From Chloroflexota bacterium (GTDB lineage Bacteria; Chloroflexota; Anaerolineae; Promineifilales; Promineifilaceae), in assembly GCA_003696605.1 (NCBI GenBank), contig RFGV01000013.1, positions 1 to 64,000 of the forward strand: a DNA stretch of 64,000 bases, read 5' to 3'. The notes beneath the pieces were generated by a model that made no database searches, was not told where the DNA came from, and saw nothing but the letters and a program-made list of their open reading frames with translations. The position numbers and the translations under genes are program-made. This document shows positions 1 to 64,000 of the stretch, piece after piece. Numbering within the stretch: position 1 is the first letter of the stretch; each line of letters begins with the position of its first letter.

Positions 1-330
1 CCCATTGTCGTTGCCGTTGTCATCGCCGTTGTCATTGGCGTCCCCATTGTCGTTGCCGTTGTCATCGCCGTTGTCATTGGCATCGCCATTATCGTTGCCA
101 TTGTCATCGCCGTTGTCGTTGGCGTCCCCGTTATCGTTGCCATTGTCATCGCCGTTGTCATTGGCGTCCCCATTGTCGTTGCCGTTGTCATCGCCGTTGT
201 CATTGGCGTCCCCATTGTCGTTGCCGTTGTCATCGCCGTTGTCGTTGGCGTCACCATTGTCGTTGCCATTATGGTCACGGTTGTTGTCATTATGGTCACG
301 GTCGTTGTCATTATGGTCACGGCCACCGTC
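1..330. repeat. Coding tandem repeats, 42-bp and 21-bp units
   Basis: From 1 to about 270 the sequence repeats with a 42-base period; for example, the same start recurs at 4 and 46. Between about 268 and 330 a different 21-base unit containing ATTATGGTCACGG repeats. Both periods are multiples of three and keep the minus-strand frame open, so these are protein-coding repeats. Small differences between copies are mostly third-position changes such as GTC/ATC and GCC/GTC. Confidence 0.9.
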
Positions 331-732
331 GTCTCGATTTTCGTTACCTGCACGCAAGAAGGCACTATCGTCAGATTCAGGCTGGCTAACGGCCGTATCT
401 CCGGCATCATCTGATTGTTCTATTACACTGTCTGCCGGAGCAGCTGGTGCAGTATCACCAAAAACATCTGCCTCATTTTCAGCCGGAGTGGCTGTTTCTT
501 CTTTCAGCAATTGTTCCAGTGTTGCCCGTTCCTCAGGATCCAGCGTGAGAGTATGTTTAATTTCCAATGCTGGTTGACGTAGAGGATATAAAACATCTCC
601 GGGTTTACTGAAGGCGGCTGCGTTTGTAACGGCCGAGAGGAGCGCGAACAGGCTGATCACAGTAACTATGAGAGCAGGCAGAGCGATCAGCGGTAAGCGC
701 AGGCGAGTGGTTAAGGTTTTTAACTTTGACAT
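1..732 (-). CDS. Secreted DUF5667-type protein with Asn/Asp/Gly tandem repeats (partial, runs off the left edge)
   Basis: Translating leftward from the ATG at 732 gives an open frame to the window edge. A GAGGAGGAAT ribosome site sits just upstream of this ATG. Residues 1-45 are a basic N-terminus and a hydrophobic signal or anchor segment. Next comes a short region with G-D-V-L-Y-P-L-R and a later L-D-P-E-E-R-A, which resembles the start of DUF5667 proteins, then an acidic Ala/Pro/Glu linker. From about 330 down to 268 the DNA repeats every 21 bases (R-D-H-N-D-N-D/N), and from about 270 to 1 every 42 bases (14 residues of G, D, N, A). The tail is probably extracellular, very acidic and possibly cation-binding, which is inference. 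The C-terminus is missing. An ECF-like promoter lies at 789-817. Function is unknown. Confidence 0.8.
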   Translation of the reverse strand, partial: MSKLKTLTTRLRLPLIALPALIVTVISLFALLSAVTNAAAFSKPGDVLYPLRQPALEIKHTLTLDPEERATLEQLLKEETATPAENEADVFGDTAPAAPADSVIEQSDDAGDTAVSQPESDDSAFLRAGNENRDDGGRDHNDNDRDHNDNNRDHNGNDNGDANDNGDDNGNDNGDANDNGDDNGNDNGDANDNGDDNGNDNGDANDNGDDNGNDNGDANDNGDDNGNDNGDANDNGDDNGNDNG

Positions 733-788
733 GATTCCTCCTCTGGGTTCAATGTCTAAAACTTATAAGCTCTTGTTTGTTATTCATT

Positions 789-817
789 AAGTCGCCTGAA
801 CGTCAAAAAAGTAACGG
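789..817 (-). promoter_or_regulatory. ECF-type promoter copy 1
   Basis: On the minus strand this reads CCGTTAC, 16 bases beginning TTTTTT, then CGACTT. It lies between the TPR gene stop (848) and the DUF5667-type gene start (732), about 57 bases upstream of that start. The same two boxes with identical spacing recur at 8558-8586, 24787-24815 and 30880-30908. The boxes and the 16-base spacer fit the -35/-10 layout of ECF sigma promoters. Confidence 0.7.
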
Positions 818-847
818 GTGAGCGACAAATTCATTGAAACAGATCGT

Positions 848-1696
848 TTAGGGTGTGGTATTTAATTGTTTTTGGGCTTCTTGCGCCCATTCTGAGCCTG
901 GCGCCAGGGAGAGAATTTCCTCGAACTGGGTGCGTGCCAGAGCTGGTTGGTTCAGGTGAAGGTAGAGGATGCCGAGATCGTAACGAGCAGGGGCGCTTTG
1001 GGGGTTGAGGGAAACGGCCGTTTCCAGCGCAACCTTTCCTTCTTCCAGCCTGCCTGCTAACACATACGCCACTCCCAAAGAATGATACAAAGTTGCCGAA
1101 ACAGCTTCATGAGCGACAGCTTCTTCCAGGACGGCGATCGCCTTATCCACCTCACTACGACCTAAATACAATTCACCCAAACTGGCATAAGCCGCGGCAA
1201 AGTGTACATCCGCTTCAATTGCTTGTTGTAAATACTTTTCAGCTTGTGAGAATTGATTCGTGCTGAGATAAGCAACGCCCAGATTGTAAGCCGCTTCAGC
1301 CAGGTCTGGTTCCAGAGAAACGGCCGTTTGATAAGCAACAATCGCCTCTTCCACTTTTCCCTGTCTGAACAGAGCCAGTCCCAGGCTATTAAACGGAGTT
1401 GCTTCCTCAGGGAGCAGCACAATAGCCTTGCGGAACAGGATTTCGGCCAACGCATAATCACCTGTCTTCAGAGCATCCAGGCCATCCTGAACAATCTGAT
1501 TGATGTCTACTGTGGGCGTGGGAGAAGTGGCAGGAAAAACGGCCGTTTCTGTAGGCGTAACGACCAGCGGTGTACCCGCTACTATCGCCGACGGTTCAAT
1601 GTGAGTGAGTTGATAAAACGAAAGTGCTGTGAGAAATACCGGCAAAATAAACATCACACCAATTCCCACAGCCAGCCAGCGATTTGTGAACGACAT
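848..1696 (-). CDS. Membrane-anchored TPR protein
   Basis: The product has about 282 residues. An N-terminal transmembrane anchor (about residues 10-32) is followed by a Thr/Pro/Ala-rich stretch and then at least five TPR units from about residue 68 to the end. These carry typical A-x-x-x-L-G-x-x-Y and P-x-x-A-x-A-x-Y-x-L-G spacing. TPR arrays bind proteins, so an outward-facing scaffold role is likely. The ATG at 1696 follows the TGA of the upstream ABC exporter almost directly (a TTG at 1699 is also possible), so it is probably the last gene of the glycan operon and translationally coupled. Its specific partner cannot be told from sequence. Confidence 0.85.
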   Translation of the reverse strand: MSFTNRWLAVGIGVMFILPVFLTALSFYQLTHIEPSAIVAGTPLVVTPTETAVFPATSPTPTVDINQIVQDGLDALKTGDYALAEILFRKAIVLLPEEATPFNSLGLALFRQGKVEEAIVAYQTAVSLEPDLAEAAYNLGVAYLSTNQFSQAEKYLQQAIEADVHFAAAYASLGELYLGRSEVDKAIAVLEEAVAHEAVSATLYHSLGVAYVLAGRLEEGKVALETAVSLNPQSAPARYDLGILYLHLNQPALARTQFEEILSLAPGSEWAQEAQKQLNTTP

Positions 1697-1699
1697 CAA

Positions 1700-3580
1700 T
1701 CAATCCCCACTGTCCACCAATACCGGTCGAGAAGAAACGGCCGTGTCACCATTCCCACCCGTTTGCAACTGCACCAAATGCGCATAATGTCCATCCTGGC
1801 GCAACAAACTCTCATGATTCCCCATTTCTACGATACGCCCCTTATCCAACACCACAATCAAATCCGCTTTTCTGATAGTCGAAAGCCGATGCGCAATAAT
1901 AAACGTCGTGCGCCCTTGCATCAGTCGTTCCAGTGCCCCCATTACCAACTCCTCTGATTCCGCATCCAGAGCTGCGGTAGGCTCATCCAAAATCAGAATA
2001 GGCGAGTCGCGCAAAAGCGCACGGGCAATAGCCACACGTTGTCGCTGCCCACCGGAAAGCGTTCCCCCACGCTCACCAACCACTGTGTCATACCCATTGG
2101 GCAATCGGCGAATAAACTCATGGGCATTAGCCGCCCGTGCAGCAGCAACAATTTCTGCCTCAGGTGCATTTGGCTTGCCAAAGGCAATATTTTCTCGGAT
2201 GGTAGTAACAAACAACACAGATTCCTGGGGCACAATGGCAAACTGGCGGCGCAAGTCAGATAATTTGACCTGACGTATATCCTGGCCGTCAATCAGAATA
2301 CGGCCGTTTGTCACATCATAAAATCGCATCAACAAGCTCGCCAAAGTTGTTTTACCGGCACCTGTTCCCCCAACCAGCGCCACCACCTGTCCTGGCTTCA
2401 CCTCCAACGAAACATCCCGCAACACGAGATGATCAGGGGCATTGGGATAAGCAAACGAAACATTCTCTAGCTGCACATGCCCCCGCACACGCCCCAAAGG
2501 TTTGGCATTTGGCAAATCCTGCAAAGCAATTTCCGCATCCAAAATCTTTGCCAGACGGTCAGCCCCTGCACCAGCTTTTTGCAATTCAGTCGCAATTTTG
2601 CTAAAACGACGCAATGGCCGATAAATATCTTTTAGATACGACATAAAAATCAACAACTCCCCTACGCTGAACTGCCCCACCAAAATTTGGGCCACACCAT
2701 ACCAGATAACAGCTGCTGTACTGGCTGCCTGAACAAAATCGATCACCGGACTAAAAGAGGCCTCCCAGCGAATACTCTTGAGACCAGAGCGTATCCGTTC
2801 CTGACCAAATGTCTCAAATTGTGCCTGTTGATAAGCCTCCCGCCCAAAAGCTTTCACTTCTCGGATTGCTCCCAATGTTTCCAATGTCAGGCTCATCATT
2901 TGGCCTTCCTGCTTGCGGGCAGTACGAGCAGTTTCACGGATGTTTTGCCGAAATGTAACGTAGAGGAATAAAAGCAGAGGTACATAAGCGAGCACAATAA
3001 TGGAAAATCGCCAATTGATGAACAGCATGACACCAGCGAATCCAACAAATTTGACTGCATTGACAACAAATTCGCCCATACTGCCGACCAGGGCTACCAT
3101 AACACGACCAGCATCATCGGTGACACGCTTGAGCACATCGCCAATACGGCTTTCGTCGAAGAACTGAAGTGGGAGTTGTTGGACACGACGAAAAACATCG
3201 GAACGAAGCAGAAAAGTGGTTTTTTCCTGGATAATGCCGTTCAAATATTCATAAGCAAAACCAGCCAGACCTTGCAGGACGGTGACACCCAGCAAGGCGA
3301 TGCCCAGAACGGCCGTTAATATTCGCTGATCCTGCCCAAACCGTTCCTGAATCCATGCCCCCGCTGTTCCTGTAAACGGTTTTCCCCCTACCACATTATC
3401 CACAATAAACTTGAGCGGCCACGGTGCCAGCGTATCCAGTGCCGCCACCAGCAAAATCAGCAAGAACGAAAGGGATAACAGCCCGCCATAGGGCTTTAGA
3501 TAACGCAAATAACGGGCATCAATACCTATCAGGGGAATTTGCCGGTGTTTATGAGGTTTTTTGTTTTCAGTGGCGCTCAT
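1700..3580 (-). CDS. ABC exporter, fused membrane and ATPase domains (MsbA/lipid-glycan type)
   Basis: The 626-residue half transporter has about six membrane helices (residues 30-310) followed by an ATPase domain. Walker A is G-G-T-G-A-G-K-T-T near residue 404, the signature L-S-G-G-Q near 508 and Walker B I-L-I-L-D-E-P near 530. The family homodimerises and exports lipids, glycolipids or drugs. Here the neighbours are glycosyltransferases, so a lipid-linked glycan is the likely cargo (inference). The start overlaps the stop of the GT4-kinase fusion gene by 4 bases. A second exporter of the same architecture lies at 9811-11730. Confidence 0.92.
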   Translation of the reverse strand: MSATENKKPHKHRQIPLIGIDARYLRYLKPYGGLLSLSFLLILLVAALDTLAPWPLKFIVDNVVGGKPFTGTAGAWIQERFGQDQRILTAVLGIALLGVTVLQGLAGFAYEYLNGIIQEKTTFLLRSDVFRRVQQLPLQFFDESRIGDVLKRVTDDAGRVMVALVGSMGEFVVNAVKFVGFAGVMLFINWRFSIIVLAYVPLLLFLYVTFRQNIRETARTARKQEGQMMSLTLETLGAIREVKAFGREAYQQAQFETFGQERIRSGLKSIRWEASFSPVIDFVQAASTAAVIWYGVAQILVGQFSVGELLIFMSYLKDIYRPLRRFSKIATELQKAGAGADRLAKILDAEIALQDLPNAKPLGRVRGHVQLENVSFAYPNAPDHLVLRDVSLEVKPGQVVALVGGTGAGKTTLASLLMRFYDVTNGRILIDGQDIRQVKLSDLRRQFAIVPQESVLFVTTIRENIAFGKPNAPEAEIVAAARAANAHEFIRRLPNGYDTVVGERGGTLSGGQRQRVAIARALLRDSPILILDEPTAALDAESEELVMGALERLMQGRTTFIIAHRLSTIRKADLIVVLDKGRIVEMGNHESLLRQDGHYAHLVQLQTGGNGDTAVSSRPVLVDSGD

Positions 3581-5868
3581 ACCATCACTCCAACTGCATA
3601 GCTTTGGGCTGCGATTGCGTTTTGGGTTAATCGGAACAGCGTATCAAAATGATGTGCCAGGCCAGGGCGTGGCAGCACGACATGGAGTAAACGAAAGAAA
3701 GTAGCTGCCCGGTAGAAGGCAAACCGTTGCCAAAAACCGTCATCTGGTGGTCGAAGACGGCCGTACACATCCAGAAATACCGATGCCTCATGAGTGAGCG
3801 CATCCGCATGACATAACCGATACAGCCCCAGAAAATGCAAATGAGCCACAAAATTGGCCACATCAATTGCAGGATCACCGGGCGCAGCCAGATCAAAGTC
3901 AATGAGGGTGACACGGCCATGGTGAAACAACAGTTGGCTGTAGTAAAAGTCCCGATGTACCAGAGAAGGCGACAGCAAGGGCGGCAGGTTTGCTGCCCAC
4001 CGTTGCAACGCATCATGAACCAGAAGAATTTCGGCCGCTTTCTCTGGTTTCATAGCACACAAATTCTGGGCAAATCGAGTCAGGTTAGCCTGTTCGTCGC
4101 TGAGCAGGTAGGGTTTGCGTAAAAATTGTTTGGGGCCATGAGTAAATTGAGCAGACAGATTTACAGAATGGAATCGGGCTAATGCCTGAGCTGCGCGAAT
4201 AATGTGCGTGTGCAGGCCAGTAGTCAGGACCATTTCGTTCAGGGTTTGGCCTGGTGTCCACGCCTGTACCATCATGCGCATTTCTGGTATGTAAGCCAGT
4301 GGTTGTGGCACATGAATTTGGTCTTCAGTCTCTGGGCCAAATCCATTTTCCCAAAGCCATTGTTGCAGGTGTAAAAGGCGTCGCCCTCTTTCATCACGAA
4401 ACAGCTTGCCGACAACACGGTGTCGGGTTGGTAGCAGGTGTTTTTTGGTGTGGCCACGTAACTCATAGAGAAGCACACAACGACGGTTTGGCTTGTATTT
4501 TAAAACCTGAATGTTGGTAATGGCATCAAGCTTTTCAGGGCCTTTTTTCCAAAAGGCAGGCAGGCGACGGGCGAGTAGGGGAAGTGCCAGATCGGCGCGA
4601 GTGGCACGGTAGAGGCGCTGGCGCAGTTTCTGGTCGAGGATAGGTAACTGGATGGTGTTGGGCATGGGGCGGGAAGGGGGGGTAGAAGAAACGGCCGTTG
4701 TCCACTCCAATATTCGTCGCACATTCCGATCCCATGTGTATTGATGTAACACAATCGAAGCCGCCTGCCAGGCAATCTGTCGGGCATGGGCAGGATTGTC
4801 CACCAACATACAAATTCGCTCAGCCAACACCCGATCATTACCCGGTGGGTACAAATAGCCCGTAATACCATTCTGAATAACACGTGATGGTTGTCCGACA
4901 TCGGCCGCTACCACTGGCACACCACATGCCATATACTCAAATAACTTAAGCGGCGAAAAATAAAAATTAACCATTGCCCGATGTGTGGAGACAGCCACAT
5001 CCATAGCCGCAATATACTCTGGAATTTCCTCATGGGGCACAGGTCCTGTCAACGTAGTCTGTTCACTTAATCCCAATTCCTTCAAGCGAGCCGGTAATTC
5101 CGGCGGCATCTGCCCGACCAGCAACAGATGAAAGCGTGAATCAACCGCCTTGAGTTGCACCATTGCTCTCAACAAAGTGTCCAGATCGTGCCATGGGCGC
5201 GGACGGCCTACAAAACCGACAATCAAATGTCCGTTAAGACCATAACGAGCATGAATGCGCCCGCCGCGTACAGCCGGATGGAACAAAATGGGATCAACAC
5301 CATTTGGTAACACATGCACTTTTTCGGCAGCCACGTTACGACTCGTAACATATGCGCGCAGTTGTTCAGAAACAACAGAGATGACCCTGGCTGTTTGGAA
5401 CTGAGCGGCTTCGATGCGGGCGGCAGTGGTGTAGTCGGTCAGGTAACGGTAACGGGATGCTTCTTCAATAAGGGGAGCGTTTACTTCCAGAATCAATGGC
5501 AGACCGGTTATCTGGCTAAGACGTGCGCCAGCGTCGCTCCAGAGGGAGTATCGCTCATAGATGAAATCGTAGTGATTGTTGGCTATTTCTTCTTGCAGGC
5601 TGTTGACTAGGTGGTCGGTATAAAGGAGAGATTGTCGTGCCCGTGCTTCTTCCTCTGATTTGAAGTGGCCAGGCAGGTCTGGCAGGGGAATGGTTTGTAT
5701 GCGGGCTTTGGGGGTTAGACCATTTTCTGGGCCAGGGCGTGGCGTAACAATGGTGACTGTGTGTCCAGCCCGGGCAAAGGCGTTTGTCAGAGCACGAACA
5801 TGAACGGCCGCTCCTTTGTGACCTCGAATGGGGATGCCTCGATCGGCGCAAATGTATAGGATGTTCAT
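3577..5868 (-). CDS. GT4 glycosyltransferase fused to an APH/choline-kinase-like domain
   Basis: The 763-residue protein has two enzymes in one chain. Residues 1 to about 390 are a GT-B family 4 transferase, with an N-terminal Rossmann start, a V-G-F-V-G-R-P donor-domain entry and F-E-Y-M-A-C-G-V-P-V-V. Residues about 420-763 are a kinase-like fold, with the family motif K-Y-K-P-N-R-R-C, the catalytic loop H-R-D-F-Y-Y-S-Q and the metal-binding I-D-F-D. The fusion suggests that sugar transfer and phosphorylation of the same glycan or lipid acceptor are linked; that is inference. The gene overlaps both neighbours by 4 bases. The family name aminoglycoside phosphotransferase should not be read as antibiotic resistance here. 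Confidence 0.88.
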   Translation of the reverse strand: MNILYICADRGIPIRGHKGAAVHVRALTNAFARAGHTVTIVTPRPGPENGLTPKARIQTIPLPDLPGHFKSEEEARARQSLLYTDHLVNSLQEEIANNHYDFIYERYSLWSDAGARLSQITGLPLILEVNAPLIEEASRYRYLTDYTTAARIEAAQFQTARVISVVSEQLRAYVTSRNVAAEKVHVLPNGVDPILFHPAVRGGRIHARYGLNGHLIVGFVGRPRPWHDLDTLLRAMVQLKAVDSRFHLLLVGQMPPELPARLKELGLSEQTTLTGPVPHEEIPEYIAAMDVAVSTHRAMVNFYFSPLKLFEYMACGVPVVAADVGQPSRVIQNGITGYLYPPGNDRVLAERICMLVDNPAHARQIAWQAASIVLHQYTWDRNVRRILEWTTAVSSTPPSRPMPNTIQLPILDQKLRQRLYRATRADLALPLLARRLPAFWKKGPEKLDAITNIQVLKYKPNRRCVLLYELRGHTKKHLLPTRHRVVGKLFRDERGRRLLHLQQWLWENGFGPETEDQIHVPQPLAYIPEMRMMVQAWTPGQTLNEMVLTTGLHTHIIRAAQALARFHSVNLSAQFTHGPKQFLRKPYLLSDEQANLTRFAQNLCAMKPEKAAEILLVHDALQRWAANLPPLLSPSLVHRDFYYSQLLFHHGRVTLIDFDLAAPGDPAIDVANFVAHLHFLGLYRLCHADALTHEASVFLDVYGRLRPPDDGFWQRFAFYRAATFFRLLHVVLPRPGLAHHFDTLFRLTQNAIAAQSYAVGVMV

Positions 5869-7184
5869 ATGGCTTGCATGACCTCCTCGATAGTTGGGGT
5901 GGGAAGAGTGGGCAAGGGCGGGATGGGGGATGAGGGGAGCATGGTGGCGGGAGAAACGGCCGTTTTCATATCCGCTTCTTCTGCCAACCAGGCGTGCAAC
6001 ATCGCAACATTTTGCCGCACATCAAAACAACGCATCACTTTCGCCCGGGCAGCAACCCCCATATGCGCCCGTTGCGCCGGGTGTTGAAGCAATAATGCCA
6101 GCCCATTGGCCAATGCTGCGGCATCGTTAGGCGGCACAATCAAACCATTCACATTCTGATCAATAATTTCCGGAATCCCAACCATATTGGTTGAAATCAC
6201 TGGCAATCCACACGCCATCGCTTCCAGCAACACCGTTGGCAAACCATCCTGATTACCATCCCTTGCCCGAACACACGGCAACGCAAAAATCGTCGCTTTT
6301 CGATAAGCCTGGCGCACCTTGTCTTGCGGACGCGGCCCCAGCAATTTCACCTGCTTCCCAAGCCCCAGAGCGTGGATTTGTGCCCGTAGTTCATTTTCCA
6401 AAGGCCCTTTACCGATAATGTGACACATAAAATTGATATCCCATTGTTTGAGATACCCACAAGCTGCGAGCAACACATCGAATCCTTTCTTTTCCACCAG
6501 GCGCCCTACACTCAGTATTAAATTAGGCTTGCGAGATGATTCATTGGTGGGAGGGCGAAAACGACGCACATCAATGCCATTGTAAAGGCGACGAATATCT
6601 CCTGATTCATCCCCCATTAAGTTTTGCAGGTAAGTGCGGTTAAAATCGCTCACAGTGACGACAAAGCGGGCGTGTCTAATTTTGCGTTGCAGTGAGCCGG
6701 GTTGTACGGTGCTGTGGAAGATGTCTTTGGCATGTGCGGTAAAGCTGTATGGTATGCCAATCAGATTGTTGACATAATAAGCCACTGTGGTGGCACTGGT
6801 GGCAAAATGGGCATGTATGGCATCAACGGGATGACGTAACAGGTGGGCGGCAATGATACCAGCCTGCAAGAAGCGTTTTTGGGCATAGACATGACCACGA
6901 GAGAGAGCAAATGCCCGTGTCTGGCGGTAGGTGTCGGGAAAAAGGTCGTGCAGGAAGCGGTGGGCAGAAAGGACGCGGTCTGGCTCCATTTGTGGATATT
7001 GGGGGATGTAGATGACGTTGGCTTTGACGCGGGCGAGGCTGGCATGAAAACGGCCGTCGTCTGGCTTGCGCAGGGAGTAAATTCGCACATCAACCCCCCG
7101 ACGCTCCAATTCCAAAATCTCATTTACAATGAACGTCTCAGAAAAACGGGGATACATTTTGAGAATATAGGCAATGCGTGTCAT
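5865..7184 (-). CDS. GT4 glycosyltransferase, WcaL-like
   Basis: The 439-residue protein begins M-T-R-I-A-Y-I-L-K-M-Y-P-R-F-S-E-T-F, the hallmark of colanic-acid WcaL-like family 4 transferases. The donor domain carries L-S-V-G-R-L-V-E-K-K-G-F-D near residue 220 and L-L-E-A-M-A-C-G-L-P-V-I-S near 340. It should move a sugar from a nucleotide-sugar donor onto a growing cell-surface glycan. It overlaps the MurG-like gene upstream and the GT4-kinase fusion downstream by ATGA. Three other GT4 domains are in the same locus. Donor and acceptor cannot be assigned. Confidence 0.9.
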   Translation of the reverse strand: MTRIAYILKMYPRFSETFIVNEILELERRGVDVRIYSLRKPDDGRFHASLARVKANVIYIPQYPQMEPDRVLSAHRFLHDLFPDTYRQTRAFALSRGHVYAQKRFLQAGIIAAHLLRHPVDAIHAHFATSATTVAYYVNNLIGIPYSFTAHAKDIFHSTVQPGSLQRKIRHARFVVTVSDFNRTYLQNLMGDESGDIRRLYNGIDVRRFRPPTNESSRKPNLILSVGRLVEKKGFDVLLAACGYLKQWDINFMCHIIGKGPLENELRAQIHALGLGKQVKLLGPRPQDKVRQAYRKATIFALPCVRARDGNQDGLPTVLLEAMACGLPVISTNMVGIPEIIDQNVNGLIVPPNDAAALANGLALLLQHPAQRAHMGVAARAKVMRCFDVRQNVAMLHAWLAEEADMKTAVSPATMLPSSPIPPLPTLPTPTIEEVMQAI

Positions 7185-8440
7185 ATCATCATCCCCTTTT
7201 TTTGCAGCAACATGGTCAAGGATGTATCCAGTTCCCGCGTTGGGCGACCATGTAGCACCAGCTCTGGATTAGTCAGTAGTTCAGCAATTGCATAACTTAC
7301 ATGCGCCAGGCCATTTATATCTAGCGTTTGTTCAGGGGGAGGAAGTAACAGATTTCTGGAAATCGTTTCCCAGAGAAGATGGGGCGTGAGGGCATCTGGC
7401 AAAATCATTTGCACCATTTTTCGCTTGGCGAGTTGTTCTGCCCGAATTTTTTGTTCAGCACGTGTATGCATGCGGGGGATGAGGATAGCCCGCTTCTTTA
7501 GAGAGAGGATTTCGCACACCGTGTTGTAGCCTGCCATGCTGATGACCAGATCAGCGGCATTCATGTAACTCAACAGGTCGGGTGTAAACTCCATTAGAGT
7601 AACGCCTTCAGGGGGGCATAGATTTTGTAGTTGATACCGTTTTTGGTGTGACATCAGGGGGCCAGTAACTAACAAGCTGTGAAAATTGGTGTTTTGGGAA
7701 TGGGTAGAGAGCATTTCTAGGTAATTTTTGAGGATTTCAAAGCCATCACCGCCTCCGCCAACAGTGACTAAGATAAGGGGTTTGTAGCCAATGCCTAACT
7801 CACGACGCACGGCTTCAGACGGCCGTATCTCCTGCTCGTAACGAATATATCCGCAAGGTACAAGTTTTACAGCCGCATTGACAGACATTTCGTACGCATA
7901 AACCGGGTCAAACACATTTCGTTGGCCATAGTACAAAATACGGTCATAGACTGAGTCCAGCAGCTGATATGTCCCCCGTGTATGCCATTCCAGTTGCGTT
8001 GCAGCCGGACTATCTTCAATATCACGCATGCCCAGCAGCAACAATGTGTCTGGCAGCCATGTTTTGATGTATCGTAACGAAGGCAAAAGTTCACCATACA
8101 CACCATCGGCGACTTTGTCCACCAGAACAATATCTGGTTTGAAATTCTGGACAGCTTGCAAAATAATTTGTTCTCGCCAGGAAATGGTTCGTTTGAGAGA
8201 AAGGGGAAGGGCACGAGCCTTGTATTGCCCATTGGAACGTTTGCTTAGGGCGGGCAGTTTTATAATGTCCAGTCGTGGTGGTAAGGAAAACGCACCGGCG
8301 ACCATAGACCCGGTTATCAGGAGCTGGTAGACATTGGGAATGTCTTGTGCCAGCCGACGTGCGATAGCCAGACTTCGTCGTAAGTGTCCAAGCCCATAGG
8401 TGTCATGGGAGTATAAAAGAATTCTTGGTTTTGGTTTCAT
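7181..8440 (-). CDS. MurG-like (GT28-type) glycosyltransferase
   Basis: The start at 8440 is preferred because GAGAGG lies about 9 bases upstream; the open frame extends further to 8485 without a ribosome site. The 419-residue protein opens with L-L-Y-S-H-D-T-Y-G-L-G-H-L-R-R, the acceptor-side nucleotide loop. A donor-side V-T-V-G-G-G-G-D-G and the motif S-M-A-G-Y-N-T-V-C-E follow. These are features of MurG-like undecaprenyl- or lipid-linked sugar transferases. It is closely related to 21899-23191 and to the N-terminal half of 11896-13887. It is the first gene of module A, behind an ECF-type promoter at 8558-8586. Confidence 0.88.
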   Translation of the reverse strand: MKPKPRILLYSHDTYGLGHLRRSLAIARRLAQDIPNVYQLLITGSMVAGAFSLPPRLDIIKLPALSKRSNGQYKARALPLSLKRTISWREQIILQAVQNFKPDIVLVDKVADGVYGELLPSLRYIKTWLPDTLLLLGMRDIEDSPAATQLEWHTRGTYQLLDSVYDRILYYGQRNVFDPVYAYEMSVNAAVKLVPCGYIRYEQEIRPSEAVRRELGIGYKPLILVTVGGGGDGFEILKNYLEMLSTHSQNTNFHSLLVTGPLMSHQKRYQLQNLCPPEGVTLMEFTPDLLSYMNAADLVISMAGYNTVCEILSLKKRAILIPRMHTRAEQKIRAEQLAKRKMVQMILPDALTPHLLWETISRNLLLPPPEQTLDINGLAHVSYAIAELLTNPELVLHGRPTRELDTSLTMLLQKKGMMI

Positions 8441-8463
8441 GAAAATTAGCCTCTCTAACAATA

Positions 8464-8492
8464 CAAATGGCGCAAAACCTTTCAAAAATACA
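8464..8492 (-). promoter_or_regulatory. Shared intergenic motif TGTATTTTT-N14-CATTTG, copy 1
   Basis: On the minus strand a TGTATTTTT box is followed after 14 bases by CATTTG, just upstream of the MurG-like gene and downstream of the ECF-type promoter. Similar pairs are at 11824-11852, 23268-23297 and 28458-28486. No known factor is recognised, and it may be an operator or a second promoter. Confidence 0.4.
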
Positions 8493-8557
8493 TGATGTGC
8501 TTTGCCGGACTGAGATGGAGTGGGTGTGACGAGGCAACAGGTAATTTGTTGTTTGTT

Positions 8558-8586
8558 AAGTCGTTAGAAAGGGGAAAAAGTAACGG
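8558..8586 (-). promoter_or_regulatory. ECF-type promoter copy 2
   Basis: The minus strand reads CCGTTAC, then 16 bases beginning TTTTT, then CGACTT. It starts 17 bases after the stop of the kinase-like gene (8603) and lies about 118 bases upstream of the MurG-like ATG at 8440. It would drive glycan module A (8440 down to 848). Confidence 0.7.
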
Positions 8587-8602
8587 GTAGGGGGTGAATT
8601 TT

Positions 8603-9814
8603 TTAGAAGTCGAGAGAAGCTGCCAGAGTAAGAGCCCGGCCTAAATGTCTTTCTGCCTGAAGGTCACCGTAAGGGCGAATGGCGTAGGCGGCTTTGAGGG
8701 CTTTGGCCAGTCGTTTGTGGGCACAATAGAGGGCTAGTATTTGTTTGTCGAGTGGGCCGGCGATTGTTTCGTATCCCTGGATGAAATGGCGGTTGACGGC
8801 TGCGCCAGGAAAGCGAGACCAGTCTTCAAAATCGATTTCGGTGATGAAGGTGGCGACGTCGAGTTCTGGTTCGCCCCAGGCGAGGCGGTCGAAGTCTACC
8901 AGTCCTAGCTGGTTTGGTGTCTGGAGCCATTGGTGGGCGTGGGGAGCGCCGTGGATAGGCCGTAGGGGGCGTTGGGGCAGGGTGTCGTGCCAGCTTTGCA
9001 GGAGGTGGCACAGGTGGTTGAGGGCGGGGGCCAGGTTGGGCAGGTGTTGGCTTAGTTTGCGGATGTATTTTTGGGTGCGTTTCATTTGGTCTTGACGGGT
9101 GAAGGTGATGGTTGGGGAGAGGGGGGAGGTGGTTGTGGAAGCCACGGCCGTTCCCATACGTTTTGCCAGTTGGGGGCCGTCTTTACTTTTGAGTGTGGGA
9201 AGAACTGGTTTGCCGGGCACAAATCCTTGCCAGAGTGTATGGGTTGGTTCATCCCATCGGATAGGTGGTGCTACTTGAAAATCTAGCAGGTTGGCTTTGG
9301 CTGCCTCCCAGAGTTGGATGCTTTCTGTATGAATTTGTGCGCCGCGGTTGTCGGTAAATAGTTTGGCGAAGATGATACGGCCGTTTTCCGGGTGTGTAAA
9401 CCGAATGGTACAGCGTTTGTGAGGGCGATAACGTACGACATGTGCCTGACCGGGCATTTGCAGCACGGTTTGCAGGCCGGGAAGTGTGGGGTCATGGGGA
9501 AAGCGGGTAAAGCGCAGCCAGCCGAGATCGGGGTGGTATCGGCGTGTTTGGTGACTGGTAATGGTGGGTTGCTCGACAAAGCACTCAATCAGGCAGAGCT
9601 TTTGTGGTGGTTCGGCCGTTTCGTAGAGCAGGGTGGCGGAGGGTTGGTCGTGTGGCGTAAAACGGCCGTATTCTTGTTGCCATATACTTTCATCTGACCA
9701 CCACCCCTCTTCTGCGCCTGTTTGTGCCACCAGTGTTTGCATTTTGGGCTGGTCTGCCAACTGTGCCAGCCAATCACGCCAGCCTTCGTAGGGTGAATGA
9801 TTCATGTTGCTCAT
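8603..9814 (-). CDS. APH-like kinase fold protein lacking the catalytic Asp
   Basis: The ATG at 9814 forms an ATGA overlap with the ABC exporter stop and has GGAG about 9 bases upstream, so it is chosen over 9829. The 403-residue product has the family motif R-Y-R-P-H-K-R-C-T-I-R-F near residue 130 and a metal-site V-D-F-D-R near 315. The catalytic loop, however, reads I-H-G-A-P-H-A-H-Q-W, where the three relatives in this locus have H-G-D or H-R-D. Loss of the catalytic Asp suggests a pseudokinase or a binding or scaffold role. It is the last gene before the ECF-type promoter at 8558. Confidence 0.8.
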   Translation of the reverse strand: MSNMNHSPYEGWRDWLAQLADQPKMQTLVAQTGAEEGWWSDESIWQQEYGRFTPHDQPSATLLYETAEPPQKLCLIECFVEQPTITSHQTRRYHPDLGWLRFTRFPHDPTLPGLQTVLQMPGQAHVVRYRPHKRCTIRFTHPENGRIIFAKLFTDNRGAQIHTESIQLWEAAKANLLDFQVAPPIRWDEPTHTLWQGFVPGKPVLPTLKSKDGPQLAKRMGTAVASTTTSPLSPTITFTRQDQMKRTQKYIRKLSQHLPNLAPALNHLCHLLQSWHDTLPQRPLRPIHGAPHAHQWLQTPNQLGLVDFDRLAWGEPELDVATFITEIDFEDWSRFPGAAVNRHFIQGYETIAGPLDKQILALYCAHKRLAKALKAAYAIRPYGDLQAERHLGRALTLAASLDF

Positions 9815-11730
9815 GTTCGCATACTCCATGCCAATGGGGGTGGGATGGTTTGTTTGGCTGGTGTTTGTGTTTCCGTCTTGTGATGTTGGAGCTGATACAG
9901 TTCATAGTAATAGCCGCGTTGAGCCATTAATGTTTTATGGGTGCCTCGTTCTACAATACGGCCGTCTTTCAGCACCAGAATCTGGTCAAAATTACGTACA
10001 TGGGTCAGATCGTGAGCAATCATCAGCAATGTTTTGCCTCGTTGCAGGTGGGCAAGTGTATCTGTTACCAGCGCAGATGATTCTGCATCCAGAGCAGAAG
10101 TCGGTTCGTCAAAAATAAAGAGAGACGGCCGTTTTACCAACGCGCGGGCAATTGCCAACCGCTGTTTTTGTCCGCCAGAAAGCGTAGCACCCCGTTCCCC
10201 AATAACCGTATCATACCCTTTAGGCAAAGCCATAATAAAATCATGTGCTTGTGCTTGTCGCGCTGCCCATTCTATTTCCGCATCAGTGGCATCAGGTTTT
10301 CCATAAGAGATATTTTCTCGTATTGTTGTGCCAAACAAGGTGGCATCCTGCAATACCAGCCCCACTTGCCGCCGCAAATCATGTCGTTTGTACGATTGCA
10401 CAGGACGGCCGTCAATCAAAATTTTGCCAGCCTGCACATCGTACAAACGCAAAAGCAAGCTGACAATTGTAGATTTACCGGCGCCAGATGCACCTACCAG
10501 TGCCACCCGTTCCCCTGGTCGAATTGTAAACGAGATATTTCGCAAAGCTGGATGATGCCGGTCATAACGGAAAGAAACATTCCGAAAGACAATTTCACCT
10601 CTCAACTGTGTTACCTCAACTGCATCAGGTGCATCTTGAATATCTGGTTCAATAGCCAGCAACTCTTCAATACGGCGAGCACTAATGGAAGCTTTGGCAA
10701 ATTTGGTCAAAATTTTGGCCATTTTACCAATGGGCTTGTACAAACTGCGGGCATAGGAAACAAAAATCAACACATCACCCGGACTCATATGGCCATACAA
10801 AGCCTGCCATGCCCCCAAAATCACCACAGAAGAGATACCAACGGCGCGAATAATTGTTACTGACCGCGAAACGGCCGCATCCAGCCGCGCCAAACGAATA
10901 CTTTCATCCAGGTTACGTGCATTCTCCGATTCAAAACGACGGGTTTCATATTCTTCCCGTCCAAATGCCTGCACAGTTGGAATCGCCATCAAAATCTCTG
11001 CAATTTGACCGGCTATCTTACCTTCCTTTTTTCGCTGAGTTTGGGCAACCTGGCGTAACTGCTTTTGCAGACGGTGAAATGTCACATATAGCACCGGAAA
11101 AGTAATCAGGACAACCAGCGTCAATTGCCAGTTCATCCAGAACATGATGATAAACATACCGATAAAAGTGAGTACTTCACGGGCAAAAGTCAGGGCTGAT
11201 TCGGTAAAAACTTCTTTGAGGGTGTTGGTGTCGCTGGTGATGCGCGTGAGAATTTCGCCACTGCGAGTACGATTGTGGAACGAGAGGGAAAGTCGTTGCA
11301 GATGGGCAAAAAGCGTAACACGTAGGGTGTAGATGAGTTCAAAGCTGATACGAGAAGTGAGGTATGTTTGGGTGTAAGCGAACAAGCTGCCCAGTAATGC
11401 GAGAGTGGCCATTACCCCTGCCATGACTAGTAGTGCCAGTATTTTTTGGTCGGCGAAGAATGGGGCAAGAAAGGCAAGTGCTGGTGGTAAGGGCTGATTG
11501 AGCAAAATCTGATCGAAAATGAGTTTGAGTGGCCAGGGATTGAGCATTTCGGTGAGGGTGACGCCTAACATGCTTAAGATGGCCAGAGAGAGAGAACGGC
11601 GTGAGTGGCGCAGGTGGGTGCGAACTATTTGGCGAAATGGACGGGCTGGTTTGGATTTGGCGTCGTTGGTTGGCGGTGGTGTTTGGCAGACAGGGTTTTG
11701 TAAAGGGATAAGTTCGTGCAGTTGATGCAT
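9811..11730 (-). CDS. ABC exporter, fused membrane and ATPase domains
   Basis: The start at 11730 is favoured by GAGGA about 10 bases upstream; the longer frame to 11835 has no ribosome site and a low-complexity N-terminus. The product has about 639 residues. Six membrane helices are followed by an ATPase domain with Walker A G-A-S-G-A-G-K-S-T, signature L-S-G-G-Q-K-Q-R and Walker B L-F-I-F-D-E-P. It has the same architecture as the exporter at 1700-3580, including a P-W-P-L-K segment after the first helix. Substrate is unknown; a lipid-linked glycan is likely from context. Confidence 0.92.
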   Translation of the reverse strand: MHQLHELIPLQNPVCQTPPPTNDAKSKPARPFRQIVRTHLRHSRRSLSLAILSMLGVTLTEMLNPWPLKLIFDQILLNQPLPPALAFLAPFFADQKILALLVMAGVMATLALLGSLFAYTQTYLTSRISFELIYTLRVTLFAHLQRLSLSFHNRTRSGEILTRITSDTNTLKEVFTESALTFAREVLTFIGMFIIMFWMNWQLTLVVLITFPVLYVTFHRLQKQLRQVAQTQRKKEGKIAGQIAEILMAIPTVQAFGREEYETRRFESENARNLDESIRLARLDAAVSRSVTIIRAVGISSVVILGAWQALYGHMSPGDVLIFVSYARSLYKPIGKMAKILTKFAKASISARRIEELLAIEPDIQDAPDAVEVTQLRGEIVFRNVSFRYDRHHPALRNISFTIRPGERVALVGASGAGKSTIVSLLLRLYDVQAGKILIDGRPVQSYKRHDLRRQVGLVLQDATLFGTTIRENISYGKPDATDAEIEWAARQAQAHDFIMALPKGYDTVIGERGATLSGGQKQRLAIARALVKRPSLFIFDEPTSALDAESSALVTDTLAHLQRGKTLLMIAHDLTHVRNFDQILVLKDGRIVERGTHKTLMAQRGYYYELYQLQHHKTETQTPAKQTIPPPLAWSMRT

Positions 11731-11823
11731 ATATTTTGTCCTCTTCCTGTGAATTGGCGCAGTGATGCAGTGCTGGGATGATGTTTGCGGGGATACGGCC
11801 GTTTCCCGCTGTACCCTGTCAGA

Positions 11824-11852
11824 TATATGCAACAACTAAAGCTAAAAATACA
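11824..11852 (-). promoter_or_regulatory. Shared intergenic motif TGTATTTTT-N14-CATATA, copy 2
   Basis: This copy is in the 165-base gap between the GT-deacetylase fusion and the ABC exporter. The box spacing equals that of the copies at 8464 and 28458. It may be an internal promoter or operator for the exporter and kinase-like gene. Confidence 0.4.
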
Positions 11853-11895
11853 CACTTTTGGGTAAACCCTGTTCCCGAACGGATTGGCCATCAAC

Positions 11896-13887
11896 TTAAT
11901 AGGGAGCAGTCGAAACCGGTGTAGGGATACTGGTCAACAGGGTCTCCAATGTATGGAACTGAATGGCCGGAGAGAGGCGCAATTCATTCAACAGAATGTC
12001 CACAAGAGTGAATGCTTCTGCATCCATAACTTTGTGGTGGAGCAAGATGCCTATGGGATTGAGTGTATGAAGTTGCTCTGTCAGCTCGGCCAGAATAAGA
12101 GACGGCCGTTTCAATTGTTTGCCCCCTTTCCAGGTAAAAATATCTAGTGTGACAGAAATTTCCTGAAAGTTATAGCCAGTAATGCACGTGTCGTGTCGAT
12201 CGCGGGAGAACACAGCAAAACCCAACCTGTCCAACACGGCCAGTGTATCTGCTGTACAGCGGTTCCAGGGGGGAGTAAAGGCAGGGAAGAAATATTCTCC
12301 CAAAAGGGTTTCGAGTTGTGCTTTGCCTTGGGCGATGTCAGCTAACTGAGCATCAAAACTGCGGGAAATACCGAACTCACATTTGCGGCCGGTTCGCTCA
12401 TGGTTCAGGTGGAGCCAGCCGTGTTGGTGCAGTTCTACCAACTGCGGATGTTGTTTTTTGGTTTGGCGCAGAAAGCGGGCACACTCGCACGTGAGACGTC
12501 CGGGAATAACGGCCAGACTGATGGGGACCTGGTGGGAGAGGGTGATGTCTAGCAGTTCGTGCAGGGTTGCTTCTTCTTCGTCGGTGTCGTCGTCGCGCAA
12601 AAACAGGGAAACAGTACGGCCGTTTGCTGCCAGTCGATCCAGTTCTGGCGCCAGACTGTCATGGATTTGTGTTTGCCAGCGTTGCCGTTTGTTTGCTGGG
12701 AGCAGGAAGGGGAGAGGTTTGGCAGCAGGCGGATGGGCAAGGAGACGTTCCAGATAGACGGCCGTTTGTTGCACACCATCTACGTTAAGTGGAACGGCAT
12801 TTATTGGTTGGTGGAGCGCGTCTCTGATTTTTGCTGCCAATTGTGTTGGCTCCAGGTCTTCGGGGGATAAGGGTGTGACCGCACCAAGTTCGGCCAGCTT
12901 GCGGGTACGAATTTGTTGTTCATTGTTTTCGCCACCGGTAAAGGGGAGGACGAGAGCAGGGGTGTGGGTGGTGAGAATGTTCATGCAAGTATTGTAGCCA
13001 GCCATGCTGATCGAAAGGTCAGCTTGAGCCATGTAGGCCAGAAAACGGTTGGTGAATCGCTGGAATGTGACATGAGGGAGAGAAACGGCCGTTTTGGCTA
13101 ACTGCTGGAACTGTGCTTCTGGCATATATGGGCCAGTGAACACAAGCAAATGGTGTGGCATTGTCTCTTGTAGCAATGCACTGGCAGCCAATGTCGCTTC
13201 TATAAGTTCATGCCCCACACGACCGCCCCCAATGCTGGCAAGAATCAGTGGGCCAGACCGACTGGCAGGCAGCTGGGATAGAGACGTCTCTGTTTGAGGT
13301 GGGGGCTGAACAACATAGCCCGTGTAGAGAATGTCAATGGCCAGGTCCTGAACACGGCTAAATGTTTCCTCCAGCTTTTGAAAGCGGGGATCGGCGTGAA
13401 TGAGCAGGGCGTCGAAGTACCGGTTGAGCAGAGAGACTACACGTGCTTCATATTTGGGTTGGTCTGGACGTTTGACAAGGATGTCGCGCAAGCTGCAAAT
13501 GACACGGGTGGAACGGCCGTTGCGGCGTATGCGTGCCAGGAGAGGAATTAACTCAAAACTGAACTTTTTGCGGCCAAATGGAAACAACTCAATAATGAGT
13601 GCGTCTGGCTGAAAACGGTCTAATTCCTGGAGTAGTTGGCGTGTGCGGATTTGCTGAATTTCTGACAGGGAGGTGCCGTCTGTATGCAGACCAGAAAAGT
13701 TGGCATCAGATTTGATGGGGGGAAGATGGACGACTTCGATTTGGGGGGGAAACTGGAAGCCGGGAATGGGTTCACCGCCGTTCAGGAAACAGACCTGGAA
13801 GTTGTGGAGGCCTTCGACAAGGGACATGCTGCGAATGAAGTGCCCCATGCCGAGAACATGCTGACAGTAGAACATGATTTTTTTCAT
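11896..13887 (-). CDS. MurG-like glycosyltransferase fused to a polysaccharide deacetylase-like domain
   Basis: The 663-residue protein starts at an ATG with AAGGAG upstream. Residues 1 to about 375 are MurG-like: H-V-L-G-M-G-H-F-I-R-S, a donor-side S-I-G-G-G-R-V-G-H and S-M-A-G-Y-N-T. Residues about 425-660 resemble NodB/DUF2334-type deacetylases, with R-D-D-D-T-D, V-I-P-G, H-Q-H-G-W-L-H and a T-P-P-W-N-R segment, which supply the Asp and His ligands of the family metal site. The two activities would add a sugar and remove an N-acetyl group in one chain (inference). It overlaps the next upstream gene by ATGA. Confidence 0.86.
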   Translation of the reverse strand: MKKIMFYCQHVLGMGHFIRSMSLVEGLHNFQVCFLNGGEPIPGFQFPPQIEVVHLPPIKSDANFSGLHTDGTSLSEIQQIRTRQLLQELDRFQPDALIIELFPFGRKKFSFELIPLLARIRRNGRSTRVICSLRDILVKRPDQPKYEARVVSLLNRYFDALLIHADPRFQKLEETFSRVQDLAIDILYTGYVVQPPPQTETSLSQLPASRSGPLILASIGGGRVGHELIEATLAASALLQETMPHHLLVFTGPYMPEAQFQQLAKTAVSLPHVTFQRFTNRFLAYMAQADLSISMAGYNTCMNILTTHTPALVLPFTGGENNEQQIRTRKLAELGAVTPLSPEDLEPTQLAAKIRDALHQPINAVPLNVDGVQQTAVYLERLLAHPPAAKPLPFLLPANKRQRWQTQIHDSLAPELDRLAANGRTVSLFLRDDDTDEEEATLHELLDITLSHQVPISLAVIPGRLTCECARFLRQTKKQHPQLVELHQHGWLHLNHERTGRKCEFGISRSFDAQLADIAQGKAQLETLLGEYFFPAFTPPWNRCTADTLAVLDRLGFAVFSRDRHDTCITGYNFQEISVTLDIFTWKGGKQLKRPSLILAELTEQLHTLNPIGILLHHKVMDAEAFTLVDILLNELRLSPAIQFHTLETLLTSIPTPVSTAPY

Positions 13888-15263
13888 GGGTGTTTCTCCT
13901 TGTGTGGGAACAAATGTTGAAAAAAGGTGGTTGTCTTGCTGGCAAGAGTTAGCATTTTGGCAACGGCCGTTTCTGTGTCAGGCCGTTGCTGCCGGTAAAA
14001 CCGATATGCTTTAGTCAGAAACTGATATTGCACATACCAGAGAAAATGTTCATCTGTAATTGGATCAGGCGCATACAGGCGATATGCCCGATAAAAACAG
14101 TTAGCCATATCCAACGCATCGGCAAGGGGGTATTCGCTCAGGCAGAGATCAACGATGAAACTGGCGACATCCTGTAAAGGGTTTCCCTGAGCGAATTCGT
14201 CGAAATCGAAGAAGACCAGTTGCCCGTTGTGGACTTTGAGCTGGCGCAGGTGGAAATCACCATGAAGCAGGCGTGGAACGGCCGTATATGGCAAACACAT
14301 AGCCAGACGATTGAGCAATTGTTGAATGGTCGGTTGTAAATGTGGATAGGCAAATACAAGTTTGTCCGATTTATGCTGTACTTCGGTTAAAAGACTGGCT
14401 GGTGTGTGGTGCAGGTTGGTCGATAGAGAAAGTCGGTGCAGGGCGGCCAGACTATTGGCTACGGCAGACAGCCAAAACGGTGCATTTTGGGGGGTGAGGC
14501 ATTGATGTAAGGGGTAGCCAGTGACAGGGGCCAGCCAGATTGTATGGATGGCGGCATGATAGGCCAGGGGGCGAGGAACCAGAAAGGGGAGTCGGTGTTG
14601 CTGGCTGTGGGTCCAGAGGGTTTGCAAGCGATTGTAAATTGTTCTGGTGTGGTCGTTTTTGCCAGTTTTGCCGTAGAGAACGGCCGTTTTTCCCGTTTGT
14701 TGGTTATGTAACTGATACCGTGTGGTACAACGCTGTTCCGGATAGTAATGAACAATTTGTGTATCTATCCGGCTGATGGACGAAGGGGTGTTGAAGCCTG
14801 GCGGCAAATGGGCGTAGGGGAGGTGATGGCGCAGACGTTCAGGAGCGATAACGTCTGGCAAGTGGGGCAACTGGGGATCGTTTGGGAAAATCCAAAGAGT
14901 TATATCTTGTTCGGGAAGATGCCAAACTGTGCCGAGTGGGGTGGGATAAAGCGGCCGTTTTTTGGTTTCGGCAAATTCATGGGCACTGTCTCCATTCAAG
15001 TGGGCGCGGGCATAAACGATTTGTGTTTGTGGCTGTGGGGTGTCTGGCAGTTGTAAGGTAAGTTCATAGCAGATACCTATAAAAGAGCGTTGCCGTGCCT
15101 TGCGGTAAACTCGATAGCGGCTGTGGAGAATGCGACCGTCCAGTATATGCGCGTTGCTTTGGCGAACTGGTGGCCAATTTGCCCAGTGATGATACATCTG
15201 TTGGGGATCTGTTAGTGGCAGGAACTCTGTAATGAGTCCAGGTTTAGGCTTTGAATCCGGCAT
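13884..15263 (-). CDS. APH/choline-kinase-like protein
   Basis: The ATG at 15263 has CAGGAGA ideally spaced, and the frame before it to 15335 is discarded. The 459-residue protein carries the locus-specific motif H-Y-Y-P-E-Q-R-C-T-T-R-Y near residue 165. The catalytic loop is L-L-H-G-D-F-H-L-R-Q-L and the metal site F-F-D-F-D-E-F, so catalysis is plausible. The substrate is likely a sugar or lipid alcohol of the glycan being built. The start lies 20 bases inside the end of the histidine phosphatase gene, which suggests a kinase-phosphatase pair. Confidence 0.85.
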   Translation of the reverse strand: MPDSKPKPGLITEFLPLTDPQQMYHHWANWPPVRQSNAHILDGRILHSRYRVYRKARQRSFIGICYELTLQLPDTPQPQTQIVYARAHLNGDSAHEFAETKKRPLYPTPLGTVWHLPEQDITLWIFPNDPQLPHLPDVIAPERLRHHLPYAHLPPGFNTPSSISRIDTQIVHYYPEQRCTTRYQLHNQQTGKTAVLYGKTGKNDHTRTIYNRLQTLWTHSQQHRLPFLVPRPLAYHAAIHTIWLAPVTGYPLHQCLTPQNAPFWLSAVANSLAALHRLSLSTNLHHTPASLLTEVQHKSDKLVFAYPHLQPTIQQLLNRLAMCLPYTAVPRLLHGDFHLRQLKVHNGQLVFFDFDEFAQGNPLQDVASFIVDLCLSEYPLADALDMANCFYRAYRLYAPDPITDEHFLWYVQYQFLTKAYRFYRQQRPDTETAVAKMLTLASKTTTFFQHLFPHKEKHP

Positions 15264-15897
15264 ATTGTTCTCCTGTGTGCGGTGGATTGAGACAAATGGT
15301 TTGAATGGATGGGGGAATTCCCAAGGTAATGACATATAAATATTTGCTGCGAAGGCGCAGGGAAACGGCCGTTTCTATTGACCATCCCATTAGCTTTGCC
15401 ATGATGACACGGTTGGTGCTGCGGTGGCCAACAATCAATACATGGCCGTTTGTTTCTCGCAGCCAGATAGTCCGCAGGGCGGCGCAAACCCGTTGCTGTA
15501 ATTCGAAAAATGTTTCGCCACCGGGAATGCGAAAATGGGACATGTCCTGCTTGCGGAGTTGCCATTGGTGGTACGTTTCTGGGTCGCGGGTATCGCGAAA
15601 ACGGCCGTGTAGAATGCCCATATGCCATTCTTTCAAGCCAGGGTGGGTGTGAATGTTTAGCTTGTGCGAGATGGCGGTGGGGCGAGCGGTGGCAATGGCT
15701 CGTGTTAATGTGCTGGTATAAATAGCGGTCAGTGGTCGTCCCAGCATAACCAGGGCCAGATTGCGGGCGAGTTCTTCACCGGCAACAGAGAGGGGAGGAT
15801 TCATTTGGCCGCTGACACGCTTACGGCCGTTCCACACACTGGGGCCATGTCGTACCAGATAGAGGCAGGCTGGTGAGGAATGGGGAGTGGTTATCAT
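15244..15897 (-). CDS. Histidine phosphatase (phosphoglycerate-mutase-like)
   Basis: The 217-residue protein has the branch-1 signature L-Y-L-V-R-H-G-P-S-V-W-N at residues 12-23. The conserved Glu appears in G-G-E-T-F-F-E-L and the second catalytic His in I-V-G-H-R-S-T. Such enzymes remove phosphate from small molecules through a phosphohistidine. It sits between two kinase-like genes and overlaps both, so it probably acts on an intermediate of the same pathway rather than in glycolysis. A CobC/PhoE/GpmB-like role cannot be separated by sequence alone. Confidence 0.88.
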   Translation of the reverse strand: MITTPHSSPACLYLVRHGPSVWNGRKRVSGQMNPPLSVAGEELARNLALVMLGRPLTAIYTSTLTRAIATARPTAISHKLNIHTHPGLKEWHMGILHGRFRDTRDPETYHQWQLRKQDMSHFRIPGGETFFELQQRVCAALRTIWLRETNGHVLIVGHRSTNRVIMAKLMGWSIETAVSLRLRSKYLYVITLGIPPSIQTICLNPPHTGEQYAGFKA

Positions 15898-17276
15898 GGT
15901 GCTACTCGTTGCATTTGGTAAAGTTGGATGGACAGGGGAATAAGCTGATCTAGCAGATCGAGACGGCCGTCTTTCATGCGGGTAATACAGCGAAAAGCGC
16001 GTTCGATGATCAGTGCTGTGGCGATATGCCAGTTGAGGATGGGGAGTGGTGTTTCCCAGGGTGTATGGGCGGTGTAGGCTTGCAGGAAGGGGGCAGTAGC
16101 GTAAACGGCCGTTTCTGGCGAAAGCCCGTCTGCCAATGCCCGATACAGTAATCCGGCCACAAAACTCCCCAAATCAAACCAGGCCGGGCCTCGATGCAAA
16201 CTGTCCAGGTCAATCAATGTGAGACAAGCCCCATTGACCAGAAAATTTTTCAGGTGCAGATCCCCGTGCAGGGTGGCTTGTGGCGGCGGTGGCAAGCGGT
16301 CACTTTCGGCCAGTAGCTTGTCAATAAGTGGGGTTGTTAATTCTGCCAGCAAAGGGCGAGCGGCGGAGATCATGTCGCGCATTTGCACCAGTTTTTGTTG
16401 CCAGGCATTGTGTGTAATGGTGCGAGAACAGGAAACGGCCGTTTGGTGCAGTGCTGCGACAGTTTTCCCGGCAATGGCCATCAACCGGCCAAACTGGGGG
16501 CTGCTCATGGGTACATCAATAAGCGGGTAGCCAGCTACGCCCTCTTGCCACAAAATCCGATGATCCGTGTGGTAGCCAATTGGGCGGGGGATATGGAACC
16601 AACCGTTGCGTCGCAAAGGGCTCTGCCAAAGTGCATGCATCAACTGATATGCTTCCGCACCATCATCGTTGTAGTATGTTTTGGCGTATAGAGAAAGTGG
16701 CTGGTATTGGCCGGTTTGTTGGTGGCGCAATTGTAGATCCAGGCGGATGATGCAGGTATGTTCAGGTACGTAGTGGATGGGGGTGAGGTGCAGGTTTTGT
16801 ATGTGCCATTTGGGGCCAAGGTGAGCGGCTATGAGAGGGGGGAGTAAGTGATGCCGCAGATAGTGAGCATCCATTAGGTGGGGCAGGTAATGGAGCTTGC
16901 GGTCGTTGGGGAATGCCCAGGCAACCATGTTGAGGGCGGGAAGATGAAGCAAGGGGGTGCCGAGAGAAACGGCCGTTTTGGTTTTGGCCAGATATTTTTG
17001 ATAGTGCGATTCTGAATGGCCAGCGGGGTAAATGATCGTACTGTAGGTCTGCTGAATTTGTGAGCCTGTTTCGTTATCTTCGATGGTGAAGGTGTAGGTG
17101 AGGTGGCATTTCTGGCCGGGCTTGTATTTGATACGGTCAATCTGGCAGGCGGAAATGTGGAAACGGCCGTTTTCAGATAACTGGCGTGTAAACTCCTGGA
17201 CGACAACGGCCGTGTCCAGGGCGGTCGGCAAGGTGGGCAAAGCCGGATCATGCGGGATACTCGTCACAGCTATCAT
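15894..17276 (-). CDS. APH/choline-kinase-like protein
   Basis: The 460-residue protein contains two motifs of the local kinase family: K-Y-K-P-G-Q-K-C-H-L-T-Y near residue 50 and H-Y-V-P-E-H-T-C-I-I-R-L near 175. This hints at a duplicated N-lobe element. The catalytic loop is L-H-G-D-L-H-L-K-N-F and the metal site L-I-D-L-D-S-L, as in active members. It overlaps the heparinase gene and the phosphatase gene by ATGA. A role in phosphorylating a sugar or lipid acceptor is inferred from context. Confidence 0.85.
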   Translation of the reverse strand: MIAVTSIPHDPALPTLPTALDTAVVVQEFTRQLSENGRFHISACQIDRIKYKPGQKCHLTYTFTIEDNETGSQIQQTYSTIIYPAGHSESHYQKYLAKTKTAVSLGTPLLHLPALNMVAWAFPNDRKLHYLPHLMDAHYLRHHLLPPLIAAHLGPKWHIQNLHLTPIHYVPEHTCIIRLDLQLRHQQTGQYQPLSLYAKTYYNDDGAEAYQLMHALWQSPLRRNGWFHIPRPIGYHTDHRILWQEGVAGYPLIDVPMSSPQFGRLMAIAGKTVAALHQTAVSCSRTITHNAWQQKLVQMRDMISAARPLLAELTTPLIDKLLAESDRLPPPPQATLHGDLHLKNFLVNGACLTLIDLDSLHRGPAWFDLGSFVAGLLYRALADGLSPETAVYATAPFLQAYTAHTPWETPLPILNWHIATALIIERAFRCITRMKDGRLDLLDQLIPLSIQLYQMQRVAP

Positions 17277-19291
17277 GCAAAATTTTCTCCATCAGGCAAG
17301 GGCTGGCCGACAATGGATACTAACTCGCTTTCCCCTGTGTGATATAACACCTGGCCATTGTCAGCCTGGCGAATGTGGGCCAGCCATCCCTGAATCAAAA
17401 AGGGGCCGAACTGGTATTGGCCTGGTTGTTGGTTGAGGGCACAAAAGAAAAAGTCGCGGTAAAAACGGCCGTTGTGTGTCACTGTTACAACCAATGCAAC
17501 CGCTTCATCCATTCCACACACCCGTTCATCCTGCTGCACTGGCAACCACGCTACCGACACACGCGGCGCAACACGGGCATAGGGAAACAACACCGTCACA
17601 AAGCGCGTATCTTGGGCTTGTTGCGAAAATCGCACAACTGGTGCAGGATGCTTTACACCATACGTGCGGGACACAAAGCCATCCTCAATAAACATCATCG
17701 TCTTCCCATCGAGCGGGTGTGCCAATAGCAAATGGGGTGCTTGAATCAGGTACGTGTCCTGGTAAATCGCTTGTTGTATCGCTTTCCATGCTTTATCTGA
17801 CAAGTGAAAACGCAAATCATACGTATGGTTTGTATCCGCCTGGAGCAAATCCAGAATGACAAAATACGTTCTGTCGGCAAAGAAAATTTGCCGTTCATGG
17901 ACAGCATCATACTCATGACTGCGGGCAGCACCCCAGAGAAAGTCGAGTTGGTCGCGGATCACAAAAGCTTTGAGTTCGTGAGAAGGGTAAGGACCACGAA
18001 TTTTGTACCGTGTTTTATGGAAAATGTAGCGGGCCTGATTATGGCCGTCTACTTGTACCGTGTTGTGATAACTCGTGCCCCGAAACAATACCCGCCAGTT
18101 CACCGGTCCGGACTCATCATATGTATAACGGCCAGGGTCAACTACCAGAGACTCTCCGTAAGCGGCCATTTCAAAACTCAACAAGTCCAGATGTCCATGA
18201 TTTCCTGCACCTAACGGGCCACAATCAAACATCAAATACCGTTCATTCACATAGGATTCTGTTTCTCCCCAGCCACTTCGCAAAATGTAGTATCCGCTAT
18301 CCGGAAATGCGACTGCCCGATGTGCTGGCTTGTGCCCCTCACGTCCCTGCGTAGCCACATACCGCAATTCTTCCAGTTGGTACAGTTCGTATCCTTGCTC
18401 CAGCAAATCCAAAAAGCTGCGTGCGTCTCCATCACTAAAAGAAGGAATTTGCCCGTCAGGCTTGTGGGCGTGAATGGCAAAGTGGAGTGCTTTTTGGAGT
18501 AATTCATCCATGCGTGGGGGGACGGGGATGTTGTTCATTTTTGCCAGGCGACGGATGCCCAGGTAATTTTTGAGTACCAGGTGGTGGTAGTCAGTAGAAA
18601 GTTCGTATTGAACGCCATCTGTCAGCAGATCGGTTTCCATGTTTTTAAGGATTTCGGCGCGGGAAAATTCGAGCCATTCGTTGGCATGGCAAAATTCGGG
18701 GAAGACAACGGCCGTTAGAAAGATGGCGTATAGCTCAATGGTGCGGTGATTGCGGGCTGGGGTCAGATTGTGTCGTAAATGTTCTACTTGCTGGTGTAGA
18801 GAATGCAAAAATTTGAGGTAAAAAGTTGAGGTCAGGTCGGGAGGTCTGGTTTGGGTAACAAAGTAGTAGTGGGCAAAGATCCAGTTTTGCACTCTCCGAC
18901 CGACGACGTCGGTAGTGCGGAAGTGAAATGGGACGGTGTCTATCCACGATTCGGTTAGTTCTCGCCATTTGTGGGCATAACGGGGATCGCCGGTTTGAGC
19001 ATAGAGCGCGCCCAGTCCGACGGCGTAGTAGAACTTGTGCAGGAGGATTTGCCATTCGACGTCTGTGCTGGGGTTGTGGAGCCAGTTGATAGGAGGGGGG
19101 AGATGGTATAGTTCGTCATTGAAATCGAAGCGGTTTTGGAGAATGTTTTCGATTTTTTGAGGAGTGGTTTGTTCCAGGTCGCGCACGGGAAAGTAGTGAA
19201 TGTGTTGCCGATTTTGGAAGTAGTCGAGGATTTTATCAGGTGGCCAGGTGTTGTATGGGGACTGCAAGAATGTTGTGGGATCGGGAATCAT
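17273..19291 (-). CDS. Heparinase II/III-like polysaccharide lyase family protein
   Basis: The ATG at 19291 with AGGAGGT upstream is chosen; the frame to 19411 lacks a ribosome site. The 672-residue protein has an alpha/alpha-toroid N-terminal half and a beta-rich C-terminal half. Near residue 365 is D-C-G-P-L-G-A-G-N-H-G-H-L-D, followed by D-P-G-R-Y-T-Y and S-Y-H-N-T-V, typical of Heparinase_II_III. Homologues are found in many capsule and exopolysaccharide loci, where they trim or edit uronic-acid polymers. No clear signal peptide is seen, so the site of action is uncertain. It is the middle gene of module B. Confidence 0.87.
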   Translation of the reverse strand: MIPDPTTFLQSPYNTWPPDKILDYFQNRQHIHYFPVRDLEQTTPQKIENILQNRFDFNDELYHLPPPINWLHNPSTDVEWQILLHKFYYAVGLGALYAQTGDPRYAHKWRELTESWIDTVPFHFRTTDVVGRRVQNWIFAHYYFVTQTRPPDLTSTFYLKFLHSLHQQVEHLRHNLTPARNHRTIELYAIFLTAVVFPEFCHANEWLEFSRAEILKNMETDLLTDGVQYELSTDYHHLVLKNYLGIRRLAKMNNIPVPPRMDELLQKALHFAIHAHKPDGQIPSFSDGDARSFLDLLEQGYELYQLEELRYVATQGREGHKPAHRAVAFPDSGYYILRSGWGETESYVNERYLMFDCGPLGAGNHGHLDLLSFEMAAYGESLVVDPGRYTYDESGPVNWRVLFRGTSYHNTVQVDGHNQARYIFHKTRYKIRGPYPSHELKAFVIRDQLDFLWGAARSHEYDAVHERQIFFADRTYFVILDLLQADTNHTYDLRFHLSDKAWKAIQQAIYQDTYLIQAPHLLLAHPLDGKTMMFIEDGFVSRTYGVKHPAPVVRFSQQAQDTRFVTVLFPYARVAPRVSVAWLPVQQDERVCGMDEAVALVVTVTHNGRFYRDFFFCALNQQPGQYQFGPFLIQGWLAHIRQADNGQVLYHTGESELVSIVGQPLPDGENFA

Positions 19292-19308
19292 GGTGTACCT
19301 CCTGAATG

Positions 19309-20715
19309 TTATTGGCTGGTGGGGATGGTGGGCAGGTGTTGGCGAAGTTGCGCCCAGATGGCAGTGGTGGAAACGGCCGTTTTCCTCTGTTCCATCTCCC
19401 ACGTCAGGCACAGGTCAAACAAAGACTTTAACCGTACTGTCGTTTGCCGCACATCAAACATCTGGCAAATTTTCTGGCGAGCATTTTCTCCCAGTTTTGC
19501 CGCTTGTTCAGGATGCGTCAGCAAGTAGCGGATGCTGTTAGCCAATGCCTGAGCATCTTCAGGTGGGACAAGCAATCCATTCTGGCCATCATCCACCAGT
19601 TCTGGAATGCCAGAAACTGTGGTGGAAATGACCGGAATTCCGACGGCCATTGCTTCCGCCAGCACGTTGGGAATGCCATCCCGGTCGCCGTTTTCTACGA
19701 CACGGCAAGGTAGAACAAAGAGCGTGCAACGGCCGTAAATTTCCCGCAACTCCTGTTGTGTAACTGCCCGATGAATATGAACCACATCTGCCAGCCCCAA
19801 TTCTTGAATGCGTTGCTGCACAATGGGCGAATCTTCCCCTTCTTCACCGACAATATGGCATGCAAACGAGATGCCCGCCTGGCGGAGCAAATGACAGGCT
19901 TCGATGAGGTAGGGGAAACCCTTTTTGCGGACGAAACGACCAACGGCCAGAATGATGGGTGGTGAGGCAGACGGCCGTTTTTGGGGAACAAACATCTCTG
20001 TATCCAACCCATGATAAACGGTATAGACAGGTGCACCATCGGGACAAAGCCGTTCCAGATGCTGACGGTTATAGTCTGTGCAGGTGGCAACGAACTGAGC
20101 CTGTCGGATTTTTACCTGGAGCAAGTCGCCCGGATTGAGGCGACGCAGGTAAATATCTTTGGCGTGGGCAGTAAAGCTATAAGGGATACCGGAAAGGAGA
20201 CTGGTAAACATGGTGATAGTTGTTGAGCCGTGGCAAAAATGGCCGTGCAGATGACGAATACGGCCGTCTGCAATGACCTGGCGGGCAATATAACCGGCTT
20301 GCAAAAACTCTTTGATAATCACTTTCTTAAAACGGCCAAATCGTCGTCGCCGGTACTTCACGGTACGATATATCGCCTCGGCTAATGTGCGCACATAAGC
20401 AAGCGGGCGTTGCCGTAGCAGTGCCCAGTGTGCCCGCCAATAATGGGGCAAATTAATCCACATCCACCGACTAAACGAAACATCACTGATTGAGGTGGTC
20501 AGAGGCAGGTAGGTTACATTGGCTTGAATACGACTGACAACGGCATGCTGCCTGGTTTCCTGTGAACGTTTGGCCGAAAAAATGTGTAATTTCACCCCCA
20601 TTTGTTCCAGCCGGTAGATTTCATTCAGGATAAAAGTTTCTGAAATGCGGGGATAGCCTTTCATGATGTAGGCTACATAAGGGGTGTTTGCTGGTTGGTG
20701 AGTTTGTTTGCTCAT
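19309..20715 (-). CDS. GT4 glycosyltransferase, WcaL-like
   Basis: The 468-residue protein has near its start Y-I-M-K-G-Y-P-R-I-S-E-T-F-I-L-N-E, the WcaL-type opening shared with 5865-7184. The donor domain shows V-G-R-F-V-R-K-K-G-F-P near residue 250 and L-A-E-A-M-A-V-G-I-P-V-I-S near 370. An AGGTGA ribosome site precedes the ATG. A short basic stretch near residue 120 (K-Y-R-R-R-R-F-G-R-F-K-K) could bind membrane phospholipid. It should add one sugar of the cluster glycan; specificity is unknown. Confidence 0.9.
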   Translation of the reverse strand: MSKQTHQPANTPYVAYIMKGYPRISETFILNEIYRLEQMGVKLHIFSAKRSQETRQHAVVSRIQANVTYLPLTTSISDVSFSRWMWINLPHYWRAHWALLRQRPLAYVRTLAEAIYRTVKYRRRRFGRFKKVIIKEFLQAGYIARQVIADGRIRHLHGHFCHGSTTITMFTSLLSGIPYSFTAHAKDIYLRRLNPGDLLQVKIRQAQFVATCTDYNRQHLERLCPDGAPVYTVYHGLDTEMFVPQKRPSASPPIILAVGRFVRKKGFPYLIEACHLLRQAGISFACHIVGEEGEDSPIVQQRIQELGLADVVHIHRAVTQQELREIYGRCTLFVLPCRVVENGDRDGIPNVLAEAMAVGIPVISTTVSGIPELVDDGQNGLLVPPEDAQALANSIRYLLTHPEQAAKLGENARQKICQMFDVRQTTVRLKSLFDLCLTWEMEQRKTAVSTTAIWAQLRQHLPTIPTSQ

Positions 20716-20740
20716 TTTATTTCACCTGTACAATGACAAC

Positions 20741-21898
20741 TTACACGGTTTTGCGTGGGAGTGGCTTTGGAAAAACGGCCGTATCTTCAACACGTGGCGC
20801 ATAGGCAGTTCGTAAATGTTCACAGAAGCGATCAGTGCATTGCTTCAATGAGAACTGTTGCTCTACATACCAACGGCCGTAAGTCCCCATGCGTATCCAG
20901 GCATTTGGTTGTGTGGCTAAATTATTCAACTGGTTTGCCAATGCTTCAGGCACCCCTGATGGGACAAGATAGCCGGTTTTGTTGTGAATAACGGCGCTGG
21001 GAATTGCTCCCACCCGACTGGCAACTACGGGGCGACCACACGCCATTGCTTCTAACACGACATTTGGTAGCCCATCCCTGTCACCAGTGCTATCTACCAC
21101 CGACGGGACAACAACGATATGGGCAGCGGCGTAGAAATCGGGTAGGTCTGCATGGGTTTTGCTGCCACATAATGTGACTTGCCTGGATAGTCCCAGGGAG
21201 TGAATGAGGTTGGTCAGATATTCCCGTTGTGGCCCTTCGCCGACGATCCGGAGGTGAAAAGAGTGAGAGAGTCGGGAAACGGCCGTTAGCAGTACATCGA
21301 ACCCCTTTTTTTCTACCAGCCGACCAACAGCAAGCAATTGTAAAGGGTGGACAGGAGGAAAAGGCTGGGGCAAAAAACGGCTTGTATCAACACCATGTGG
21401 CAACAGGGAAACGGCCGTATTACTACCCGCCAACTCTTCTGCCACATCTCTATTGCAGGCCACCACACATTGGGCTGCCCGCGCCCGACGCTGCAGCTCC
21501 TGGGTACTAATTTTGCGAGCATCTCGCGCGTGTACACTGAACCCAAACGGTACAGCAAGCATCTCGGCTGCCAATTCAGCCACCTGAGCAGGCAGATGGG
21601 CAAAATAGGCATGAATACCGGTTACAGGGATATGTGCCAGCGCCTGTGCCAAAAAACGAGCCTGTTCATATGGTGTTCCCGCAGGTAAATAGCGCACATG
21701 AGGCAACAGATGGCGTGCATCCGGGTGTGGGGGGGTGTTGTCACCCGGCTTGGTGGCAAAAATGGCTGCCAGCAAACCAGATGCTTGCAGAGCGAGCGCC
21801 TCATTCAGTGCAAAGGTTTCCGAACGACGGGGGAACCCGCTTAAAATCAGAACCAGACGCGTGGAGGAAGGTGTGACAGCGAGCATCATGAAGTCCAT
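20741..21898 (-). CDS. GT4 glycosyltransferase
   Basis: The 385-residue protein opens with L-V-L-I-L-S-G-F-P-R-R-S-E-T-F-A-L-N-E, another WcaL-like start. It carries A-V-G-R-L-V-E-K-K-G-F-D and L-E-A-M-A-C-G-R-P-V-V-A-S. The ATG at 21898 directly follows the TAA of the MurG-like gene, so translation is coupled. Shorter than its two relatives here, it lacks their extra mid-domain insert. Confidence 0.9.
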   Translation of the reverse strand: MDFMMLAVTPSSTRLVLILSGFPRRSETFALNEALALQASGLLAAIFATKPGDNTPPHPDARHLLPHVRYLPAGTPYEQARFLAQALAHIPVTGIHAYFAHLPAQVAELAAEMLAVPFGFSVHARDARKISTQELQRRARAAQCVVACNRDVAEELAGSNTAVSLLPHGVDTSRFLPQPFPPVHPLQLLAVGRLVEKKGFDVLLTAVSRLSHSFHLRIVGEGPQREYLTNLIHSLGLSRQVTLCGSKTHADLPDFYAAAHIVVVPSVVDSTGDRDGLPNVVLEAMACGRPVVASRVGAIPSAVIHNKTGYLVPSGVPEALANQLNNLATQPNAWIRMGTYGRWYVEQQFSLKQCTDRFCEHLRTAYAPRVEDTAVFPKPLPRKTV

Positions 21899-23191
21899 TT
21901 AATCGGCACAAACGGCCGTTTGATTGTGTAGCAAAGACTGAACACGAGATTGGATGCGCGGAAGGCCACCCAGATCAAGGGAAGAAAACGGCCGTTGTGA
22001 GGCCATCAACCCATGCAACACCTTTTCCATCAACAATTGAGGCGTCAATTCCGACTGTTCCACCAGATCGAAATACCCCAAAGCTGCCAACAACCGTGCC
22101 CGAATCAACTGTTCACGCACCGGCTTTTCACGCGGTACAAGCACGGCCTTCTGCCCAAACGAGAGCAACTCACACACCGTATTGTAGCCCGCCATCGAAA
22201 CCACAAGATCAGCTTCTGCGTACCGTTGCGTCAAATCCGGCTCAAAATCACGAAATGTCACATCCGAAAGATGCCCAAAGCGGCGCAAAATATGACTTCT
22301 TCGCTCATCTGGCATTTGCGGGCCAAACATGACCAGTGTGCGCAATACAACCCGGCGTGGCAGGTCCATCAACCCTTCCAGATAAGCCTCGATAATGTCG
22401 CCACCGTCTCCCCCGCCACCTGTCGTCACCAGCACGCGAGATGGCCCATCCTGACGCGGGACTATCGTTGTCGGGCGTTGCAAATAGCCACAATAGAAAG
22501 TCTTTTGTTGCACACTTTGCGGGAAACCATATTCAACGGCCGTATCAAACACCTCCCGCATGCCGTAGATCCATACCTCATCATAATACTTCTCAATAGT
22601 TTCAAACGCCTTCGCCTTCTTCAATGCCTGACGAGTACGTACCGGATCATCCAAAATATCCCGAATCCCCACCACCAACTTCGTCTTCCGCTTTTGTCGC
22701 CGAATTGCCCGCAAAGCAGGCAGCAATTCACCATCAATACCAGCCGGCCGCTTGTCCACAATCATCAGGTCAGGGTCAAACCCCAAAATTGATTTTTGCA
22801 AAATCGCCTGTCGTGTCTGGCTGACCTCAGCCGACCACTCCCGCAAAAAACGGGGTTCATACCGATTTGCATCCACACGATCCAGACACGGCAGCTTGAT
22901 GTAATCAATTCCCTCAGGAATACGAAACGCATGAATAACTGGTGAACCGGTCACGATCAGAATGGCTGCGTTGGGGAATTTTTCGATCAATGCCTGTGAA
23001 ATAATCAAGGTGCGGCGGATATTTCCAAGGCCAAATGTATCGTGAGAATAGAGCAAAATTTTTGGATGGGATAAGTCTGGTGTGGGCGCAACACGGTTTT
23101 TTTCTGGCACAAATTGGGGGCGAACTTGTGTCTGAGGTGGATGGAATGGTACAAAGCCCTGTTGGTACATTAGAAGCTGTTGACTGATCAT
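21899..23191 (-). CDS. MurG-like (GT28-type) glycosyltransferase, first gene of module B
   Basis: The ATG at 23191 is preferred because GAGGA lies about 11 bases upstream; the frame runs to 23371 but crosses a probable leader. The 430-residue protein has L-L-Y-S-H-D-T-F-G-L-G-N-I-R-R near residue 45, a V-T-T-G-G-G-G-D-G-G donor loop and S-M-A-G-Y-N-T-V-C-E. It is a clear paralogue of 7181-8440, and each paralogue heads its own module. The substrate is probably a lipid-linked sugar. Confidence 0.88.
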   Translation of the reverse strand: MISQQLLMYQQGFVPFHPPQTQVRPQFVPEKNRVAPTPDLSHPKILLYSHDTFGLGNIRRTLIISQALIEKFPNAAILIVTGSPVIHAFRIPEGIDYIKLPCLDRVDANRYEPRFLREWSAEVSQTRQAILQKSILGFDPDLMIVDKRPAGIDGELLPALRAIRRQKRKTKLVVGIRDILDDPVRTRQALKKAKAFETIEKYYDEVWIYGMREVFDTAVEYGFPQSVQQKTFYCGYLQRPTTIVPRQDGPSRVLVTTGGGGDGGDIIEAYLEGLMDLPRRVVLRTLVMFGPQMPDERRSHILRRFGHLSDVTFRDFEPDLTQRYAEADLVVSMAGYNTVCELLSFGQKAVLVPREKPVREQLIRARLLAALGYFDLVEQSELTPQLLMEKVLHGLMASQRPFSSLDLGGLPRIQSRVQSLLHNQTAVCAD

Positions 23192-23267
23192 GGTGCGTTT
23201 TCCTCTTCCTGTTGTTTCTGTTTCTAAAGTTGGCATCATGCGAGCGACTTTGTGTTTTGTTGTATGA

Positions 23268-23297
23268 CATATGCGCCTTTGCGTAGGTAAAAATACA
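23268..23297 (-). promoter_or_regulatory. Shared intergenic motif TGTATTTTT-N15-CATATG, copy 3
   Basis: The motif lies about 77 bases upstream of the module B MurG-like start and downstream of the subtilisin terminator. The spacer is one base longer than in the other three copies. It is a candidate promoter or operator of module B. Confidence 0.4.
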
Positions 23298-23342
23298 TAT
23301 AGCCGAAAATTTGCTGGAACAAGAGGAAGAAAAAATAGCAAA

Positions 23343-23378
23343 AATGCACCGGCTAATTTAGACCGGTGCATTATCCTC
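23343..23378 (-). terminator. Rho-independent terminator of the subtilisin gene
   Basis: A perfect 10-bp stem (AATGCACCGG with CCGGTGCATT at 23343-23352 and 23363-23372) has a 10-base loop. On the minus strand it is followed by a T-rich tract, about 50 bases after the subtilisin stop. Confidence 0.85.
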
Positions 23379-23423
23379 TTCCTGCCCTATTGGGTTGGGC
23401 AATGGTTCTGTCAGATTTTGGGT

Positions 23424-24737
23424 TTATTTGGCGGGTCCTGGTTCGACGCAACTGCCGCTCATGATGCTTCTGTTAGTTGTAGGAATAGGGCCTGTGAGCA
23501 GCAGGTCAATACTGGCCGCGATGTTGGGGAGTCCGGCACCCAGCTTTATGCCAGGGGGATTTATATTTTTCAGGGAGCGGGCAGTGTTGCTCATGAGCAG
23601 GGCAATATCTCGGGCTGTCAGGGTGGGGCCAAGGCTGCGGAGTAAGGCTGCCTGTCCGGAGACAAATGGTGTGGCCATTGAAGTGCCACTCCAGGTGGCG
23701 TATCCGTTAACAGGGAAGGTGCTATATATGCCGTCGCCGGGAGCAGCGAAATCAACCCAGCTACCAAAACTGGCAAAGTCAGCCTTGAGCATGTTGGGAC
23801 CAACGGCCGTTACTGCCAAAGCACAGGAGCCTGCTGCCGGAAATTGTTTGTCGCGCGTGCCTTCATTGCCAGCGGCAGCTACCACGACCACGCCATTTAG
23901 TGTGGCCTCACGAATAACGGCTACAAGCGTCTCTGACTTTTTAGGCATTCCCATACTCAAGTTGATGACATCAGCGCCGTGATCGATGGCATAAAGTACT
24001 GCTTCAGCCACAGTGAACGCATTGCCGCTTCCATCTGGTCCCAATACCCGCACTGGCATAAGTTGTGCTTCGGGTGCAACCAGATGCACAATACCGGCCA
24101 CGTGTGTTCCGTGCCCACCAGCCGAACCGGGGACAAGCTGATTGTTCAAGCCATCGTACACATCGGCAGGGATTGTATCGTTGTCAATGAAGTCGAAACC
24201 GGTATCGGTAATAAATGCGGCTAGAGCAGGGTGATCAAGTTGGATGCCCGTATCGAGGATGGCAATGATAGTGCCTTCCCCTTTGGTAATGGCATGGGCA
24301 GGATTGAGATTGAGTAGGTCGGCTGCGTATTGCTGGAAGTAAGGGGCGTCATCGGGGCCGCCCCAGGCCCAGATGCGGCTTTGGGCGGCTTCGGGAAGTT
24401 CGCCTATAAAATTGAATTCAGCATAAATCAGGCGCAGGTCGAATTCCATTGCTTCGATGATGTCGGATTCGGGCGTGCCGGTAGGGGCCTGGAGCAGATA
24501 GATGCCTAATGAGGGGGCGAGGAGCTGGATGGTTGTGGTGTTGTAGGTTGTGTTGATTTCTTCGATGGTAGCGCCACTGGCTGGGTTGAGTTGAACGATT
24601 ATCTGACCTTCTACGTGGGGCAGGTCTGCTGCGCCAGCGATGGCAAGCGGTGTGAATTGTTTTCCGCTGAAGAGTGTGATTGTGAGTAAAATGAATGCAA
24701 CTGGAATGATGAGACGTCGCAATTTACGGCCGTTCAT
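23424..24737 (-). CDS. Secreted subtilisin-like serine peptidase (S8)
   Basis: The 437-residue protein has a signal peptide (about residues 1-35) and a pro-region (about 40-125) with an I9-like fold suggested by V-E-G-Q-I-I-V-Q-L. The catalytic domain shows the Asp in A-I-L-D-T-G-I-Q, the His in G-G-H-G-T-H-V-A-G and the Ser in G-T-S-M-A-T-P. All triad residues are present. An AGGGAGGAAA ribosome site precedes the ATG. An ECF-type promoter lies 50-78 bases upstream, so it is probably made under a sigma-controlled program. Neighbouring sigma and TPR-CHAT genes suggest it is an output of that switch (inference). Confidence 0.93.
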   Translation of the reverse strand: MNGRKLRRLIIPVAFILLTITLFSGKQFTPLAIAGAADLPHVEGQIIVQLNPASGATIEEINTTYNTTTIQLLAPSLGIYLLQAPTGTPESDIIEAMEFDLRLIYAEFNFIGELPEAAQSRIWAWGGPDDAPYFQQYAADLLNLNPAHAITKGEGTIIAILDTGIQLDHPALAAFITDTGFDFIDNDTIPADVYDGLNNQLVPGSAGGHGTHVAGIVHLVAPEAQLMPVRVLGPDGSGNAFTVAEAVLYAIDHGADVINLSMGMPKKSETLVAVIREATLNGVVVVAAAGNEGTRDKQFPAAGSCALAVTAVGPNMLKADFASFGSWVDFAAPGDGIYSTFPVNGYATWSGTSMATPFVSGQAALLRSLGPTLTARDIALLMSNTARSLKNINPPGIKLGAGLPNIAASIDLLLTGPIPTTNRSIMSGSCVEPGPAK

Positions 24738-24786
24738 GTTGTTTTCCTCCCTTGACTTCAGTCCAGAAAATGCGCACTTTTAATTA

Positions 24787-24815
24787 AAGTCGCAATGAAG
24801 ACCGAAAAGTAACGG
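24787..24815 (-). promoter_or_regulatory. ECF-type promoter copy 3
   Basis: The minus strand reads CCGTTAC, 16 bases beginning TTTT, then CGACTT. It is in the 150-base gap between the TPR-CHAT stop (24888) and the subtilisin ATG (24737), so the subtilisin can be transcribed independently of the genes upstream. Confidence 0.72.
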
Positions 24816-24887
24816 GTTATATACTGATTAATTTTTTAATTGGGTTCAGTGTGGGCTTTGGAGCAAATAAGAAGCCTTTGTTGGGCT

Positions 24888-27761
24888 TCAGGAGTGACCA
24901 ACAAGTATAAAGGGTGCCCAGTAGTAAGGATGGGGATGGGTTTCTTTTAGGGCGATCTGGGCATTTCTTAGGGCGGTGGCGTGATCACATGTTGTTTTTT
25001 GTATTTGTGTGTACAGGTTGGTCATGAGTGTCGCTGTACTTTCGTCTTCTACCAGCCATAAACTGACGATTAGTGTTACTGCGCCGGCACCTAAAAAGGC
25101 ACGGGTCAGACCGAGTATTTCGTCACCGGACAGAATTTGTTTGCGTCCGGATTCGCAGGCGCTGAGAATGACACGTGTGCCTTGAAGATTGAGTTGCATG
25201 ATGTCGCTGGCTGTTAGCCAGCCGTCGTATAGTTTGAGTGCGGAGAACATGGGGTTGCCGCTGCGGAACAGGCCGTGGCAGGCAAGGTGGATGGTGTTGC
25301 AGCAGTGGATGTGTTGCTTGAGGTTGTTTAGGGTGGCGTGTTGGTTAAGGAAGATTTGGGTCTTGGGGTGGCTTTGAGCGACAGCGAGGATTTCGGTGGT
25401 GACGTGGGGGATGGTTGGGTCGGCGATGCCGAAGAGTAGGGCTGTGTTGGATGGGCGTAACGGCCGTTTCTGGCACAGGCTTAAAATGGTGGCACTGGGT
25501 GCGTAAGAGATGATGTATTTCTCCAGGAGGTAATTTTGACCATCAAATAGTGCATGGAAAGGTACCTGGTGAAGGATGTTATGGGGGATAATGGCCAGAG
25601 GTTGAGGATCATCTGGTGTGGCTGCGGGTAACAGGTTTTTCAGGGGGGCAATGAGCTGGGTGTAAAGTTGAGTTAGCAGGCGGCGGCTGGAGAGTTCAAG
25701 CTGATGGAGGTGACGTTTTACGAAGTTGTTACCGATGCGGAAACGTTCCCATTGGTATTGTAGTTGTTGTAAGAGGGGGATGATGTGATTGGTTGTGGTG
25801 ATTTGACGAACACAGTGGAAACGGCCGTTGTGCCGCACAAATGCAATTACTTCATTACCAATGATATGGTAAGCCAACAATGTGGTTGTGGCTGGTAAAT
25901 CGGTCATTGGTTCTGACTGAATGGATTGAAGCGGGGAAGCCGCATAGCCTGTATGTAACAATCGCAAACGCTGGATTTCTTGCTCAATGGCAGTTGCCCG
26001 ATGGTGTAAATCATCAAGCCGCACACGTCTTTCCCCACCCAGACTACTGGCCAGTGCTTCATTGTAAATAGCATTCAAGTCGGCTTGCAGTTGTTGCAGG
26101 CGAGTGGCAATTTCCGAGTCGGTCAATGATTCGGTTTGGTTTTTGGCGATACCAGTCAAGAGGTCTATCAGGGCGCGAGATTTTGCCTGTTCGGCTACTG
26201 AAAAGGCTTGTTCAATACCTTGTTGGTTGTTTTGGCGCAGATAAAGTTGTACCAGGTCTTCATAGGCGGCAATTTTGTCTTGCAGGAATGAGGCACGAAT
26301 TGCTTCCTGAACGAGCGTGCCACGTAGTTTTTCTATTTCGGAAACGGCCGTTGTCAGGGCTTCTTTCGCTGCTTCATCCCGGTTTTGTAACAAATACACG
26401 CGCCCCAGCCGTTGATACACCCGATAGCGCAAATGGGGCAGCCCCAATTCATCGGCCTGAGAACGGGCAATATTCAACATAGATTCAGCCGCCTTGACAT
26501 CAGGCAAGAGCAGGTCTGCCAGCCGCAGGTGGGCGTAAACTTGCTGAATAGGCCAGTCTTTGCCTGCGGCCAGTTCCAGAGCCTGTCGGGCTTTTGTCAA
26601 TGCTTCACCCCGTTGCTCCATTTGCGCCAGCAAGGCCGCCTGTTCGAGTAGCACACTGGAGAGAAGCGCATCGTTACCGGATTGGGTGAAGAGGGAAACG
26701 GCCGTTGCCAGCGCCTCCTCTGCTTCCGGAAAACGCCGCTGCCCCATCAAAGCCATCCCCAGCCCCCACAATGCCCGCGCCTGGTGATGAACCATACCAG
26801 ACTTCCGAAACAAAGACTCTGCTTCCTTATATGAAGCAGCAGCTTCAGGATACAAATTCAGCGCAAGGTATGTATTAGCTGTATCCAGCAAAAGAATATG
26901 CTGCTCTGCCAATGCTTCAATAGGGCCAATTAACCGCCGAGCCTCCTCCAGTGCATCCAGACTTTGGCCATAATTACCCAACAGCATATGTGCATCACCA
27001 ATATTGATAAGCGCCTGAGCATGGAGTAATGTCATTTCCGCTGCTGCAAAAATTTCGGCCGCTTCCTCAAAAGCAGTCAATGCTTCCGTTACACGCCCCA
27101 GATAAGAGAGAAGCACCCCACGATTATTTTTAATGTGCCCGATATGTTCAGTGAGTCCCAATTTTTGAAACCGGATTTCTGCCTGTTCATATGCTGCCAA
27201 AGCGTGTTCATACCTGCCCATAAGCTCATGGCACAGGCCGCTGTTCTGATAGGCCATGGCAGCCAGCATGACAGATTCAGGCGGCGCCGTATCCATGTCC
27301 AGGTGCCCTTGTTCTGCCAGCGTGTCCAAAATGGTTTGTCCTGCGGCCAGAGCTTCCTGATATTGACCGGATTCACCCAGTACGTGCATTAACCCGATGT
27401 TGGTGCGGAGTGCTTCTTGTTGCAGGTTGAGTGATTGAAATTCAGCGCGGGCAGACTCAATTAGTTGGCGAGCCTGCTCAAAATCACCGTTGATAGCATG
27501 GGTTTGGGCCTGTAAGTAGTTGGCACGAGGCTTGATGGCCGGTGCGTTGGCCTGTTGGGCTATGTTTGCCAGCAGGCTGGTAAGCTGTCGTGCCTGGCCG
27601 GGATCACTACGAATGAGTTCGCTGGCATATTGAAGTAGTTGTGTGAGTCCGTCTTCGTGGAATAAATTGGCCGTTTGTAACAGGCGAATTTGTTGGGCCA
27701 GGGTGTTGGCCTGGATAAGCGTTTGTACCAAATCGGAGGAGATGTTGGGTTGGGTGCTCAT
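24888..27761 (-). CDS. TPR-CHAT caspase-like protease
   Basis: The 957-residue protein has about 12 or more TPR-like helical repeats (residues 60-560), a helical linker, and a C-terminal CHAT domain (about 640-957). The catalytic dyad of the family is present: His near 829 in H-L-A-C-H-G and Cys near 869 in I-L-S-A-C-E-S-G. The domain closes with the typical P-Y-Y-W-A-P-F-I-L-V-G. CHAT proteins are caspase/separase-fold proteases, and in the type III-E CRISPR Craspase a TPR-CHAT protease releases a sigma factor by cutting its inhibitor. Here it follows a sigma factor and an anti-sigma-like gene with 17 bases to the latter. Substrate and trigger are unknown. Confidence 0.9.
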   Translation of the reverse strand: MSTQPNISSDLVQTLIQANTLAQQIRLLQTANLFHEDGLTQLLQYASELIRSDPGQARQLTSLLANIAQQANAPAIKPRANYLQAQTHAINGDFEQARQLIESARAEFQSLNLQQEALRTNIGLMHVLGESGQYQEALAAGQTILDTLAEQGHLDMDTAPPESVMLAAMAYQNSGLCHELMGRYEHALAAYEQAEIRFQKLGLTEHIGHIKNNRGVLLSYLGRVTEALTAFEEAAEIFAAAEMTLLHAQALINIGDAHMLLGNYGQSLDALEEARRLIGPIEALAEQHILLLDTANTYLALNLYPEAAASYKEAESLFRKSGMVHHQARALWGLGMALMGQRRFPEAEEALATAVSLFTQSGNDALLSSVLLEQAALLAQMEQRGEALTKARQALELAAGKDWPIQQVYAHLRLADLLLPDVKAAESMLNIARSQADELGLPHLRYRVYQRLGRVYLLQNRDEAAKEALTTAVSEIEKLRGTLVQEAIRASFLQDKIAAYEDLVQLYLRQNNQQGIEQAFSVAEQAKSRALIDLLTGIAKNQTESLTDSEIATRLQQLQADLNAIYNEALASSLGGERRVRLDDLHHRATAIEQEIQRLRLLHTGYAASPLQSIQSEPMTDLPATTTLLAYHIIGNEVIAFVRHNGRFHCVRQITTTNHIIPLLQQLQYQWERFRIGNNFVKRHLHQLELSSRRLLTQLYTQLIAPLKNLLPAATPDDPQPLAIIPHNILHQVPFHALFDGQNYLLEKYIISYAPSATILSLCQKRPLRPSNTALLFGIADPTIPHVTTEILAVAQSHPKTQIFLNQHATLNNLKQHIHCCNTIHLACHGLFRSGNPMFSALKLYDGWLTASDIMQLNLQGTRVILSACESGRKQILSGDEILGLTRAFLGAGAVTLIVSLWLVEDESTATLMTNLYTQIQKTTCDHATALRNAQIALKETHPHPYYWAPFILVGHS

Positions 27762-27778
27762 GGTCGTTTGTAAGGGTG

Positions 27779-28408
27779 TTAGGGGCCAATTTCAAGGGAT
27801 GAAATGACAATCTCGGCTTCCTGGCCGCTGAAGATTAGTTTATAGATGCCGGGCGGGATGGAGGTGAAGGTGAATTCACCCAGTTGGTCGGTGGCAGTAA
27901 GGGCGATTTCTTGCTCGTTTTGGAGGATTTGGACGGCGTAGGTGGGGGGAAGTTGGTCGGAGTGGGGGAGTAGTTGGCCGTGTAGTTGGTAGGTGGATTT
28001 TTCGGGGGTGTGTATCATGTGGAGGATAATGTCGGCCTGGTCGGTTGTGTACACGAGTTGTCGGGGAGCGGTTTGGATGTCAACTGCACGGGTGGTAGAA
28101 ACGGCCGTTTGTGTCCAACTGTCAAAGGAGAGGGTGGCAATGAGACGTTGCCAGAGATTCGGCCGTTTTTCTTGTGCGTATGCAGCAAAACGTTGTTGTA
28201 ATACCTCGCGCACGCGCCTGGGTGGTGTTTCCAGCACCACATTCTCACTCACTTGCAGAAAATGACGTAGCCACTCGACAGTTGCTTGAGTTTCAGCGTC
28301 TGCATTTGAGAGCCAGGCAGCAATCATTGCTGCTTCCTGCTCATTCAATTTACCCTCTAGCCAATCTACCAGTTGGGCAAACTCAGGTGGTTTATTTAAA
28401 TTGGTCAT
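27779..28408 (-). CDS. Putative anti-sigma-like protein with a C-terminal transthyretin-like domain
   Basis: The 209-residue protein has a helical N-terminus (about 1-80) with L-V-D-W-L-E-G-K-L-N-E-Q-E-A, which resembles the opening of zinc-type anti-sigma domains, but the His/Cys zinc ligands are absent. The C-terminal third is beta-rich and ends with G-E-F-T-F-T-S-I-P-P-G-I-Y, typical of carboxypeptidase-regulatory or transthyretin-like folds. No membrane segment is visible, so it is probably cytosolic. It lies between the ECF sigma and the TPR-CHAT protease, so it could inhibit the sigma and be the protease substrate. That role is inferred. Confidence 0.65.
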   Translation of the reverse strand: MTNLNKPPEFAQLVDWLEGKLNEQEAAMIAAWLSNADAETQATVEWLRHFLQVSENVVLETPPRRVREVLQQRFAAYAQEKRPNLWQRLIATLSFDSWTQTAVSTTRAVDIQTAPRQLVYTTDQADIILHMIHTPEKSTYQLHGQLLPHSDQLPPTYAVQILQNEQEIALTATDQLGEFTFTSIPPGIYKLIFSGQEAEIVISSLEIGP

Positions 28409-28457
28409 AATAAATGTTTATCCCTGTATTTTAAATGTCTGGCATTCCTGTACACAA

Positions 28458-28486
28458 CAAATGCGATAAATGTTCCTAAAAATACA
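28458..28486 (-). promoter_or_regulatory. Shared intergenic motif TGTATTTTT-N14-CATTTG, copy 4
   Basis: This copy lies in the 100-base gap between the ECF sigma gene and the anti-sigma-like gene. It might give the downstream genes a promoter or operator of their own. Confidence 0.4.
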
Positions 28487-28508
28487 CACCAATCAAATTG
28501 ATCGAAAA

Positions 28509-29060
28509 TTACGTTATATCTTGCAGAATATGCTTTAATTTTTCCAGACATCGGGCGCGTGTGGGGCCAATGCTGCCTACGCGCATGTTGAATTGCCGGG
28601 CAATTTCTGTGTAGGCAGGCTTTTCAGCGCTGAAATACAATGCCAGCAAAAGCTGGCGGCACTTCTCATCAAGTTGGGTTAGTCCCTGATGTACCCATTG
28701 AATTTGTTCAATTTGATTCGTAAAGCGATTTTGAGATTCATCAGCAAGAAGCGGGTTTTCGGAGATATCGAAAGCATGGCCGATTTGTTCCCGTTTTTTT
28801 TGCTCCAATAGCCGCCAGGTGTGGCGACGGGCTACGGTTGCCAGCCAGGCAGCCAGATGGCTATCTTCACGGAGCGAGTCGAGGCTTTGCATAAGGATGG
28901 TGAAGGTTAACTGGGCAATATCCGCAGCGTCCTCACGGGACAGGCCATAATTGAGCGGAATGGAGAAGACCAGCCGTTCGTATTTGTCCAGGAGTGTGTT
29001 CCAGGCGTGTATGTCACCTTCTCGGCAGGCGGTGATTAGGGCATCGTCAGAATCAAACAT
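28509..29060 (-). CDS. ECF-type RNA polymerase sigma factor
   Basis: The 183-residue protein has a sigma region 2 (about residues 10-85, with D-A-A-D-I-A-Q-L-T-F and A-W-L-A-T-V-A-R-R-H) and a region 4 helix-turn-helix (about 125-180, with Y-T-E-I-A-R-Q-F-N-M-R-V-G-S-I-G). No other domain is present. It precedes the anti-sigma-like gene and TPR-CHAT gene, a layout that suggests a controlled sigma. A sigma-A-like promoter at 29155-29182 and a palindrome at 29107-29120 lie in its leader. It is one of two candidates for reading the CCGTTAC promoter family. Confidence 0.92.
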   Translation of the reverse strand: MFDSDDALITACREGDIHAWNTLLDKYERLVFSIPLNYGLSREDAADIAQLTFTILMQSLDSLREDSHLAAWLATVARRHTWRLLEQKKREQIGHAFDISENPLLADESQNRFTNQIEQIQWVHQGLTQLDEKCRQLLLALYFSAEKPAYTEIARQFNMRVGSIGPTRARCLEKLKHILQDIT

Positions 29061-29106
29061 AAACTTTAATCAGGACTCTGTTACAGGTGCAACCGATTTG
29101 GCTTTG

Positions 29107-29120
29107 CAGGCATATGCCTG
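29107..29120. promoter_or_regulatory. 14-bp perfect palindrome in the sigma gene leader
   Basis: CAGGCATATGCCTG lies about 47 bases before the ECF sigma ATG and about 30 bases downstream of its predicted transcription start. The position suits a repressor operator, but no binder is known. Confidence 0.35.
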
Positions 29121-29154
29121 TTCCCTGGCTTTTTTCGGATGCGTTTAAGACTTT

Positions 29155-29182
29155 ATAGTATGGCTGGCGGGCGGAAAGTCAA
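29155..29182 (-). promoter_or_regulatory. Candidate housekeeping promoter of the ECF sigma operon
   Basis: On the minus strand TTGACT and TACTAT are separated by 16 bases; a TATAAA three bases further is an alternative -10. The resulting leader is about 90 bases. The -35 is strong and the -10 moderate. Confidence 0.5.
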
Positions 29183-29210
29183 TATGCAATTTTGAATTTT
29201 GGTGTGTATG

Positions 29211-29246
29211 TGTGAAAGCGAACGGAAACGGCCGTTCGCTTTCACA
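29211..29246. terminator. Long hairpin terminator of the GT-C-like gene
   Basis: A perfect 15-bp inverted repeat (TGTGAAAGCGAACGG at 29211-29225 with its complement at 29232-29246) has a 6-base loop. It contains one ACGGCCGT palindrome at the tip. It lies 30 bases past the stop of the GT-C-like gene. The T-tract is weak, so the hairpin may act with Rho or protect the mRNA end. Confidence 0.7.
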
Positions 29247-29275
29247 TCATTTGTTTGCTTGTTTAGAGTTGCCTT

Positions 29276-30826
29276 TCAATTCTGTTGTTTGACAGCAAAG
29301 ATGACGGCATATTCGTCTCGATAAACTTCTTCCAGTAGCGGATCGGCCTTTGCTTTTTCGATAAAAGCATCATGATTAAGGTCGGAGAATATGTAGGATG
29401 CGCCAAAAGTATCCCGGATAACCACACCTGGATTATCGACTTTGCCCCGTGTAATCTCTACCCATTGGTCATACAGGGATTTATTGTAAAGTTCCATGTA
29501 GGTAGGGTCGAGGCCGGCGGTGTAGATGTGTTTTGTGTCATAAAAGAAAAGACGGGTGAAATCGTCCCAGTCGGTCTGGAAAATCAGGGTGTTTTCTGGC
29601 GCATTGTGGTAGAGCCACAGGGTGGCATTAGCGTATCGATCGGCGGGTTTGGAGCCTGCCAGGGAATCGCGGGCGTCGGCCAGGGTGACTTTGAGCGGGA
29701 AGGCCAGGATGAGAATGAGCAAGAGCGGCATGAGGCGGTGGAGAAACGGCCGTTTCTTCACCCATTCTTGCAGCAATGGTGCGACACTTAACGCCGTGAA
29801 AATAACCACAAACGCCGGAAAATACTCCACAAACCGACGAGACTTGAACAGCATATAGCCAAACAAGGCAGTTAACAGAAATGCCGTCAATGCAGCTCGA
29901 TTCATCCGTTTTTCCTGCCACCCCAATGCCAACACACCTACCAAAAAGGCAGCCAGAGCAAACCCTGAATTCTGTACCAGTGTCCATGTGCGGTAAGGAT
30001 ACCATTCATTACCGACCGGTGTGGCCGAGTCACCCAGCTTGGGGAGCAAGTGGTTGATGATAAAAGAGATGTTTTCCGGGAAGTAAGGGTTGATGACGAT
30101 GCCCCAAAGAATGCCTACAGAGGGATAAACCACAGCTTGCCAGACAATTCGGCGCTCTCGGAGAAAAACGGCCGTCATATACACCCCACCCATAACCGGC
30201 AACAACGGAAACGCATTATAAAACCAGACATAGGCAAATCCCAGCGGGATCAACCACCGATACTTTTCCTGCAACAACCAATGAAGTCCCAAAGCCAATA
30301 CCAGCAATGAAGCGGATTGGGCACGCGGCATACTCATGCGATACAGGAATGCTTCTGACACCGCGAACAGGGACAACGCCCATACACTGGCCCAGGGAAC
30401 TTGTTGCGCGCGCAGCAGCCACCAGATGGCCATAAAAGCCAGAGATGGCATGATGATACTGGCAATCTTGGCACCTTGAGTCAACCCGGCGCCACCATCA
30501 ACGGCCGGATCAACAGTGGCAAACAAAGCCAGATATACATGATAGAGCAGGTGATGGTCATAAAAAGAATCGGCGTTCAGGATGGTCATAGGGAGCCAGG
30601 GAAATTCTGGCTTTAGCCCTTGCTGGCGAATGAGCCACCCCATTTTAATATGATAATAGCCATCATTACCGGCGAGGGCATCTGTACCAAATTGCACATA
30701 GGCAAAAAAGGCCACAAAGATAGCAAAGAGACCAATCGCCCCGGCTAATAAACGAAAATTAATACGGGATACCAGACGATTAAGTGGGGATTCGGCCGTT
30801 TTTTGGCGGGCAACAGTTGTTGTCAT
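29276..30826 (-). CDS. Polytopic membrane protein, GT-C glycosyltransferase-like
   Basis: The 516-residue protein has a cytosolic N-terminus and about 11 hydrophobic helices to residue 400, then a soluble C-terminal domain. Just after the first helix is G-N-D-G-Y-Y-H-I-K-M, close to the acidic D-x-Y-Y-H loop of STT3/GT-C enzymes, and later F-Y-D-H-H-L-L-Y-H. These point to a lipid-phosphate-sugar dependent transferase acting outside the membrane. An ECF-type promoter (30880-30908) precedes it and a hairpin follows it, so it is a single-gene unit. A different polymerase role is possible. Confidence 0.7.
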   Translation of the reverse strand: MTTTVARQKTAESPLNRLVSRINFRLLAGAIGLFAIFVAFFAYVQFGTDALAGNDGYYHIKMGWLIRQQGLKPEFPWLPMTILNADSFYDHHLLYHVYLALFATVDPAVDGGAGLTQGAKIASIIMPSLAFMAIWWLLRAQQVPWASVWALSLFAVSEAFLYRMSMPRAQSASLLVLALGLHWLLQEKYRWLIPLGFAYVWFYNAFPLLPVMGGVYMTAVFLRERRIVWQAVVYPSVGILWGIVINPYFPENISFIINHLLPKLGDSATPVGNEWYPYRTWTLVQNSGFALAAFLVGVLALGWQEKRMNRAALTAFLLTALFGYMLFKSRRFVEYFPAFVVIFTALSVAPLLQEWVKKRPFLHRLMPLLLILILAFPLKVTLADARDSLAGSKPADRYANATLWLYHNAPENTLIFQTDWDDFTRLFFYDTKHIYTAGLDPTYMELYNKSLYDQWVEITRGKVDNPGVVIRDTFGASYIFSDLNHDAFIEKAKADPLLEEVYRDEYAVIFAVKQQN

Positions 30827-30879
30827 GAAACTCTCCTGATACTTGTGTGCGCACGAATATATGGCAACAGTTATTTATA

Positions 30880-30908
30880 TAGTCGCCAGACAGTCAAAAA
30901 AGTAACGG
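30880..30908 (-). promoter_or_regulatory. ECF-type promoter copy 4
   Basis: The minus strand reads CCGTTAC, 16 bases beginning TTTTTT, then CGACTA. It is in the 95-base gap between the VanW gene stop (30922) and the GT-C-like ATG (30826). Only the last base of the -10 box differs from the other copies. Confidence 0.7.
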
Positions 30909-30921
30909 CTAATTCCCAAAT

Positions 30922-32805
30922 TCAGTGATCATCCGGCACAAGCGAATAATCAGGGGCATTCACACCCGGTCCATAATTAAACACATTTGGCCAGGGAATA
31001 TAGTTACTTACAAAAGAATCCTGCAAAATCAAATCCCCATTGGCATTATAAACCGTTCGGTTGACAGTGACTCGTGCCCCTTCAGTCGCCCAATCTATTT
31101 GTTCAACTGTGCCCGGTTCAAGCGTTTCATCAAATTGCCATACATCTTCTGTGGGAGCGGGCACAATGTCCTCAAAAATTGGCCCTTCTTTCACGACTGT
31201 GCGTCCCAAACTGGTGCTGTAAAACTTGAATGTGAGTGACTCTTCTTCTTCATTATAGTAGTTTTCAATCAGAAGATGGTAGGGAGTATTGTTAATAAAT
31301 CGAAAATCTACAATAGGCGAGAAAACGGTGGCATCCATTCCTGGCCCTTCACCATCATTGTAGTAGCCCAGCATGTAGCCATGTTCCCAGCGTTCTGTAA
31401 TGGGAAATCCTGCCCAGAACGCAGTCTGGAACATGGTGGTGCTGACCTGACAAACGCCTCCGCCGATGCCGCGAATGGTGCGACCACCCACAATGATCAA
31501 CCCTTCGGCATAGCCATCGGCTTCGCTTATTGTGCCTAGATATTTGTTGAATGAGAATTCTTCTCCAGGTGCAATGACAATCCCATAAAAATTGGCTGCG
31601 GCGCGGGCAATGTTGTGTTTGCGGGCATCGGTTGAACCACGGAACCAGGTGGTTTTTTCACTGATTAGCTCGGTGATACCTAGTTCCGCGGCGGTTGCAT
31701 CTGCATGAACGGTGGGGGTGATTTCCCGAATAACAAAGGGAATGGCGTGATCGGGTGTGCCAATTTGTTGCTGAAGACGGTTGAGTGTGGCTTCGATGTC
31801 TAGTTCACGGCCGTTTATGTGCGGGGCAACCAGAACGAGTTCGCGGGTGTCGTCGTCGAAATAGAAACGGGCGTTGACCGGATCGCGGTGAATGATGGGG
31901 GCGTATTGGGAAAGCCATTCACGAGCTGCGTTTTCGTCCAGAAATACGTGGTAGCTGTTTGTGCCGTCGGGGTTGGTTATCATTTCGACACGTAGCCAGC
32001 TTTTGAGGGTTTCGGCAGGTAGTTCAATGGGTTGGAGGTCGAGGTCGTCAAGGGGTTCTTGCAGGTAGAAGGTAACAGGTTCCCCTTTGAGGATGTTTTG
32101 GATTTGGGCGGCAACGGCCGTTTCGTCATACACGGCTGGCTTGATTTCATGAACCAGTAAGTCGATTTCGGCCGGCTGAAATTGGCTGATTGGATCGAGT
32201 AACCGCTGGCGCAATTCCGCCACATCCAACACCCGCCCTGTCTGACCAGGGATGTAGTTGGCGTTTTGGCCGTCAAATACAAGTGTGGCATTCGCTGGCG
32301 GATGGTTGATCTCAGCTGTAAGGCTGGCGATAGCGGCATTGAATTGATTTTCGTCAAAAACCAGCACTGGCCCCAAAGAACGGCCGTAATACCAACTGGT
32401 AAACATTTCCTGCAAGCGCCGGAACGGATTGCCACTTCGGCCAACCTGATAAGCAGCCGTTACCGTCTGGTCTAGATCAAACCGCAAGCCCAACTCAGCC
32501 GGTGTCTTGAGCCATTGTTGGCCAGTAGCTGGATCTTTCAGCATTAAAACAGGTTGTTCGGTATAAGTAAATGCTTCTGATAACGCTGCTTTGGCCTCTT
32601 CACGTGTCATACCGCTCAGATCAATATGCCCCACAGCAACACCGGTGAACACTCTGTTGGTATGGCGTCCCTGGTAGCCAGTGACAATTACCGCCAACAA
32701 AAGAACCACCAGAACAATGGCCACAATTGGCGGCAAGAAGAAATAGCCCAGATTGGATGAAAAACGGCCGTTACCAAATCGAGAAAACGGTCTAACAGCT
32801 TGCAT
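30922..32805 (-). CDS. VanW family protein with peptidoglycan-binding-like repeats
   Basis: The 627-residue protein has one N-terminal membrane anchor (about residues 22-45). Two PG_binding_4-like segments follow between about 60 and 370, the first with G-V-A-V-G-H-I-D-L-S-G-M-T-R-E-E-A. The VanW domain (about 400-545) has F-S-F-N-K-Y-L-G and G-G-G-V-C-Q-V-S-T-T. A C-terminal tail of about 80 residues is beta-rich. VanW proteins are anchored cell-wall proteins of unsettled biochemical role. It probably has its own promoter near 32968. Confidence 0.9.
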   Translation of the reverse strand: MQAVRPFSRFGNGRFSSNLGYFFLPPIVAIVLVVLLLAVIVTGYQGRHTNRVFTGVAVGHIDLSGMTREEAKAALSEAFTYTEQPVLMLKDPATGQQWLKTPAELGLRFDLDQTVTAAYQVGRSGNPFRRLQEMFTSWYYGRSLGPVLVFDENQFNAAIASLTAEINHPPANATLVFDGQNANYIPGQTGRVLDVAELRQRLLDPISQFQPAEIDLLVHEIKPAVYDETAVAAQIQNILKGEPVTFYLQEPLDDLDLQPIELPAETLKSWLRVEMITNPDGTNSYHVFLDENAAREWLSQYAPIIHRDPVNARFYFDDDTRELVLVAPHINGRELDIEATLNRLQQQIGTPDHAIPFVIREITPTVHADATAAELGITELISEKTTWFRGSTDARKHNIARAAANFYGIVIAPGEEFSFNKYLGTISEADGYAEGLIIVGGRTIRGIGGGVCQVSTTMFQTAFWAGFPITERWEHGYMLGYYNDGEGPGMDATVFSPIVDFRFINNTPYHLLIENYYNEEEESLTFKFYSTSLGRTVVKEGPIFEDIVPAPTEDVWQFDETLEPGTVEQIDWATEGARVTVNRTVYNANGDLILQDSFVSNYIPWPNVFNYGPGVNAPDYSLVPDDH

Positions 32806-32967
32806 TACTCACCACATACTTTCCTTGCCAATCCCTGCATGACTGGCAAAAGCCTATGTTGCTACTTTGTCAATACGGTTGGGAACTCCAGGTAATACAA
32901 ACCTGTTCCCATAAACCCTGCATAAGAGTCAATTAAGTGTCGTTACCTTACTTTTGTGAAAAGCAAG

Positions 32968-32973
32968 ATTATA
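32968..32973 (-). promoter_or_regulatory. Candidate extended -10 promoter of the VanW gene
   Basis: The minus strand reads GTGG then TATAAT in the 283-base gap upstream of the VanW start. The -35 is weak. The leader would be about 155 bases. Nothing else recognisable lies in this gap. Confidence 0.4.
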
Positions 32974-33088
32974 CCACTCGTTCAACCAAGACCATTTATC
33001 AACAAGTTGTTTTAATCAACATCTCACATCTTACGACAATTCAGTGTATGGCAGCATTCAGAAATACGGGTGTAAGCCCTCTTACAAA

Positions 33089-34204
33089 TCAAGGTTGGGC
33101 TTCCTGCCACACAGTTTCAAATTCTTCCACAAAAAAGCCTGTAAACACAGGATCATGAACAATGACGATATTTTCATCATTGCGGCGATTGGCGCTGTCT
33201 GTGAAGTTGAACGAGCCAAAAATAACCGTTTCCCGGTCAATGATAATAACTTTGTGGTGCATAATGCGCGGATTTCCGTCTGTGCGTACTTCCAGGTTGG
33301 ATAAACGGGCAGCTTGCATAATGGGGTAATAGCTAAATTCTGTATCTGAGCCGGTTGTTTCAAACACACCACGTACGGAAACACCCGCATCTGCTCGCCC
33401 TAAAATCGCTTCGCCTATCTGGTCATCAGTGAAAGAAAATGCCATAAACAAGATTTCGTCCTGAGCACGGGCTACAGCACGGGCGATAACGGGGGCTAAT
33501 TCTTTTTCAGGGGCGAAGTAGTTTTCCAGTTGTATGCCGTGGATGGTTAGGGTTTCATTGGGGGTATTGTCAGGTGAGTCGGGACCAAATAGACGGTCGT
33601 TGTACATTTCGTCCATTTCGGTGGTGTAGTTGGCGGCTAAACGGGGGGAATCGAAGCGTACTATGTTGTTGTTGTTGCAATACACGCCGTTCGTTGTGAG
33701 ATTCATGGAACCGGTCCAGAGGAAACGGCCGTCTATCACCACAAACTTGTCATGCATCAGCCCCCGACGCTTGTCTTCCACCACGCTGATACCATTACGG
33801 CGCAACCGACGAATTGACGACAAATCGGCATTATCCTCATCTGTTACCACACGTACTTCTATCCCCCGCTCTTCCAGGGTGATCAGTGCATCAACAATTG
33901 GTTCTGCATCCAGGTCAAACGCCGCAACATCAACACGCGTTTCTGCCTGCAAAATGTCGTTGGCAATAATTTCATCCAGGCCGCCTGTTCGTTCTTCTTC
34001 TGGCGGGCAAGTGGGGTTAGTGAAGTAAATATCGTACCATTCTGCCGGTTCAGGTGGCAGGCTGTTGTTAGCTGTACTGGAGCCAGCAGGCTCTCCTGTG
34101 ATTGGCAAAAATTGGGTGAGATCTTCTCCTAATAAAATAGACAGTATGGCAACAGCCAGCACAACTAATGTGCCCAGGCCAATTGTTGTGTTCTTTTTGT
34201 TCAT
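33089..34204 (-). CDS. Secreted or anchored phospholipase D-like protein with two HKD motifs
   Basis: The 371-residue protein has an N-terminal signal or anchor (about 7-28). Two phospholipase D catalytic motifs follow: M-H-D-K-F-V-V-I-D with G-S-M-N near residue 150, and M-H-H-K-V-I-I-I-D with G-S-F-N near 325. Both HxK(x)4D sites are intact, so one active site can form in the monomer. The family includes phospholipases, cardiolipin synthases and Nuc-type endonucleases; the short interdomain and HKD spacing favour a Nuc-like or lipase-like enzyme outside the cytoplasm. It follows the 155-residue gene by 9 bases in the HerA-like operon. Confidence 0.88.
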   Translation of the reverse strand: MNKKNTTIGLGTLVVLAVAILSILLGEDLTQFLPITGEPAGSSTANNSLPPEPAEWYDIYFTNPTCPPEEERTGGLDEIIANDILQAETRVDVAAFDLDAEPIVDALITLEERGIEVRVVTDEDNADLSSIRRLRRNGISVVEDKRRGLMHDKFVVIDGRFLWTGSMNLTTNGVYCNNNNIVRFDSPRLAANYTTEMDEMYNDRLFGPDSPDNTPNETLTIHGIQLENYFAPEKELAPVIARAVARAQDEILFMAFSFTDDQIGEAILGRADAGVSVRGVFETTGSDTEFSYYPIMQAARLSNLEVRTDGNPRIMHHKVIIIDRETVIFGSFNFTDSANRRNDENIVIVHDPVFTGFFVEEFETVWQEAQP

Positions 34205-34213
34205 GCGTTTTTG

Positions 34214-34681
34214 CTACTCCATATGGCGTTCTGTAATGATTTGCATGAGTTTGCGGAAAATTGTCTGGTTGTCAAGGGCATGACGATTGACTAGTAGTTG
34301 TTGCAGGTCAGTTGGGTGGGGGGCGAAGCCGGTGAGGGTTTGCAGAGCTGCGCTCAAGTCATCCAGACGGAATTGTAAGTCTTCGGTGGCCATGTGTGGC
34401 AGTTTGGCAGTCAGGTTGTTGACCTGGCGCATGATGCGACTAACGGCCGTTACTCGCTCAGTCATGAAAGATTCGGCCGTTTCTTCTGGCAACAACATGG
34501 CGACTTCCGCTGCTTGCTTTAACTGAGCCATCGCCCAATCCAACAATTCCTGTGCATCATCATCTGTCAGGGCATCACGTAAGGTGTTATTTTCCAGAAT
34601 ACTTTCGGCGGCATTTTTATGCAGGCGACGCATTCGGCGTCGTGCTTCTTCATTGGGCTGCAAGTTAGAATCCTCAATCAT
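34214..34681 (-). CDS. Small helical protein of unknown function
   Basis: The ATG at 34681 has AAAGGA upstream and fits just after the ATPase stop; the frame to 34729 would overlap it. The 155-residue product is almost wholly helical and charged, with no membrane segment, Cys pairs or known motif. It lies between the HerA-like ATPase and the PLD protein and may be an accessory of one of them. Confidence 0.8.
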   Translation of the reverse strand: MIEDSNLQPNEEARRRMRRLHKNAAESILENNTLRDALTDDDAQELLDWAMAQLKQAAEVAMLLPEETAESFMTERVTAVSRIMRQVNNLTAKLPHMATEDLQFRLDDLSAALQTLTGFAPHPTDLQQLLVNRHALDNQTIFRKLMQIITERHME

Positions 34682-34694
34682 AGTAAAAAATCCT

Positions 34695-37205
34695 TTACTC
34701 TGTGGGAGCAAATGCAGGTAATTCCTCAATTCGGCCGTCTGTTTCTACCAAATGGTACGGAAACCAGGCGACACCAAACAATGTCACATCCACATCTTTT
34801 TTATAGGGTGTTACTGGAATTTCGGTGACATCAGCAGCGATTTCTGCCCACTTGTTTTCGATTTCCGCAATGGCTGTTTTTAATTCTTCTTCCAGTTGTG
34901 CCAGTTCTTCCTGTAATTCAGCAATCACTTCCAGAGATTCTTCCACGTCAGCCTTTGCTTTTGCTGTCAGGCGGCGCTTGCTAAGGGAAGAAGAAATGCT
35001 GCGCCGTCGCTTACCAAACAGACTGAGTAAGGTTTCGGCGTGGGTTCCCAGTTCTTCCCGTTTCCGCTGTGCCAGTTCTTCTTCATCTTCTTTTAGTTCC
35101 CGTTCTTCTCGCTTTAGCTTTTTGGTGAGGGTGTCCATTTTGCGCTGGAATTGGGCTGTCACTTTTTCGGCTTCGGCTTTGGCTTTTTCGGCAGCGGCTT
35201 CCTGGCACATGGCCGCAAATTTCTCGTCTGAAATTTCGGGGCCTGCATATACTTTGAGTGATTCGTTGGCTTTGACCAGGATTTCGGTGGTGCGATAAGC
35301 CCAGTCGGCAAAGTCAGTTTTCAGGCTGCGCATGGTACGTGAGTCGGTGAATGGGGCTTCCAGAGAGGTGAAGCGGGCGTCTGGGAGAGGACCGCGATCC
35401 AGATGACGGGGATTGATGGGAGATTTGATGAGGTGGTCTTCCCAGTGGATGGTTCCTCGCGGGTTGGGTTCGGGTACGAGTGTTGTGCGGTCGAGTTCGT
35501 GGTCGAGGTTGTATTTGCGGTTGAGGAAGCGGATGTGTGTTTGGGCGAGTAAAACGGGGCGGTAGAGAATGCCCAGAGGGGTGGTGTGGGGTGGCAGAGA
35601 ACGGCCGTTTTGGGTAGCAGCTTCATTGGGCGTCAGGTTGGAAGGGAGAAAATACTCTTCGGTGTTGCCAGGGATGGCCGGACGAGAAGATGTGCCAGGC
35701 AGGGTGGCTTCTTCTGACTGGGATGTAGCCGATTTTGGGGAGGCTGGTGTATCTGTGGCCGAAACGGCCGTTTCCGGTTGTGTGCTTTGGGTGACCATAT
35801 GTGCACCAGCCAGTGCATTCAGTGCCGGAATCTGTATCCGAGTTACCGGTCCGGCCAGATAATTCATCGCCCAGCGTGTCTGGAACAACAACGGGTGCTT
35901 TTCATGTACATTTCGCAACAAAAACACCCGCTTGCCCAATGCAGAAATCAAATCGGCATATGCACGCTTATCCAGCCCCCCAGGCACCGCACTCGCCAAA
36001 CCATCCAGCAACCGTTCCTTGTCCTGCTCTGTACCCAACTTGCCAATAAACCACGTACCGGCATTCGATAACGCTTTATAATCAATATCCACCGGATTTT
36101 GTGTGGCCAGTACCATCCCCACACCAAAAGCACGTGCCTGCTTCAGTAATCGCAACATAGGTTCTTTGGAAGGTGGATTACCAACAGGGGGCAAATAGCC
36201 AAATATCTCGTCAAAATAGACCAGGGCTCGCAGAGAAGTTGTGCCACTTTGAGTACGCATCCAGCTTTCCACAGCAGAGTAAAACAGAGTGACGAAGAAC
36301 ATACGCTCTTCATCAGAAAGGTGGGCAATATAGAAGATGGTGTGGCGAGGACGGCCGTTTTCATCATACAACATACGCCCAATATCCAACGGCTCCCCTT
36401 CAATCCAGGTCTGAAAAGCAGGGGATGCCAAAATATTATTCAACATCATTGCCAGCTCAAACCGATCTTTTTCCGGGAAAAACTGATTAACATCAAACAC
36501 CCCCAGCTTTGCAAAGGGTGGAGATTGTGTTTGCATAATCAACTCACTCAAATCAAGGTCTTTCCCCTGACTCCAGGCATGTTCAAAAATGTTGCTCAAC
36601 AAAATATGTTCTCGCGAGCGAACCGGGTCAACGTCCTTGAACCCCAAAAGCCCCAATAAGGCAGTTACTGTGCCTGAAATTTTCTCACGTAGCAGCTCCC
36701 GATTGCCTTCCCAGGGAATATCGGGCGCAGCGAGTGAGGCCAAAATACTCACTGGTAAACCAGCATCAGAGCCTGGAGTATAGATGGCAAAGCGAGGGCC
36801 TTCTTGTAATGCCCGGATACGATCTGGTGTGATATGCCACTGTGCCAGGCCGTTGCGCCAAAGCTCCGCCGTGGCTGCGGCGACTTCGGCTACGCTCTTT
36901 CCTTCGCGGCGAGCTTCATCTGCGTTTACCCACGGTTCAAAGTCAGATGGCAGCAGATCGGGAAAGTGGAGCAGTGCGTTTGTAATGTCTCCTTTAGGGT
37001 CGATCATGAGAGCCGGGATGTTGTTGAGGGCAGCTTCTTCCAGCAGATCAATGCAGAGCCCAGTTTTACCAGAACCGGTCATGCCGACAACAACGGCGTG
37101 AGTTGTCAGGTTGTCCGGGTCGTACAGGAGTGGTTCCAGCGTGGTTTCGCCACGTTGGGGGTCGAAGATGCGCCCCAAATAGAATTTGCCATTGGTTTCG
37201 ATCAT
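34695..37205 (-). CDS. HerA/DUF87-like ATPase with C-terminal coiled coil
   Basis: The ATG at 37205 has AAGGAGA upstream and replaces the longer frame to 37301. The 836-residue protein has Walker A G-M-T-G-S-G-K-T at residues 41-48, then M-I-D-P-K-G-D, and a Walker B-like A-L-V-Y-F-D-E-I-F near 330, followed by L-A-T-Q-N-P as in HerA/FtsK-like pumps. Residues about 640-790 are a long charged coiled coil, and the last 40 are beta-rich. HerA relatives form hexamers that move DNA or peptides. It is the first gene of a three-gene operon with the 155-residue protein and the PLD protein. The ligand is unknown. Confidence 0.86.
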   Translation of the reverse strand: MIETNGKFYLGRIFDPQRGETTLEPLLYDPDNLTTHAVVVGMTGSGKTGLCIDLLEEAALNNIPALMIDPKGDITNALLHFPDLLPSDFEPWVNADEARREGKSVAEVAAATAELWRNGLAQWHITPDRIRALQEGPRFAIYTPGSDAGLPVSILASLAAPDIPWEGNRELLREKISGTVTALLGLLGFKDVDPVRSREHILLSNIFEHAWSQGKDLDLSELIMQTQSPPFAKLGVFDVNQFFPEKDRFELAMMLNNILASPAFQTWIEGEPLDIGRMLYDENGRPRHTIFYIAHLSDEERMFFVTLFYSAVESWMRTQSGTTSLRALVYFDEIFGYLPPVGNPPSKEPMLRLLKQARAFGVGMVLATQNPVDIDYKALSNAGTWFIGKLGTEQDKERLLDGLASAVPGGLDKRAYADLISALGKRVFLLRNVHEKHPLLFQTRWAMNYLAGPVTRIQIPALNALAGAHMVTQSTQPETAVSATDTPASPKSATSQSEEATLPGTSSRPAIPGNTEEYFLPSNLTPNEAATQNGRSLPPHTTPLGILYRPVLLAQTHIRFLNRKYNLDHELDRTTLVPEPNPRGTIHWEDHLIKSPINPRHLDRGPLPDARFTSLEAPFTDSRTMRSLKTDFADWAYRTTEILVKANESLKVYAGPEISDEKFAAMCQEAAAEKAKAEAEKVTAQFQRKMDTLTKKLKREERELKEDEEELAQRKREELGTHAETLLSLFGKRRRSISSSLSKRRLTAKAKADVEESLEVIAELQEELAQLEEELKTAIAEIENKWAEIAADVTEIPVTPYKKDVDVTLFGVAWFPYHLVETDGRIEELPAFAPTE

Positions 37206-37361
37206 TTTGGTTCTCCTTGAATCGGGTAAAACATGGGGTGTTTTCTCCCATGATTCTGGCTCTGACTTGTTAGACACCGATTTGTGTGTTGCGTCACGCA
37301 AACGGCCGTTTTCTCCACCAGATTGGTAATAAAATCTTACCCAATTGCTCAGTTATGGGGG

Positions 37362-37378
37362 AGTATAAAGTTAGTATA
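37362..37378 (-). promoter_or_regulatory. Candidate promoter of the HerA-like operon
   Basis: Two overlapping TATACT -10 boxes (minus strand, 37378-37373 and 37367-37362) lie about 160-170 bases upstream of the HerA-like ATG; the first has an extended TGC. The -35 is weak. The gap of 37206-37418 also holds one ACGGCCGT copy. Confidence 0.4.
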
Positions 37379-37418
37379 GCATAAAATTTGGCAGCTTTTG
37401 GCGGGGTGAGGGAGCGGG

Positions 37419-38255
37419 CTAAAGGTCACGTCGGGTAAAGCTGTAAACAGCAAAGGCAAGAAATGCAATGGGATAGAGCATGGCGTAAATAAGCATGGCA
37501 CGGGAAGGTTGTGAAGTGACGGCGAACGGACCAGCGAGGAAAGGGGTATTGAGAAATTGGGGCTGGAAGAGCGCGAGGGCATATTTCCACATGATGTCTG
37601 TGGGGATGATAAGGCTGGAGACGATACCGATGTTTACGGCCGTTTCGTTTGTTAGTAAAGAGCCGATCTGCTCAACCATGCCTCCCAAAAAAGCAATGCC
37701 AAACAGCATAAACGCCATCACGCCATTGGCCAGGGTAGATAGCCGGGTTCCTCCTGCAATCGTTACCGAAAGAATGATCAGCACCTGTAAAATCATTAGC
37801 CCTAGCCCAAAGGGTATGTTATGTAAAGCCAGGCCGGCACGCAGATATACGATAAGCATCAGACCACCAGCCAGCAGGATAACATACAAACTTGACATAA
37901 TGGCATAGCCGAGCCATTTACCCAGTACCACTTGCCAGCGATAAATGGGTTTGGTGAGAATTGTCTCGATAGTATGGGTGTCAATTTCACCGGAAATAGT
38001 GGTTACGGAAATGAGGACGACCATAATGGCAGCCAGGAAGTTAACAGCGTAGAGGCCCGCAGTGAGCAGGAGTCCGATAATAATGTCGGTTTCTGACTGG
38101 CGCAGATTGGTTTCAGAAATATCCAGGTAAATGTAGTGGAAGCCAAGGCCAAACAAGAGCAGGAAGCCAAGCCCCATGAGTAGCCCTACCCAAAGGATGC
38201 GGCGACGTTGTGTTTCGCGAATGGTTAGTTGGGTGATGATCCAGACGATGTTCAT
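37419..38255 (-). CDS. ABC-2 type transporter permease
   Basis: The 278-residue protein has six hydrophobic helices (about 22-45, 70-95, 115-140, 150-175, 180-205 and 245-270). The motif T-H-T-I-E-T-I-L-T-K-P-I-Y-R-W between helices two and three is typical of DrrB/NatB-like ABC-2 permeases. It follows the ATPase gene by 4 bases with an AGGA ribosome site in the junction, so the two make one exporter. Substrate is unknown. Confidence 0.88.
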   Translation of the reverse strand: MNIVWIITQLTIRETQRRRILWVGLLMGLGFLLLFGLGFHYIYLDISETNLRQSETDIIIGLLLTAGLYAVNFLAAIMVVLISVTTISGEIDTHTIETILTKPIYRWQVVLGKWLGYAIMSSLYVILLAGGLMLIVYLRAGLALHNIPFGLGLMILQVLIILSVTIAGGTRLSTLANGVMAFMLFGIAFLGGMVEQIGSLLTNETAVNIGIVSSLIIPTDIMWKYALALFQPQFLNTPFLAGPFAVTSQPSRAMLIYAMLYPIAFLAFAVYSFTRRDL

Positions 38256-38259
38256 TGGG

Positions 38260-39177
38260 TTAATCCTCGCTTTCTGTGCCTACAATTTGCAGAAAATGTT
38301 CTTCGAGTGAGAGGTGGTGGGGGGTGAGTTCGTATAGGGTATAACCTTGTTGGATAATCCAGGTGGCCAGGTGTGGGAGTTGTTCTTCGCTCTGGATGTA
38401 GAGGTGAATACGGCCGTTTCCCTTTTCTTGCGTTACGTGCTGCCCAAACTGTTTCAGGTTTTCCAGCAAAGTGGGGGTTGGCTGCCCAACACGAATACGA
38501 ACCTGAATGTTTCCCTGTTCCAGTTCATCCAATGACATGATGCGCAGGATTTTCCCTTGATTGATAAAGGCAACCCGGTCACAGGTTTTTTCGACTTCGC
38601 TAAGTAGATGGGAGTTGAGGAAAACGGCCGTTCCCTCATCTCGAAGCCCATTGATAATATCTCGTACCAGTCGCCGCCCAATTGGATCCAGCCCGGAGGT
38701 AGGTTCATCCAAAATAACCAGCTTGGGGTCATTCAGCAAAGCCTGTGCCAGACCAATTCGCTGCAACATCCCCTTGGAAAATGCTTTCAGCTTTGTATGG
38801 GCACGATCTGCCAGCCCAACCAGATGGAGCAAGTCGGGGATAACCTGACGCCGTTGACTGGTGGACATACCATACAAACGGCCGTGAAAATCCAGGAACT
38901 CAGCGGCTGTTAGCCATTCATGAAAGCGAAAATGTTCTGGCAAAAAGCCGATTTTGGCCCGCACACGGCGATCGCCTAACGGCCGTTCCAGTAACCGCGC
39001 TGTTCCCGCCGTCGGTGATGTCAGCCCCAACAACATTTTGACAGATGTTGTCTTGCCAGCACCATTTGGCCCCAAAAAGCCAAACACCTCACCAGTCTGC
39101 ACTTCCAATGTCAGATCGGCGACAGCCACCTTCTCTCCAAACTCTTTGCGCAGGCCATTTGCTTCAATTGCCTTCAT
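38260..39177 (-). CDS. ABC transporter ATP-binding protein (DrrA-like)
   Basis: The 305-residue protein has Walker A G-P-N-G-A-G-K-T-T near residue 37, the signature F-S-K-G-M-L-Q-R near 133 and Walker B L-V-I-L-D-E-P near 155. A C-terminal extension of about 80 residues is typical of DrrA/CcmA-like ATPases. It pairs with the permease at 37419-38255. Its ATG overlaps the end of the GNAT gene. Confidence 0.92.
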   Translation of the reverse strand: MKAIEANGLRKEFGEKVAVADLTLEVQTGEVFGFLGPNGAGKTTSVKMLLGLTSPTAGTARLLERPLGDRRVRAKIGFLPEHFRFHEWLTAAEFLDFHGRLYGMSTSQRRQVIPDLLHLVGLADRAHTKLKAFSKGMLQRIGLAQALLNDPKLVILDEPTSGLDPIGRRLVRDIINGLRDEGTAVFLNSHLLSEVEKTCDRVAFINQGKILRIMSLDELEQGNIQVRIRVGQPTPTLLENLKQFGQHVTQEKGNGRIHLYIQSEEQLPHLATWIIQQGYTLYELTPHHLSLEEHFLQIVGTESED

Positions 39178-39614
39178 TCCATTCGCCCTTCATCACACAA
39201 AAATTTAACAAAAACCAATTCAGGATCTCCCTCATCCAGATTGTGAATCACACCACTCAAAGTGTAACCCAATTTGGCCAACAAAGATTGCATAGGCAAA
39301 TTAGACAAGTTAGTTGAAGTAAACAGCTTGGGTGTTACACAAACAGATGCCAGATATTGCATCAATGCTGTGCCCACCCCTTGCCGCCGATAAGCTTCGT
39401 GAACATACAACAGGGAGATAAATCCATTCTCAAAAAAAGAATAGTTCAGAATTGCATATCCTGCCACTATATCATCCCATTGGGCAACAAAGCACTCCCC
39501 CGCCTTTGTGGCACGTGCTATAAAGGCTCGTCGGGCTTCATCATGGCGAGCAACATGGTCCAGATGGTAAATCTCCGAAAGATCGTCAGGATTGGCCGGA
39601 CGGATAGAGATCAT
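39174..39614 (-). CDS. GNAT family N-acetyltransferase
   Basis: Starting from ATG 39614 gives 146 residues; a TTG at 39656 is also possible, but it lies at the base of a terminator hairpin. The acetyl-CoA site shows L-Y-V-H-E-A-Y-R-R-Q-G-V-G-T-A-L. The C-terminal part has L-L-A-K-L-G-Y-T-L. Substrate unknown. No ribosome site is clear for either start. It overlaps the ABC ATPase gene by ATGA. Confidence 0.85.
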   Translation of the reverse strand: MISIRPANPDDLSEIYHLDHVARHDEARRAFIARATKAGECFVAQWDDIVAGYAILNYSFFENGFISLLYVHEAYRRQGVGTALMQYLASVCVTPKLFTSTNLSNLPMQSLLAKLGYTLSGVIHNLDEGDPELVFVKFLCDEGRME

Positions 39615-39655
39615 GGGTGTCAGGATTTGGCAATAACTGGTAGATAAAATGAGCA

Positions 39656-39698
39656 ATTCTGGTTACGGTCCGGATGGAAAAACGGCCGTAACCAGAAT
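39656..39698. terminator. Hairpin after the anti-sigma gene, built on the ACGGCCGT palindrome
   Basis: A perfect 13-bp inverted repeat (ATTCTGGTTACGG at 39656-39668, complement at 39686-39698) has a 17-base loop. On the minus strand a modest T-rich stretch follows. It ends transcription of the second sigma/anti-sigma operon. Confidence 0.7.
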
Positions 39699-39733
39699 CA
39701 CCTAATCTATATCCGTTCAAACTGTACAACAAT

Positions 39734-40726
39734 TTATTCCAACGAACCTGCCAGGTCAAGCAATTCATTCAACTCGACTGCACCACCCAGCAAATAGACC
39801 ATTCCACTATCCTGCCACATAATAGCCGCCCCTTCTGGTGCAAACAAGGCCACCCCACTATATCCATTTACCATTACTTCACTAAAAGAAACCGTATTTT
39901 GCGGAACAGGCAACAACAACGTGCTGGTCCAGTCAATTTCTGTTGCCAAACGTTCTGCTTCTGCTTCATTCATTCCCAGCACTTGCAATAATGCCTTGCC
40001 TAACGGAACTGGATCAAGGCCATCCGGATATTCAACCAGCGGGCTGGGCGTTTGCACAAGAGAAATATCTCCCCACCGTTGTTCCACGCCAGGGAAGACG
40101 GCTACATGCACTTGAGCCCCATCGAGCCGTTCTGGCAAAAGCATTGGGTCACCACCGGCCGCCTCTACAATAGCGCGTGCCCCTGCCAGATCGATTGTCA
40201 GCGAACCATTGCCACCAGTTGTGACATAAATTTCATCTGGGGTACCCAAACTGGACAGGGTGCGAACAGGTTCCAGTCCCGTTATGGTTTGGGCTTCGGC
40301 CAATGAATCTACAGGTTGCATTTGTGGCTCGCGGGCAATTTCAAATTCGCCGGGTGTCAAGCCTTCTTCAGCAATACGTTCCAAAATGGCGAGTTGGTCT
40401 GGAGAAACTGAAATAGCTGCGAATTTTTGCACACGGAAAAGTCCCAAAAATTCACTGGCTGCTGCCCGCACTGCCGGGAAGCTAAACGCAATGCCCAAAA
40501 ACAGGATGACAAGGATAGATGTGAAGGCGTAACGAAATTGTTTGTGGGGCAGAATGAATCGCTTTTTTAGCCGATTAACCAGACGAGCTTCTTCTTCGGC
40601 TGTGATGCGGGCCTGCAAGCGAGCGAATGCCTGAGCAGGTGGTGTGGGTAAGTCGTGCCCGGAGGGAGCAGTCTTTCCAATTTGGGCCAGTGCTTCCCGA
40701 ATTTGTTGTTCTTCTGATTTGTTCAT
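39734..40726 (-). CDS. Probable membrane anti-sigma factor
   Basis: The ATG at 40726 forms an ATGA overlap with the ECF sigma stop and has GGAGGA upstream; the longer frame lies inside the sigma gene. The 330-residue protein has a short cytosolic region (1-75), one membrane helix (about 78-100) and an extracytoplasmic domain with a DUF4367-like look (repeated G-Y-S-G and V-Y-L-L-G). No zinc motif is seen. Position and topology fit an anti-sigma that holds the sigma factor at 40723-41355 (inference). Confidence 0.78.
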   Translation of the reverse strand: MNKSEEQQIREALAQIGKTAPSGHDLPTPPAQAFARLQARITAEEEARLVNRLKKRFILPHKQFRYAFTSILVILFLGIAFSFPAVRAAASEFLGLFRVQKFAAISVSPDQLAILERIAEEGLTPGEFEIAREPQMQPVDSLAEAQTITGLEPVRTLSSLGTPDEIYVTTGGNGSLTIDLAGARAIVEAAGGDPMLLPERLDGAQVHVAVFPGVEQRWGDISLVQTPSPLVEYPDGLDPVPLGKALLQVLGMNEAEAERLATEIDWTSTLLLPVPQNTVSFSEVMVNGYSGVALFAPEGAAIMWQDSGMVYLLGGAVELNELLDLAGSLE

Positions 40727-41355
40727 TTCTTTTCCTCCAATTCCCGTGATTCGGGATGTTGGTTTTGTGCGTATCGCGCTGATTGGTGTTTTTGGGCGAG
40801 TTCCTGCTGGTAGGCTTTGGCAAAGGCTTTGGCTGCGCGTGCCAGAAGGGTACCTACGGAGCCGGGGGCGATGTCGCAGGCGGTAGCGCATTCGGCGTAG
40901 CTGAATCCCATTTGGCGCAGGATGAGGAGTTGGGCCTGGCGTGGTTTGAGGCGGGCAAGAGCGGCACGAACGGCCGTTTCTTCTTCCCGTTTTTCCACTT
41001 CTTCCGACACACTCTTTCTTTCTATGGGGTCTATCACCAATACCGTATTCCTTTGCCAGCGCCGTTTGCGGCTGCGAATGGCGTTATAGGCCATATTGGT
41101 AGCCACGCGATATAACCATGCGCTTACATTATGAGTTTGCTGTTTGGCAAACCGCCGTTTGGTAAACGCCTGATGATATAACTTGAGGAATACTTCTTGC
41201 GTTACATCTTCTGCTTCGGCGCGATTGCCCACCAGCCGATACACAAGTCCATATACCCGGTCATAATGCGTGTGAAACAAGGTTTCAAATGAAGCCATAT
41301 CTCCCTGGCTAATACGTTCCAACAGCAGGTTGTCATTAGAAGTTGTGGCAATCAT
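40723..41355 (-). CDS. ECF-type RNA polymerase sigma factor
   Basis: The ATG at 41355 with AAAGGAAAC upstream is preferred over a GTG at 41388. The 210-residue protein has region 2 (E-A-E-D-V-T-Q-E-V-F and N-V-S-A-W-L-Y-R-V-A) and region 4 (F-S-Y-A-E-C-A-T-A-C-D-I-A-P-G-S-V-G). A charged C-terminal tail of about 40 residues follows. It overlaps the anti-sigma gene by 4 bases. Either this or the sigma at 28509-29060 could read the CCGTTAC promoter family. Confidence 0.93.
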   Translation of the reverse strand: MIATTSNDNLLLERISQGDMASFETLFHTHYDRVYGLVYRLVGNRAEAEDVTQEVFLKLYHQAFTKRRFAKQQTHNVSAWLYRVATNMAYNAIRSRKRRWQRNTVLVIDPIERKSVSEEVEKREEETAVRAALARLKPRQAQLLILRQMGFSYAECATACDIAPGSVGTLLARAAKAFAKAYQQELAQKHQSARYAQNQHPESRELEEKK

Positions 41356-41449
41356 AGTTTCCTTTTGAGATGATTCTAAATTGTTCACGTCACACCTCTA
41401 AACACCATCATGTGCAGTTTTGTGACACGATGGGCAGAAAGAGTAAATT

Positions 41450-42139
41450 TCAGATAGCAGGACGGGTGGCAATGACAAGATCGTAGTCCAGTTGCCAGGG
41501 GCGTGTTTGTATATTGGTCAGGCCAAGACGGGTGAGTATGGCTTCGAATTGGGTAGGGGAGTGATGGTGGTGGAGGAAGGTTTTGGCTTCGCGGCCACAT
41601 CTGCGGGTGACCATCAGGATGCCGCCAGGGCGAAGAACGCGGACCATTTCCTGAAGTGCCTGAATGTCGGATGGGAAGAATTCGAGGGCTTCGAGGCAGG
41701 TGACTGCGTCGAAGGTGTGGGCAGGAAAGGGAAGATGGTCAGCCGTTTGCTGGACGAGGGAGGCGCGGTGGTGAAACGGCCGTAATTTTTGGGCGGCTTC
41801 TCGTAACATCCCGGCTGATGCGTCTAATCCGATGACACGCCCATGGAATGAGGGTTCATGGAGTAAGAACCAGGGCAGGCGACCTGTTCCTGTGGCGACA
41901 TCCAGAATGCGGGGGGCAGGGATGTGACGGAGTTGGCGGAGTAACGGCCGTATGACAAAAAACTGTTCCGCTTCGGCATCAAACTCCTTGATACGGTCAT
42001 ATTTGTGAGCGGTTATATCATATAGCCAAACAACAACCCGACGCCCCAAAAATACCCCTTCTGTAACAACAACCAGCCAATAGTACAATCCGCCGATTAT
42101 TAGTATGGCGGCCAAAATGAACAGAATCAGGTTCATCAT
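41450..42139 (-). CDS. Membrane-anchored SAM-dependent methyltransferase
   Basis: The 229-residue protein has an N-terminal hydrophobic segment (about residues 3-25), then a class I Rossmann methyltransferase with motif I I-L-D-V-A-T-G-T-G-R-L-P and the acidic post-I D-A-S-A-G-M-L. It matches UbiE/MenG-like small-molecule or lipid methyltransferases. The anchor suggests a membrane lipid substrate. No strong ribosome site is seen before the ATG. Confidence 0.85.
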   Translation of the reverse strand: MMNLILFILAAILIIGGLYYWLVVVTEGVFLGRRVVVWLYDITAHKYDRIKEFDAEAEQFFVIRPLLRQLRHIPAPRILDVATGTGRLPWFLLHEPSFHGRVIGLDASAGMLREAAQKLRPFHHRASLVQQTADHLPFPAHTFDAVTCLEALEFFPSDIQALQEMVRVLRPGGILMVTRRCGREAKTFLHHHHSPTQFEAILTRLGLTNIQTRPWQLDYDLVIATRPAI

Positions 42140-42163
42140 TTATGGTGTCATTTGATTAGTGGG

Positions 42164-43171
42164 CTACAAATAGCCATTTTCTTTCAACCATATTTCAGCC
42201 TGTTTCATGCCCTCATCAAGTGACACACGGGGGGAATAGCCCAGTAGTTGTTGTGCCTTGGTGGTGGGGAAGCTGGCAGGCAGAATATAAAATTCCAATC
42301 TTTCGCGGGTAAGGGGGAGCCCTAGATGGAGTTTTTCGTTGGCCAGTGCCAGTAACCGGGCTGCCCACAGGGGGATGCGGCGTGCCGGGCGGCCACTCAT
42401 GCGGGCATAGAAGTCGAAAAAGGTGCGCCAGTCAACTGGTGGATCACAGAAATTGAACGCTTCACCAGGGGCATTGGGAGAAACGGCCGTTAACAACATG
42501 CCATCCACCAGATTGTCGATATAAATCGGGTAGGCATGACCGGAGCCATCTCCAAAGATAACCGGCGTGCCTTGTTGCACCAGTTTGAGCAAGCCGACTG
42601 TCCAACTTTGAGCACGGGGACCATACACCATGCCGGGTCTGACCACCACCAACGGTAGCCCCAGTTCGTCGGCCAATTCACGAGCACGCATTTCCCCAAT
42701 GGCTTTGGTACGGCCGTAAGCATCCCGCTGGTTTGGGTTTAGGGGATGCGATTCGTCCACGTTCAGGTGTTTTGGGGGGCCATAAGCGTTAATTGAGCTA
42801 ACCAGAATCAGGCGGGATACGCCCGCCATGGCCGCCAATCGCACCACATTTTCGGTGCCGGTTACATTCACAGCATAGGCAGATTGGGCGTCACCAGAGC
42901 GGTCACCCAGCCAGGCTGCCACATGAAAGACAATGTGCTGGTCAGCAACGGCCGTTTTCATGGCGGCTTCGTCCAGCAAATCGGCTGCCAGCAGACGAAC
43001 ACCGGCCTCTTGCAAAAAACCAGCTTTCTCCAGGTGGCGTCCTGTGCCGGTGACAATGGCGCCCTCTTCGGTAGCGAGCCGTTGTGCCAGCCGGCCACCA
43101 ATAAAACCAGTGGCACCAGTGACTAATACCCGTTTCCCTTTAAGTGCGTTATTGATGTAAGACATAGCCAT
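42164..43171 (-). CDS. NAD(P)-dependent epimerase/dehydratase (extended SDR)
   Basis: The 335-residue protein has the dinucleotide fold G-A-T-G-F-I-G-G near residue 18, and the catalytic Tyr and Lys in Y-G-R-T-K-A-I-G near 152. C-terminal features are of the 3-beta-hydroxysteroid dehydrogenase/isomerase or nucleotide-sugar epimerase group. A start at the second Met (43165) has better spacing from AAGG. The sugar or sterol-like substrate is not determined. It lies between the methyltransferase and sulfotransferase genes. Confidence 0.88.
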   Translation of the reverse strand: MAMSYINNALKGKRVLVTGATGFIGGRLAQRLATEEGAIVTGTGRHLEKAGFLQEAGVRLLAADLLDEAAMKTAVADQHIVFHVAAWLGDRSGDAQSAYAVNVTGTENVVRLAAMAGVSRLILVSSINAYGPPKHLNVDESHPLNPNQRDAYGRTKAIGEMRARELADELGLPLVVVRPGMVYGPRAQSWTVGLLKLVQQGTPVIFGDGSGHAYPIYIDNLVDGMLLTAVSPNAPGEAFNFCDPPVDWRTFFDFYARMSGRPARRIPLWAARLLALANEKLHLGLPLTRERLEFYILPASFPTTKAQQLLGYSPRVSLDEGMKQAEIWLKENGYL

Positions 43172-43181
43172 TTACCTTATT

Positions 43182-44315
43182 CTACACAGCTTGTCCGTCT
43201 TTAGCGGGGAGCATTTCATATCCCCAGGCATCAAAGGCAAATCCCCATTCCTGGTTCACTTGTTCGATTTCAGCCGCGGTGAGCGTGTAGGGGGGGGGCG
43301 GTTGGAATGGGCCATTTTGTACAAAGCGTTGCAAGCGGGGTTCAGCCGTTTCCCATCCCGGTAGCCGCAAGCTGGTATAAATTCGGTGCAATTCCGGCAA
43401 TGGCGCGGCGGATAACGCTTCCAGTTTGATTTCTACCAGGTTTTCCGATGGAATCAAATGGCGTGTCTGCAAATATTCTTGCATCAGTTGCCGATAGAAG
43501 GAGAACATAATTTGGTCAACTTCAGCTTCTGTGATGTCTTGTAAAGACGTCATTGGCAAAATTTTACGGTAAAACTTGTGTGCTGACTTGTACACTTTAT
43601 AGGGGTTACGCAAGATAAAGATAAAGCGTGCGTCTGGGAACATTTCCAGCAAAATGGGGACCCGACCGGTGTTGGGGGGATTTTTCAGGAGCAAGGGTTT
43701 GTCCCCCCCGTAGAAGATCAGGGATTGTAGTAGCTGACGGTAACAGGATTTCCATGCTTCCCGCTCTTTGGGAGACGCGTCTCGGAAGAAGACATACCGG
43801 TTTAGAAAAAATTGGGCCTGGCGGGGAAATGACCAGAAATGGTATAGAGAATAAGGGCTGAGATTGGCGAGGGCAAACTCTTCTTCTGACGGGACGTTGG
43901 GGTTAAATGCCTGACGACTGAGATAATGTTGAGAGGGGCCAAGACGGCGGAATAGTTTTTCCAGTATTGGGCCAGCAGGCAGGAATAGTTCTGGTGCCAT
44001 AATTTGGGTTAGGGTGATGTGAATGAAGGCGGGGTCTTGGCTAAGAAGGTTGTATAAGTAGGTTGTGCCATTGCGCCAGTGGCCGAGAATGAAGAGGGGA
44101 GGATGGTTGATAGGGGTTTGGCGCACAAAACGGCCGTAACGGATTCGGCCATACCAGCGTAGTGGGGCTGTCCAGGTTGTATTGACCAGAACAAACAGAA
44201 ATCGTCGCCAGTATGGGCGATCTATCCCATGTTGACGAACAAGTGAGAGCAGGTTACGTAATGAGCCAAACGCCATGGGCTGTTTGGTATTGGAAGGGTG
44301 TTTGGGTAGGTTCAT
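43182..44315 (-). CDS. Sulfotransferase
   Basis: The 377-residue protein has the PAPS 5'-phosphosulfate loop L-G-H-W-R-N-G-T-T near residue 77. The 3'-phosphate segment is F-I-F-I-L-R-N-P-Y-K-V-Y-K-S near 230. It should transfer sulfate to a carbohydrate or lipid hydroxyl. The C-terminus N-Q-E-W-G-F-A-F-D-A-W-G-Y recurs in the remnant immediately upstream. Confidence 0.9.
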   Translation of the reverse strand: MNLPKHPSNTKQPMAFGSLRNLLSLVRQHGIDRPYWRRFLFVLVNTTWTAPLRWYGRIRYGRFVRQTPINHPPLFILGHWRNGTTYLYNLLSQDPAFIHITLTQIMAPELFLPAGPILEKLFRRLGPSQHYLSRQAFNPNVPSEEEFALANLSPYSLYHFWSFPRQAQFFLNRYVFFRDASPKEREAWKSCYRQLLQSLIFYGGDKPLLLKNPPNTGRVPILLEMFPDARFIFILRNPYKVYKSAHKFYRKILPMTSLQDITEAEVDQIMFSFYRQLMQEYLQTRHLIPSENLVEIKLEALSAAPLPELHRIYTSLRLPGWETAEPRLQRFVQNGPFQPPPPYTLTAAEIEQVNQEWGFAFDAWGYEMLPAKDGQAV

Positions 44316-44392
44316 ATTCTCTTGTGGTACACCATTTGGTTATGATATTTATTGGTTGCTGTGATGGTCGGGCTGATGTTGGTTAAGGTGTC

Positions 44393-44530
44393 TGACCATC
44401 TTGCGGTGGCAACATTTTATATCCCCATTGTTCAAAAGAAAAGTCCCAGGTCTGATTGATTTGTGTCATTTTTGTTACCGAAAGTTGGGGGCAGGTGCGT
44501 ACTGTGGGCAGCAAAGGGGTGTTTTTGAGA
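44393..44530 (-). pseudogene. 3' remnant of a second sulfotransferase gene
   Basis: Read on the minus strand to a TAA at 44395-44393, this stretch gives about 45 residues ending N-Q-T-W-D-F-S-F-E-Q-W-G-Y-K-M-L-P-P-Q-D-G-Q-T-P. This lines up with the end of the neighbouring sulfotransferase (N-Q-E-W-G-F-A-F-D-A-W-G-Y-E-M-L-P-A-K-D-G-Q). It has no start or upstream domain and begins at the end of the next gene. It is best explained as a truncated tandem duplicate. Confidence 0.8.
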
Positions 44531-44531
44531 G

Positions 44532-45680
44532 TTATGTTTCCTCATCATAAAATAGTTCGGCTTTGATTTCGTCTTCATCTTCCAGATTGCCACCCAGGGC
44601 GCCAGCGAGAACGCCGATGATAGCCATAAAAGCCGCATGATTGATAAGCAGGCGACTGTCTAGTTTGTTTTGGCCTACCCAACCAGCTACAATCCCATTG
44701 GGCAAGATACTAGCGACAAGGAAAGATACCACAAATAGTACAAACCAGAGAGCAACCATCCCTAGTAATAAAGTCCCAAATACGACAATACGGGTGCGGC
44801 TGAGTTGTTCGCGCCAGCCAATTTCGCGGGAGATTTGCCCCAGATTTTGGCCGGTGAAAATGAAGAAGGTGGCTAACAGAATGGCGATGATTGTACCCAT
44901 CAGAAGTCCTGTGGGTGGAATGTTGACGCCAATTTCCCATGATTCGGCTGCCAATAAGAGGAATACCAGAGATACGGCCGTTGCTGCTGTCAGCCGCCCC
45001 ATCTGAAAGGGTAGTAACCAGGGGGAATACCCCAGAATATCCACGAGAATACTGCGTGAATCGGCACGGAATGCACGCCACTGGAAGATAATCCAATGCC
45101 ATTGTTGAGATTGTTCTTCCAATCGTTTGTCGGCGACTTCTTCCAGACGGTCAATGACGATTGTTTTTTGTGGGGCAGGGAATTGGGTAATTGTTAAATC
45201 GGTCGGATTTTCTGGGGGGTGCATTGGGCCTTCGGTTTCGTGTTCCAGTCCCCACAGGTGTCCCAGTAGATGTAGGGCCAGTCCGACAAGGCGGTCAGCG
45301 AGTTGCCCGGCATGGCCCAGATGGGCACTGGAGAGAACGGCCGTTTCCAGCGCCGATGAAGGGACACCGATTGTCAAAATTCGATCACGTGGCTCCAAAT
45401 CATTAGGCACAACCACCAGTGCATAATCCCAACCGTTGTGAATCTTCTCTTGTGTGCCCAATTCCAACAGTGGCAACGGGTTCAATGCACCCTTGGGAGC
45501 ATATCGGTGACGATGTACATATACTACTTCCCACACAAACTGCGGAAATTGTTCTGTCAGCGTCGTTTGCAACCGTTCAGATGCTACCTTGTATGCCTGC
45601 AGAATGTGGGGATCGCGTACATCTGCGGCTATAACCCAGCCAATTTGTACATGGGAAGCAGGATGAATTTTTGTATGCAT
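44532..45680 (-). CDS. Membrane protein with a degenerate metzincin-like motif
   Basis: The 382-residue protein (ATG 45680; a TTG at 45689 is possible) has a soluble N-terminal domain and about five C-terminal helices (from residue 225). Near residue 138 is H-L-L-G-H-L-W-G-L-E-H, which matches the metzincin zinc pattern HExxHxxGxxH except that the catalytic Glu is Leu. It may bind zinc without hydrolysis or have a displaced base. A -10-like TATAGA ends about 10 bases before the ATG, so the message may be leaderless. Confidence 0.8.
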   Translation of the reverse strand: MHTKIHPASHVQIGWVIAADVRDPHILQAYKVASERLQTTLTEQFPQFVWEVVYVHRHRYAPKGALNPLPLLELGTQEKIHNGWDYALVVVPNDLEPRDRILTIGVPSSALETAVLSSAHLGHAGQLADRLVGLALHLLGHLWGLEHETEGPMHPPENPTDLTITQFPAPQKTIVIDRLEEVADKRLEEQSQQWHWIIFQWRAFRADSRSILVDILGYSPWLLPFQMGRLTAATAVSLVFLLLAAESWEIGVNIPPTGLLMGTIIAILLATFFIFTGQNLGQISREIGWREQLSRTRIVVFGTLLLGMVALWFVLFVVSFLVASILPNGIVAGWVGQNKLDSRLLINHAAFMAIIGVLAGALGGNLEDEDEIKAELFYDEET

Positions 45681-45748
45681 AAGGAACAAGTCTATAAAAT
45701 CAGCAAAAAACGGGCAACTTCTCCGGAAAAGAAGTAGAAAATATGTGC

Positions 45749-45754
45749 TATAAT
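45749..45754 (+). promoter_or_regulatory. Extended -10 promoter of dinG
   Basis: TGC followed by TATAAT lies 35 bases upstream of the ATG at 45789. No good -35 is seen, which is usual for an extended -10. A GAGGTAA ribosome site follows. Confidence 0.6.
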
Positions 45755-45788
45755 TATTTCTTATGCCAGAATCAAGTGAGGTAACAAT

Positions 45789-48605
45789 ATGCCCACAACA
45801 TTTGTAGCCATTGACCTGGAAACAACCGGGTTAGACCCGGAAAGTGACACTATTATTGAGGTGGCTGCGGTGACTTTTCAGGGGGCAGATGTGCTGGATG
45901 AATTTACGACGCTGGTTAATCCGCAACGGCCGATTCCCCCACAAATTACGCGCCTGACGGGTATTACCAACAGTATGGTAACCGACGCCCCCACTATGTT
46001 TAATGTCCGTTCTCGTTTGCGGCAGGTATTGGGTAATCATGTGCTGGTAGGACACAATGTCAGATTTGACCTGGGATTTTTGCAGGCAGAAAGTCTGGCC
46101 ACACGAAATCTGGCGATTGATACGCTTACCCTGGCCACAATTTTGGTGCCGGAAGCAGGCCGGTATGGCTTGGATGCCCTGTCCCGACATCTGAATTTGC
46201 CCCGACCAGAGGGTGGGCAGTCGCACCGGGCTCTGGATGATGCGATCCTCACTGTGGAGTTGTTTTTGGCTTTGTGGGAACGGGCTTTGCAATTGCCGCC
46301 GATTTTGTTGCAAGAGATTGTCGAAGCAGGGCGGCGAATTAACTGGCCGGAGACGATATTTTTTGAGGAAGCACTAACGGCCGTTACTGGCAATAAATCG
46401 TTATCCCGTCGCCGTCTGTCCCGCTTATTCGCGCCTACTCCCCCCGAAGGAAAGCCACTGGTCCCACGTGATGAGTTGACACTGCTCGATGTCGAGACAA
46501 TTTCTGGTATGTTACGACCAGGTGGTAATTTCAGTCGCGCTTTCCCTGCCTTTGAATATCGTCCCCAACAAGTGGAGATGGTGGCAGCAGTGGCAGAAGC
46601 GTTTAATCAGGGGGAGCATATTTTAATTGAAGCCGGAACCGGAACGGGGAAGAGCATTGGCTATTTGTTACCGGCTGTATTTTGGGCGCATCAAAACGGC
46701 CGTCGTGTTGTCATTTCCACCAACACTATCAACCTGCAAGACCAATTGATTCACAAAGATATTCCCGAACTGCAAAAATTGCTTCCCTTTGATATTCGGG
46801 CGTGTGTCCGCAAGGGGCGCAGCAATTACCTGTGTACGCGCTTGTTTCAACAAATGCGGCATAGTGGCCCGACAAATGCAGACGAAATGGCATTGTTTGC
46901 GCGTATTTTGCTTTGGTTGCCCCAAACAGAAACAGGCGATGTGGCCGAACTGAATTTGCGTACAGCGGGTGAACGGATAGCCTGGGCGCGTTTGAGTGCG
47001 GAGAATGCAGCATGTACGGCCGAACAGTGCGCTGTGGAAAATTGTCCGTTGCAACTGGCAAAGCGCCGGGCAGAAACATCTCACCTGATTGTGGTGAATC
47101 ATGCTTTGTTGCTTTCGGATATTGCGACAAATAATCAGGTGTTGCCGGAATTTTATGACCTGATTGTGGATGAGGCGCACCATCTGGAATCGGCCGTTAC
47201 AGAGGGGCTGAGTTTTCGGGCTGACAAACGATATTTAGAAACAATTTTGCGAGAAGTGGCTGAAGCGAAAACCGGTCTGATTGGTGATGTGCAAGGACGG
47301 GTACGGGAAAGTGTACCACCCGCCGTTTTTGCTCAATGGCAAGAGTTGATTGGTGCATTACAGCAAGAAGCTCGCCTGGCTTTGGTGCGCCTGGAAGAGT
47401 TTTTTGATACCTTGCGCTATTTTTTGCAGGATTTTAGTCAAGGTAAGGGGCAGTTTGCGGAACAAATCCGCCTGGTTTCGGCTGTGCGGGCACAACCAGA
47501 TTATTCTGAAGTTGAGTTGTCCTGGGATAATTTGGGGAAGCAGCTAAAGAAGCTGGTGGTGGGATTTGAGGAGTTGGCAACGGGGTTGGCTGAGCTGATA
47601 GAGCAGTTTGATATTACAGATGGGGAAGATTTGGTGGTGGCGTTGGCGAGTAACGGCCGTTCTTTGGAAGAAATTCGCACTCATCTCGATAATATTGTGG
47701 CCACTCCTGATGAAGACCAGATTTATTGGGTAGAAATCTTTCGGGATCGTATTTCGCTTCACGCCGCCCCTCTGCATGTTGGCCCATTGGTAGAAAAATA
47801 TATCTTCATGAACAAGGAGACCGTTATCCTCACATCGGCCACTTTGCGCACTGCACCGCCAGATGCCCGCGAAGAGGCGACATTTGATTATATTCGCCAA
47901 CGCTTGCATGCCAGAGAGGCCAATGAACTGGCCGTCGGCTCTCCCTTTGACTACAAAAATAGCACCTTGCTTTACCTGCCTACCGATATTCCAGAACCAA
48001 ATCAGCCAGGTTATCAGCAATATGTAGAGCAGGCTATTCTGGATGTTGCCAAAGTGTTGGGTGGGCGCACAATGGCCTTGTTTACGTCATACAGCCAGTT
48101 GGCACAAACTGCACGAGCAATTGAGCAGCCATTGTCCGAAATGGGGATTACTTTGTTGGCACAGTCTGAAGGGATGTCGCGGCAGCAAATGTTGGCGCAA
48201 TTTAAGGAAGTTGGTGAAAAGACGGTTTTATTGGGTACACGGTCATTTTGGGAGGGGGTGGATGTGCCGGGTGAGGCTTTGCAAGCGTTGCTAATTGCTC
48301 GCCTGCCGTTTGATGTGCCGTCTGACCCAATTTTTGCAGCCCGTTCAGAAACGTTTGATAGTCCGTTTTTTGAGTATTCGATTCCAGAAGCTGTGTTGCG
48401 TTTTCGGCAAGGGTTTGGCCGCCTGATTCGACGTCAATCGGATGAAGGGGTGGTGGTGGTGCTGGATAAGCGTGTGCTGACCAAGCGGTATGGGCAGTTG
48501 TTTTTGGCGGCATTGCCAGAGTGTACGGTCTTGCGGCAGCGCATTGGTCGGCTGGGGGAATTGACGTTGCGGTGGCTGAATCGGGATAGGACGAAGGTGT
48601 TGTAA
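45789..48605 (+). CDS. dinG: DinG-type ATP-dependent DNA helicase with N-terminal exonuclease domain
   Basis: The 938-residue protein has a DnaQ-like 3'-5' exonuclease (1-165) with D-L-E-T-T-G-L-D and H-N-V-R-F-D. An XPD/DinG helicase follows, with Walker A E-A-G-T-G-T-G-K-S near residue 281 and DEAH at about 460. Four cysteines at about 349, 409, 414 and 419 fit the 4Fe-4S cluster of the family. The exonuclease fusion is that of Bacillus-type DinG. It should resolve unusual DNA structures during repair or replication. A perfect-stem terminator containing two copies of the palindrome follows. Confidence 0.95.
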   Translation: MPTTFVAIDLETTGLDPESDTIIEVAAVTFQGADVLDEFTTLVNPQRPIPPQITRLTGITNSMVTDAPTMFNVRSRLRQVLGNHVLVGHNVRFDLGFLQAESLATRNLAIDTLTLATILVPEAGRYGLDALSRHLNLPRPEGGQSHRALDDAILTVELFLALWERALQLPPILLQEIVEAGRRINWPETIFFEEALTAVTGNKSLSRRRLSRLFAPTPPEGKPLVPRDELTLLDVETISGMLRPGGNFSRAFPAFEYRPQQVEMVAAVAEAFNQGEHILIEAGTGTGKSIGYLLPAVFWAHQNGRRVVISTNTINLQDQLIHKDIPELQKLLPFDIRACVRKGRSNYLCTRLFQQMRHSGPTNADEMALFARILLWLPQTETGDVAELNLRTAGERIAWARLSAENAACTAEQCAVENCPLQLAKRRAETSHLIVVNHALLLSDIATNNQVLPEFYDLIVDEAHHLESAVTEGLSFRADKRYLETILREVAEAKTGLIGDVQGRVRESVPPAVFAQWQELIGALQQEARLALVRLEEFFDTLRYFLQDFSQGKGQFAEQIRLVSAVRAQPDYSEVELSWDNLGKQLKKLVVGFEELATGLAELIEQFDITDGEDLVVALASNGRSLEEIRTHLDNIVATPDEDQIYWVEIFRDRISLHAAPLHVGPLVEKYIFMNKETVILTSATLRTAPPDAREEATFDYIRQRLHAREANELAVGSPFDYKNSTLLYLPTDIPEPNQPGYQQYVEQAILDVAKVLGGRTMALFTSYSQLAQTARAIEQPLSEMGITLLAQSEGMSRQQMLAQFKEVGEKTVLLGTRSFWEGVDVPGEALQALLIARLPFDVPSDPIFAARSETFDSPFFEYSIPEAVLRFRQGFGRLIRRQSDEGVVVVLDKRVLTKRYGQLFLAALPECTVLRQRIGRLGELTLRWLNRDRTKVL

Positions 48606-48643
48606 GCAGGGGTGTAAGTCTTTTTTGTCATACTATCTGGTGT

Positions 48644-48695
48644 AACGGCCGTTTTGACTGGGTCTTGAGTCCTGTTTACAAAACGGCCGTTTTTT
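48644..48695 (+). terminator. Terminator of dinG made from two palindrome copies
   Basis: AACGGCCGTTTTG (48644-48656) pairs with its complement at 48679-48691, giving 13 bp. It is followed by a run of T. Each arm contains a full ACGGCCGT, and alternative pairing within each arm is possible. The 228-base gap to the next gene holds nothing else clear except a ribosome site. Confidence 0.88.
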
Positions 48696-48833
48696 GCCAA
48701 ACTGTTGTTAGCTTCTAGGCAAAGTTCGAAACTTCACATCTGCACGTAGCGTATTATCTCCAAACTTTTCCTCTGAAATTTCAACAATAAGTGAATTTTC
48801 ATCAGGTTCTAGCGTAATAAAAGGAGCGAAAAA

Positions 48834-50846
48834 ATGTCGAAAAAAATACAATTTTATCGGTGGCCAGTATGGTTGCTGATTTTCGTGTTTCTGTTAGTTG
48901 CGTGTGGTGGTGAAGAGCCAACGCCTACCCCTCTCCCAACCAATACCCCACCGCCTACCAATACGCCTGCACCGACTAATACACCAGTGCCTACAGATAC
49001 GCCTACCCCTGTCCCAACAGATACTCCCGTTCCCACACCGACGACATCGCCAACAGAAGGGTTTGCAACTTTTGAGAGCCCAACAGCTGGTTTGATGATG
49101 ATGTATCCCGCCGAATGGGCGAATCAGGAAGCGTTTGGCTTTATCTTTTTTGCCACCGATGCTTCATTGATAGATGAAGGCCCACAAGCGGGTAGTGAGG
49201 GGGCTTTGGTGTTGGTGGTGATGTTGAATGAGGGGGATATTGAAAGCCTGGAGCCAACAGAAGCACTTGACGGGATGATAGCAGAGTTTGATCTGACAGA
49301 AGAGGAGACTGTGCTGGATGGCCCAACGGCCGTTACCGTGAATGGTCAGGCGGGAGCTGTGGCTACGATTCAAGGAAAGACAGATGAAGGAGAAGATTTG
49401 TTTGCCTACGTTGGGTTTGTGACCAATGAAGGGCGTGGTGCGTTTTTCATGGGGGCGACACCAATGGAAACGGCCGAAACCTACGCACCAATTTTCGAGG
49501 CCATGTTTAATTCTATGGAGATAACGGCCATTTCAGGGTCAGAAGCCGCCCCGGAAACGGCCGTGCCCCAGCCAGAAGGCATTCTCCTCTATGGCGACAC
49601 TGTAGAAGGCGAAATTACTGACAATCAGCCTGACGCCTGGAGCTTTGTCGCATTGGCCGGCGAAAGCATAGACATCATCGTACAGCCCCTTAGCGACGAA
49701 CTGGATGTGGTTGTAGATGTATTAAACGAAAATGGCGTTTCCCTTTTGCCCCAACCTGTGGATGAAGCATTCGAGACAGAAGAAATTCGCGATCTCAGCT
49801 TGCCAGCTAACGGTACATATTTCATTGTCATTAGCGGATTTGCCGGTTCCACAGGGCCTTACCGCCTGACACTCGATATGGCTGGTGCCAGAACAGGTAT
49901 AGAAGGCAATATTACATATGGTGACAGGGTAGAGGGTAGCATTGATTTTGAAGACGAAGAATCCAGCTGGACTTTCTTTGGTTTAGCCGGAGACTGGGTA
50001 GATATCACCGTTGTTCCGTTAGACGAAGAACTGGACCTGGTGGTAGATGTACAAGATATGGCCGGGAACTCCATCTTGCCATTGGGACCGAAAGATGATT
50101 CGTTTGACACGGAATTCATTCGCGCCTTGCTCTTGCCAGAAGATGGGGAATATGCCATTGTTGTAACCGGTTTTGCCGGCGGTACTGGTCCGTATGGGCT
50201 GGCACTTGACCTGACGAATGATGGCTTGCCGGGCAGCTTGCTGTTTGCCGGTGGCACGCTGGATTCTGCAGAGGAGGCGCATGTATTTCCATTTACAGCT
50301 TTGGCAGGAGAAAGGGCTACAATTTATGTGGACCCGGAGTTGGAATTGGATGTGATTGTGGCTCTGTACAATGACGATACAGATGAGTTGTTGCAAGAAG
50401 TAGATGACACGAGCGGATTTGAGGAAATTACATTTGAAGTGCCAGAAGATGGAAATTACTATTTTGAGGTACGGCCGTTTGAAGGGACTGCTGGCTCATA
50501 TGAGGCAACAGTTGTGGCTACTGATTTTGTCTTGCTAGAGATAATTGGTGGCGATGCGATATTTGGCCGTTTGGGGGATGACGGCATCATCGAGTACATT
50601 TACGCGCCTGCCCCTGGCACCACTGTTACCTTCGATGTAGAACCCAACGATGAAACTGGTGACTACGCCATTGAAATACTTGATGCCGATGACAATATTA
50701 TTGCAACGGCCGATGCCAATGGAACTGGTGGTGCAGAATCACTCACTTATACCTTTACCAATATGACAGAGGGTGATCTGTTTTTCCTCCGTGTCAGCAA
50801 CTTGCAAGGGGCTGGTGGCGAATTCTGGCTGTTTGTAGAAGAATAA
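48834..50846 (+). CDS. Lipoprotein with Thr/Pro linker and four PPC-like beta domains
   Basis: The 670-residue protein has a signal peptide with lipobox L-L-V-A-C near residue 24, so it is anchored to the membrane surface. A 45-residue linker of P-T and N-T-P repeats follows. A globular domain (about 80-235) resembles the next gene product. Then come four beta-sandwich repeats of about 95-110 residues, the first three with L-A-G-E/D and G-x-Y-x-x-x-V, as in bacterial pre-peptidase C-terminal domains. An AAAAGGAG ribosome site is present. Likely a cell-surface binding protein; ligand unknown. Confidence 0.88.
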   Translation: MSKKIQFYRWPVWLLIFVFLLVACGGEEPTPTPLPTNTPPPTNTPAPTNTPVPTDTPTPVPTDTPVPTPTTSPTEGFATFESPTAGLMMMYPAEWANQEAFGFIFFATDASLIDEGPQAGSEGALVLVVMLNEGDIESLEPTEALDGMIAEFDLTEEETVLDGPTAVTVNGQAGAVATIQGKTDEGEDLFAYVGFVTNEGRGAFFMGATPMETAETYAPIFEAMFNSMEITAISGSEAAPETAVPQPEGILLYGDTVEGEITDNQPDAWSFVALAGESIDIIVQPLSDELDVVVDVLNENGVSLLPQPVDEAFETEEIRDLSLPANGTYFIVISGFAGSTGPYRLTLDMAGARTGIEGNITYGDRVEGSIDFEDEESSWTFFGLAGDWVDITVVPLDEELDLVVDVQDMAGNSILPLGPKDDSFDTEFIRALLLPEDGEYAIVVTGFAGGTGPYGLALDLTNDGLPGSLLFAGGTLDSAEEAHVFPFTALAGERATIYVDPELELDVIVALYNDDTDELLQEVDDTSGFEEITFEVPEDGNYYFEVRPFEGTAGSYEATVVATDFVLLEIIGGDAIFGRLGDDGIIEYIYAPAPGTTVTFDVEPNDETGDYAIEILDADDNIIATADANGTGGAESLTYTFTNMTEGDLFFLRVSNLQGAGGEFWLFVEE

Positions 50847-50898
50847 TGGTCTGGAACGTCAGGAACGTTCTGTCTATAACAATATAAAGGAGAATTTA

Positions 50899-51489
50899 AT
50901 GCAAAAGCGAACAGGACAATATCGGTTATTGTTATTGTTAGCAAGTGTGCTGTTTTTATTGGCTGCTTGTGGGGGCGGAGGTGATGGCGGCAATAGCGAA
51001 CCGATTAACTATGTTACTTACGAAAGCCCAGAGAAAGGCATCACCTTTGAATACCCGGAAGGATGGGCAACAAATGAAGTGCCCGGTGGCGAGATCACGA
51101 TAGCTTCTGATCCTGCCTTGCTGGATGACAGCAATGAATATGAGGGAGGCGCCATTGTTACGGTGTTTGCCGGGCCAGCTGATGCCTTTGAAGGAGAGTT
51201 AACTACGATTTTAGATGATCTGGTGCTTTTCTTGATGGAGGATGATGCCGATCAGGTGGAAATTGTCAATGAGGTGGCTTCTACAACGATCAATGGACAT
51301 GATGCCGCTTCCGTGACGTTATCTGGGCGCGAGGCGTTTACGGATGTGCTGCTGAAGGCGAATGTGATGGCTGGGGCAGATCAGATTGTCTTTGTGGCTG
51401 CCATGTATGATGATGAGAGTGCTGATAAATATGAACCGATTATGGATCATATTTTGAATAGTGTGGAGCTGTCGGCGCCGAGTGAGTAG
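50899..51489 (+). CDS. Small lipoprotein related to the preceding gene
   Basis: The 196-residue protein has a signal peptide with L-A-A-C lipobox near residue 24, a short Gly-rich linker, then a domain with Y-E-S-P-E-K-G-I-T-F-E-Y-P-E-G-W. This parallels F-E-S-P-T-A-G-L-M-M-M-Y-P-A-E-W in the preceding lipoprotein. The two thus share one domain and probably arose by duplication. Conserved W and the T-I-N-G-H/Q motif resemble PsbP-like folds, which is a weak match. AAAGGAG ribosome site and a strong terminator follow the expected layout. Confidence 0.87.
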   Translation: MQKRTGQYRLLLLLASVLFLLAACGGGGDGGNSEPINYVTYESPEKGITFEYPEGWATNEVPGGEITIASDPALLDDSNEYEGGAIVTVFAGPADAFEGELTTILDDLVLFLMEDDADQVEIVNEVASTTINGHDAASVTLSGREAFTDVLLKANVMAGADQIVFVAAMYDDESADKYEPIMDHILNSVELSAPSE

Positions 51490-51515
51490 TTTTTAGATAA
51501 CGTGTTGGGTGATAG

Positions 51516-51546
51516 AGGGCGTTCTGATGAAGAGCGCCCTTTTTTT
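51516..51546 (+). terminator. Terminator of the lipoprotein pair
   Basis: A 10-bp stem (51516-51525 with 51531-51540, one G-T pair) with a 5-base loop is followed by six T. Confidence 0.93.
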
Positions 51547-51595
51547 ATACCAGTGGCGCATCTTTGAGCAGATGGATGGGTTATAAAGGGTAATT

Positions 51596-51619
51596 ACGGC
51601 CGTTTGGGGCCGTTTTTTT
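51596..51619 (+). terminator. Terminator-like hairpin directly before fabF
   Basis: A 6-bp stem ACGGCC/GGCCGT with a 6-base loop is followed by seven T and then the fabF ribosome site (51620-51625). A TATAAA at 51582-51587 would place a transcription start just upstream. The hairpin may therefore attenuate fabF or be a second terminator of the unit upstream. Confidence 0.55.
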
Positions 51620-51631
51620 GCGGAGGCATAG

Positions 51632-52891
51632 ATGAGTCAATCCCAAAAGCGTGTGATGATAACCGGTATGGGGACCCTTAATCCGTTAGGCAATGACGTG
51701 GCGACAACCTGGACGGCCGTTGTTGAGGGGCGTAGTGGCATTGGTCCTATTACCCATTTTGATGCCAGTACATATAAAACTCGTTTTGCGGGCGAAGTGC
51801 GTGGATTTGACCCGGTCGCTCTATTTGGCCGCAAAGATGCCCGCCGTATGGATCGCGTTACCCAATTTGCGGTTGCTGCCGCTGGTCAGGCTTTGGCCGA
51901 TGCAAACTTGCAGGAAATGGATAGTACACGTGCAGGTGTGGTCATCGGCAGTGGGATGGGCGCACTTGCACCCATCATTGAAAGTGTAAATACCATGAAT
52001 GAGCGGGGTGCAGATCGGATTAGTCTGTTTTTTGTGCCGATGATGTTGCCAGATACGCCGGCGGCAATGGTTTCTATTATGTATGGCTTGCGTGGGCCTA
52101 ATATGTCTGTGGCAACGGCTTGTGCGACGGGAAATAATGCCATCGGTGAGGCGGCGCGGATTATTCAGCGGGGTGAGGCAGATGTGATGCTGGCTGGTGG
52201 TACGGAGGCGTGTGTTTTACCGTTGGCAGTGGCTGCATTTGGGGTAATGGGTGCGCTTTCTACCCGGAATGATGATCCGCAAGGGGCTTCACGGCCGTTT
52301 GATCGGGAGCGAGATGGGTTTGTTGCCAGTGAGGGAACGGCCGTTTTGGTGTTGGAATCTCTGGAACATGCCCTGGCACGTGGCGCCCGCATTTATGGCG
52401 AACTACTGGGATATGGAACGAGCGCTGATGCCTATCACATCTCTATGCCGGCCGAGAATGGCGAAGGGGCGGTGCGGGCAATGCGTGCCGCTTTGGCAGA
52501 TGCCGGTTTGTCACCACAGGATATTCATTACATCAATGCACATGGCACCAGTACCCCCCTGAATGACAAAAGCGAAACGGCCGCTATCAAAACCGTTTTT
52601 GGCGAATATGCATATGAAATCCCGGTCAGCTCCACCAAGTCTATGCATGGCCATTTGCTGGGCGCAGCTGGGGCATTAGAAGCAATCCTGTGCCTGAAGA
52701 CAATCGAAACAGGTATTCTCCCCCCTACTATTAACTATGAAACCCCTGACCCACTATGTGATTTGGACTACGTTCCCAACATCCCCCGTCGGGCAGATGT
52801 AGATGTAACCATGTCTAACGGATTTGGTTTTGGGGGACACAACGCCACCATCATTTTGGCCCGATACAAAAACGGCCGTTTTCCCTCCTAA
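51632..52891 (+). CDS. fabF: Beta-ketoacyl-ACP synthase II
   Basis: The 419-residue protein has the full Cys-His-His site of KAS II: Cys near 163 in T-A-C-A-T-G-N-N, His near 303 in N-A-H-G-T-S-T, and His near 340 in G-H-L-L-G-A-A-G-A. It elongates acyl-ACP in fatty-acid synthesis. Length fits FabF. It is alone here, without the usual fab neighbours. A CGGAGG ribosome site is next to the terminator-like hairpin. Its stop overlaps the convergent DUF2085 gene by 4 bases. Confidence 0.96.
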
Positions 52892-53700
52892 CCCTTCCGG
52901 AATGGCAACGCATTTATCCGCCCCAACTTACGCTCCAACTCCATCCGTGTTTGCCGCATCCCCTCTTCAATACGAGGATACGCCAACCACACCAGCATCA
53001 GTCCAAACAACATGCCAGTAAACAGACGCAAAAAAGGCGTACTCTCCCGTAGCGGGAAAATCATATGCAAAACCGCTGTAAAACCACTCGGTTCTGAACC
53101 ATCTATCGGCAATGCATAGTAACCAAACAATTGGCTAAACCCATCCAGGCCAATTGGCCCCATCCCCACCAAAACAAACGCCACTACAGGCAACGGTTTC
53201 ACCCGCTTTCGCAACACGGCATACAACAACCCGCCCAGCAAAACCGCACCATAAATACCAATATCCCGTTCACACAAAGCCATCTTGTAGCCCATTTGCG
53301 AATTACCCAAAAAGGCACGCGCAGCCAGTGTAAACGCCACCCAGTTACTTTCCGGCACACCGGCAAACTCCGGAATATCATCCAAATACGCCTCAATAGG
53401 CTTTAGAGAAGTAGGAGCAATTTCCCGGGGATAAGCATACTGCTCCCCAAACAGGAAAAAAGAGCGAGAAGCCATCTGATGGCACATCGGACTGTAAATT
53501 GTGTAGATAATTCGTGCTGGCCGTTCTATACCTGCATGCATAAGCACAGGGGCTAATATCGGCAAAGCAACGTAAATGGCTATTACTGAATTGAATACAG
53601 CCAGCCAGTGTTTACTAAACAGATAAATAAACTGGTCAATGCCTATAACCAGTGTACGTTGCCAGCCTGTAACCGGTTGCTTTTGAGGTGACTTTGCCAT
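52888..53700 (-). CDS. DUF2085 membrane protein
   Basis: The 270-residue protein has about five hydrophobic helices. It has [13 protein letters not shown] near residue 73 and [10 protein letters not shown] near 132, the two Cys-containing motifs of DUF2085. [15 protein letters not shown] loop is also typical. Function of the family is not known. It has no ACGGCCGT copy at all, unlike most genes here. Confidence 0.9.
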
Positions 53701-53731
53701 TTCAGCCCTTTTTGATTGTCATAAGGTTGTG

Positions 53732-53745
53732 TTTGTTATAACAAA
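53732..53745. promoter_or_regulatory. Palindrome TTTGTTATAACAAA upstream of the DUF2085 gene
   Basis: A perfect 14-bp palindrome lies about 32 bases upstream of the DUF2085 ATG, just downstream of a possible TATAAT (minus strand, 53769-53764). Operator or chance AT palindrome. Confidence 0.25.
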
Positions 53746-53788
53746 TGTTTCCACCATGCCGGGATTATAACCAGAAATTACAAAGAAT

Positions 53789-54436
53789 TTAGCCTTGAGG
53801 GATTGTATCAGCCAAATAGCCTTCTATTTGAGACTGAAGCATTGGCCCACGATGAATAGCAGTAACCTTTCCCTGGGGATCAATGAAGTAAGAACTGGGA
53901 AAATTGAATACGCCATACTGATTGGCAACGATTCCTTTTTCATCTAACAAAGGCGTGAATGACAGCCCCAATTCGTCATAGAAAAAGGAACGAACAATGT
54001 TAGGTGGTTCGTCTTGATCAAGAGCAAGAATAACCAGCCCCTGGTCTTTGTATTTTTGGAATGTCGCTTCTAGTTCAGGCATTTCCACACGGCAAGGAGC
54101 ACACCAGGTTGCCCAGAAGTTGACGATGACTGGGCGGCCACGAAGTTCGCTGAGGGTATAGGTGTTGCCCTCCAGGTCTTGCAGGGTAAAGTCATAGGCA
54201 AGGTCGCCCACTTCGAGAGGACCTTCTGTTTTGACTGGTTGGTTGTTAGAGGGGGCTTCCCCTTCGGTAAAGGGCGGAACTTGTTCCAGCGAGGTGTTGT
54301 CGGTTCGACCGGAAAAAAGGGTGTTGCCAAACAGGATAATGCCAAGGGCGACTATGATGAGTGCAATGCCGCCGAGCAAGATGATAGGATTACGGCCGTT
54401 TCCCTGTTCCATTCCCATTTCATCATGCTTATCCAT
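53789..54436 (-). CDS. TlpA/ResA-like thiol-disulfide oxidoreductase
   Basis: The 215-residue protein has a membrane anchor (about 15-40), a linker, then a thioredoxin-like domain with N-F-W-A-T-W-C-A-P-C-R near residue 108. It probably reduces apocytochrome c or other thiols outside the membrane, receiving electrons from the CcdA protein encoded just upstream. The junction with CcdA is 9 bases. A GTG at 54439 is an alternative start. Confidence 0.9.
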   Translation of the reverse strand: MDKHDEMGMEQGNGRNPIILLGGIALIIVALGIILFGNTLFSGRTDNTSLEQVPPFTEGEAPSNNQPVKTEGPLEVGDLAYDFTLQDLEGNTYTLSELRGRPVIVNFWATWCAPCRVEMPELEATFQKYKDQGLVILALDQDEPPNIVRSFFYDELGLSFTPLLDEKGIVANQYGVFNFPSSYFIDPQGKVTAIHRGPMLQSQIEGYLADTIPQG

Positions 54437-54445
54437 CACAGCCCC

Positions 54446-55549
54446 CTAATTAAACAATCCAATCAGCCATTCCTCCTGTGTTGCCAGCCACTCCGCCAAA
54501 TCCGGTGGAATCAAATTGTTAAAATATGCCAGTTGATTGTTCAACATCAACATTCCCATCAGGATGAACAACGCACCACTAATCAACTGAGTAGAATGCA
54601 AATGAACCACTGTTCGCCGTTCTCCTGGACTGGTCACTACCCACAAAGCTGCCCCCACCAGCGCCACAACCAGCAACCCAATTTCGTGGGCTGTAGTAAA
54701 CGCCTGACCATTGAACACGGCAAAATTGCGGAATGCATACTCTGCCAACGCGACCAAAATACGCCAGATAGCCAAAGCCCATACCAGCGCCACCGCAAAC
54801 ATATGGGTGTCCCAGTCCCAGCCTTTCCCCTTCAGTAGCCGCCAGAACAAACCTTTCCGATCAGAACGGCCGAAAAGCGTTGAGACAAGCAAAAGAGGCA
54901 ACCCCAACCCCAGCGTATAAATAAACAACAGCATCATGCCACTAAACACAGAAGAAGATTGTGCCGCCAGGGTCAACACCGATCCCAAAATCGGGCCTAC
55001 ACAGCTAGACCAGCCAACAGCGAACGTCATGCCAAACAAATACGACCCGCCAATGCCTGTAGTGTGAGTTTGCGGGCCAGCTTGCTTAATACCGCCAAAT
55101 CCCTTACCCAGCAAACTCATTACCCCAAAAACCATAACGGCCGAACCGCCAACCAGCAACAACAATTGCTGACTCTGTAACAACACACGCCCTAGCGCAA
55201 AACCAACCGCACCCAACAAACTAAACGTCGTTCCCAACCCCAACATAAAAGCCAGCGTATTCGCTGCAATTTGTGAACGATCACTCTTAAACGCAAAAGC
55301 AAAATAAGCCGTCAACACCGGCAAAGTACAGGGCGACACAAAACTTAGCAGCCCACCGGCAAAAGATAAAAACGCCAACACAACAAATGGCTGCCGTTGA
55401 ATTTCCAGCAACGGCTCCTCTGCATCATTTCCCTGAATAAAACTGCCAATAATCAAGAAAACAAACAAAAGCGCAATCAAAACCACCAGCAGGCGTTGAC
55501 CCGGTGACAAAGAACGCAAGGGCGCAGGTAAAGAAGGTTGTTTTAACAT
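54446..55549 (-). CDS. CcdA/DsbD-like thiol reductant transporter
   Basis: The ATG at 55549 follows GGAGGCG. The 367-residue protein has eight or nine helices. Two conserved helix-start Cys are in V-S-P-C-T-L-P and S-S-C-V-G-P, the redox pair of CcdA. It moves electrons from cytosolic thioredoxin to extracytoplasmic TlpA. The C-terminal half has two or three extra helices beyond a basic CcdA. Confidence 0.9.
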   Translation of the reverse strand: MLKQPSLPAPLRSLSPGQRLLVVLIALLFVFLIIGSFIQGNDAEEPLLEIQRQPFVVLAFLSFAGGLLSFVSPCTLPVLTAYFAFAFKSDRSQIAANTLAFMLGLGTTFSLLGAVGFALGRVLLQSQQLLLLVGGSAVMVFGVMSLLGKGFGGIKQAGPQTHTTGIGGSYLFGMTFAVGWSSCVGPILGSVLTLAAQSSSVFSGMMLLFIYTLGLGLPLLLVSTLFGRSDRKGLFWRLLKGKGWDWDTHMFAVALVWALAIWRILVALAEYAFRNFAVFNGQAFTTAHEIGLLVVALVGAALWVVTSPGERRTVVHLHSTQLISGALFILMGMLMLNNQLAYFNNLIPPDLAEWLATQEEWLIGLFN

Positions 55550-55715
55550 GGGTTCGCCTCCAGACAAATAACCATTTCATTAATAATTGCCAGTGACAAG
55601 CCATACCCGCCACCAGCCAATTGCCCAGTTACTCTTGTTGTTTAGATGTGTTACATTCGGGCAATCTTACGCAAGTCAGAATATGCCAATGAAGAATAAC
55701 AAAAAGTAAACTCCC

Positions 55716-55934
55716 CTACGAATCAGAATGTTGTTCATCTTCTTGTAATAATTGGCGCAACAGCTGAATATCCTGACGTAAATTCCGTTGTCGCACAACC
55801 AGACTGATAATATACACCAGCCCAATCAACCACATCACCACATAACCCAAAATCAGAAAGCCATTAAATCGATTGGGATCACTGATGGGTGTTTGCCAAA
55901 GTATAGAAAGGTACAAATGTGCCAGATTGATCAT
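55716..55934 (-). CDS. CcmD-like small membrane protein
   Basis: The ATG at 55934 overlaps the ccmC stop by ATGA; the longer frame lies antisense-like inside ccmC. The 72-residue product has one helix (about 25-47) and a charged coiled C-terminus (R-Q-R-N-L-R-Q-D-I). Size, topology and position after ccmC fit CcmD, which links CcmABC to CcmE. The primary sequence is too short for certainty. Confidence 0.75.
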   Translation of the reverse strand: MINLAHLYLSILWQTPISDPNRFNGFLILGYVVMWLIGLVYIISLVVRQRNLRQDIQLLRQLLQEDEQHSDS

Positions 55935-56683
55935 TCGTGACCTCCTTGCAGACGAGTCGCCACGCGCATTTTCAGACGATTGGCTTCTTCCATCATCTGT
56001 TGCAGGCGAATACGGTTTGCTAGCCAGGCCGCATAAAGCAGGGAAAAAGCAATCACACAAACGGTGAGGGTAATGCCCATACGCGCCGATTCAAGGCCTG
56101 GTGCAAAATCTTGCAGTCCTTCAGCAGCGCCCTGGGCGGATTCAAGTGTGCCACCGAAGACAGTGGGATGAATATCGCGCAAGATGCGGACGCTAAGGTA
56201 GGACATGATAATGGTGACAAATGCAGCGATTGTATAAACGGCCGCAAATCTCCCACGCCGCTCTTCATCCTCAATCGCTCCCCGAAGCATGAAGTAGGCA
56301 GCATAGGTGAGCCAGGCAATGGTGACCAACGTCAAGCGGGGCGTCCATGTCCACCAGGTATTCCAGGCTGGCCGCCCCCAAATAGAGCCGGCAGCAATAG
56401 CCATGGAGAGGAAAACAAGTCCAATTTCTACCGAAGCCAGAGAGACAGTATCCCACTTGCGGTCAGGTTGGCGTAAGTAGAACACACCGCCTAACAATGC
56501 AACGAAAAAGGCCACAGCCCCTACCCAGGCAGAACCTACATGAAAATAGAAGATGCGCTGCACATTTCCCATTGTTCGTTCAACGGGAGCAAAGAAGAAT
56601 ACAAACCCGAGAGCGATGATGAGGGCAATGAAGGCTGCCCAATTCAGGTTACGTACTGTACGGTTTAGTCTGGTTAGTTCCAT
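55931..56683 (-). CDS. ccmC: Haem export permease CcmC
   Basis: The 250-residue protein has six helices and the tryptophan-rich motif W-G-R-P-A-W-N-T-W-W-T-W-T-P-R-L-T near residue 110, with F-H-V-G-S-A-W before and D-I-H-P after. This is the WWD haem-binding domain of CcmC. The usual D is T in W-T-W-T. It handles haem outside the membrane for cytochrome c maturation. A GGAAGAAAG ribosome site precedes the ATG. Confidence 0.93.
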   Translation of the reverse strand: MELTRLNRTVRNLNWAAFIALIIALGFVFFFAPVERTMGNVQRIFYFHVGSAWVGAVAFFVALLGGVFYLRQPDRKWDTVSLASVEIGLVFLSMAIAAGSIWGRPAWNTWWTWTPRLTLVTIAWLTYAAYFMLRGAIEDEERRGRFAAVYTIAAFVTIIMSYLSVRILRDIHPTVFGGTLESAQGAAEGLQDFAPGLESARMGITLTVCVIAFSLLYAAWLANRIRLQQMMEEANRLKMRVATRLQGGHE

Positions 56684-56702
56684 TTTCTTTCTTCCTTAAA
56701 AA

Positions 56703-57407
56703 TTAGGATTCTACAACATAATGATACGTTAGAAATCCGGCAGTTAACATGAGGATATCATAAATAATGACAAGCAGAATAGGGCTTTGGACTTCACCCC
56801 AGGTGGGGAGCTGAGGGAACATGTAACTGGCAACGGCCGTTGCCGCCGCCAACACCAACGGCAATGATAATGGCAAAAGCAACACCGGCAATAATACTTC
56901 ACGGGTGCGTGTTTGAATTGTCATAGAAGTAACCAGCACACCAGCCGCCACATACCCAATTGTCCCCAAAACCAACACTATTAATACTGGTGGCCGCCAA
57001 AGTGGTTTGTTGAAAAATATAATAAAAACAACGACCAAAACGGCTTCCAACATTAACGAAAAGATAGTGATACCAATTACTTTTCCCAAAAAAATGGCAC
57101 TACGACTAATTGGGGCAATTAAAATCGCGTCAATCGTCTGATTTTCCCGTTCCAATGCCATGCCACGATTTAACCCCAGCGTGCCAGCCAGCAGAATGGT
57201 TGCCCAAAGCAGACCTGTGGCTACATTTCGGGCTGCATCTAACCTGGCTTCGAGCGCAAAATTGAACATGACAACAGTTACTAACGAGAACATAATCATC
57301 ACACTCAATGTTTGGCGAGTGTGTTTTTCAATTTGCAAATCTTTCCAGACAATGCTCCAAACGGCCGTCCAAAATGGTGTCATATCCGATGAAGAGGATT
57401 TGTTCAT
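56703..57407 (-). CDS. ccmB: Haem exporter permease CcmB
   Basis: The 234-residue protein has six helices and the CcmB motif A-L-E-R-E-N-Q-T-I-D-A-I-L near residue 100. It forms the ABC transporter with CcmA; the start overlaps the end of ccmA by 4 bases. Length is typical. Confidence 0.92.
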   Translation of the reverse strand: MNKSSSSDMTPFWTAVWSIVWKDLQIEKHTRQTLSVMIMFSLVTVVMFNFALEARLDAARNVATGLLWATILLAGTLGLNRGMALERENQTIDAILIAPISRSAIFLGKVIGITIFSLMLEAVLVVVFIIFFNKPLWRPPVLIVLVLGTIGYVAAGVLVTSMTIQTRTREVLLPVLLLPLSLPLVLAAATAVASYMFPQLPTWGEVQSPILLVIIYDILMLTAGFLTYHYVVES

Positions 57408-58123
57408 ACGCGCACCTTGCTCTGTTTGGTTCTGGTTTGTTCTCGGTAAATTTCCAAAAATTCGCCTGGTGATACCTCACCACGCCGTACCTCGTACACA
57501 ATTTTTCCCCGATTCAGAATCACCACGCGATCGCTTAAGTCCAATCCGTGTACCAGGTCATGTGTAATCATTAAAATTGTACGGCCGTTCTCCATCTCCT
57601 GCTGCAAAAGATTATCCAACAATCGTGCGGCATCCTGATCCAGCCCTGTATACGGTTCGTCAAACAACAGTACATCCGGCTCATGCAAAGTTGCCCGGGC
57701 GATAGTTAATCGTTGTACCATACCTCGCGAGAATGTGCTTACTGGATCTCGCTGTCGGGCAAACAAGCCTACCTGTTTCAATGCTGCTAACACCCGTTCT
57801 TTCGCATCAGGCAATTGATAAAGGCGAGCAAAAAACATTAAATTTTCCATGGCCGTCAGATCACCATACAGTAATGCATGATGTGAGACCAGTCCAATAT
57901 GTCGGCGCACTTTGTGGGCGTATTGGGGTAGCGGCCATCCGCCAATACGTACCTCGCCATTACCGGGCTGCAGCAGGGTGGCCACAATACGCATCAGGGT
58001 AGATTTGCCAGCACCGTTTGGTCCTACCAGCGTCACAAATTCACCTGGTTGTACGTGCAAGTTCACACCCCGCAGGACTGGGTTTAGCCCGAAAGTTTTT
58101 GTCAGATTTTTGATTTGAATCAT
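57404..58123 (-). CDS. ccmA: Haem exporter ATPase CcmA
   Basis: The ATG at 58123 is chosen over 58234 because the promoter at 58171-58199 lies between them. The 239-residue protein has Walker A G-P-N-G-A-G-K-S-T near residue 37, signature F-S-R-G-M-V-Q-R and Walker B V-L-L-F-D-E-P-Y-T-G-L-D. Its first product in the ccmABCD operon powers haem transfer. Confidence 0.93.
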   Translation of the reverse strand: MIQIKNLTKTFGLNPVLRGVNLHVQPGEFVTLVGPNGAGKSTLMRIVATLLQPGNGEVRIGGWPLPQYAHKVRRHIGLVSHHALLYGDLTAMENLMFFARLYQLPDAKERVLAALKQVGLFARQRDPVSTFSRGMVQRLTIARATLHEPDVLLFDEPYTGLDQDAARLLDNLLQQEMENGRTILMITHDLVHGLDLSDRVVILNRGKIVYEVRRGEVSPGEFLEIYREQTRTKQSKVRV

Positions 58124-58170
58124 ATTTACTCGGTTTGTTATGAACTGTTTATTTGTTTGTCTATGGGGTG

Positions 58171-58199
58171 ATTGTAGCATTGGTGGAATAACTAACCAA
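58171..58199 (-). promoter_or_regulatory. Promoter of the ccmABCD operon
   Basis: On the minus strand TTGGTT and TACAAT are 17 bases apart, with an extended TGC before the -10. The leader is about 40 bases to the ATG at 58123. Confidence 0.65.
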
Positions 58200-58321
58200 T
58201 TGCCCAGCAGAACGGCCGTTTTGGGACAGGTCATATGACTTCAGTACCAGAAAAAATTCGGTCAATATGGTGACAAATCGGTGAAATAGCCAAAAATTAA
58301 ACATTATGTTAAATGGAATAC

Positions 58322-58350
58322 TTGCAATATGCCATTCAGTTGATTATAAT
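58322..58350 (+). promoter_or_regulatory. Promoter inside the longest frame of the DUF2914-like gene
   Basis: TTGCAA and a perfect TATAAT are separated by exactly 17 bases. The start of transcription would be near 58357, past two in-frame ATGs, and AAGAGGA at 58367-58373 leads to a TTG at 58382. Confidence 0.65.
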
Positions 58351-58381
58351 GTCAAGCAGTCTCGGGAAGAGGACTGTAGAT

Positions 58382-59209
58382 TTGCCAACTGAATTGAACG
58401 AAACAATTTTACCCTGGATACTTGGAGCGTTTTCGCTGCTTATCGCGCTAACCCTGTTGGGTGGGCTTAAGGCCTGGCGCGATATGAAGCGTTCGCCATA
58501 CTTTTTCATGCGTCGTCAGGCGGAGAAGCGGCTACAAAGCTACTTCTCGACGGCGGTAGTTTTGGCATTGCTGGCCGCTGGCATCAGTTTGTATGGCTGG
58601 CAAACGCCTGAAGATACGACGCCGCGCATGGCGATCCTCACGAATGCAAAACCCCCAAAAGAAGAAATTTTGCAATTATTTGAAACAACTCCGGCCATCA
58701 CTGAGGCAGCAGAAACAGAAACGGCCGTTTCTATTGAAATCGCTACAGATGAGACGGGCGCTCTTAGCCTGACTGAGTTAGACAACACCATTCTGCAGGC
58801 TGGACCTGTGTTACCACCGGAATTTGATCAACTGGAACCCACCGCCGAACTCCGACCAGATACCCAATTGGGTGAAATCGCCTTCTCTACAGAAGTCAAC
58901 AATGACTACCAACCCATTAATCCACAGCGTATTTTTGCCGAAGGGAATTACACCCTGTATGCCACCTTCTCATACCATGCAATGCAAAACGGCATGGAGT
59001 GGGCATGGGTTTGGCGGCGAAACGGGGAAGTGGTAGATGGGGGTAACCAAATCTGGCAATATGGTTCTGACGGGCCGGGTTACATTTACTTCTCGCCAGA
59101 GGAAGGCTTTCAGCCTGGGGAATATACGCTGGAAGTATGGGTAAATGGGGAATTGCTGACACAATCTTCTGTTATTGTGAACGATGCGGCTTTATCCGCA
59201 GGGAACTAA
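58382..59209 (+). CDS. Membrane-anchored protein with C-terminal DUF2914-like domain, TTG start
   Basis: The 275-residue product has two hydrophobic helices (about 10-35 and 60-80), an acidic Thr/Glu-rich linker, then a beta domain with Y-A-T-F-S-Y-H-A-M, G-M-E-W-A-W-V-W-R and P-G-E-Y-T-L-E-V-W-V, like DUF2914/immunoglobulin-like folds. The TTG start is inferred from the promoter and ribosome site; an ATG at 58313 gives 298 residues. Function unknown. It stands alone between divergent ccmA and the convergent murJ. Confidence 0.75.
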   Translation: MPTELNETILPWILGAFSLLIALTLLGGLKAWRDMKRSPYFFMRRQAEKRLQSYFSTAVVLALLAAGISLYGWQTPEDTTPRMAILTNAKPPKEEILQLFETTPAITEAAETETAVSIEIATDETGALSLTELDNTILQAGPVLPPEFDQLEPTAELRPDTQLGEIAFSTEVNNDYQPINPQRIFAEGNYTLYATFSYHAMQNGMEWAWVWRRNGEVVDGGNQIWQYGSDGPGYIYFSPEEGFQPGEYTLEVWVNGELLTQSSVIVNDAALSAGN

Positions 59210-59234
59210 TCTGATTTGGGACTAGCAGAAAACG

Positions 59235-59259
59235 GCCGTCTCCTGTGACGGCTTTTTTT
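59235..59259 (+). terminator. Terminator of the DUF2914-like gene
   Basis: Stem GCCGTC/GACGGC with a 6-base loop is followed by seven T. The left arm overlaps an ACGGCCGT copy. The convergent murJ ends 8 bases further. Confidence 0.9.
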
Positions 59260-59266
59260 GTACCTG

Positions 59267-60862
59267 TTACCGCCGCAACCGCTGTACAAAACGGACAAAT
59301 TGTCCTACTTCTTGTACGCCAAGCAAGATAGTGACCGACAAATAACTAATCCCGCCGGTTATGCCCCCCACCAGGAGCTGAAACAGGTTATTCGCCGCGA
59401 CCACAGGCAATTGGGTTGCCAGCCACACAGCCAAAGCCATCACGCTACCAGCGAGTCCCATGCGCCAGATACCATCGAGCAAAGAACGGCCGTTAATTCC
59501 CCCCATTTTTCGCCGCAGTAACCACAACAAAAGCCCAACCTCAAAAAAATTTGAAATACTCAGCCCCAAAGCCACACCACCTATTGGTTGCCAGCCCAAA
59601 ACGGGGAATACCCCATCCCGTAGCCATACACTCAGTACACCCATCAACAGCACCTGTGCCCCACCTGCCAGCACCGGTGTCAATGTATCACTCAAAGCGT
59701 AGAAAGCACGGGCAATCACCTCCAGCGCAGTTAGAGCCACCAGCCCCACCGCATAAAACAACAAAGCCCATGCCACCAATCCGGTCGCTTCCGCATCGAA
59801 AATACCCCGTTGAAACAAGATAGCCACCAATGGCTGCCGCAATGTCATTAACCAAATCGTGGTAGGAATGCCCAAAAACAACACAATCCGCAACGAATCG
59901 GTCAAAATCTGCCGCATTTCGTCCAGCGCTGAACGGGCAGCCAGTGTGGCAAAGGTAGGAAAAGCCGCAATACCCAACGCCTGCCCCAAAATTCCCTGTG
60001 GCATAATAATTAGCCGAAATGCCGAATTCAGTGCAGGCAAGCTGCCCAGGGGCATCGAACCGGTAAGAAACAAAATGATGAATTTGTTGATTTCACTGAA
60101 AGAGAGTCCCAGAACACGTGGGGCCATTAGCCGTAACACTTTGCGCACACCAGGGTCGCGCAAGGTGAAAACGGCCGAATATCGAGCCTGTTTTTGTCGT
60201 AATCCGGGTAATTGAATGACCAGATGGCCTAATGCACCAACGACTGTTCCCCAGGCCAGGCCTAATTCCGTTGGCTGCACCAACAAACCTCCCCCAATAA
60301 TGCCCAGATTATAGATACTGGGAGCCAGGGCTGGCAGTAAAAAATGCTGACGGGCATTCAATGTCCCCATAACAATGCCGCTAACCCCAAAAATAATAGG
60401 GGAGATAAGCATAATTCGCATCAGGCGTACGGTAAGGGGCAGCAGGTCGGGTGTATTCAGAATGTTTTCGGCAAAGAAAAAACGGACAAACTGTGGCGCA
60501 AACACCATCGTCAGGATAGCAACGGCCGTAACCACAAGAACCGTCAGGTTGATAACGGCCGAAAACAACCGCCAGGCCCCCTCTTCATCCTCGCGTGCGA
60601 AATACTCGGCAAATGTAGGAATAAATGCCGAACCAATTGCACCGCCAGCAATAATCAAAAATATCGCTTCCGGAAAGCGGCTGGCTGTTTCATACGCAGT
60701 AGCCGGTACAGTCTCCACCCCCAATGTGGCTCGTATAACCACTTCCCGAACCAGTCCCAGGATTCGGCTTAGTAGCACAGCCACGGCTACCAACCCGGCT
60801 GCCCGCATGACCAGGACACGGCCGCTTTCGACTTTTGTTGGTTCTGTTTCTCGTTCTGTCAT
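59267..60862 (-). CDS. murJ: Lipid II flippase MurJ
   Basis: The 531-residue protein has 14 hydrophobic helices and a short basic N-terminus. Family motifs include R-I-L-G-L-V-R-E-V-V-I near residue 42, G-A-I-G-S-A-F-I-P-T-F near 80 and the E-V-I-A-R-A-F-Y-A-L-S-D-T segment near 390. It moves lipid-linked peptidoglycan precursor across the membrane; a role with other lipid-linked glycans is possible. A TATAAT ends 9 bases before the ATG and no ribosome site is present, so the message is likely leaderless. Confidence 0.94.
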   Translation of the reverse strand: MTERETEPTKVESGRVLVMRAAGLVAVAVLLSRILGLVREVVIRATLGVETVPATAYETASRFPEAIFLIIAGGAIGSAFIPTFAEYFAREDEEGAWRLFSAVINLTVLVVTAVAILTMVFAPQFVRFFFAENILNTPDLLPLTVRLMRIMLISPIIFGVSGIVMGTLNARQHFLLPALAPSIYNLGIIGGGLLVQPTELGLAWGTVVGALGHLVIQLPGLRQKQARYSAVFTLRDPGVRKVLRLMAPRVLGLSFSEINKFIILFLTGSMPLGSLPALNSAFRLIIMPQGILGQALGIAAFPTFATLAARSALDEMRQILTDSLRIVLFLGIPTTIWLMTLRQPLVAILFQRGIFDAEATGLVAWALLFYAVGLVALTALEVIARAFYALSDTLTPVLAGGAQVLLMGVLSVWLRDGVFPVLGWQPIGGVALGLSISNFFEVGLLLWLLRRKMGGINGRSLLDGIWRMGLAGSVMALAVWLATQLPVVAANNLFQLLVGGITGGISYLSVTILLGVQEVGQFVRFVQRLRR

Positions 60863-60871
60863 GAGGGAGAA

Positions 60872-60877
60872 TTATAC
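60872..60877 (-). promoter_or_regulatory. -10 box of a leaderless murJ transcript
   Basis: A perfect TATAAT on the minus strand lies 9 bases upstream of the murJ ATG, so transcription should begin at or a few bases before the start codon. The -35 is weak. Confidence 0.55.
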
Positions 60878-60904
60878 GGACTTGTGCTGTAAGAGCTAGC
60901 CAAA

Positions 60905-60946
60905 CTAAAAACGGGCTGACCATCTGGCCAGCCCGATTATTTTTTG
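60905..60946. terminator. Bidirectional terminator
   Basis: Stem CGGGCTG/CAGCCCG (60912-60918 and 60929-60935) has T-tracts on both strands. It is between divergent murJ and the GT39-like gene, an unusual place. It may block read-through or be a remnant of a lost gene. Confidence 0.75.
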
Positions 60947-60948
60947 TT

Positions 60949-60978
60949 GAGAGTCAGGAACGCCGAAACCTGACTCTC
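60949..60978. other. Second hairpin in the murJ divergent region
   Basis: A perfect 10-bp stem (60949-60958 with 60969-60978) with a 10-base loop is followed by GTTAAAAGGAGG. The AGGAGG at its 3' end has no start codon close by. With the neighbouring hairpin it occupies most of the 316-base gap (60863-61178), where no gene is seen. Confidence 0.5.
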
Positions 60979-61178
60979 GTTAAAAGGAGGAGAAGAAGAA
61001 GAGATTTTACCCTTCACCCATTATTCTAATATACTCTTTTACGGAATGTTGTACTGTGCCCCTACGCCTATTCTACGCAAAACCTACGCTAGTGAAATTT
61101 TTCACCACATATACCCCCATTAGTCCTGTTTGGTTGTTGCTTTTCGATTGCCTGAACCAAAGATACAATGAAGGTGTG

Positions 61179-63965
61179 ATGCAGATAAATCGCAAGCAAG
61201 CACTGGTTTTGATGGTACTTTGTCTGTTGGTGGGGGCGGCATTGCGTTTGCCTGCCTTAACGGCCGTTCCGCCAGGCCTTCATTACGACGAGGCAGCCAA
61301 TGGTGTACTGGCTGGCGATATCGGCTTGCGGGGAGAGCGGCCGGTTTTCATTCCCAGTTATACCGGAAAGGAGGTGTTATTCTTTTATCTGGCGGGGGGA
61401 TTGATGCGGCTGGTAGGCGAATCAGTATTTACGTTGCGTCTGACGGCCGCTTTTGTGGGATTGCTGACGATTGCTGCCACTTACTGGCTAGGGCGCGAAA
61501 TGCTGGCTGACCGTCGGCTGGCATTATTGGCGGCGGTTTTGCTGGCTGTGAGCTTTTGGCACGTGTTGTTTAGCCGCCTGGGTTTTCGGGCAATCACCCA
61601 GCCCATGTTACAGGCCATGACGGTGGCGGCTTTGTGGCGGGGGTTACGACGTGATTCTTGGAGATGGTTGCTTGTTTCTGGAGTGTGTTTGGGGCTGACT
61701 GCTTATACTTATTTGGCGGCACGTCTTTTTCCGGTTTTGTTGGCAGCGGCATTATGGCCGTTGCTTTGGGCGCGGGCTGGCCGTGGGCAACGGGCACGGC
61801 AATTGGGGGTGTGGCTGGTTGGGGCTGTTGTTGTGATTGCTCCTTTGGTGGCTTATTTTGTGGCTAATCCGAGTGCTTTTTGGGTGCGTATTTCTCAGGT
61901 GGCACCGGGAGAAGTGGCGCCCTTGTCGCTGGAACAGAGTTTTTTGCGGGCGTTGGGAATGTTTTTTTTGAGGGGGGATCCGTATGTTCGGTTTAATGTG
62001 CCGGAACGGCCGTTATTTGACTGGTTTTGGGGCAGTCTGTTGTTGGTTGGTTGGGGGATATCCTGGTGGCGATACCGGCGTCTTTCGGTAGATTGGCAAA
62101 AAGCGGCCGTTTTGTTGTTGACGTTATCACCGCTGGTAATGATTTTGCCGACGGCTCTGGCAAATCGGGAGATTGTGCCCAGTAATTTGCGGGCGATTGG
62201 ACTGATTCCGTTTGTGTTTTATTTACCTGCGATTGGTTTAGTGGCTGTTTTGCAGGATTTGTATATTCGGTTTGGTCAACCACGCGTACAAACGGCCGTT
62301 ATGGTGGTGGCCTCTCTCATGCTGGTTTCGGGTGGTTTTCGCACTGGCCAATTGTATTTTCAGGTGTGGGGGCGTGATGCCGAGCTGTTTTACGAGTCTG
62401 ATGGTGATTTGGCGGCTGTGGCTACTTATTTGAATGATCTTGCAGAGGATTCGGATACGTTGTTTGTATCGGCATTGCATTACCAGCACCCAACGGTAGC
62501 TTTCTTGAGTCAGCGGTACGATGCAGTCAAGTGGTTGGTGAATAGTGAGGCGATTGTATTTCCGCCAGCAGGAACGGCCGTTTATGTATTTCCACGCCGC
62601 ACCCATTTACCCGAATGGGCCAGACCATACTTTCAAAACATTCGCCCTTTCATTGGCCCTGCTGCCCCTGACGGCAATCCTGCTTTTGCTGTTTATTCGT
62701 TGAATAGTCCACCTGCATTTTCTATTTCTCATCCGGTTAATGCCAATTTTGGGCATGTGATAACGTTATTGGGGTATGAATTGCTTCAGCCTGGCCTTTC
62801 TGGCAACACATTACCATTGTTGCTTTACTGGCGGGTAGAGAATAAGCCACCTACTGACCTGCAACCTTTTGTGCATTTGGAGGATAACTGGCGATATCGT
62901 TGGGGACAGATTGAACCGTTGGCCTATCCATCGGCGCAGTGGGAGCCGGGAGAGGTCATTGTACAGCGAGTAGATGTGCCAGTACGGGCAGGTACACCGC
63001 CGGGAGAATATCGCTTGCGGGTTGGGTTATTTCAGCCAGAAACGGGTGAGAGGGTGGCACATCTGGATGAAAACGGCCGTTTTGCTGGCGACAGTCTCAT
63101 TCTGGAAAATATCCCCATTCAGGCTGCCCATCCACCAGAAGAACTGCCACAGCCGCCCAACCTGTTAGATGTAGCCATCAACTCCGAATTGAAGTTAATA
63201 GGATACGAACGAGGCACAGAACAAGTAGCCACTGGTGAAAGTTTATGGTTGGGGTTATGGTGGCTGGCAACCAAGCCATTACCTCCCATGACAACCCGCC
63301 TGGAACTTATGCGCCCAGACAATACTGGCTTCATCCTGACCAACACCCAGCCAGTTCATGACACCTATCCTTTTGTCAAGTGGCAGACCCCTCAATTTCT
63401 CATAGACCACCTTTCGCCACGTATTCCCGCCAGTTTCCCGGCCGGAGAATACACGCTTGTCCTCCATTTACTCGATGGTAATGACGAGACATTGTTGGTA
63501 CGTGAGCTGGGACGGGTAATTGTGGAGGAAACGGAGCGAGTATTTACGCCACCAGACACGCAATTTCCTATGGATGCCACATTTGGGAATGAGATTCGCC
63601 TGCTAGGGTATGATCTCGTGTCGGAGTCGGATACTACCTACCGGCTGAATCTTGTCTGGCAAGCTTTGACAACGCCTGTTGCCGATTACACCGTTTTTGT
63701 GCATTTGTTGCGTTTGGATGGCACTTGTTGTGTGTGGCAACAGGATGTGCAGCCACGTCAGAATCAGTATCCTACAACCCGTTGGGTGCCGGATGAGGTG
63801 GTGACGGATACTTATGAGATTGTTTTGCCACCAGATTTGGCAGCAGGGAATTATACGATTGAAGTGGGGTTGTATTTGCCGGATACAGGGCAGCGGTTGC
63901 AGGTAGTTGTGCCCGGTTTGCGCGAAAGTGATGTGGTTTATTTACGGCCGTTAATTATTCCCTAA
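61179..63965 (+). CDS. GT39-like membrane glycosyltransferase with repeated C-terminal beta domains
   Basis: The ATG at 61179 is chosen; the frame from 61056 lacks a ribosome site. The 928-residue protein has about 11 helices to residue 410. After the first is L-H-Y-D-E-A-A-N-G, the acidic loop of PMT/ArnT-like enzymes that use polyprenyl-phosphate sugars. The remaining 500 residues are extracytoplasmic. They contain three segments beginning L-L/I-G-Y-E/D and continuing with L-x-L-x-W or G-E-Y-x-L-x-V-G-L-F/Y, so a beta domain is repeated. It should glycosylate a lipid or protein outside the membrane. Confidence 0.88.
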   Translation: MQINRKQALVLMVLCLLVGAALRLPALTAVPPGLHYDEAANGVLAGDIGLRGERPVFIPSYTGKEVLFFYLAGGLMRLVGESVFTLRLTAAFVGLLTIAATYWLGREMLADRRLALLAAVLLAVSFWHVLFSRLGFRAITQPMLQAMTVAALWRGLRRDSWRWLLVSGVCLGLTAYTYLAARLFPVLLAAALWPLLWARAGRGQRARQLGVWLVGAVVVIAPLVAYFVANPSAFWVRISQVAPGEVAPLSLEQSFLRALGMFFLRGDPYVRFNVPERPLFDWFWGSLLLVGWGISWWRYRRLSVDWQKAAVLLLTLSPLVMILPTALANREIVPSNLRAIGLIPFVFYLPAIGLVAVLQDLYIRFGQPRVQTAVMVVASLMLVSGGFRTGQLYFQVWGRDAELFYESDGDLAAVATYLNDLAEDSDTLFVSALHYQHPTVAFLSQRYDAVKWLVNSEAIVFPPAGTAVYVFPRRTHLPEWARPYFQNIRPFIGPAAPDGNPAFAVYSLNSPPAFSISHPVNANFGHVITLLGYELLQPGLSGNTLPLLLYWRVENKPPTDLQPFVHLEDNWRYRWGQIEPLAYPSAQWEPGEVIVQRVDVPVRAGTPPGEYRLRVGLFQPETGERVAHLDENGRFAGDSLILENIPIQAAHPPEELPQPPNLLDVAINSELKLIGYERGTEQVATGESLWLGLWWLATKPLPPMTTRLELMRPDNTGFILTNTQPVHDTYPFVKWQTPQFLIDHLSPRIPASFPAGEYTLVLHLLDGNDETLLVRELGRVIVEETERVFTPPDTQFPMDATFGNEIRLLGYDLVSESDTTYRLNLVWQALTTPVADYTVFVHLLRLDGTCCVWQQDVQPRQNQYPTTRWVPDEVVTDTYEIVLPPDLAAGNYTIEVGLYLPDTGQRLQVVVPGLRESDVVYLRPLIIP

Positions 63966-64000
63966 CGTGTAGCTCAGCGGCAGCGGCGGTGACTACACAA
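63966..64000 (+). other. Short stretch after the last gene
   Basis: A 6-bp stem GTGTAG/CTACAC (63967-63972 and 63993-63998) with a 20-base loop is seen. It could be the start of a terminator or of an RNA beyond the edge, and cannot be judged further. Confidence 0.2.

Follow-up and report, generated by a model that had tools for sequence, protein, structure and literature searches.

Can a CHAT protease control a sigma factor where no CRISPR effector is encoded? This question is raised by positions 23424-29060 of the DNA analyzed here, a stretch of 64,000 nucleotides (the window). The source genome has a size of 4.9 Mb, and its nearest relatives by sequence are Chloroflexota. Four co-oriented genes lie on the minus strand in the order ECF sigma factor, gene 2, TPR-CHAT protease, and S8 subtilase. 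An earlier sequence-only reading had described these four genes and proposed that they form a protease-switched sigma pathway. The arrangement itself is borne out by the ORF coordinates and by Pfam and NCBIfam matches.

The sigma gene (28509-29060, minus strand; 183 aa) was identified by Pfam Sigma70_r2 (3.2e-9), by the NCBIfam sigma70-ECF model TIGR02937 (5.3e-21), and by the family alignment, in which its region-4 signature reads ...VGSIGPTRARCL... Gene 2 (27779-28408, minus strand) encodes 209 aa and is discussed below. The TPR-CHAT gene (24888-27761, minus strand) encodes 957 aa, with a Pfam CHAT match of 1.3e-62 and a score of 212 bits against a gathering score of 24 (PF12770). Its CHAT domain (24897-25682) carries both residues expected of this peptidase family, His829 (codon at 25275-25277) and Cys869 (codon at 25155-25157). 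The dyad, which the sequence-only reading had called intact, is kept in 54/54 relatives. The S8 gene (23424-24737, minus strand) matches Peptidase_S8 (1.8e-43) and, in its prodomain, a Fervidolysin_NPro-like domain (8e-7). Residue conservation places the intact catalytic triad at Asp162, His209, and Ser353. The Asp and His are kept wherever they are aligned, and the Ser is present in all 44 relatives that cover the position.

The mean hydropathy over 19 residues does not exceed 1.73 anywhere in the sigma factor, gene 2, or the CHAT protein, and the N-terminus of the S8 protein is hydrophobic. The first three proteins are thus probably cytoplasmic, and the subtilase is probably exported. This agrees with its earlier description as a secreted subtilisin. 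PADLOC gave no defence assignment for the sigma factor, gene 2, or TPR-CHAT, and it returned only generic subtilase/IetS matches for the S8 protein.

Is the linkage of these genes more than local? The close relatives of the sigma factor (E < 1e-23), collected from 52 genomes of the same family, form a clear group well apart from other ECFs. The order sigma, gene 2, CHAT, S8 was seen in 14 of the 20 neighbourhoods examined in this family. In two of these neighbourhoods the S8 gene is cut by the contig end, and in another the CHAT gene is split in two ORFs. Scanning GTDB genomes with an alignment of sigma sequences identified 80 loci, in Chloroflexota, Actinomycetota, Planctomycetota, Armatimonadota, Pseudomonadota (Burkholderiales), and Krumholzibacteriota. 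The query was the closer set of 11 sigma sequences; an earlier alignment of 22 sequences was too diverse. A same-strand CHAT gene lies downstream of 67/79 related sigma genes (those with at least 1.5 kb downstream). Both CHAT and S8 are present at 47/55 (those with at least 6 kb downstream). As a control, we read stretches of 8-16 kb at 19 further ECF loci of this family and found neither a CHAT nor an S8 gene. The linkage predicted for relatives therefore holds (67/79 against 0/19). The family and GTDB sets share some contigs, so the two sets of counts are not independent.

The genes also diverge together. Correlations of protein distances over 54 loci were 0.86 for sigma and CHAT, 0.86 for gene 2 and CHAT, 0.81 for sigma and gene 2, and 0.77 for CHAT and S8. 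Overall, r was 0.68-0.86 (Mantel p = 0.001; 54 loci), to which shared species history contributes. The four-gene order was found in at least six phyla. Since the order recurs so widely and the genes co-diverge, chance linkage is excluded. Named isolates with the system belong to Rubrivivax, Piscinibacter, Modestobacter, and Rubrobacter. Five apparent gene 2-CHAT fusions (1069-1252 aa) were rejected as out-of-frame upstream extensions in GC-rich DNA.

The identity of gene 2 is central to the question. On the window protein, Pfam and NCBIfam searches gave only sub-threshold matches, to CarboxypepD_reg (1.2e-4) and to anti-sigma models. We compared a profile of the gene 2 N-terminus (47 sequences) with all PDB chains. 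The first seven matches were seven anti-sigma chains: DdvA (2.7e-5 and 1.4e-4), RslA (4.8e-5), RsiW (0.004), ChrR (0.009, two chains), and RskA (0.12). An NCBIfam anti-sigma model was matched by 36 of the 47 members, with a best value of 9.8e-11. A profile of gene 2 picks out the protein encoded directly after sigma in 8/19 control ECF loci at E < 1e-3 and in 12/19 at E < 0.01, always through the N-terminus. These control proteins have a zf-HC2 match in the four tested and a hydrophobic, membrane-type segment in all, and they are by these features ordinary anti-sigma factors. Gene 2 itself is, judged by its homology, a class I anti-sigma factor, predicted to be soluble. This agrees with the earlier description of the 209-residue protein as anti-sigma-like and zinc-less.

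Profile matches and AF2 models of homologues agree on its layout. A four-helix N-terminal domain of the class I type (ASDI; approximately residues 1-85) is followed by a C-terminal CarboxypepD_reg-like beta-sandwich. No peptidase domain was detected in gene 2; its likeness to carboxypeptidases is confined to this accessory fold. Lacking zinc ligands, the window protein was rejected as a zinc anti-sigma factor, though several homologues keep an Hx3-5Cx2C motif; it also lacks a membrane segment. The zinc motif Hx3Cx2C is optional in class I anti-sigma factors, and approximately 44% are without it (PMC7406223). In betaproteobacterial gene 2 proteins most of the anti-sigma domain is missing and only the region of the last helix is kept. 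The last helix of the class I domain has been reported to bind sigma region 2 (PMC7406223).

The AF2 models were built on homologues of the window proteins as read-through tandem chains of two neighbouring genes, whose products are separate proteins in nature. Model 1 joins the sigma factor and gene 2 of locus L060 (pLDDT 86.2, pTM 0.67). Its gene 2 part shows four helices (223-231, 236-247, 251-269, and 277-295), a beta pair, a low-confidence stretch, and the beta-sandwich; the same set of helices is seen in model 2. Both domains of the sigma part superpose on SigW from the SigW-RsiW complex (5wur_A; 117 residues, 3.0 Å), whereas the two-domain fit to sigmas bound to RNA polymerase is only approximately 23-30 Å. 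Indirectly, the model thus suggests an inhibitor-bound arrangement of the sigma factor. Model 2 joins gene 2 and the CHAT protein of locus L072 (pLDDT 89.8, pTM 0.81). The first Foldseek match to the L072 model was Csx29 (8eey_B, from the active Cas7-11-Csx29-Csx30 complex; 8e-18), with human separase and further Craspase chains next. This best structural match is in line with the parallel to the Craspase TPR-CHAT protease drawn in the sequence-only reading.

The window locus very probably represents ECF54 or a group close to it. In ECF54, an ECF sigma factor is encoded with carboxypeptidase-like, subtilase, and CHAT proteins, according to a review (PMC8999054, citing Huang 2015 and Casas-Pastor 2021). 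The reference protein is SFT86700.1 from Geodermatophilus amargosae (PMC8999054). The same neighbourhood (CarboxypepD-like, CHAT, subtilase) is found at the window locus. The assignment draws on a Modestobacter sigma from the Geodermatophilaceae, the family of the reference protein. This sigma shares 53% identity with that of the window, sits in the same four-gene context, and serves as a proxy for the ECF54 HMM. The review reads ECF54 as a system without an anti-sigma factor (PMC8999054), whereas gene 2 is predicted to be one here. Presumably the "carboxypeptidase" of ECF54 is gene 2, with a beta-sandwich like the regulatory fold rather than an enzyme. The predicted anti-sigma identity would probably correct the description of ECF54 rather than exclude membership. 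The gene linkage was thus already published as ECF54, and the anti-sigma identity, an invariant Arg in a predicted flexible loop, and a promoter-like element are new. The review's account of ECF54 gives no promoter element, Arg site, or regulon (PMC8999054).

If gene 2 inhibits sigma, where could the CHAT protein act on it? One arginine, R107 in the window protein (codon at 28088-28090), is invariant in 78/78 distinct gene 2 sequences with a CHAT partner. Over these 78 sequences, Arg107 and the start Met are the only fully conserved residues. The context of the Arg is G-x-R in 71/77 relatives; the window protein has T105 in place of the Gly. In model 2 the corresponding residue, R109, lies within residues 102-115, all with pLDDT below 50, and in model 1 the Arg falls in the low-confidence stretch. 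Full conservation of a residue within a disordered loop suggests that a partner recognizes it, rather than that folding requires it. By alignment transfer from the L072 model, the predicted flexible loop, a candidate CHAT cleavage site, spans 28070-28111 (minus strand) in the window. As a separate observation, model 2 has an isolated beta-bridge at residue 108, beside the invariant Arg109, which might be a substrate docking feature and is given no weight in the argument.

The Arg segment largely follows the CHAT gene. Two more diverged CHAT-linked gene 2 proteins keep LRG at the place of the Arg. In two genomes of one genus (G013 and G014), the sigma factor and the anti-sigma domain are present, and no related CHAT gene was detected at E <= 1e-40 in the assemblies, which are approximately 94% complete. 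The Arg segment is deleted in G013, and the G014 protein is truncated behind the anti-sigma domain. The segment is also missing from membrane-type anti-sigma factors beside four related sigma genes without CHAT. The rule is imperfect, since one gene 2 protein (L090) keeps the Arg and has no CHAT gene nearby. Separase and metacaspases usually cut after an Arg (P1). In Csx30, the Csx29 cut falls in a flexible loop, between residues 427 and 429, and none of the substrate residues proved essential (PMC10028731). A requirement for Arg therefore has no direct precedent in Csx29, and the cut after Arg107 is put forward here as a hypothesis.

A promoter-like element provides a candidate output for the sigma factor. 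Its consensus is TGTATTTTT, a spacer of approximately 14-17 nt, and C(A/T)(C/T)(C/T)T(G/A)T (TGTATTTTT-N~14-CWYYTRT). The window copy, TGTATTTTT...CATTTGT, lies in the gap between the sigma gene and gene 2 (28457-28486, minus strand; 0.00 expected in window shuffles). It is likely to be a target promoter of the window sigma, which would bind the element. GTATTT occurs in 29/41 distinct sigma/gene 2 gaps against 1.7 expected from dinucleotide shuffles, and the two-block form occurs in 18/41 against 0.16. The element is also found before 8/19 S8 genes (0.7 expected) and before 0-1 of 91 sigma genes (2.1 expected). Enriched before gene 2 and S8 and not before sigma, it probably drives gene 2-CHAT-S8 and leaves the sigma gene out. 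The sequence-only reading had placed an ECF-type promoter before the subtilisin. This is the case for S8 genes in other genomes; in the window, the element stands in the sigma/gene 2 gap instead.

A second copy (8463-8492, minus strand) precedes a glycosyltransferase operon, 22 nt ahead of its ATG at 8440. Apart from these two copies, the 4.9 Mb genome has no strict match. Looser matches elsewhere in it were dropped, as they fall mostly inside or away from genes. By Pfam, the operon (3577-8440, minus strand) has a GT28-C gene (7181-8440), a GT4 gene (5865-7184), and a GT4 + APH gene (3577-5868), and the element makes it a candidate member of the sigma regulon. A paralogous trio of glycosyltransferase genes (19309-23371, minus strand; 34-41% identical to the first) follows directly downstream of S8 with a gap of 52 nt. 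It may extend the operon of the four genes and be co-transcribed with them. The positions of the element thus outline a putative regulon with both a subtilase and glycan genes, as had been suggested.

Other genomes of the family place the element similarly. G007 has an unlinked ECF54-like sigma (at C66), and each of its three strict matches immediately precedes an S8 subtilase gene. One falls between the CHAT and S8 genes of a gene 2-CHAT-S8 locus without a sigma of its own, where a variant of the element precedes gene 2. As G007 also carries two complete four-gene operons with their own sigmas, any of these sigmas may use the sites. The single strict match in G017 is likewise before an S8 gene. 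Across the family, the strict motif shows a modest genome-wide excess over the reversed control, so the position of the element, and not its number, carries the argument for a regulon.

How does the locus compare with known switches? Craspase (the Csx29-Csx30-CASP-sigma system of type III-E) likewise combines a TPR-CHAT protease, a protein inhibitor, and an ECF sigma factor. There, experiments support that CHAT cuts the inhibitor in a flexible loop and that sigma is freed (PMC10028731). A TPR-CHAT protein with a His-Cys dyad, as in Craspase, is found at the window locus. Craspase differs in having Cas7-11, a crRNA, and a target RNA, none of which is found here, and in its output genes. In line with the earlier remark that a CRISPR effector is absent, neither a CRISPR-like repeat array nor, among the annotated ORFs, a cas gene turned up in the window; elsewhere in the genome, the check covered one cas family. 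The Csx29 model NF041237 scores 89.6 bits on the window TPR-CHAT, below its cut-off of 300. Gene 2 was rejected as a Csx30 homologue, as Csx30 is not among its PDB chain matches.

In DdvA (PDB IDs: 8rot, 8rw5, and 8rlz), a single polypeptide carries both an anti-sigma and a CHAT domain, whereas these are separate proteins here. Among PDB chains, gene 2 matches the anti-sigma domain of DdvA best (2.7e-5), and the CHAT domain of DdvA matches as well. DdvA is transmembrane and fused, unlike gene 2, which is predicted to be soluble. Inhibitors of the RsiW/RseA/RsrA type have the same class I anti-sigma domain as gene 2. RsiW and RseA are membrane proteins cut by site-1 and site-2 proteases, and this regulated proteolysis frees their sigma factors. 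In contrast, the inhibitor here is predicted to be soluble and the linked protease is caspase-like. In CalpL-CalpT-CalpS (type III CRISPR), a protease also cuts an anti-sigma factor and frees an ECF sigma (PMC11417357). The protease there is a Lon enzyme that cA4 switches on via a SAVED domain, and neither CHAT nor S8 is part of that system.

Our verdict is that the system is probably a widespread CRISPR-free variant of a Craspase-type switch. We think it reasonably probable that it works as a cytoplasmic pathway in which CHAT cuts the gene 2 loop and frees sigma to act on TGTATTTTT promoters. The four-helix domain of gene 2 would keep the ECF sigma inactive. The TPR region would sense an intracellular signal, and the His-Cys protease would then cut the flexible loop that joins the anti-sigma domain to the beta-sandwich, most likely beside Arg107. 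Once the anti-sigma fragment is inactivated or degraded, sigma would be free. Sigma would transcribe gene 2-CHAT-S8 (its own inhibitor, the protease, and a secreted subtilase) and the glycosyltransferase operon, and newly made gene 2 would close a feedback loop. This pathway has computed support in the linkage, the anti-sigma homology, the catalytic residues, the invariant Arg with its co-loss with CHAT, and the conserved element. We infer that gene 2 binds sigma, that it is cut and where, that sigma is then released, that a signal triggers the cut, and that the element works as a promoter.

The TPR-CHAT protein could instead be a signal-dependent binding partner or scaffold. It would bind the Arg loop and the beta-sandwich and pull gene 2 off sigma uncut, or it would cut another substrate. 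A docking site would show the same co-evolution and the same Arg conservation, and Csx30 binds Csx29 whether or not the protease is activated (PMC10028731). Pure binding, however, needs neither the catalytic His nor the Cys, and both are kept in 54/54 CHATs. The invariant residue also sits in a predicted disordered loop, like scissile sites. We consider this alternative unlikely. In the published view of ECF54, proposed from gene context (PMC8999054), there is no anti-sigma factor, the neighbouring proteases degrade sigma itself, and gene 2 is a carboxypeptidase-type protein. This is improbable for a gene 2 that has an N-terminal class I anti-sigma domain and, beyond it, a CarboxypepD_reg-like accessory fold with no peptidase domain found. 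Moreover, the secretion-type N-terminus of S8 means that the subtilase should not meet sigma in the cytoplasm.

Gene 2 could also sense the signal by itself, through a ligand on its beta-sandwich, and CHAT and S8 would then be outputs of the regulon and nothing else. They are probably targets, as the element precedes gene 2-CHAT-S8. In G013 and G014, however, the Arg loop is gone together with CHAT and the anti-sigma domain is kept; a gene that is merely an output should have no such hold on the inhibitor. We regard sensing by gene 2 as very improbable. The preferred reading, cleavage of gene 2 by CHAT, can be put more broadly, and we do so tentatively, at somewhat short of even confidence. 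A CRISPR-independent family found across phyla would use a separase/Csx29-like TPR-CHAT protease to cut a soluble anti-sigma factor beside an invariant Arg. The cut would induce secreted subtilases and genes for surface glycans from a dedicated promoter. Craspase would then be a CRISPR-recruited relative of an older switch.

For most bacterial CHAT proteases, we know of no substrate. The family described here offers a candidate substrate that is linked to CHAT, co-evolves with it, and has one residue singled out, together with a candidate promoter and an output that can be read as sigma-dependent transcription. If the pathway is true, it would turn the gene-neighbourhood note on ECF54 into a mechanism and correct the statement that this group has no anti-sigma factor. 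It would also suggest that the protease-sigma logic of Craspase is not specific to CRISPR.

Relatives of the module's CHAT family number at least eight in the G007 genome, and several of these are adjoined by homologues of gene 2, which encodes the anti-sigma factor. This set is a large paralogous expansion. Four further, lower-scoring CHAT-domain genes are present in G000, the genome of the window (C555:4263-5144, C685:18065-18835, C455:5898-6752 and C315:47847-48266). A weak sigma match is observed around the C555 gene, on the opposite strand. The edge of the window contig (5-328) carries a short-period tandem repeat with 12/18-nt spacing. This repeat is not CRISPR-like.

Two CHAT loci are more diverged: L207 (586-6960; G027:C27) and L208 (128-5517; G007:C98). 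The gene-2 homologues at both loci retain LRG at the position of the invariant arginine. In L207, the upstream neighbor is a sigma-like protein of high divergence (E 4.5e-4), and the downstream neighbor is an S8-like protein. The retained motif and these neighbors suggest that the two loci represent a second, older class of the sigma/gene 2/CHAT/S8 module.

Other arrangements of the module were also observed. At L045 (8334-9768), two sigma genes, both of the module's family, lie divergently back to back; one accompanies the four-gene operon and the other precedes an esterase-like gene. In L135 (Krumholzibacteriota), a single CHAT-S8 pair lies on the other strand between two pairs of sigma and gene 2, and one of the two gene-2 proteins has a zinc-like motif.

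Some relatives of the sigma factor lack CHAT (L048, L050, L051 and L085). In these, the next gene encodes a zinc-finger-type, membrane-spanning anti-sigma factor, with a FecR domain in L050 and L051. DdvA (PDB ID: 8rot, 8rw5 and 8rlz), whose anti-sigma domain is the best PDB match of gene 2, is a structurally solved transmembrane anti-sigma factor with a CHAT domain at the C-terminus of the same chain. Because the CHAT-less relatives carry a membrane-spanning anti-sigma factor instead, it seems that one group of sigma factors alternates between membrane control and CHAT control.
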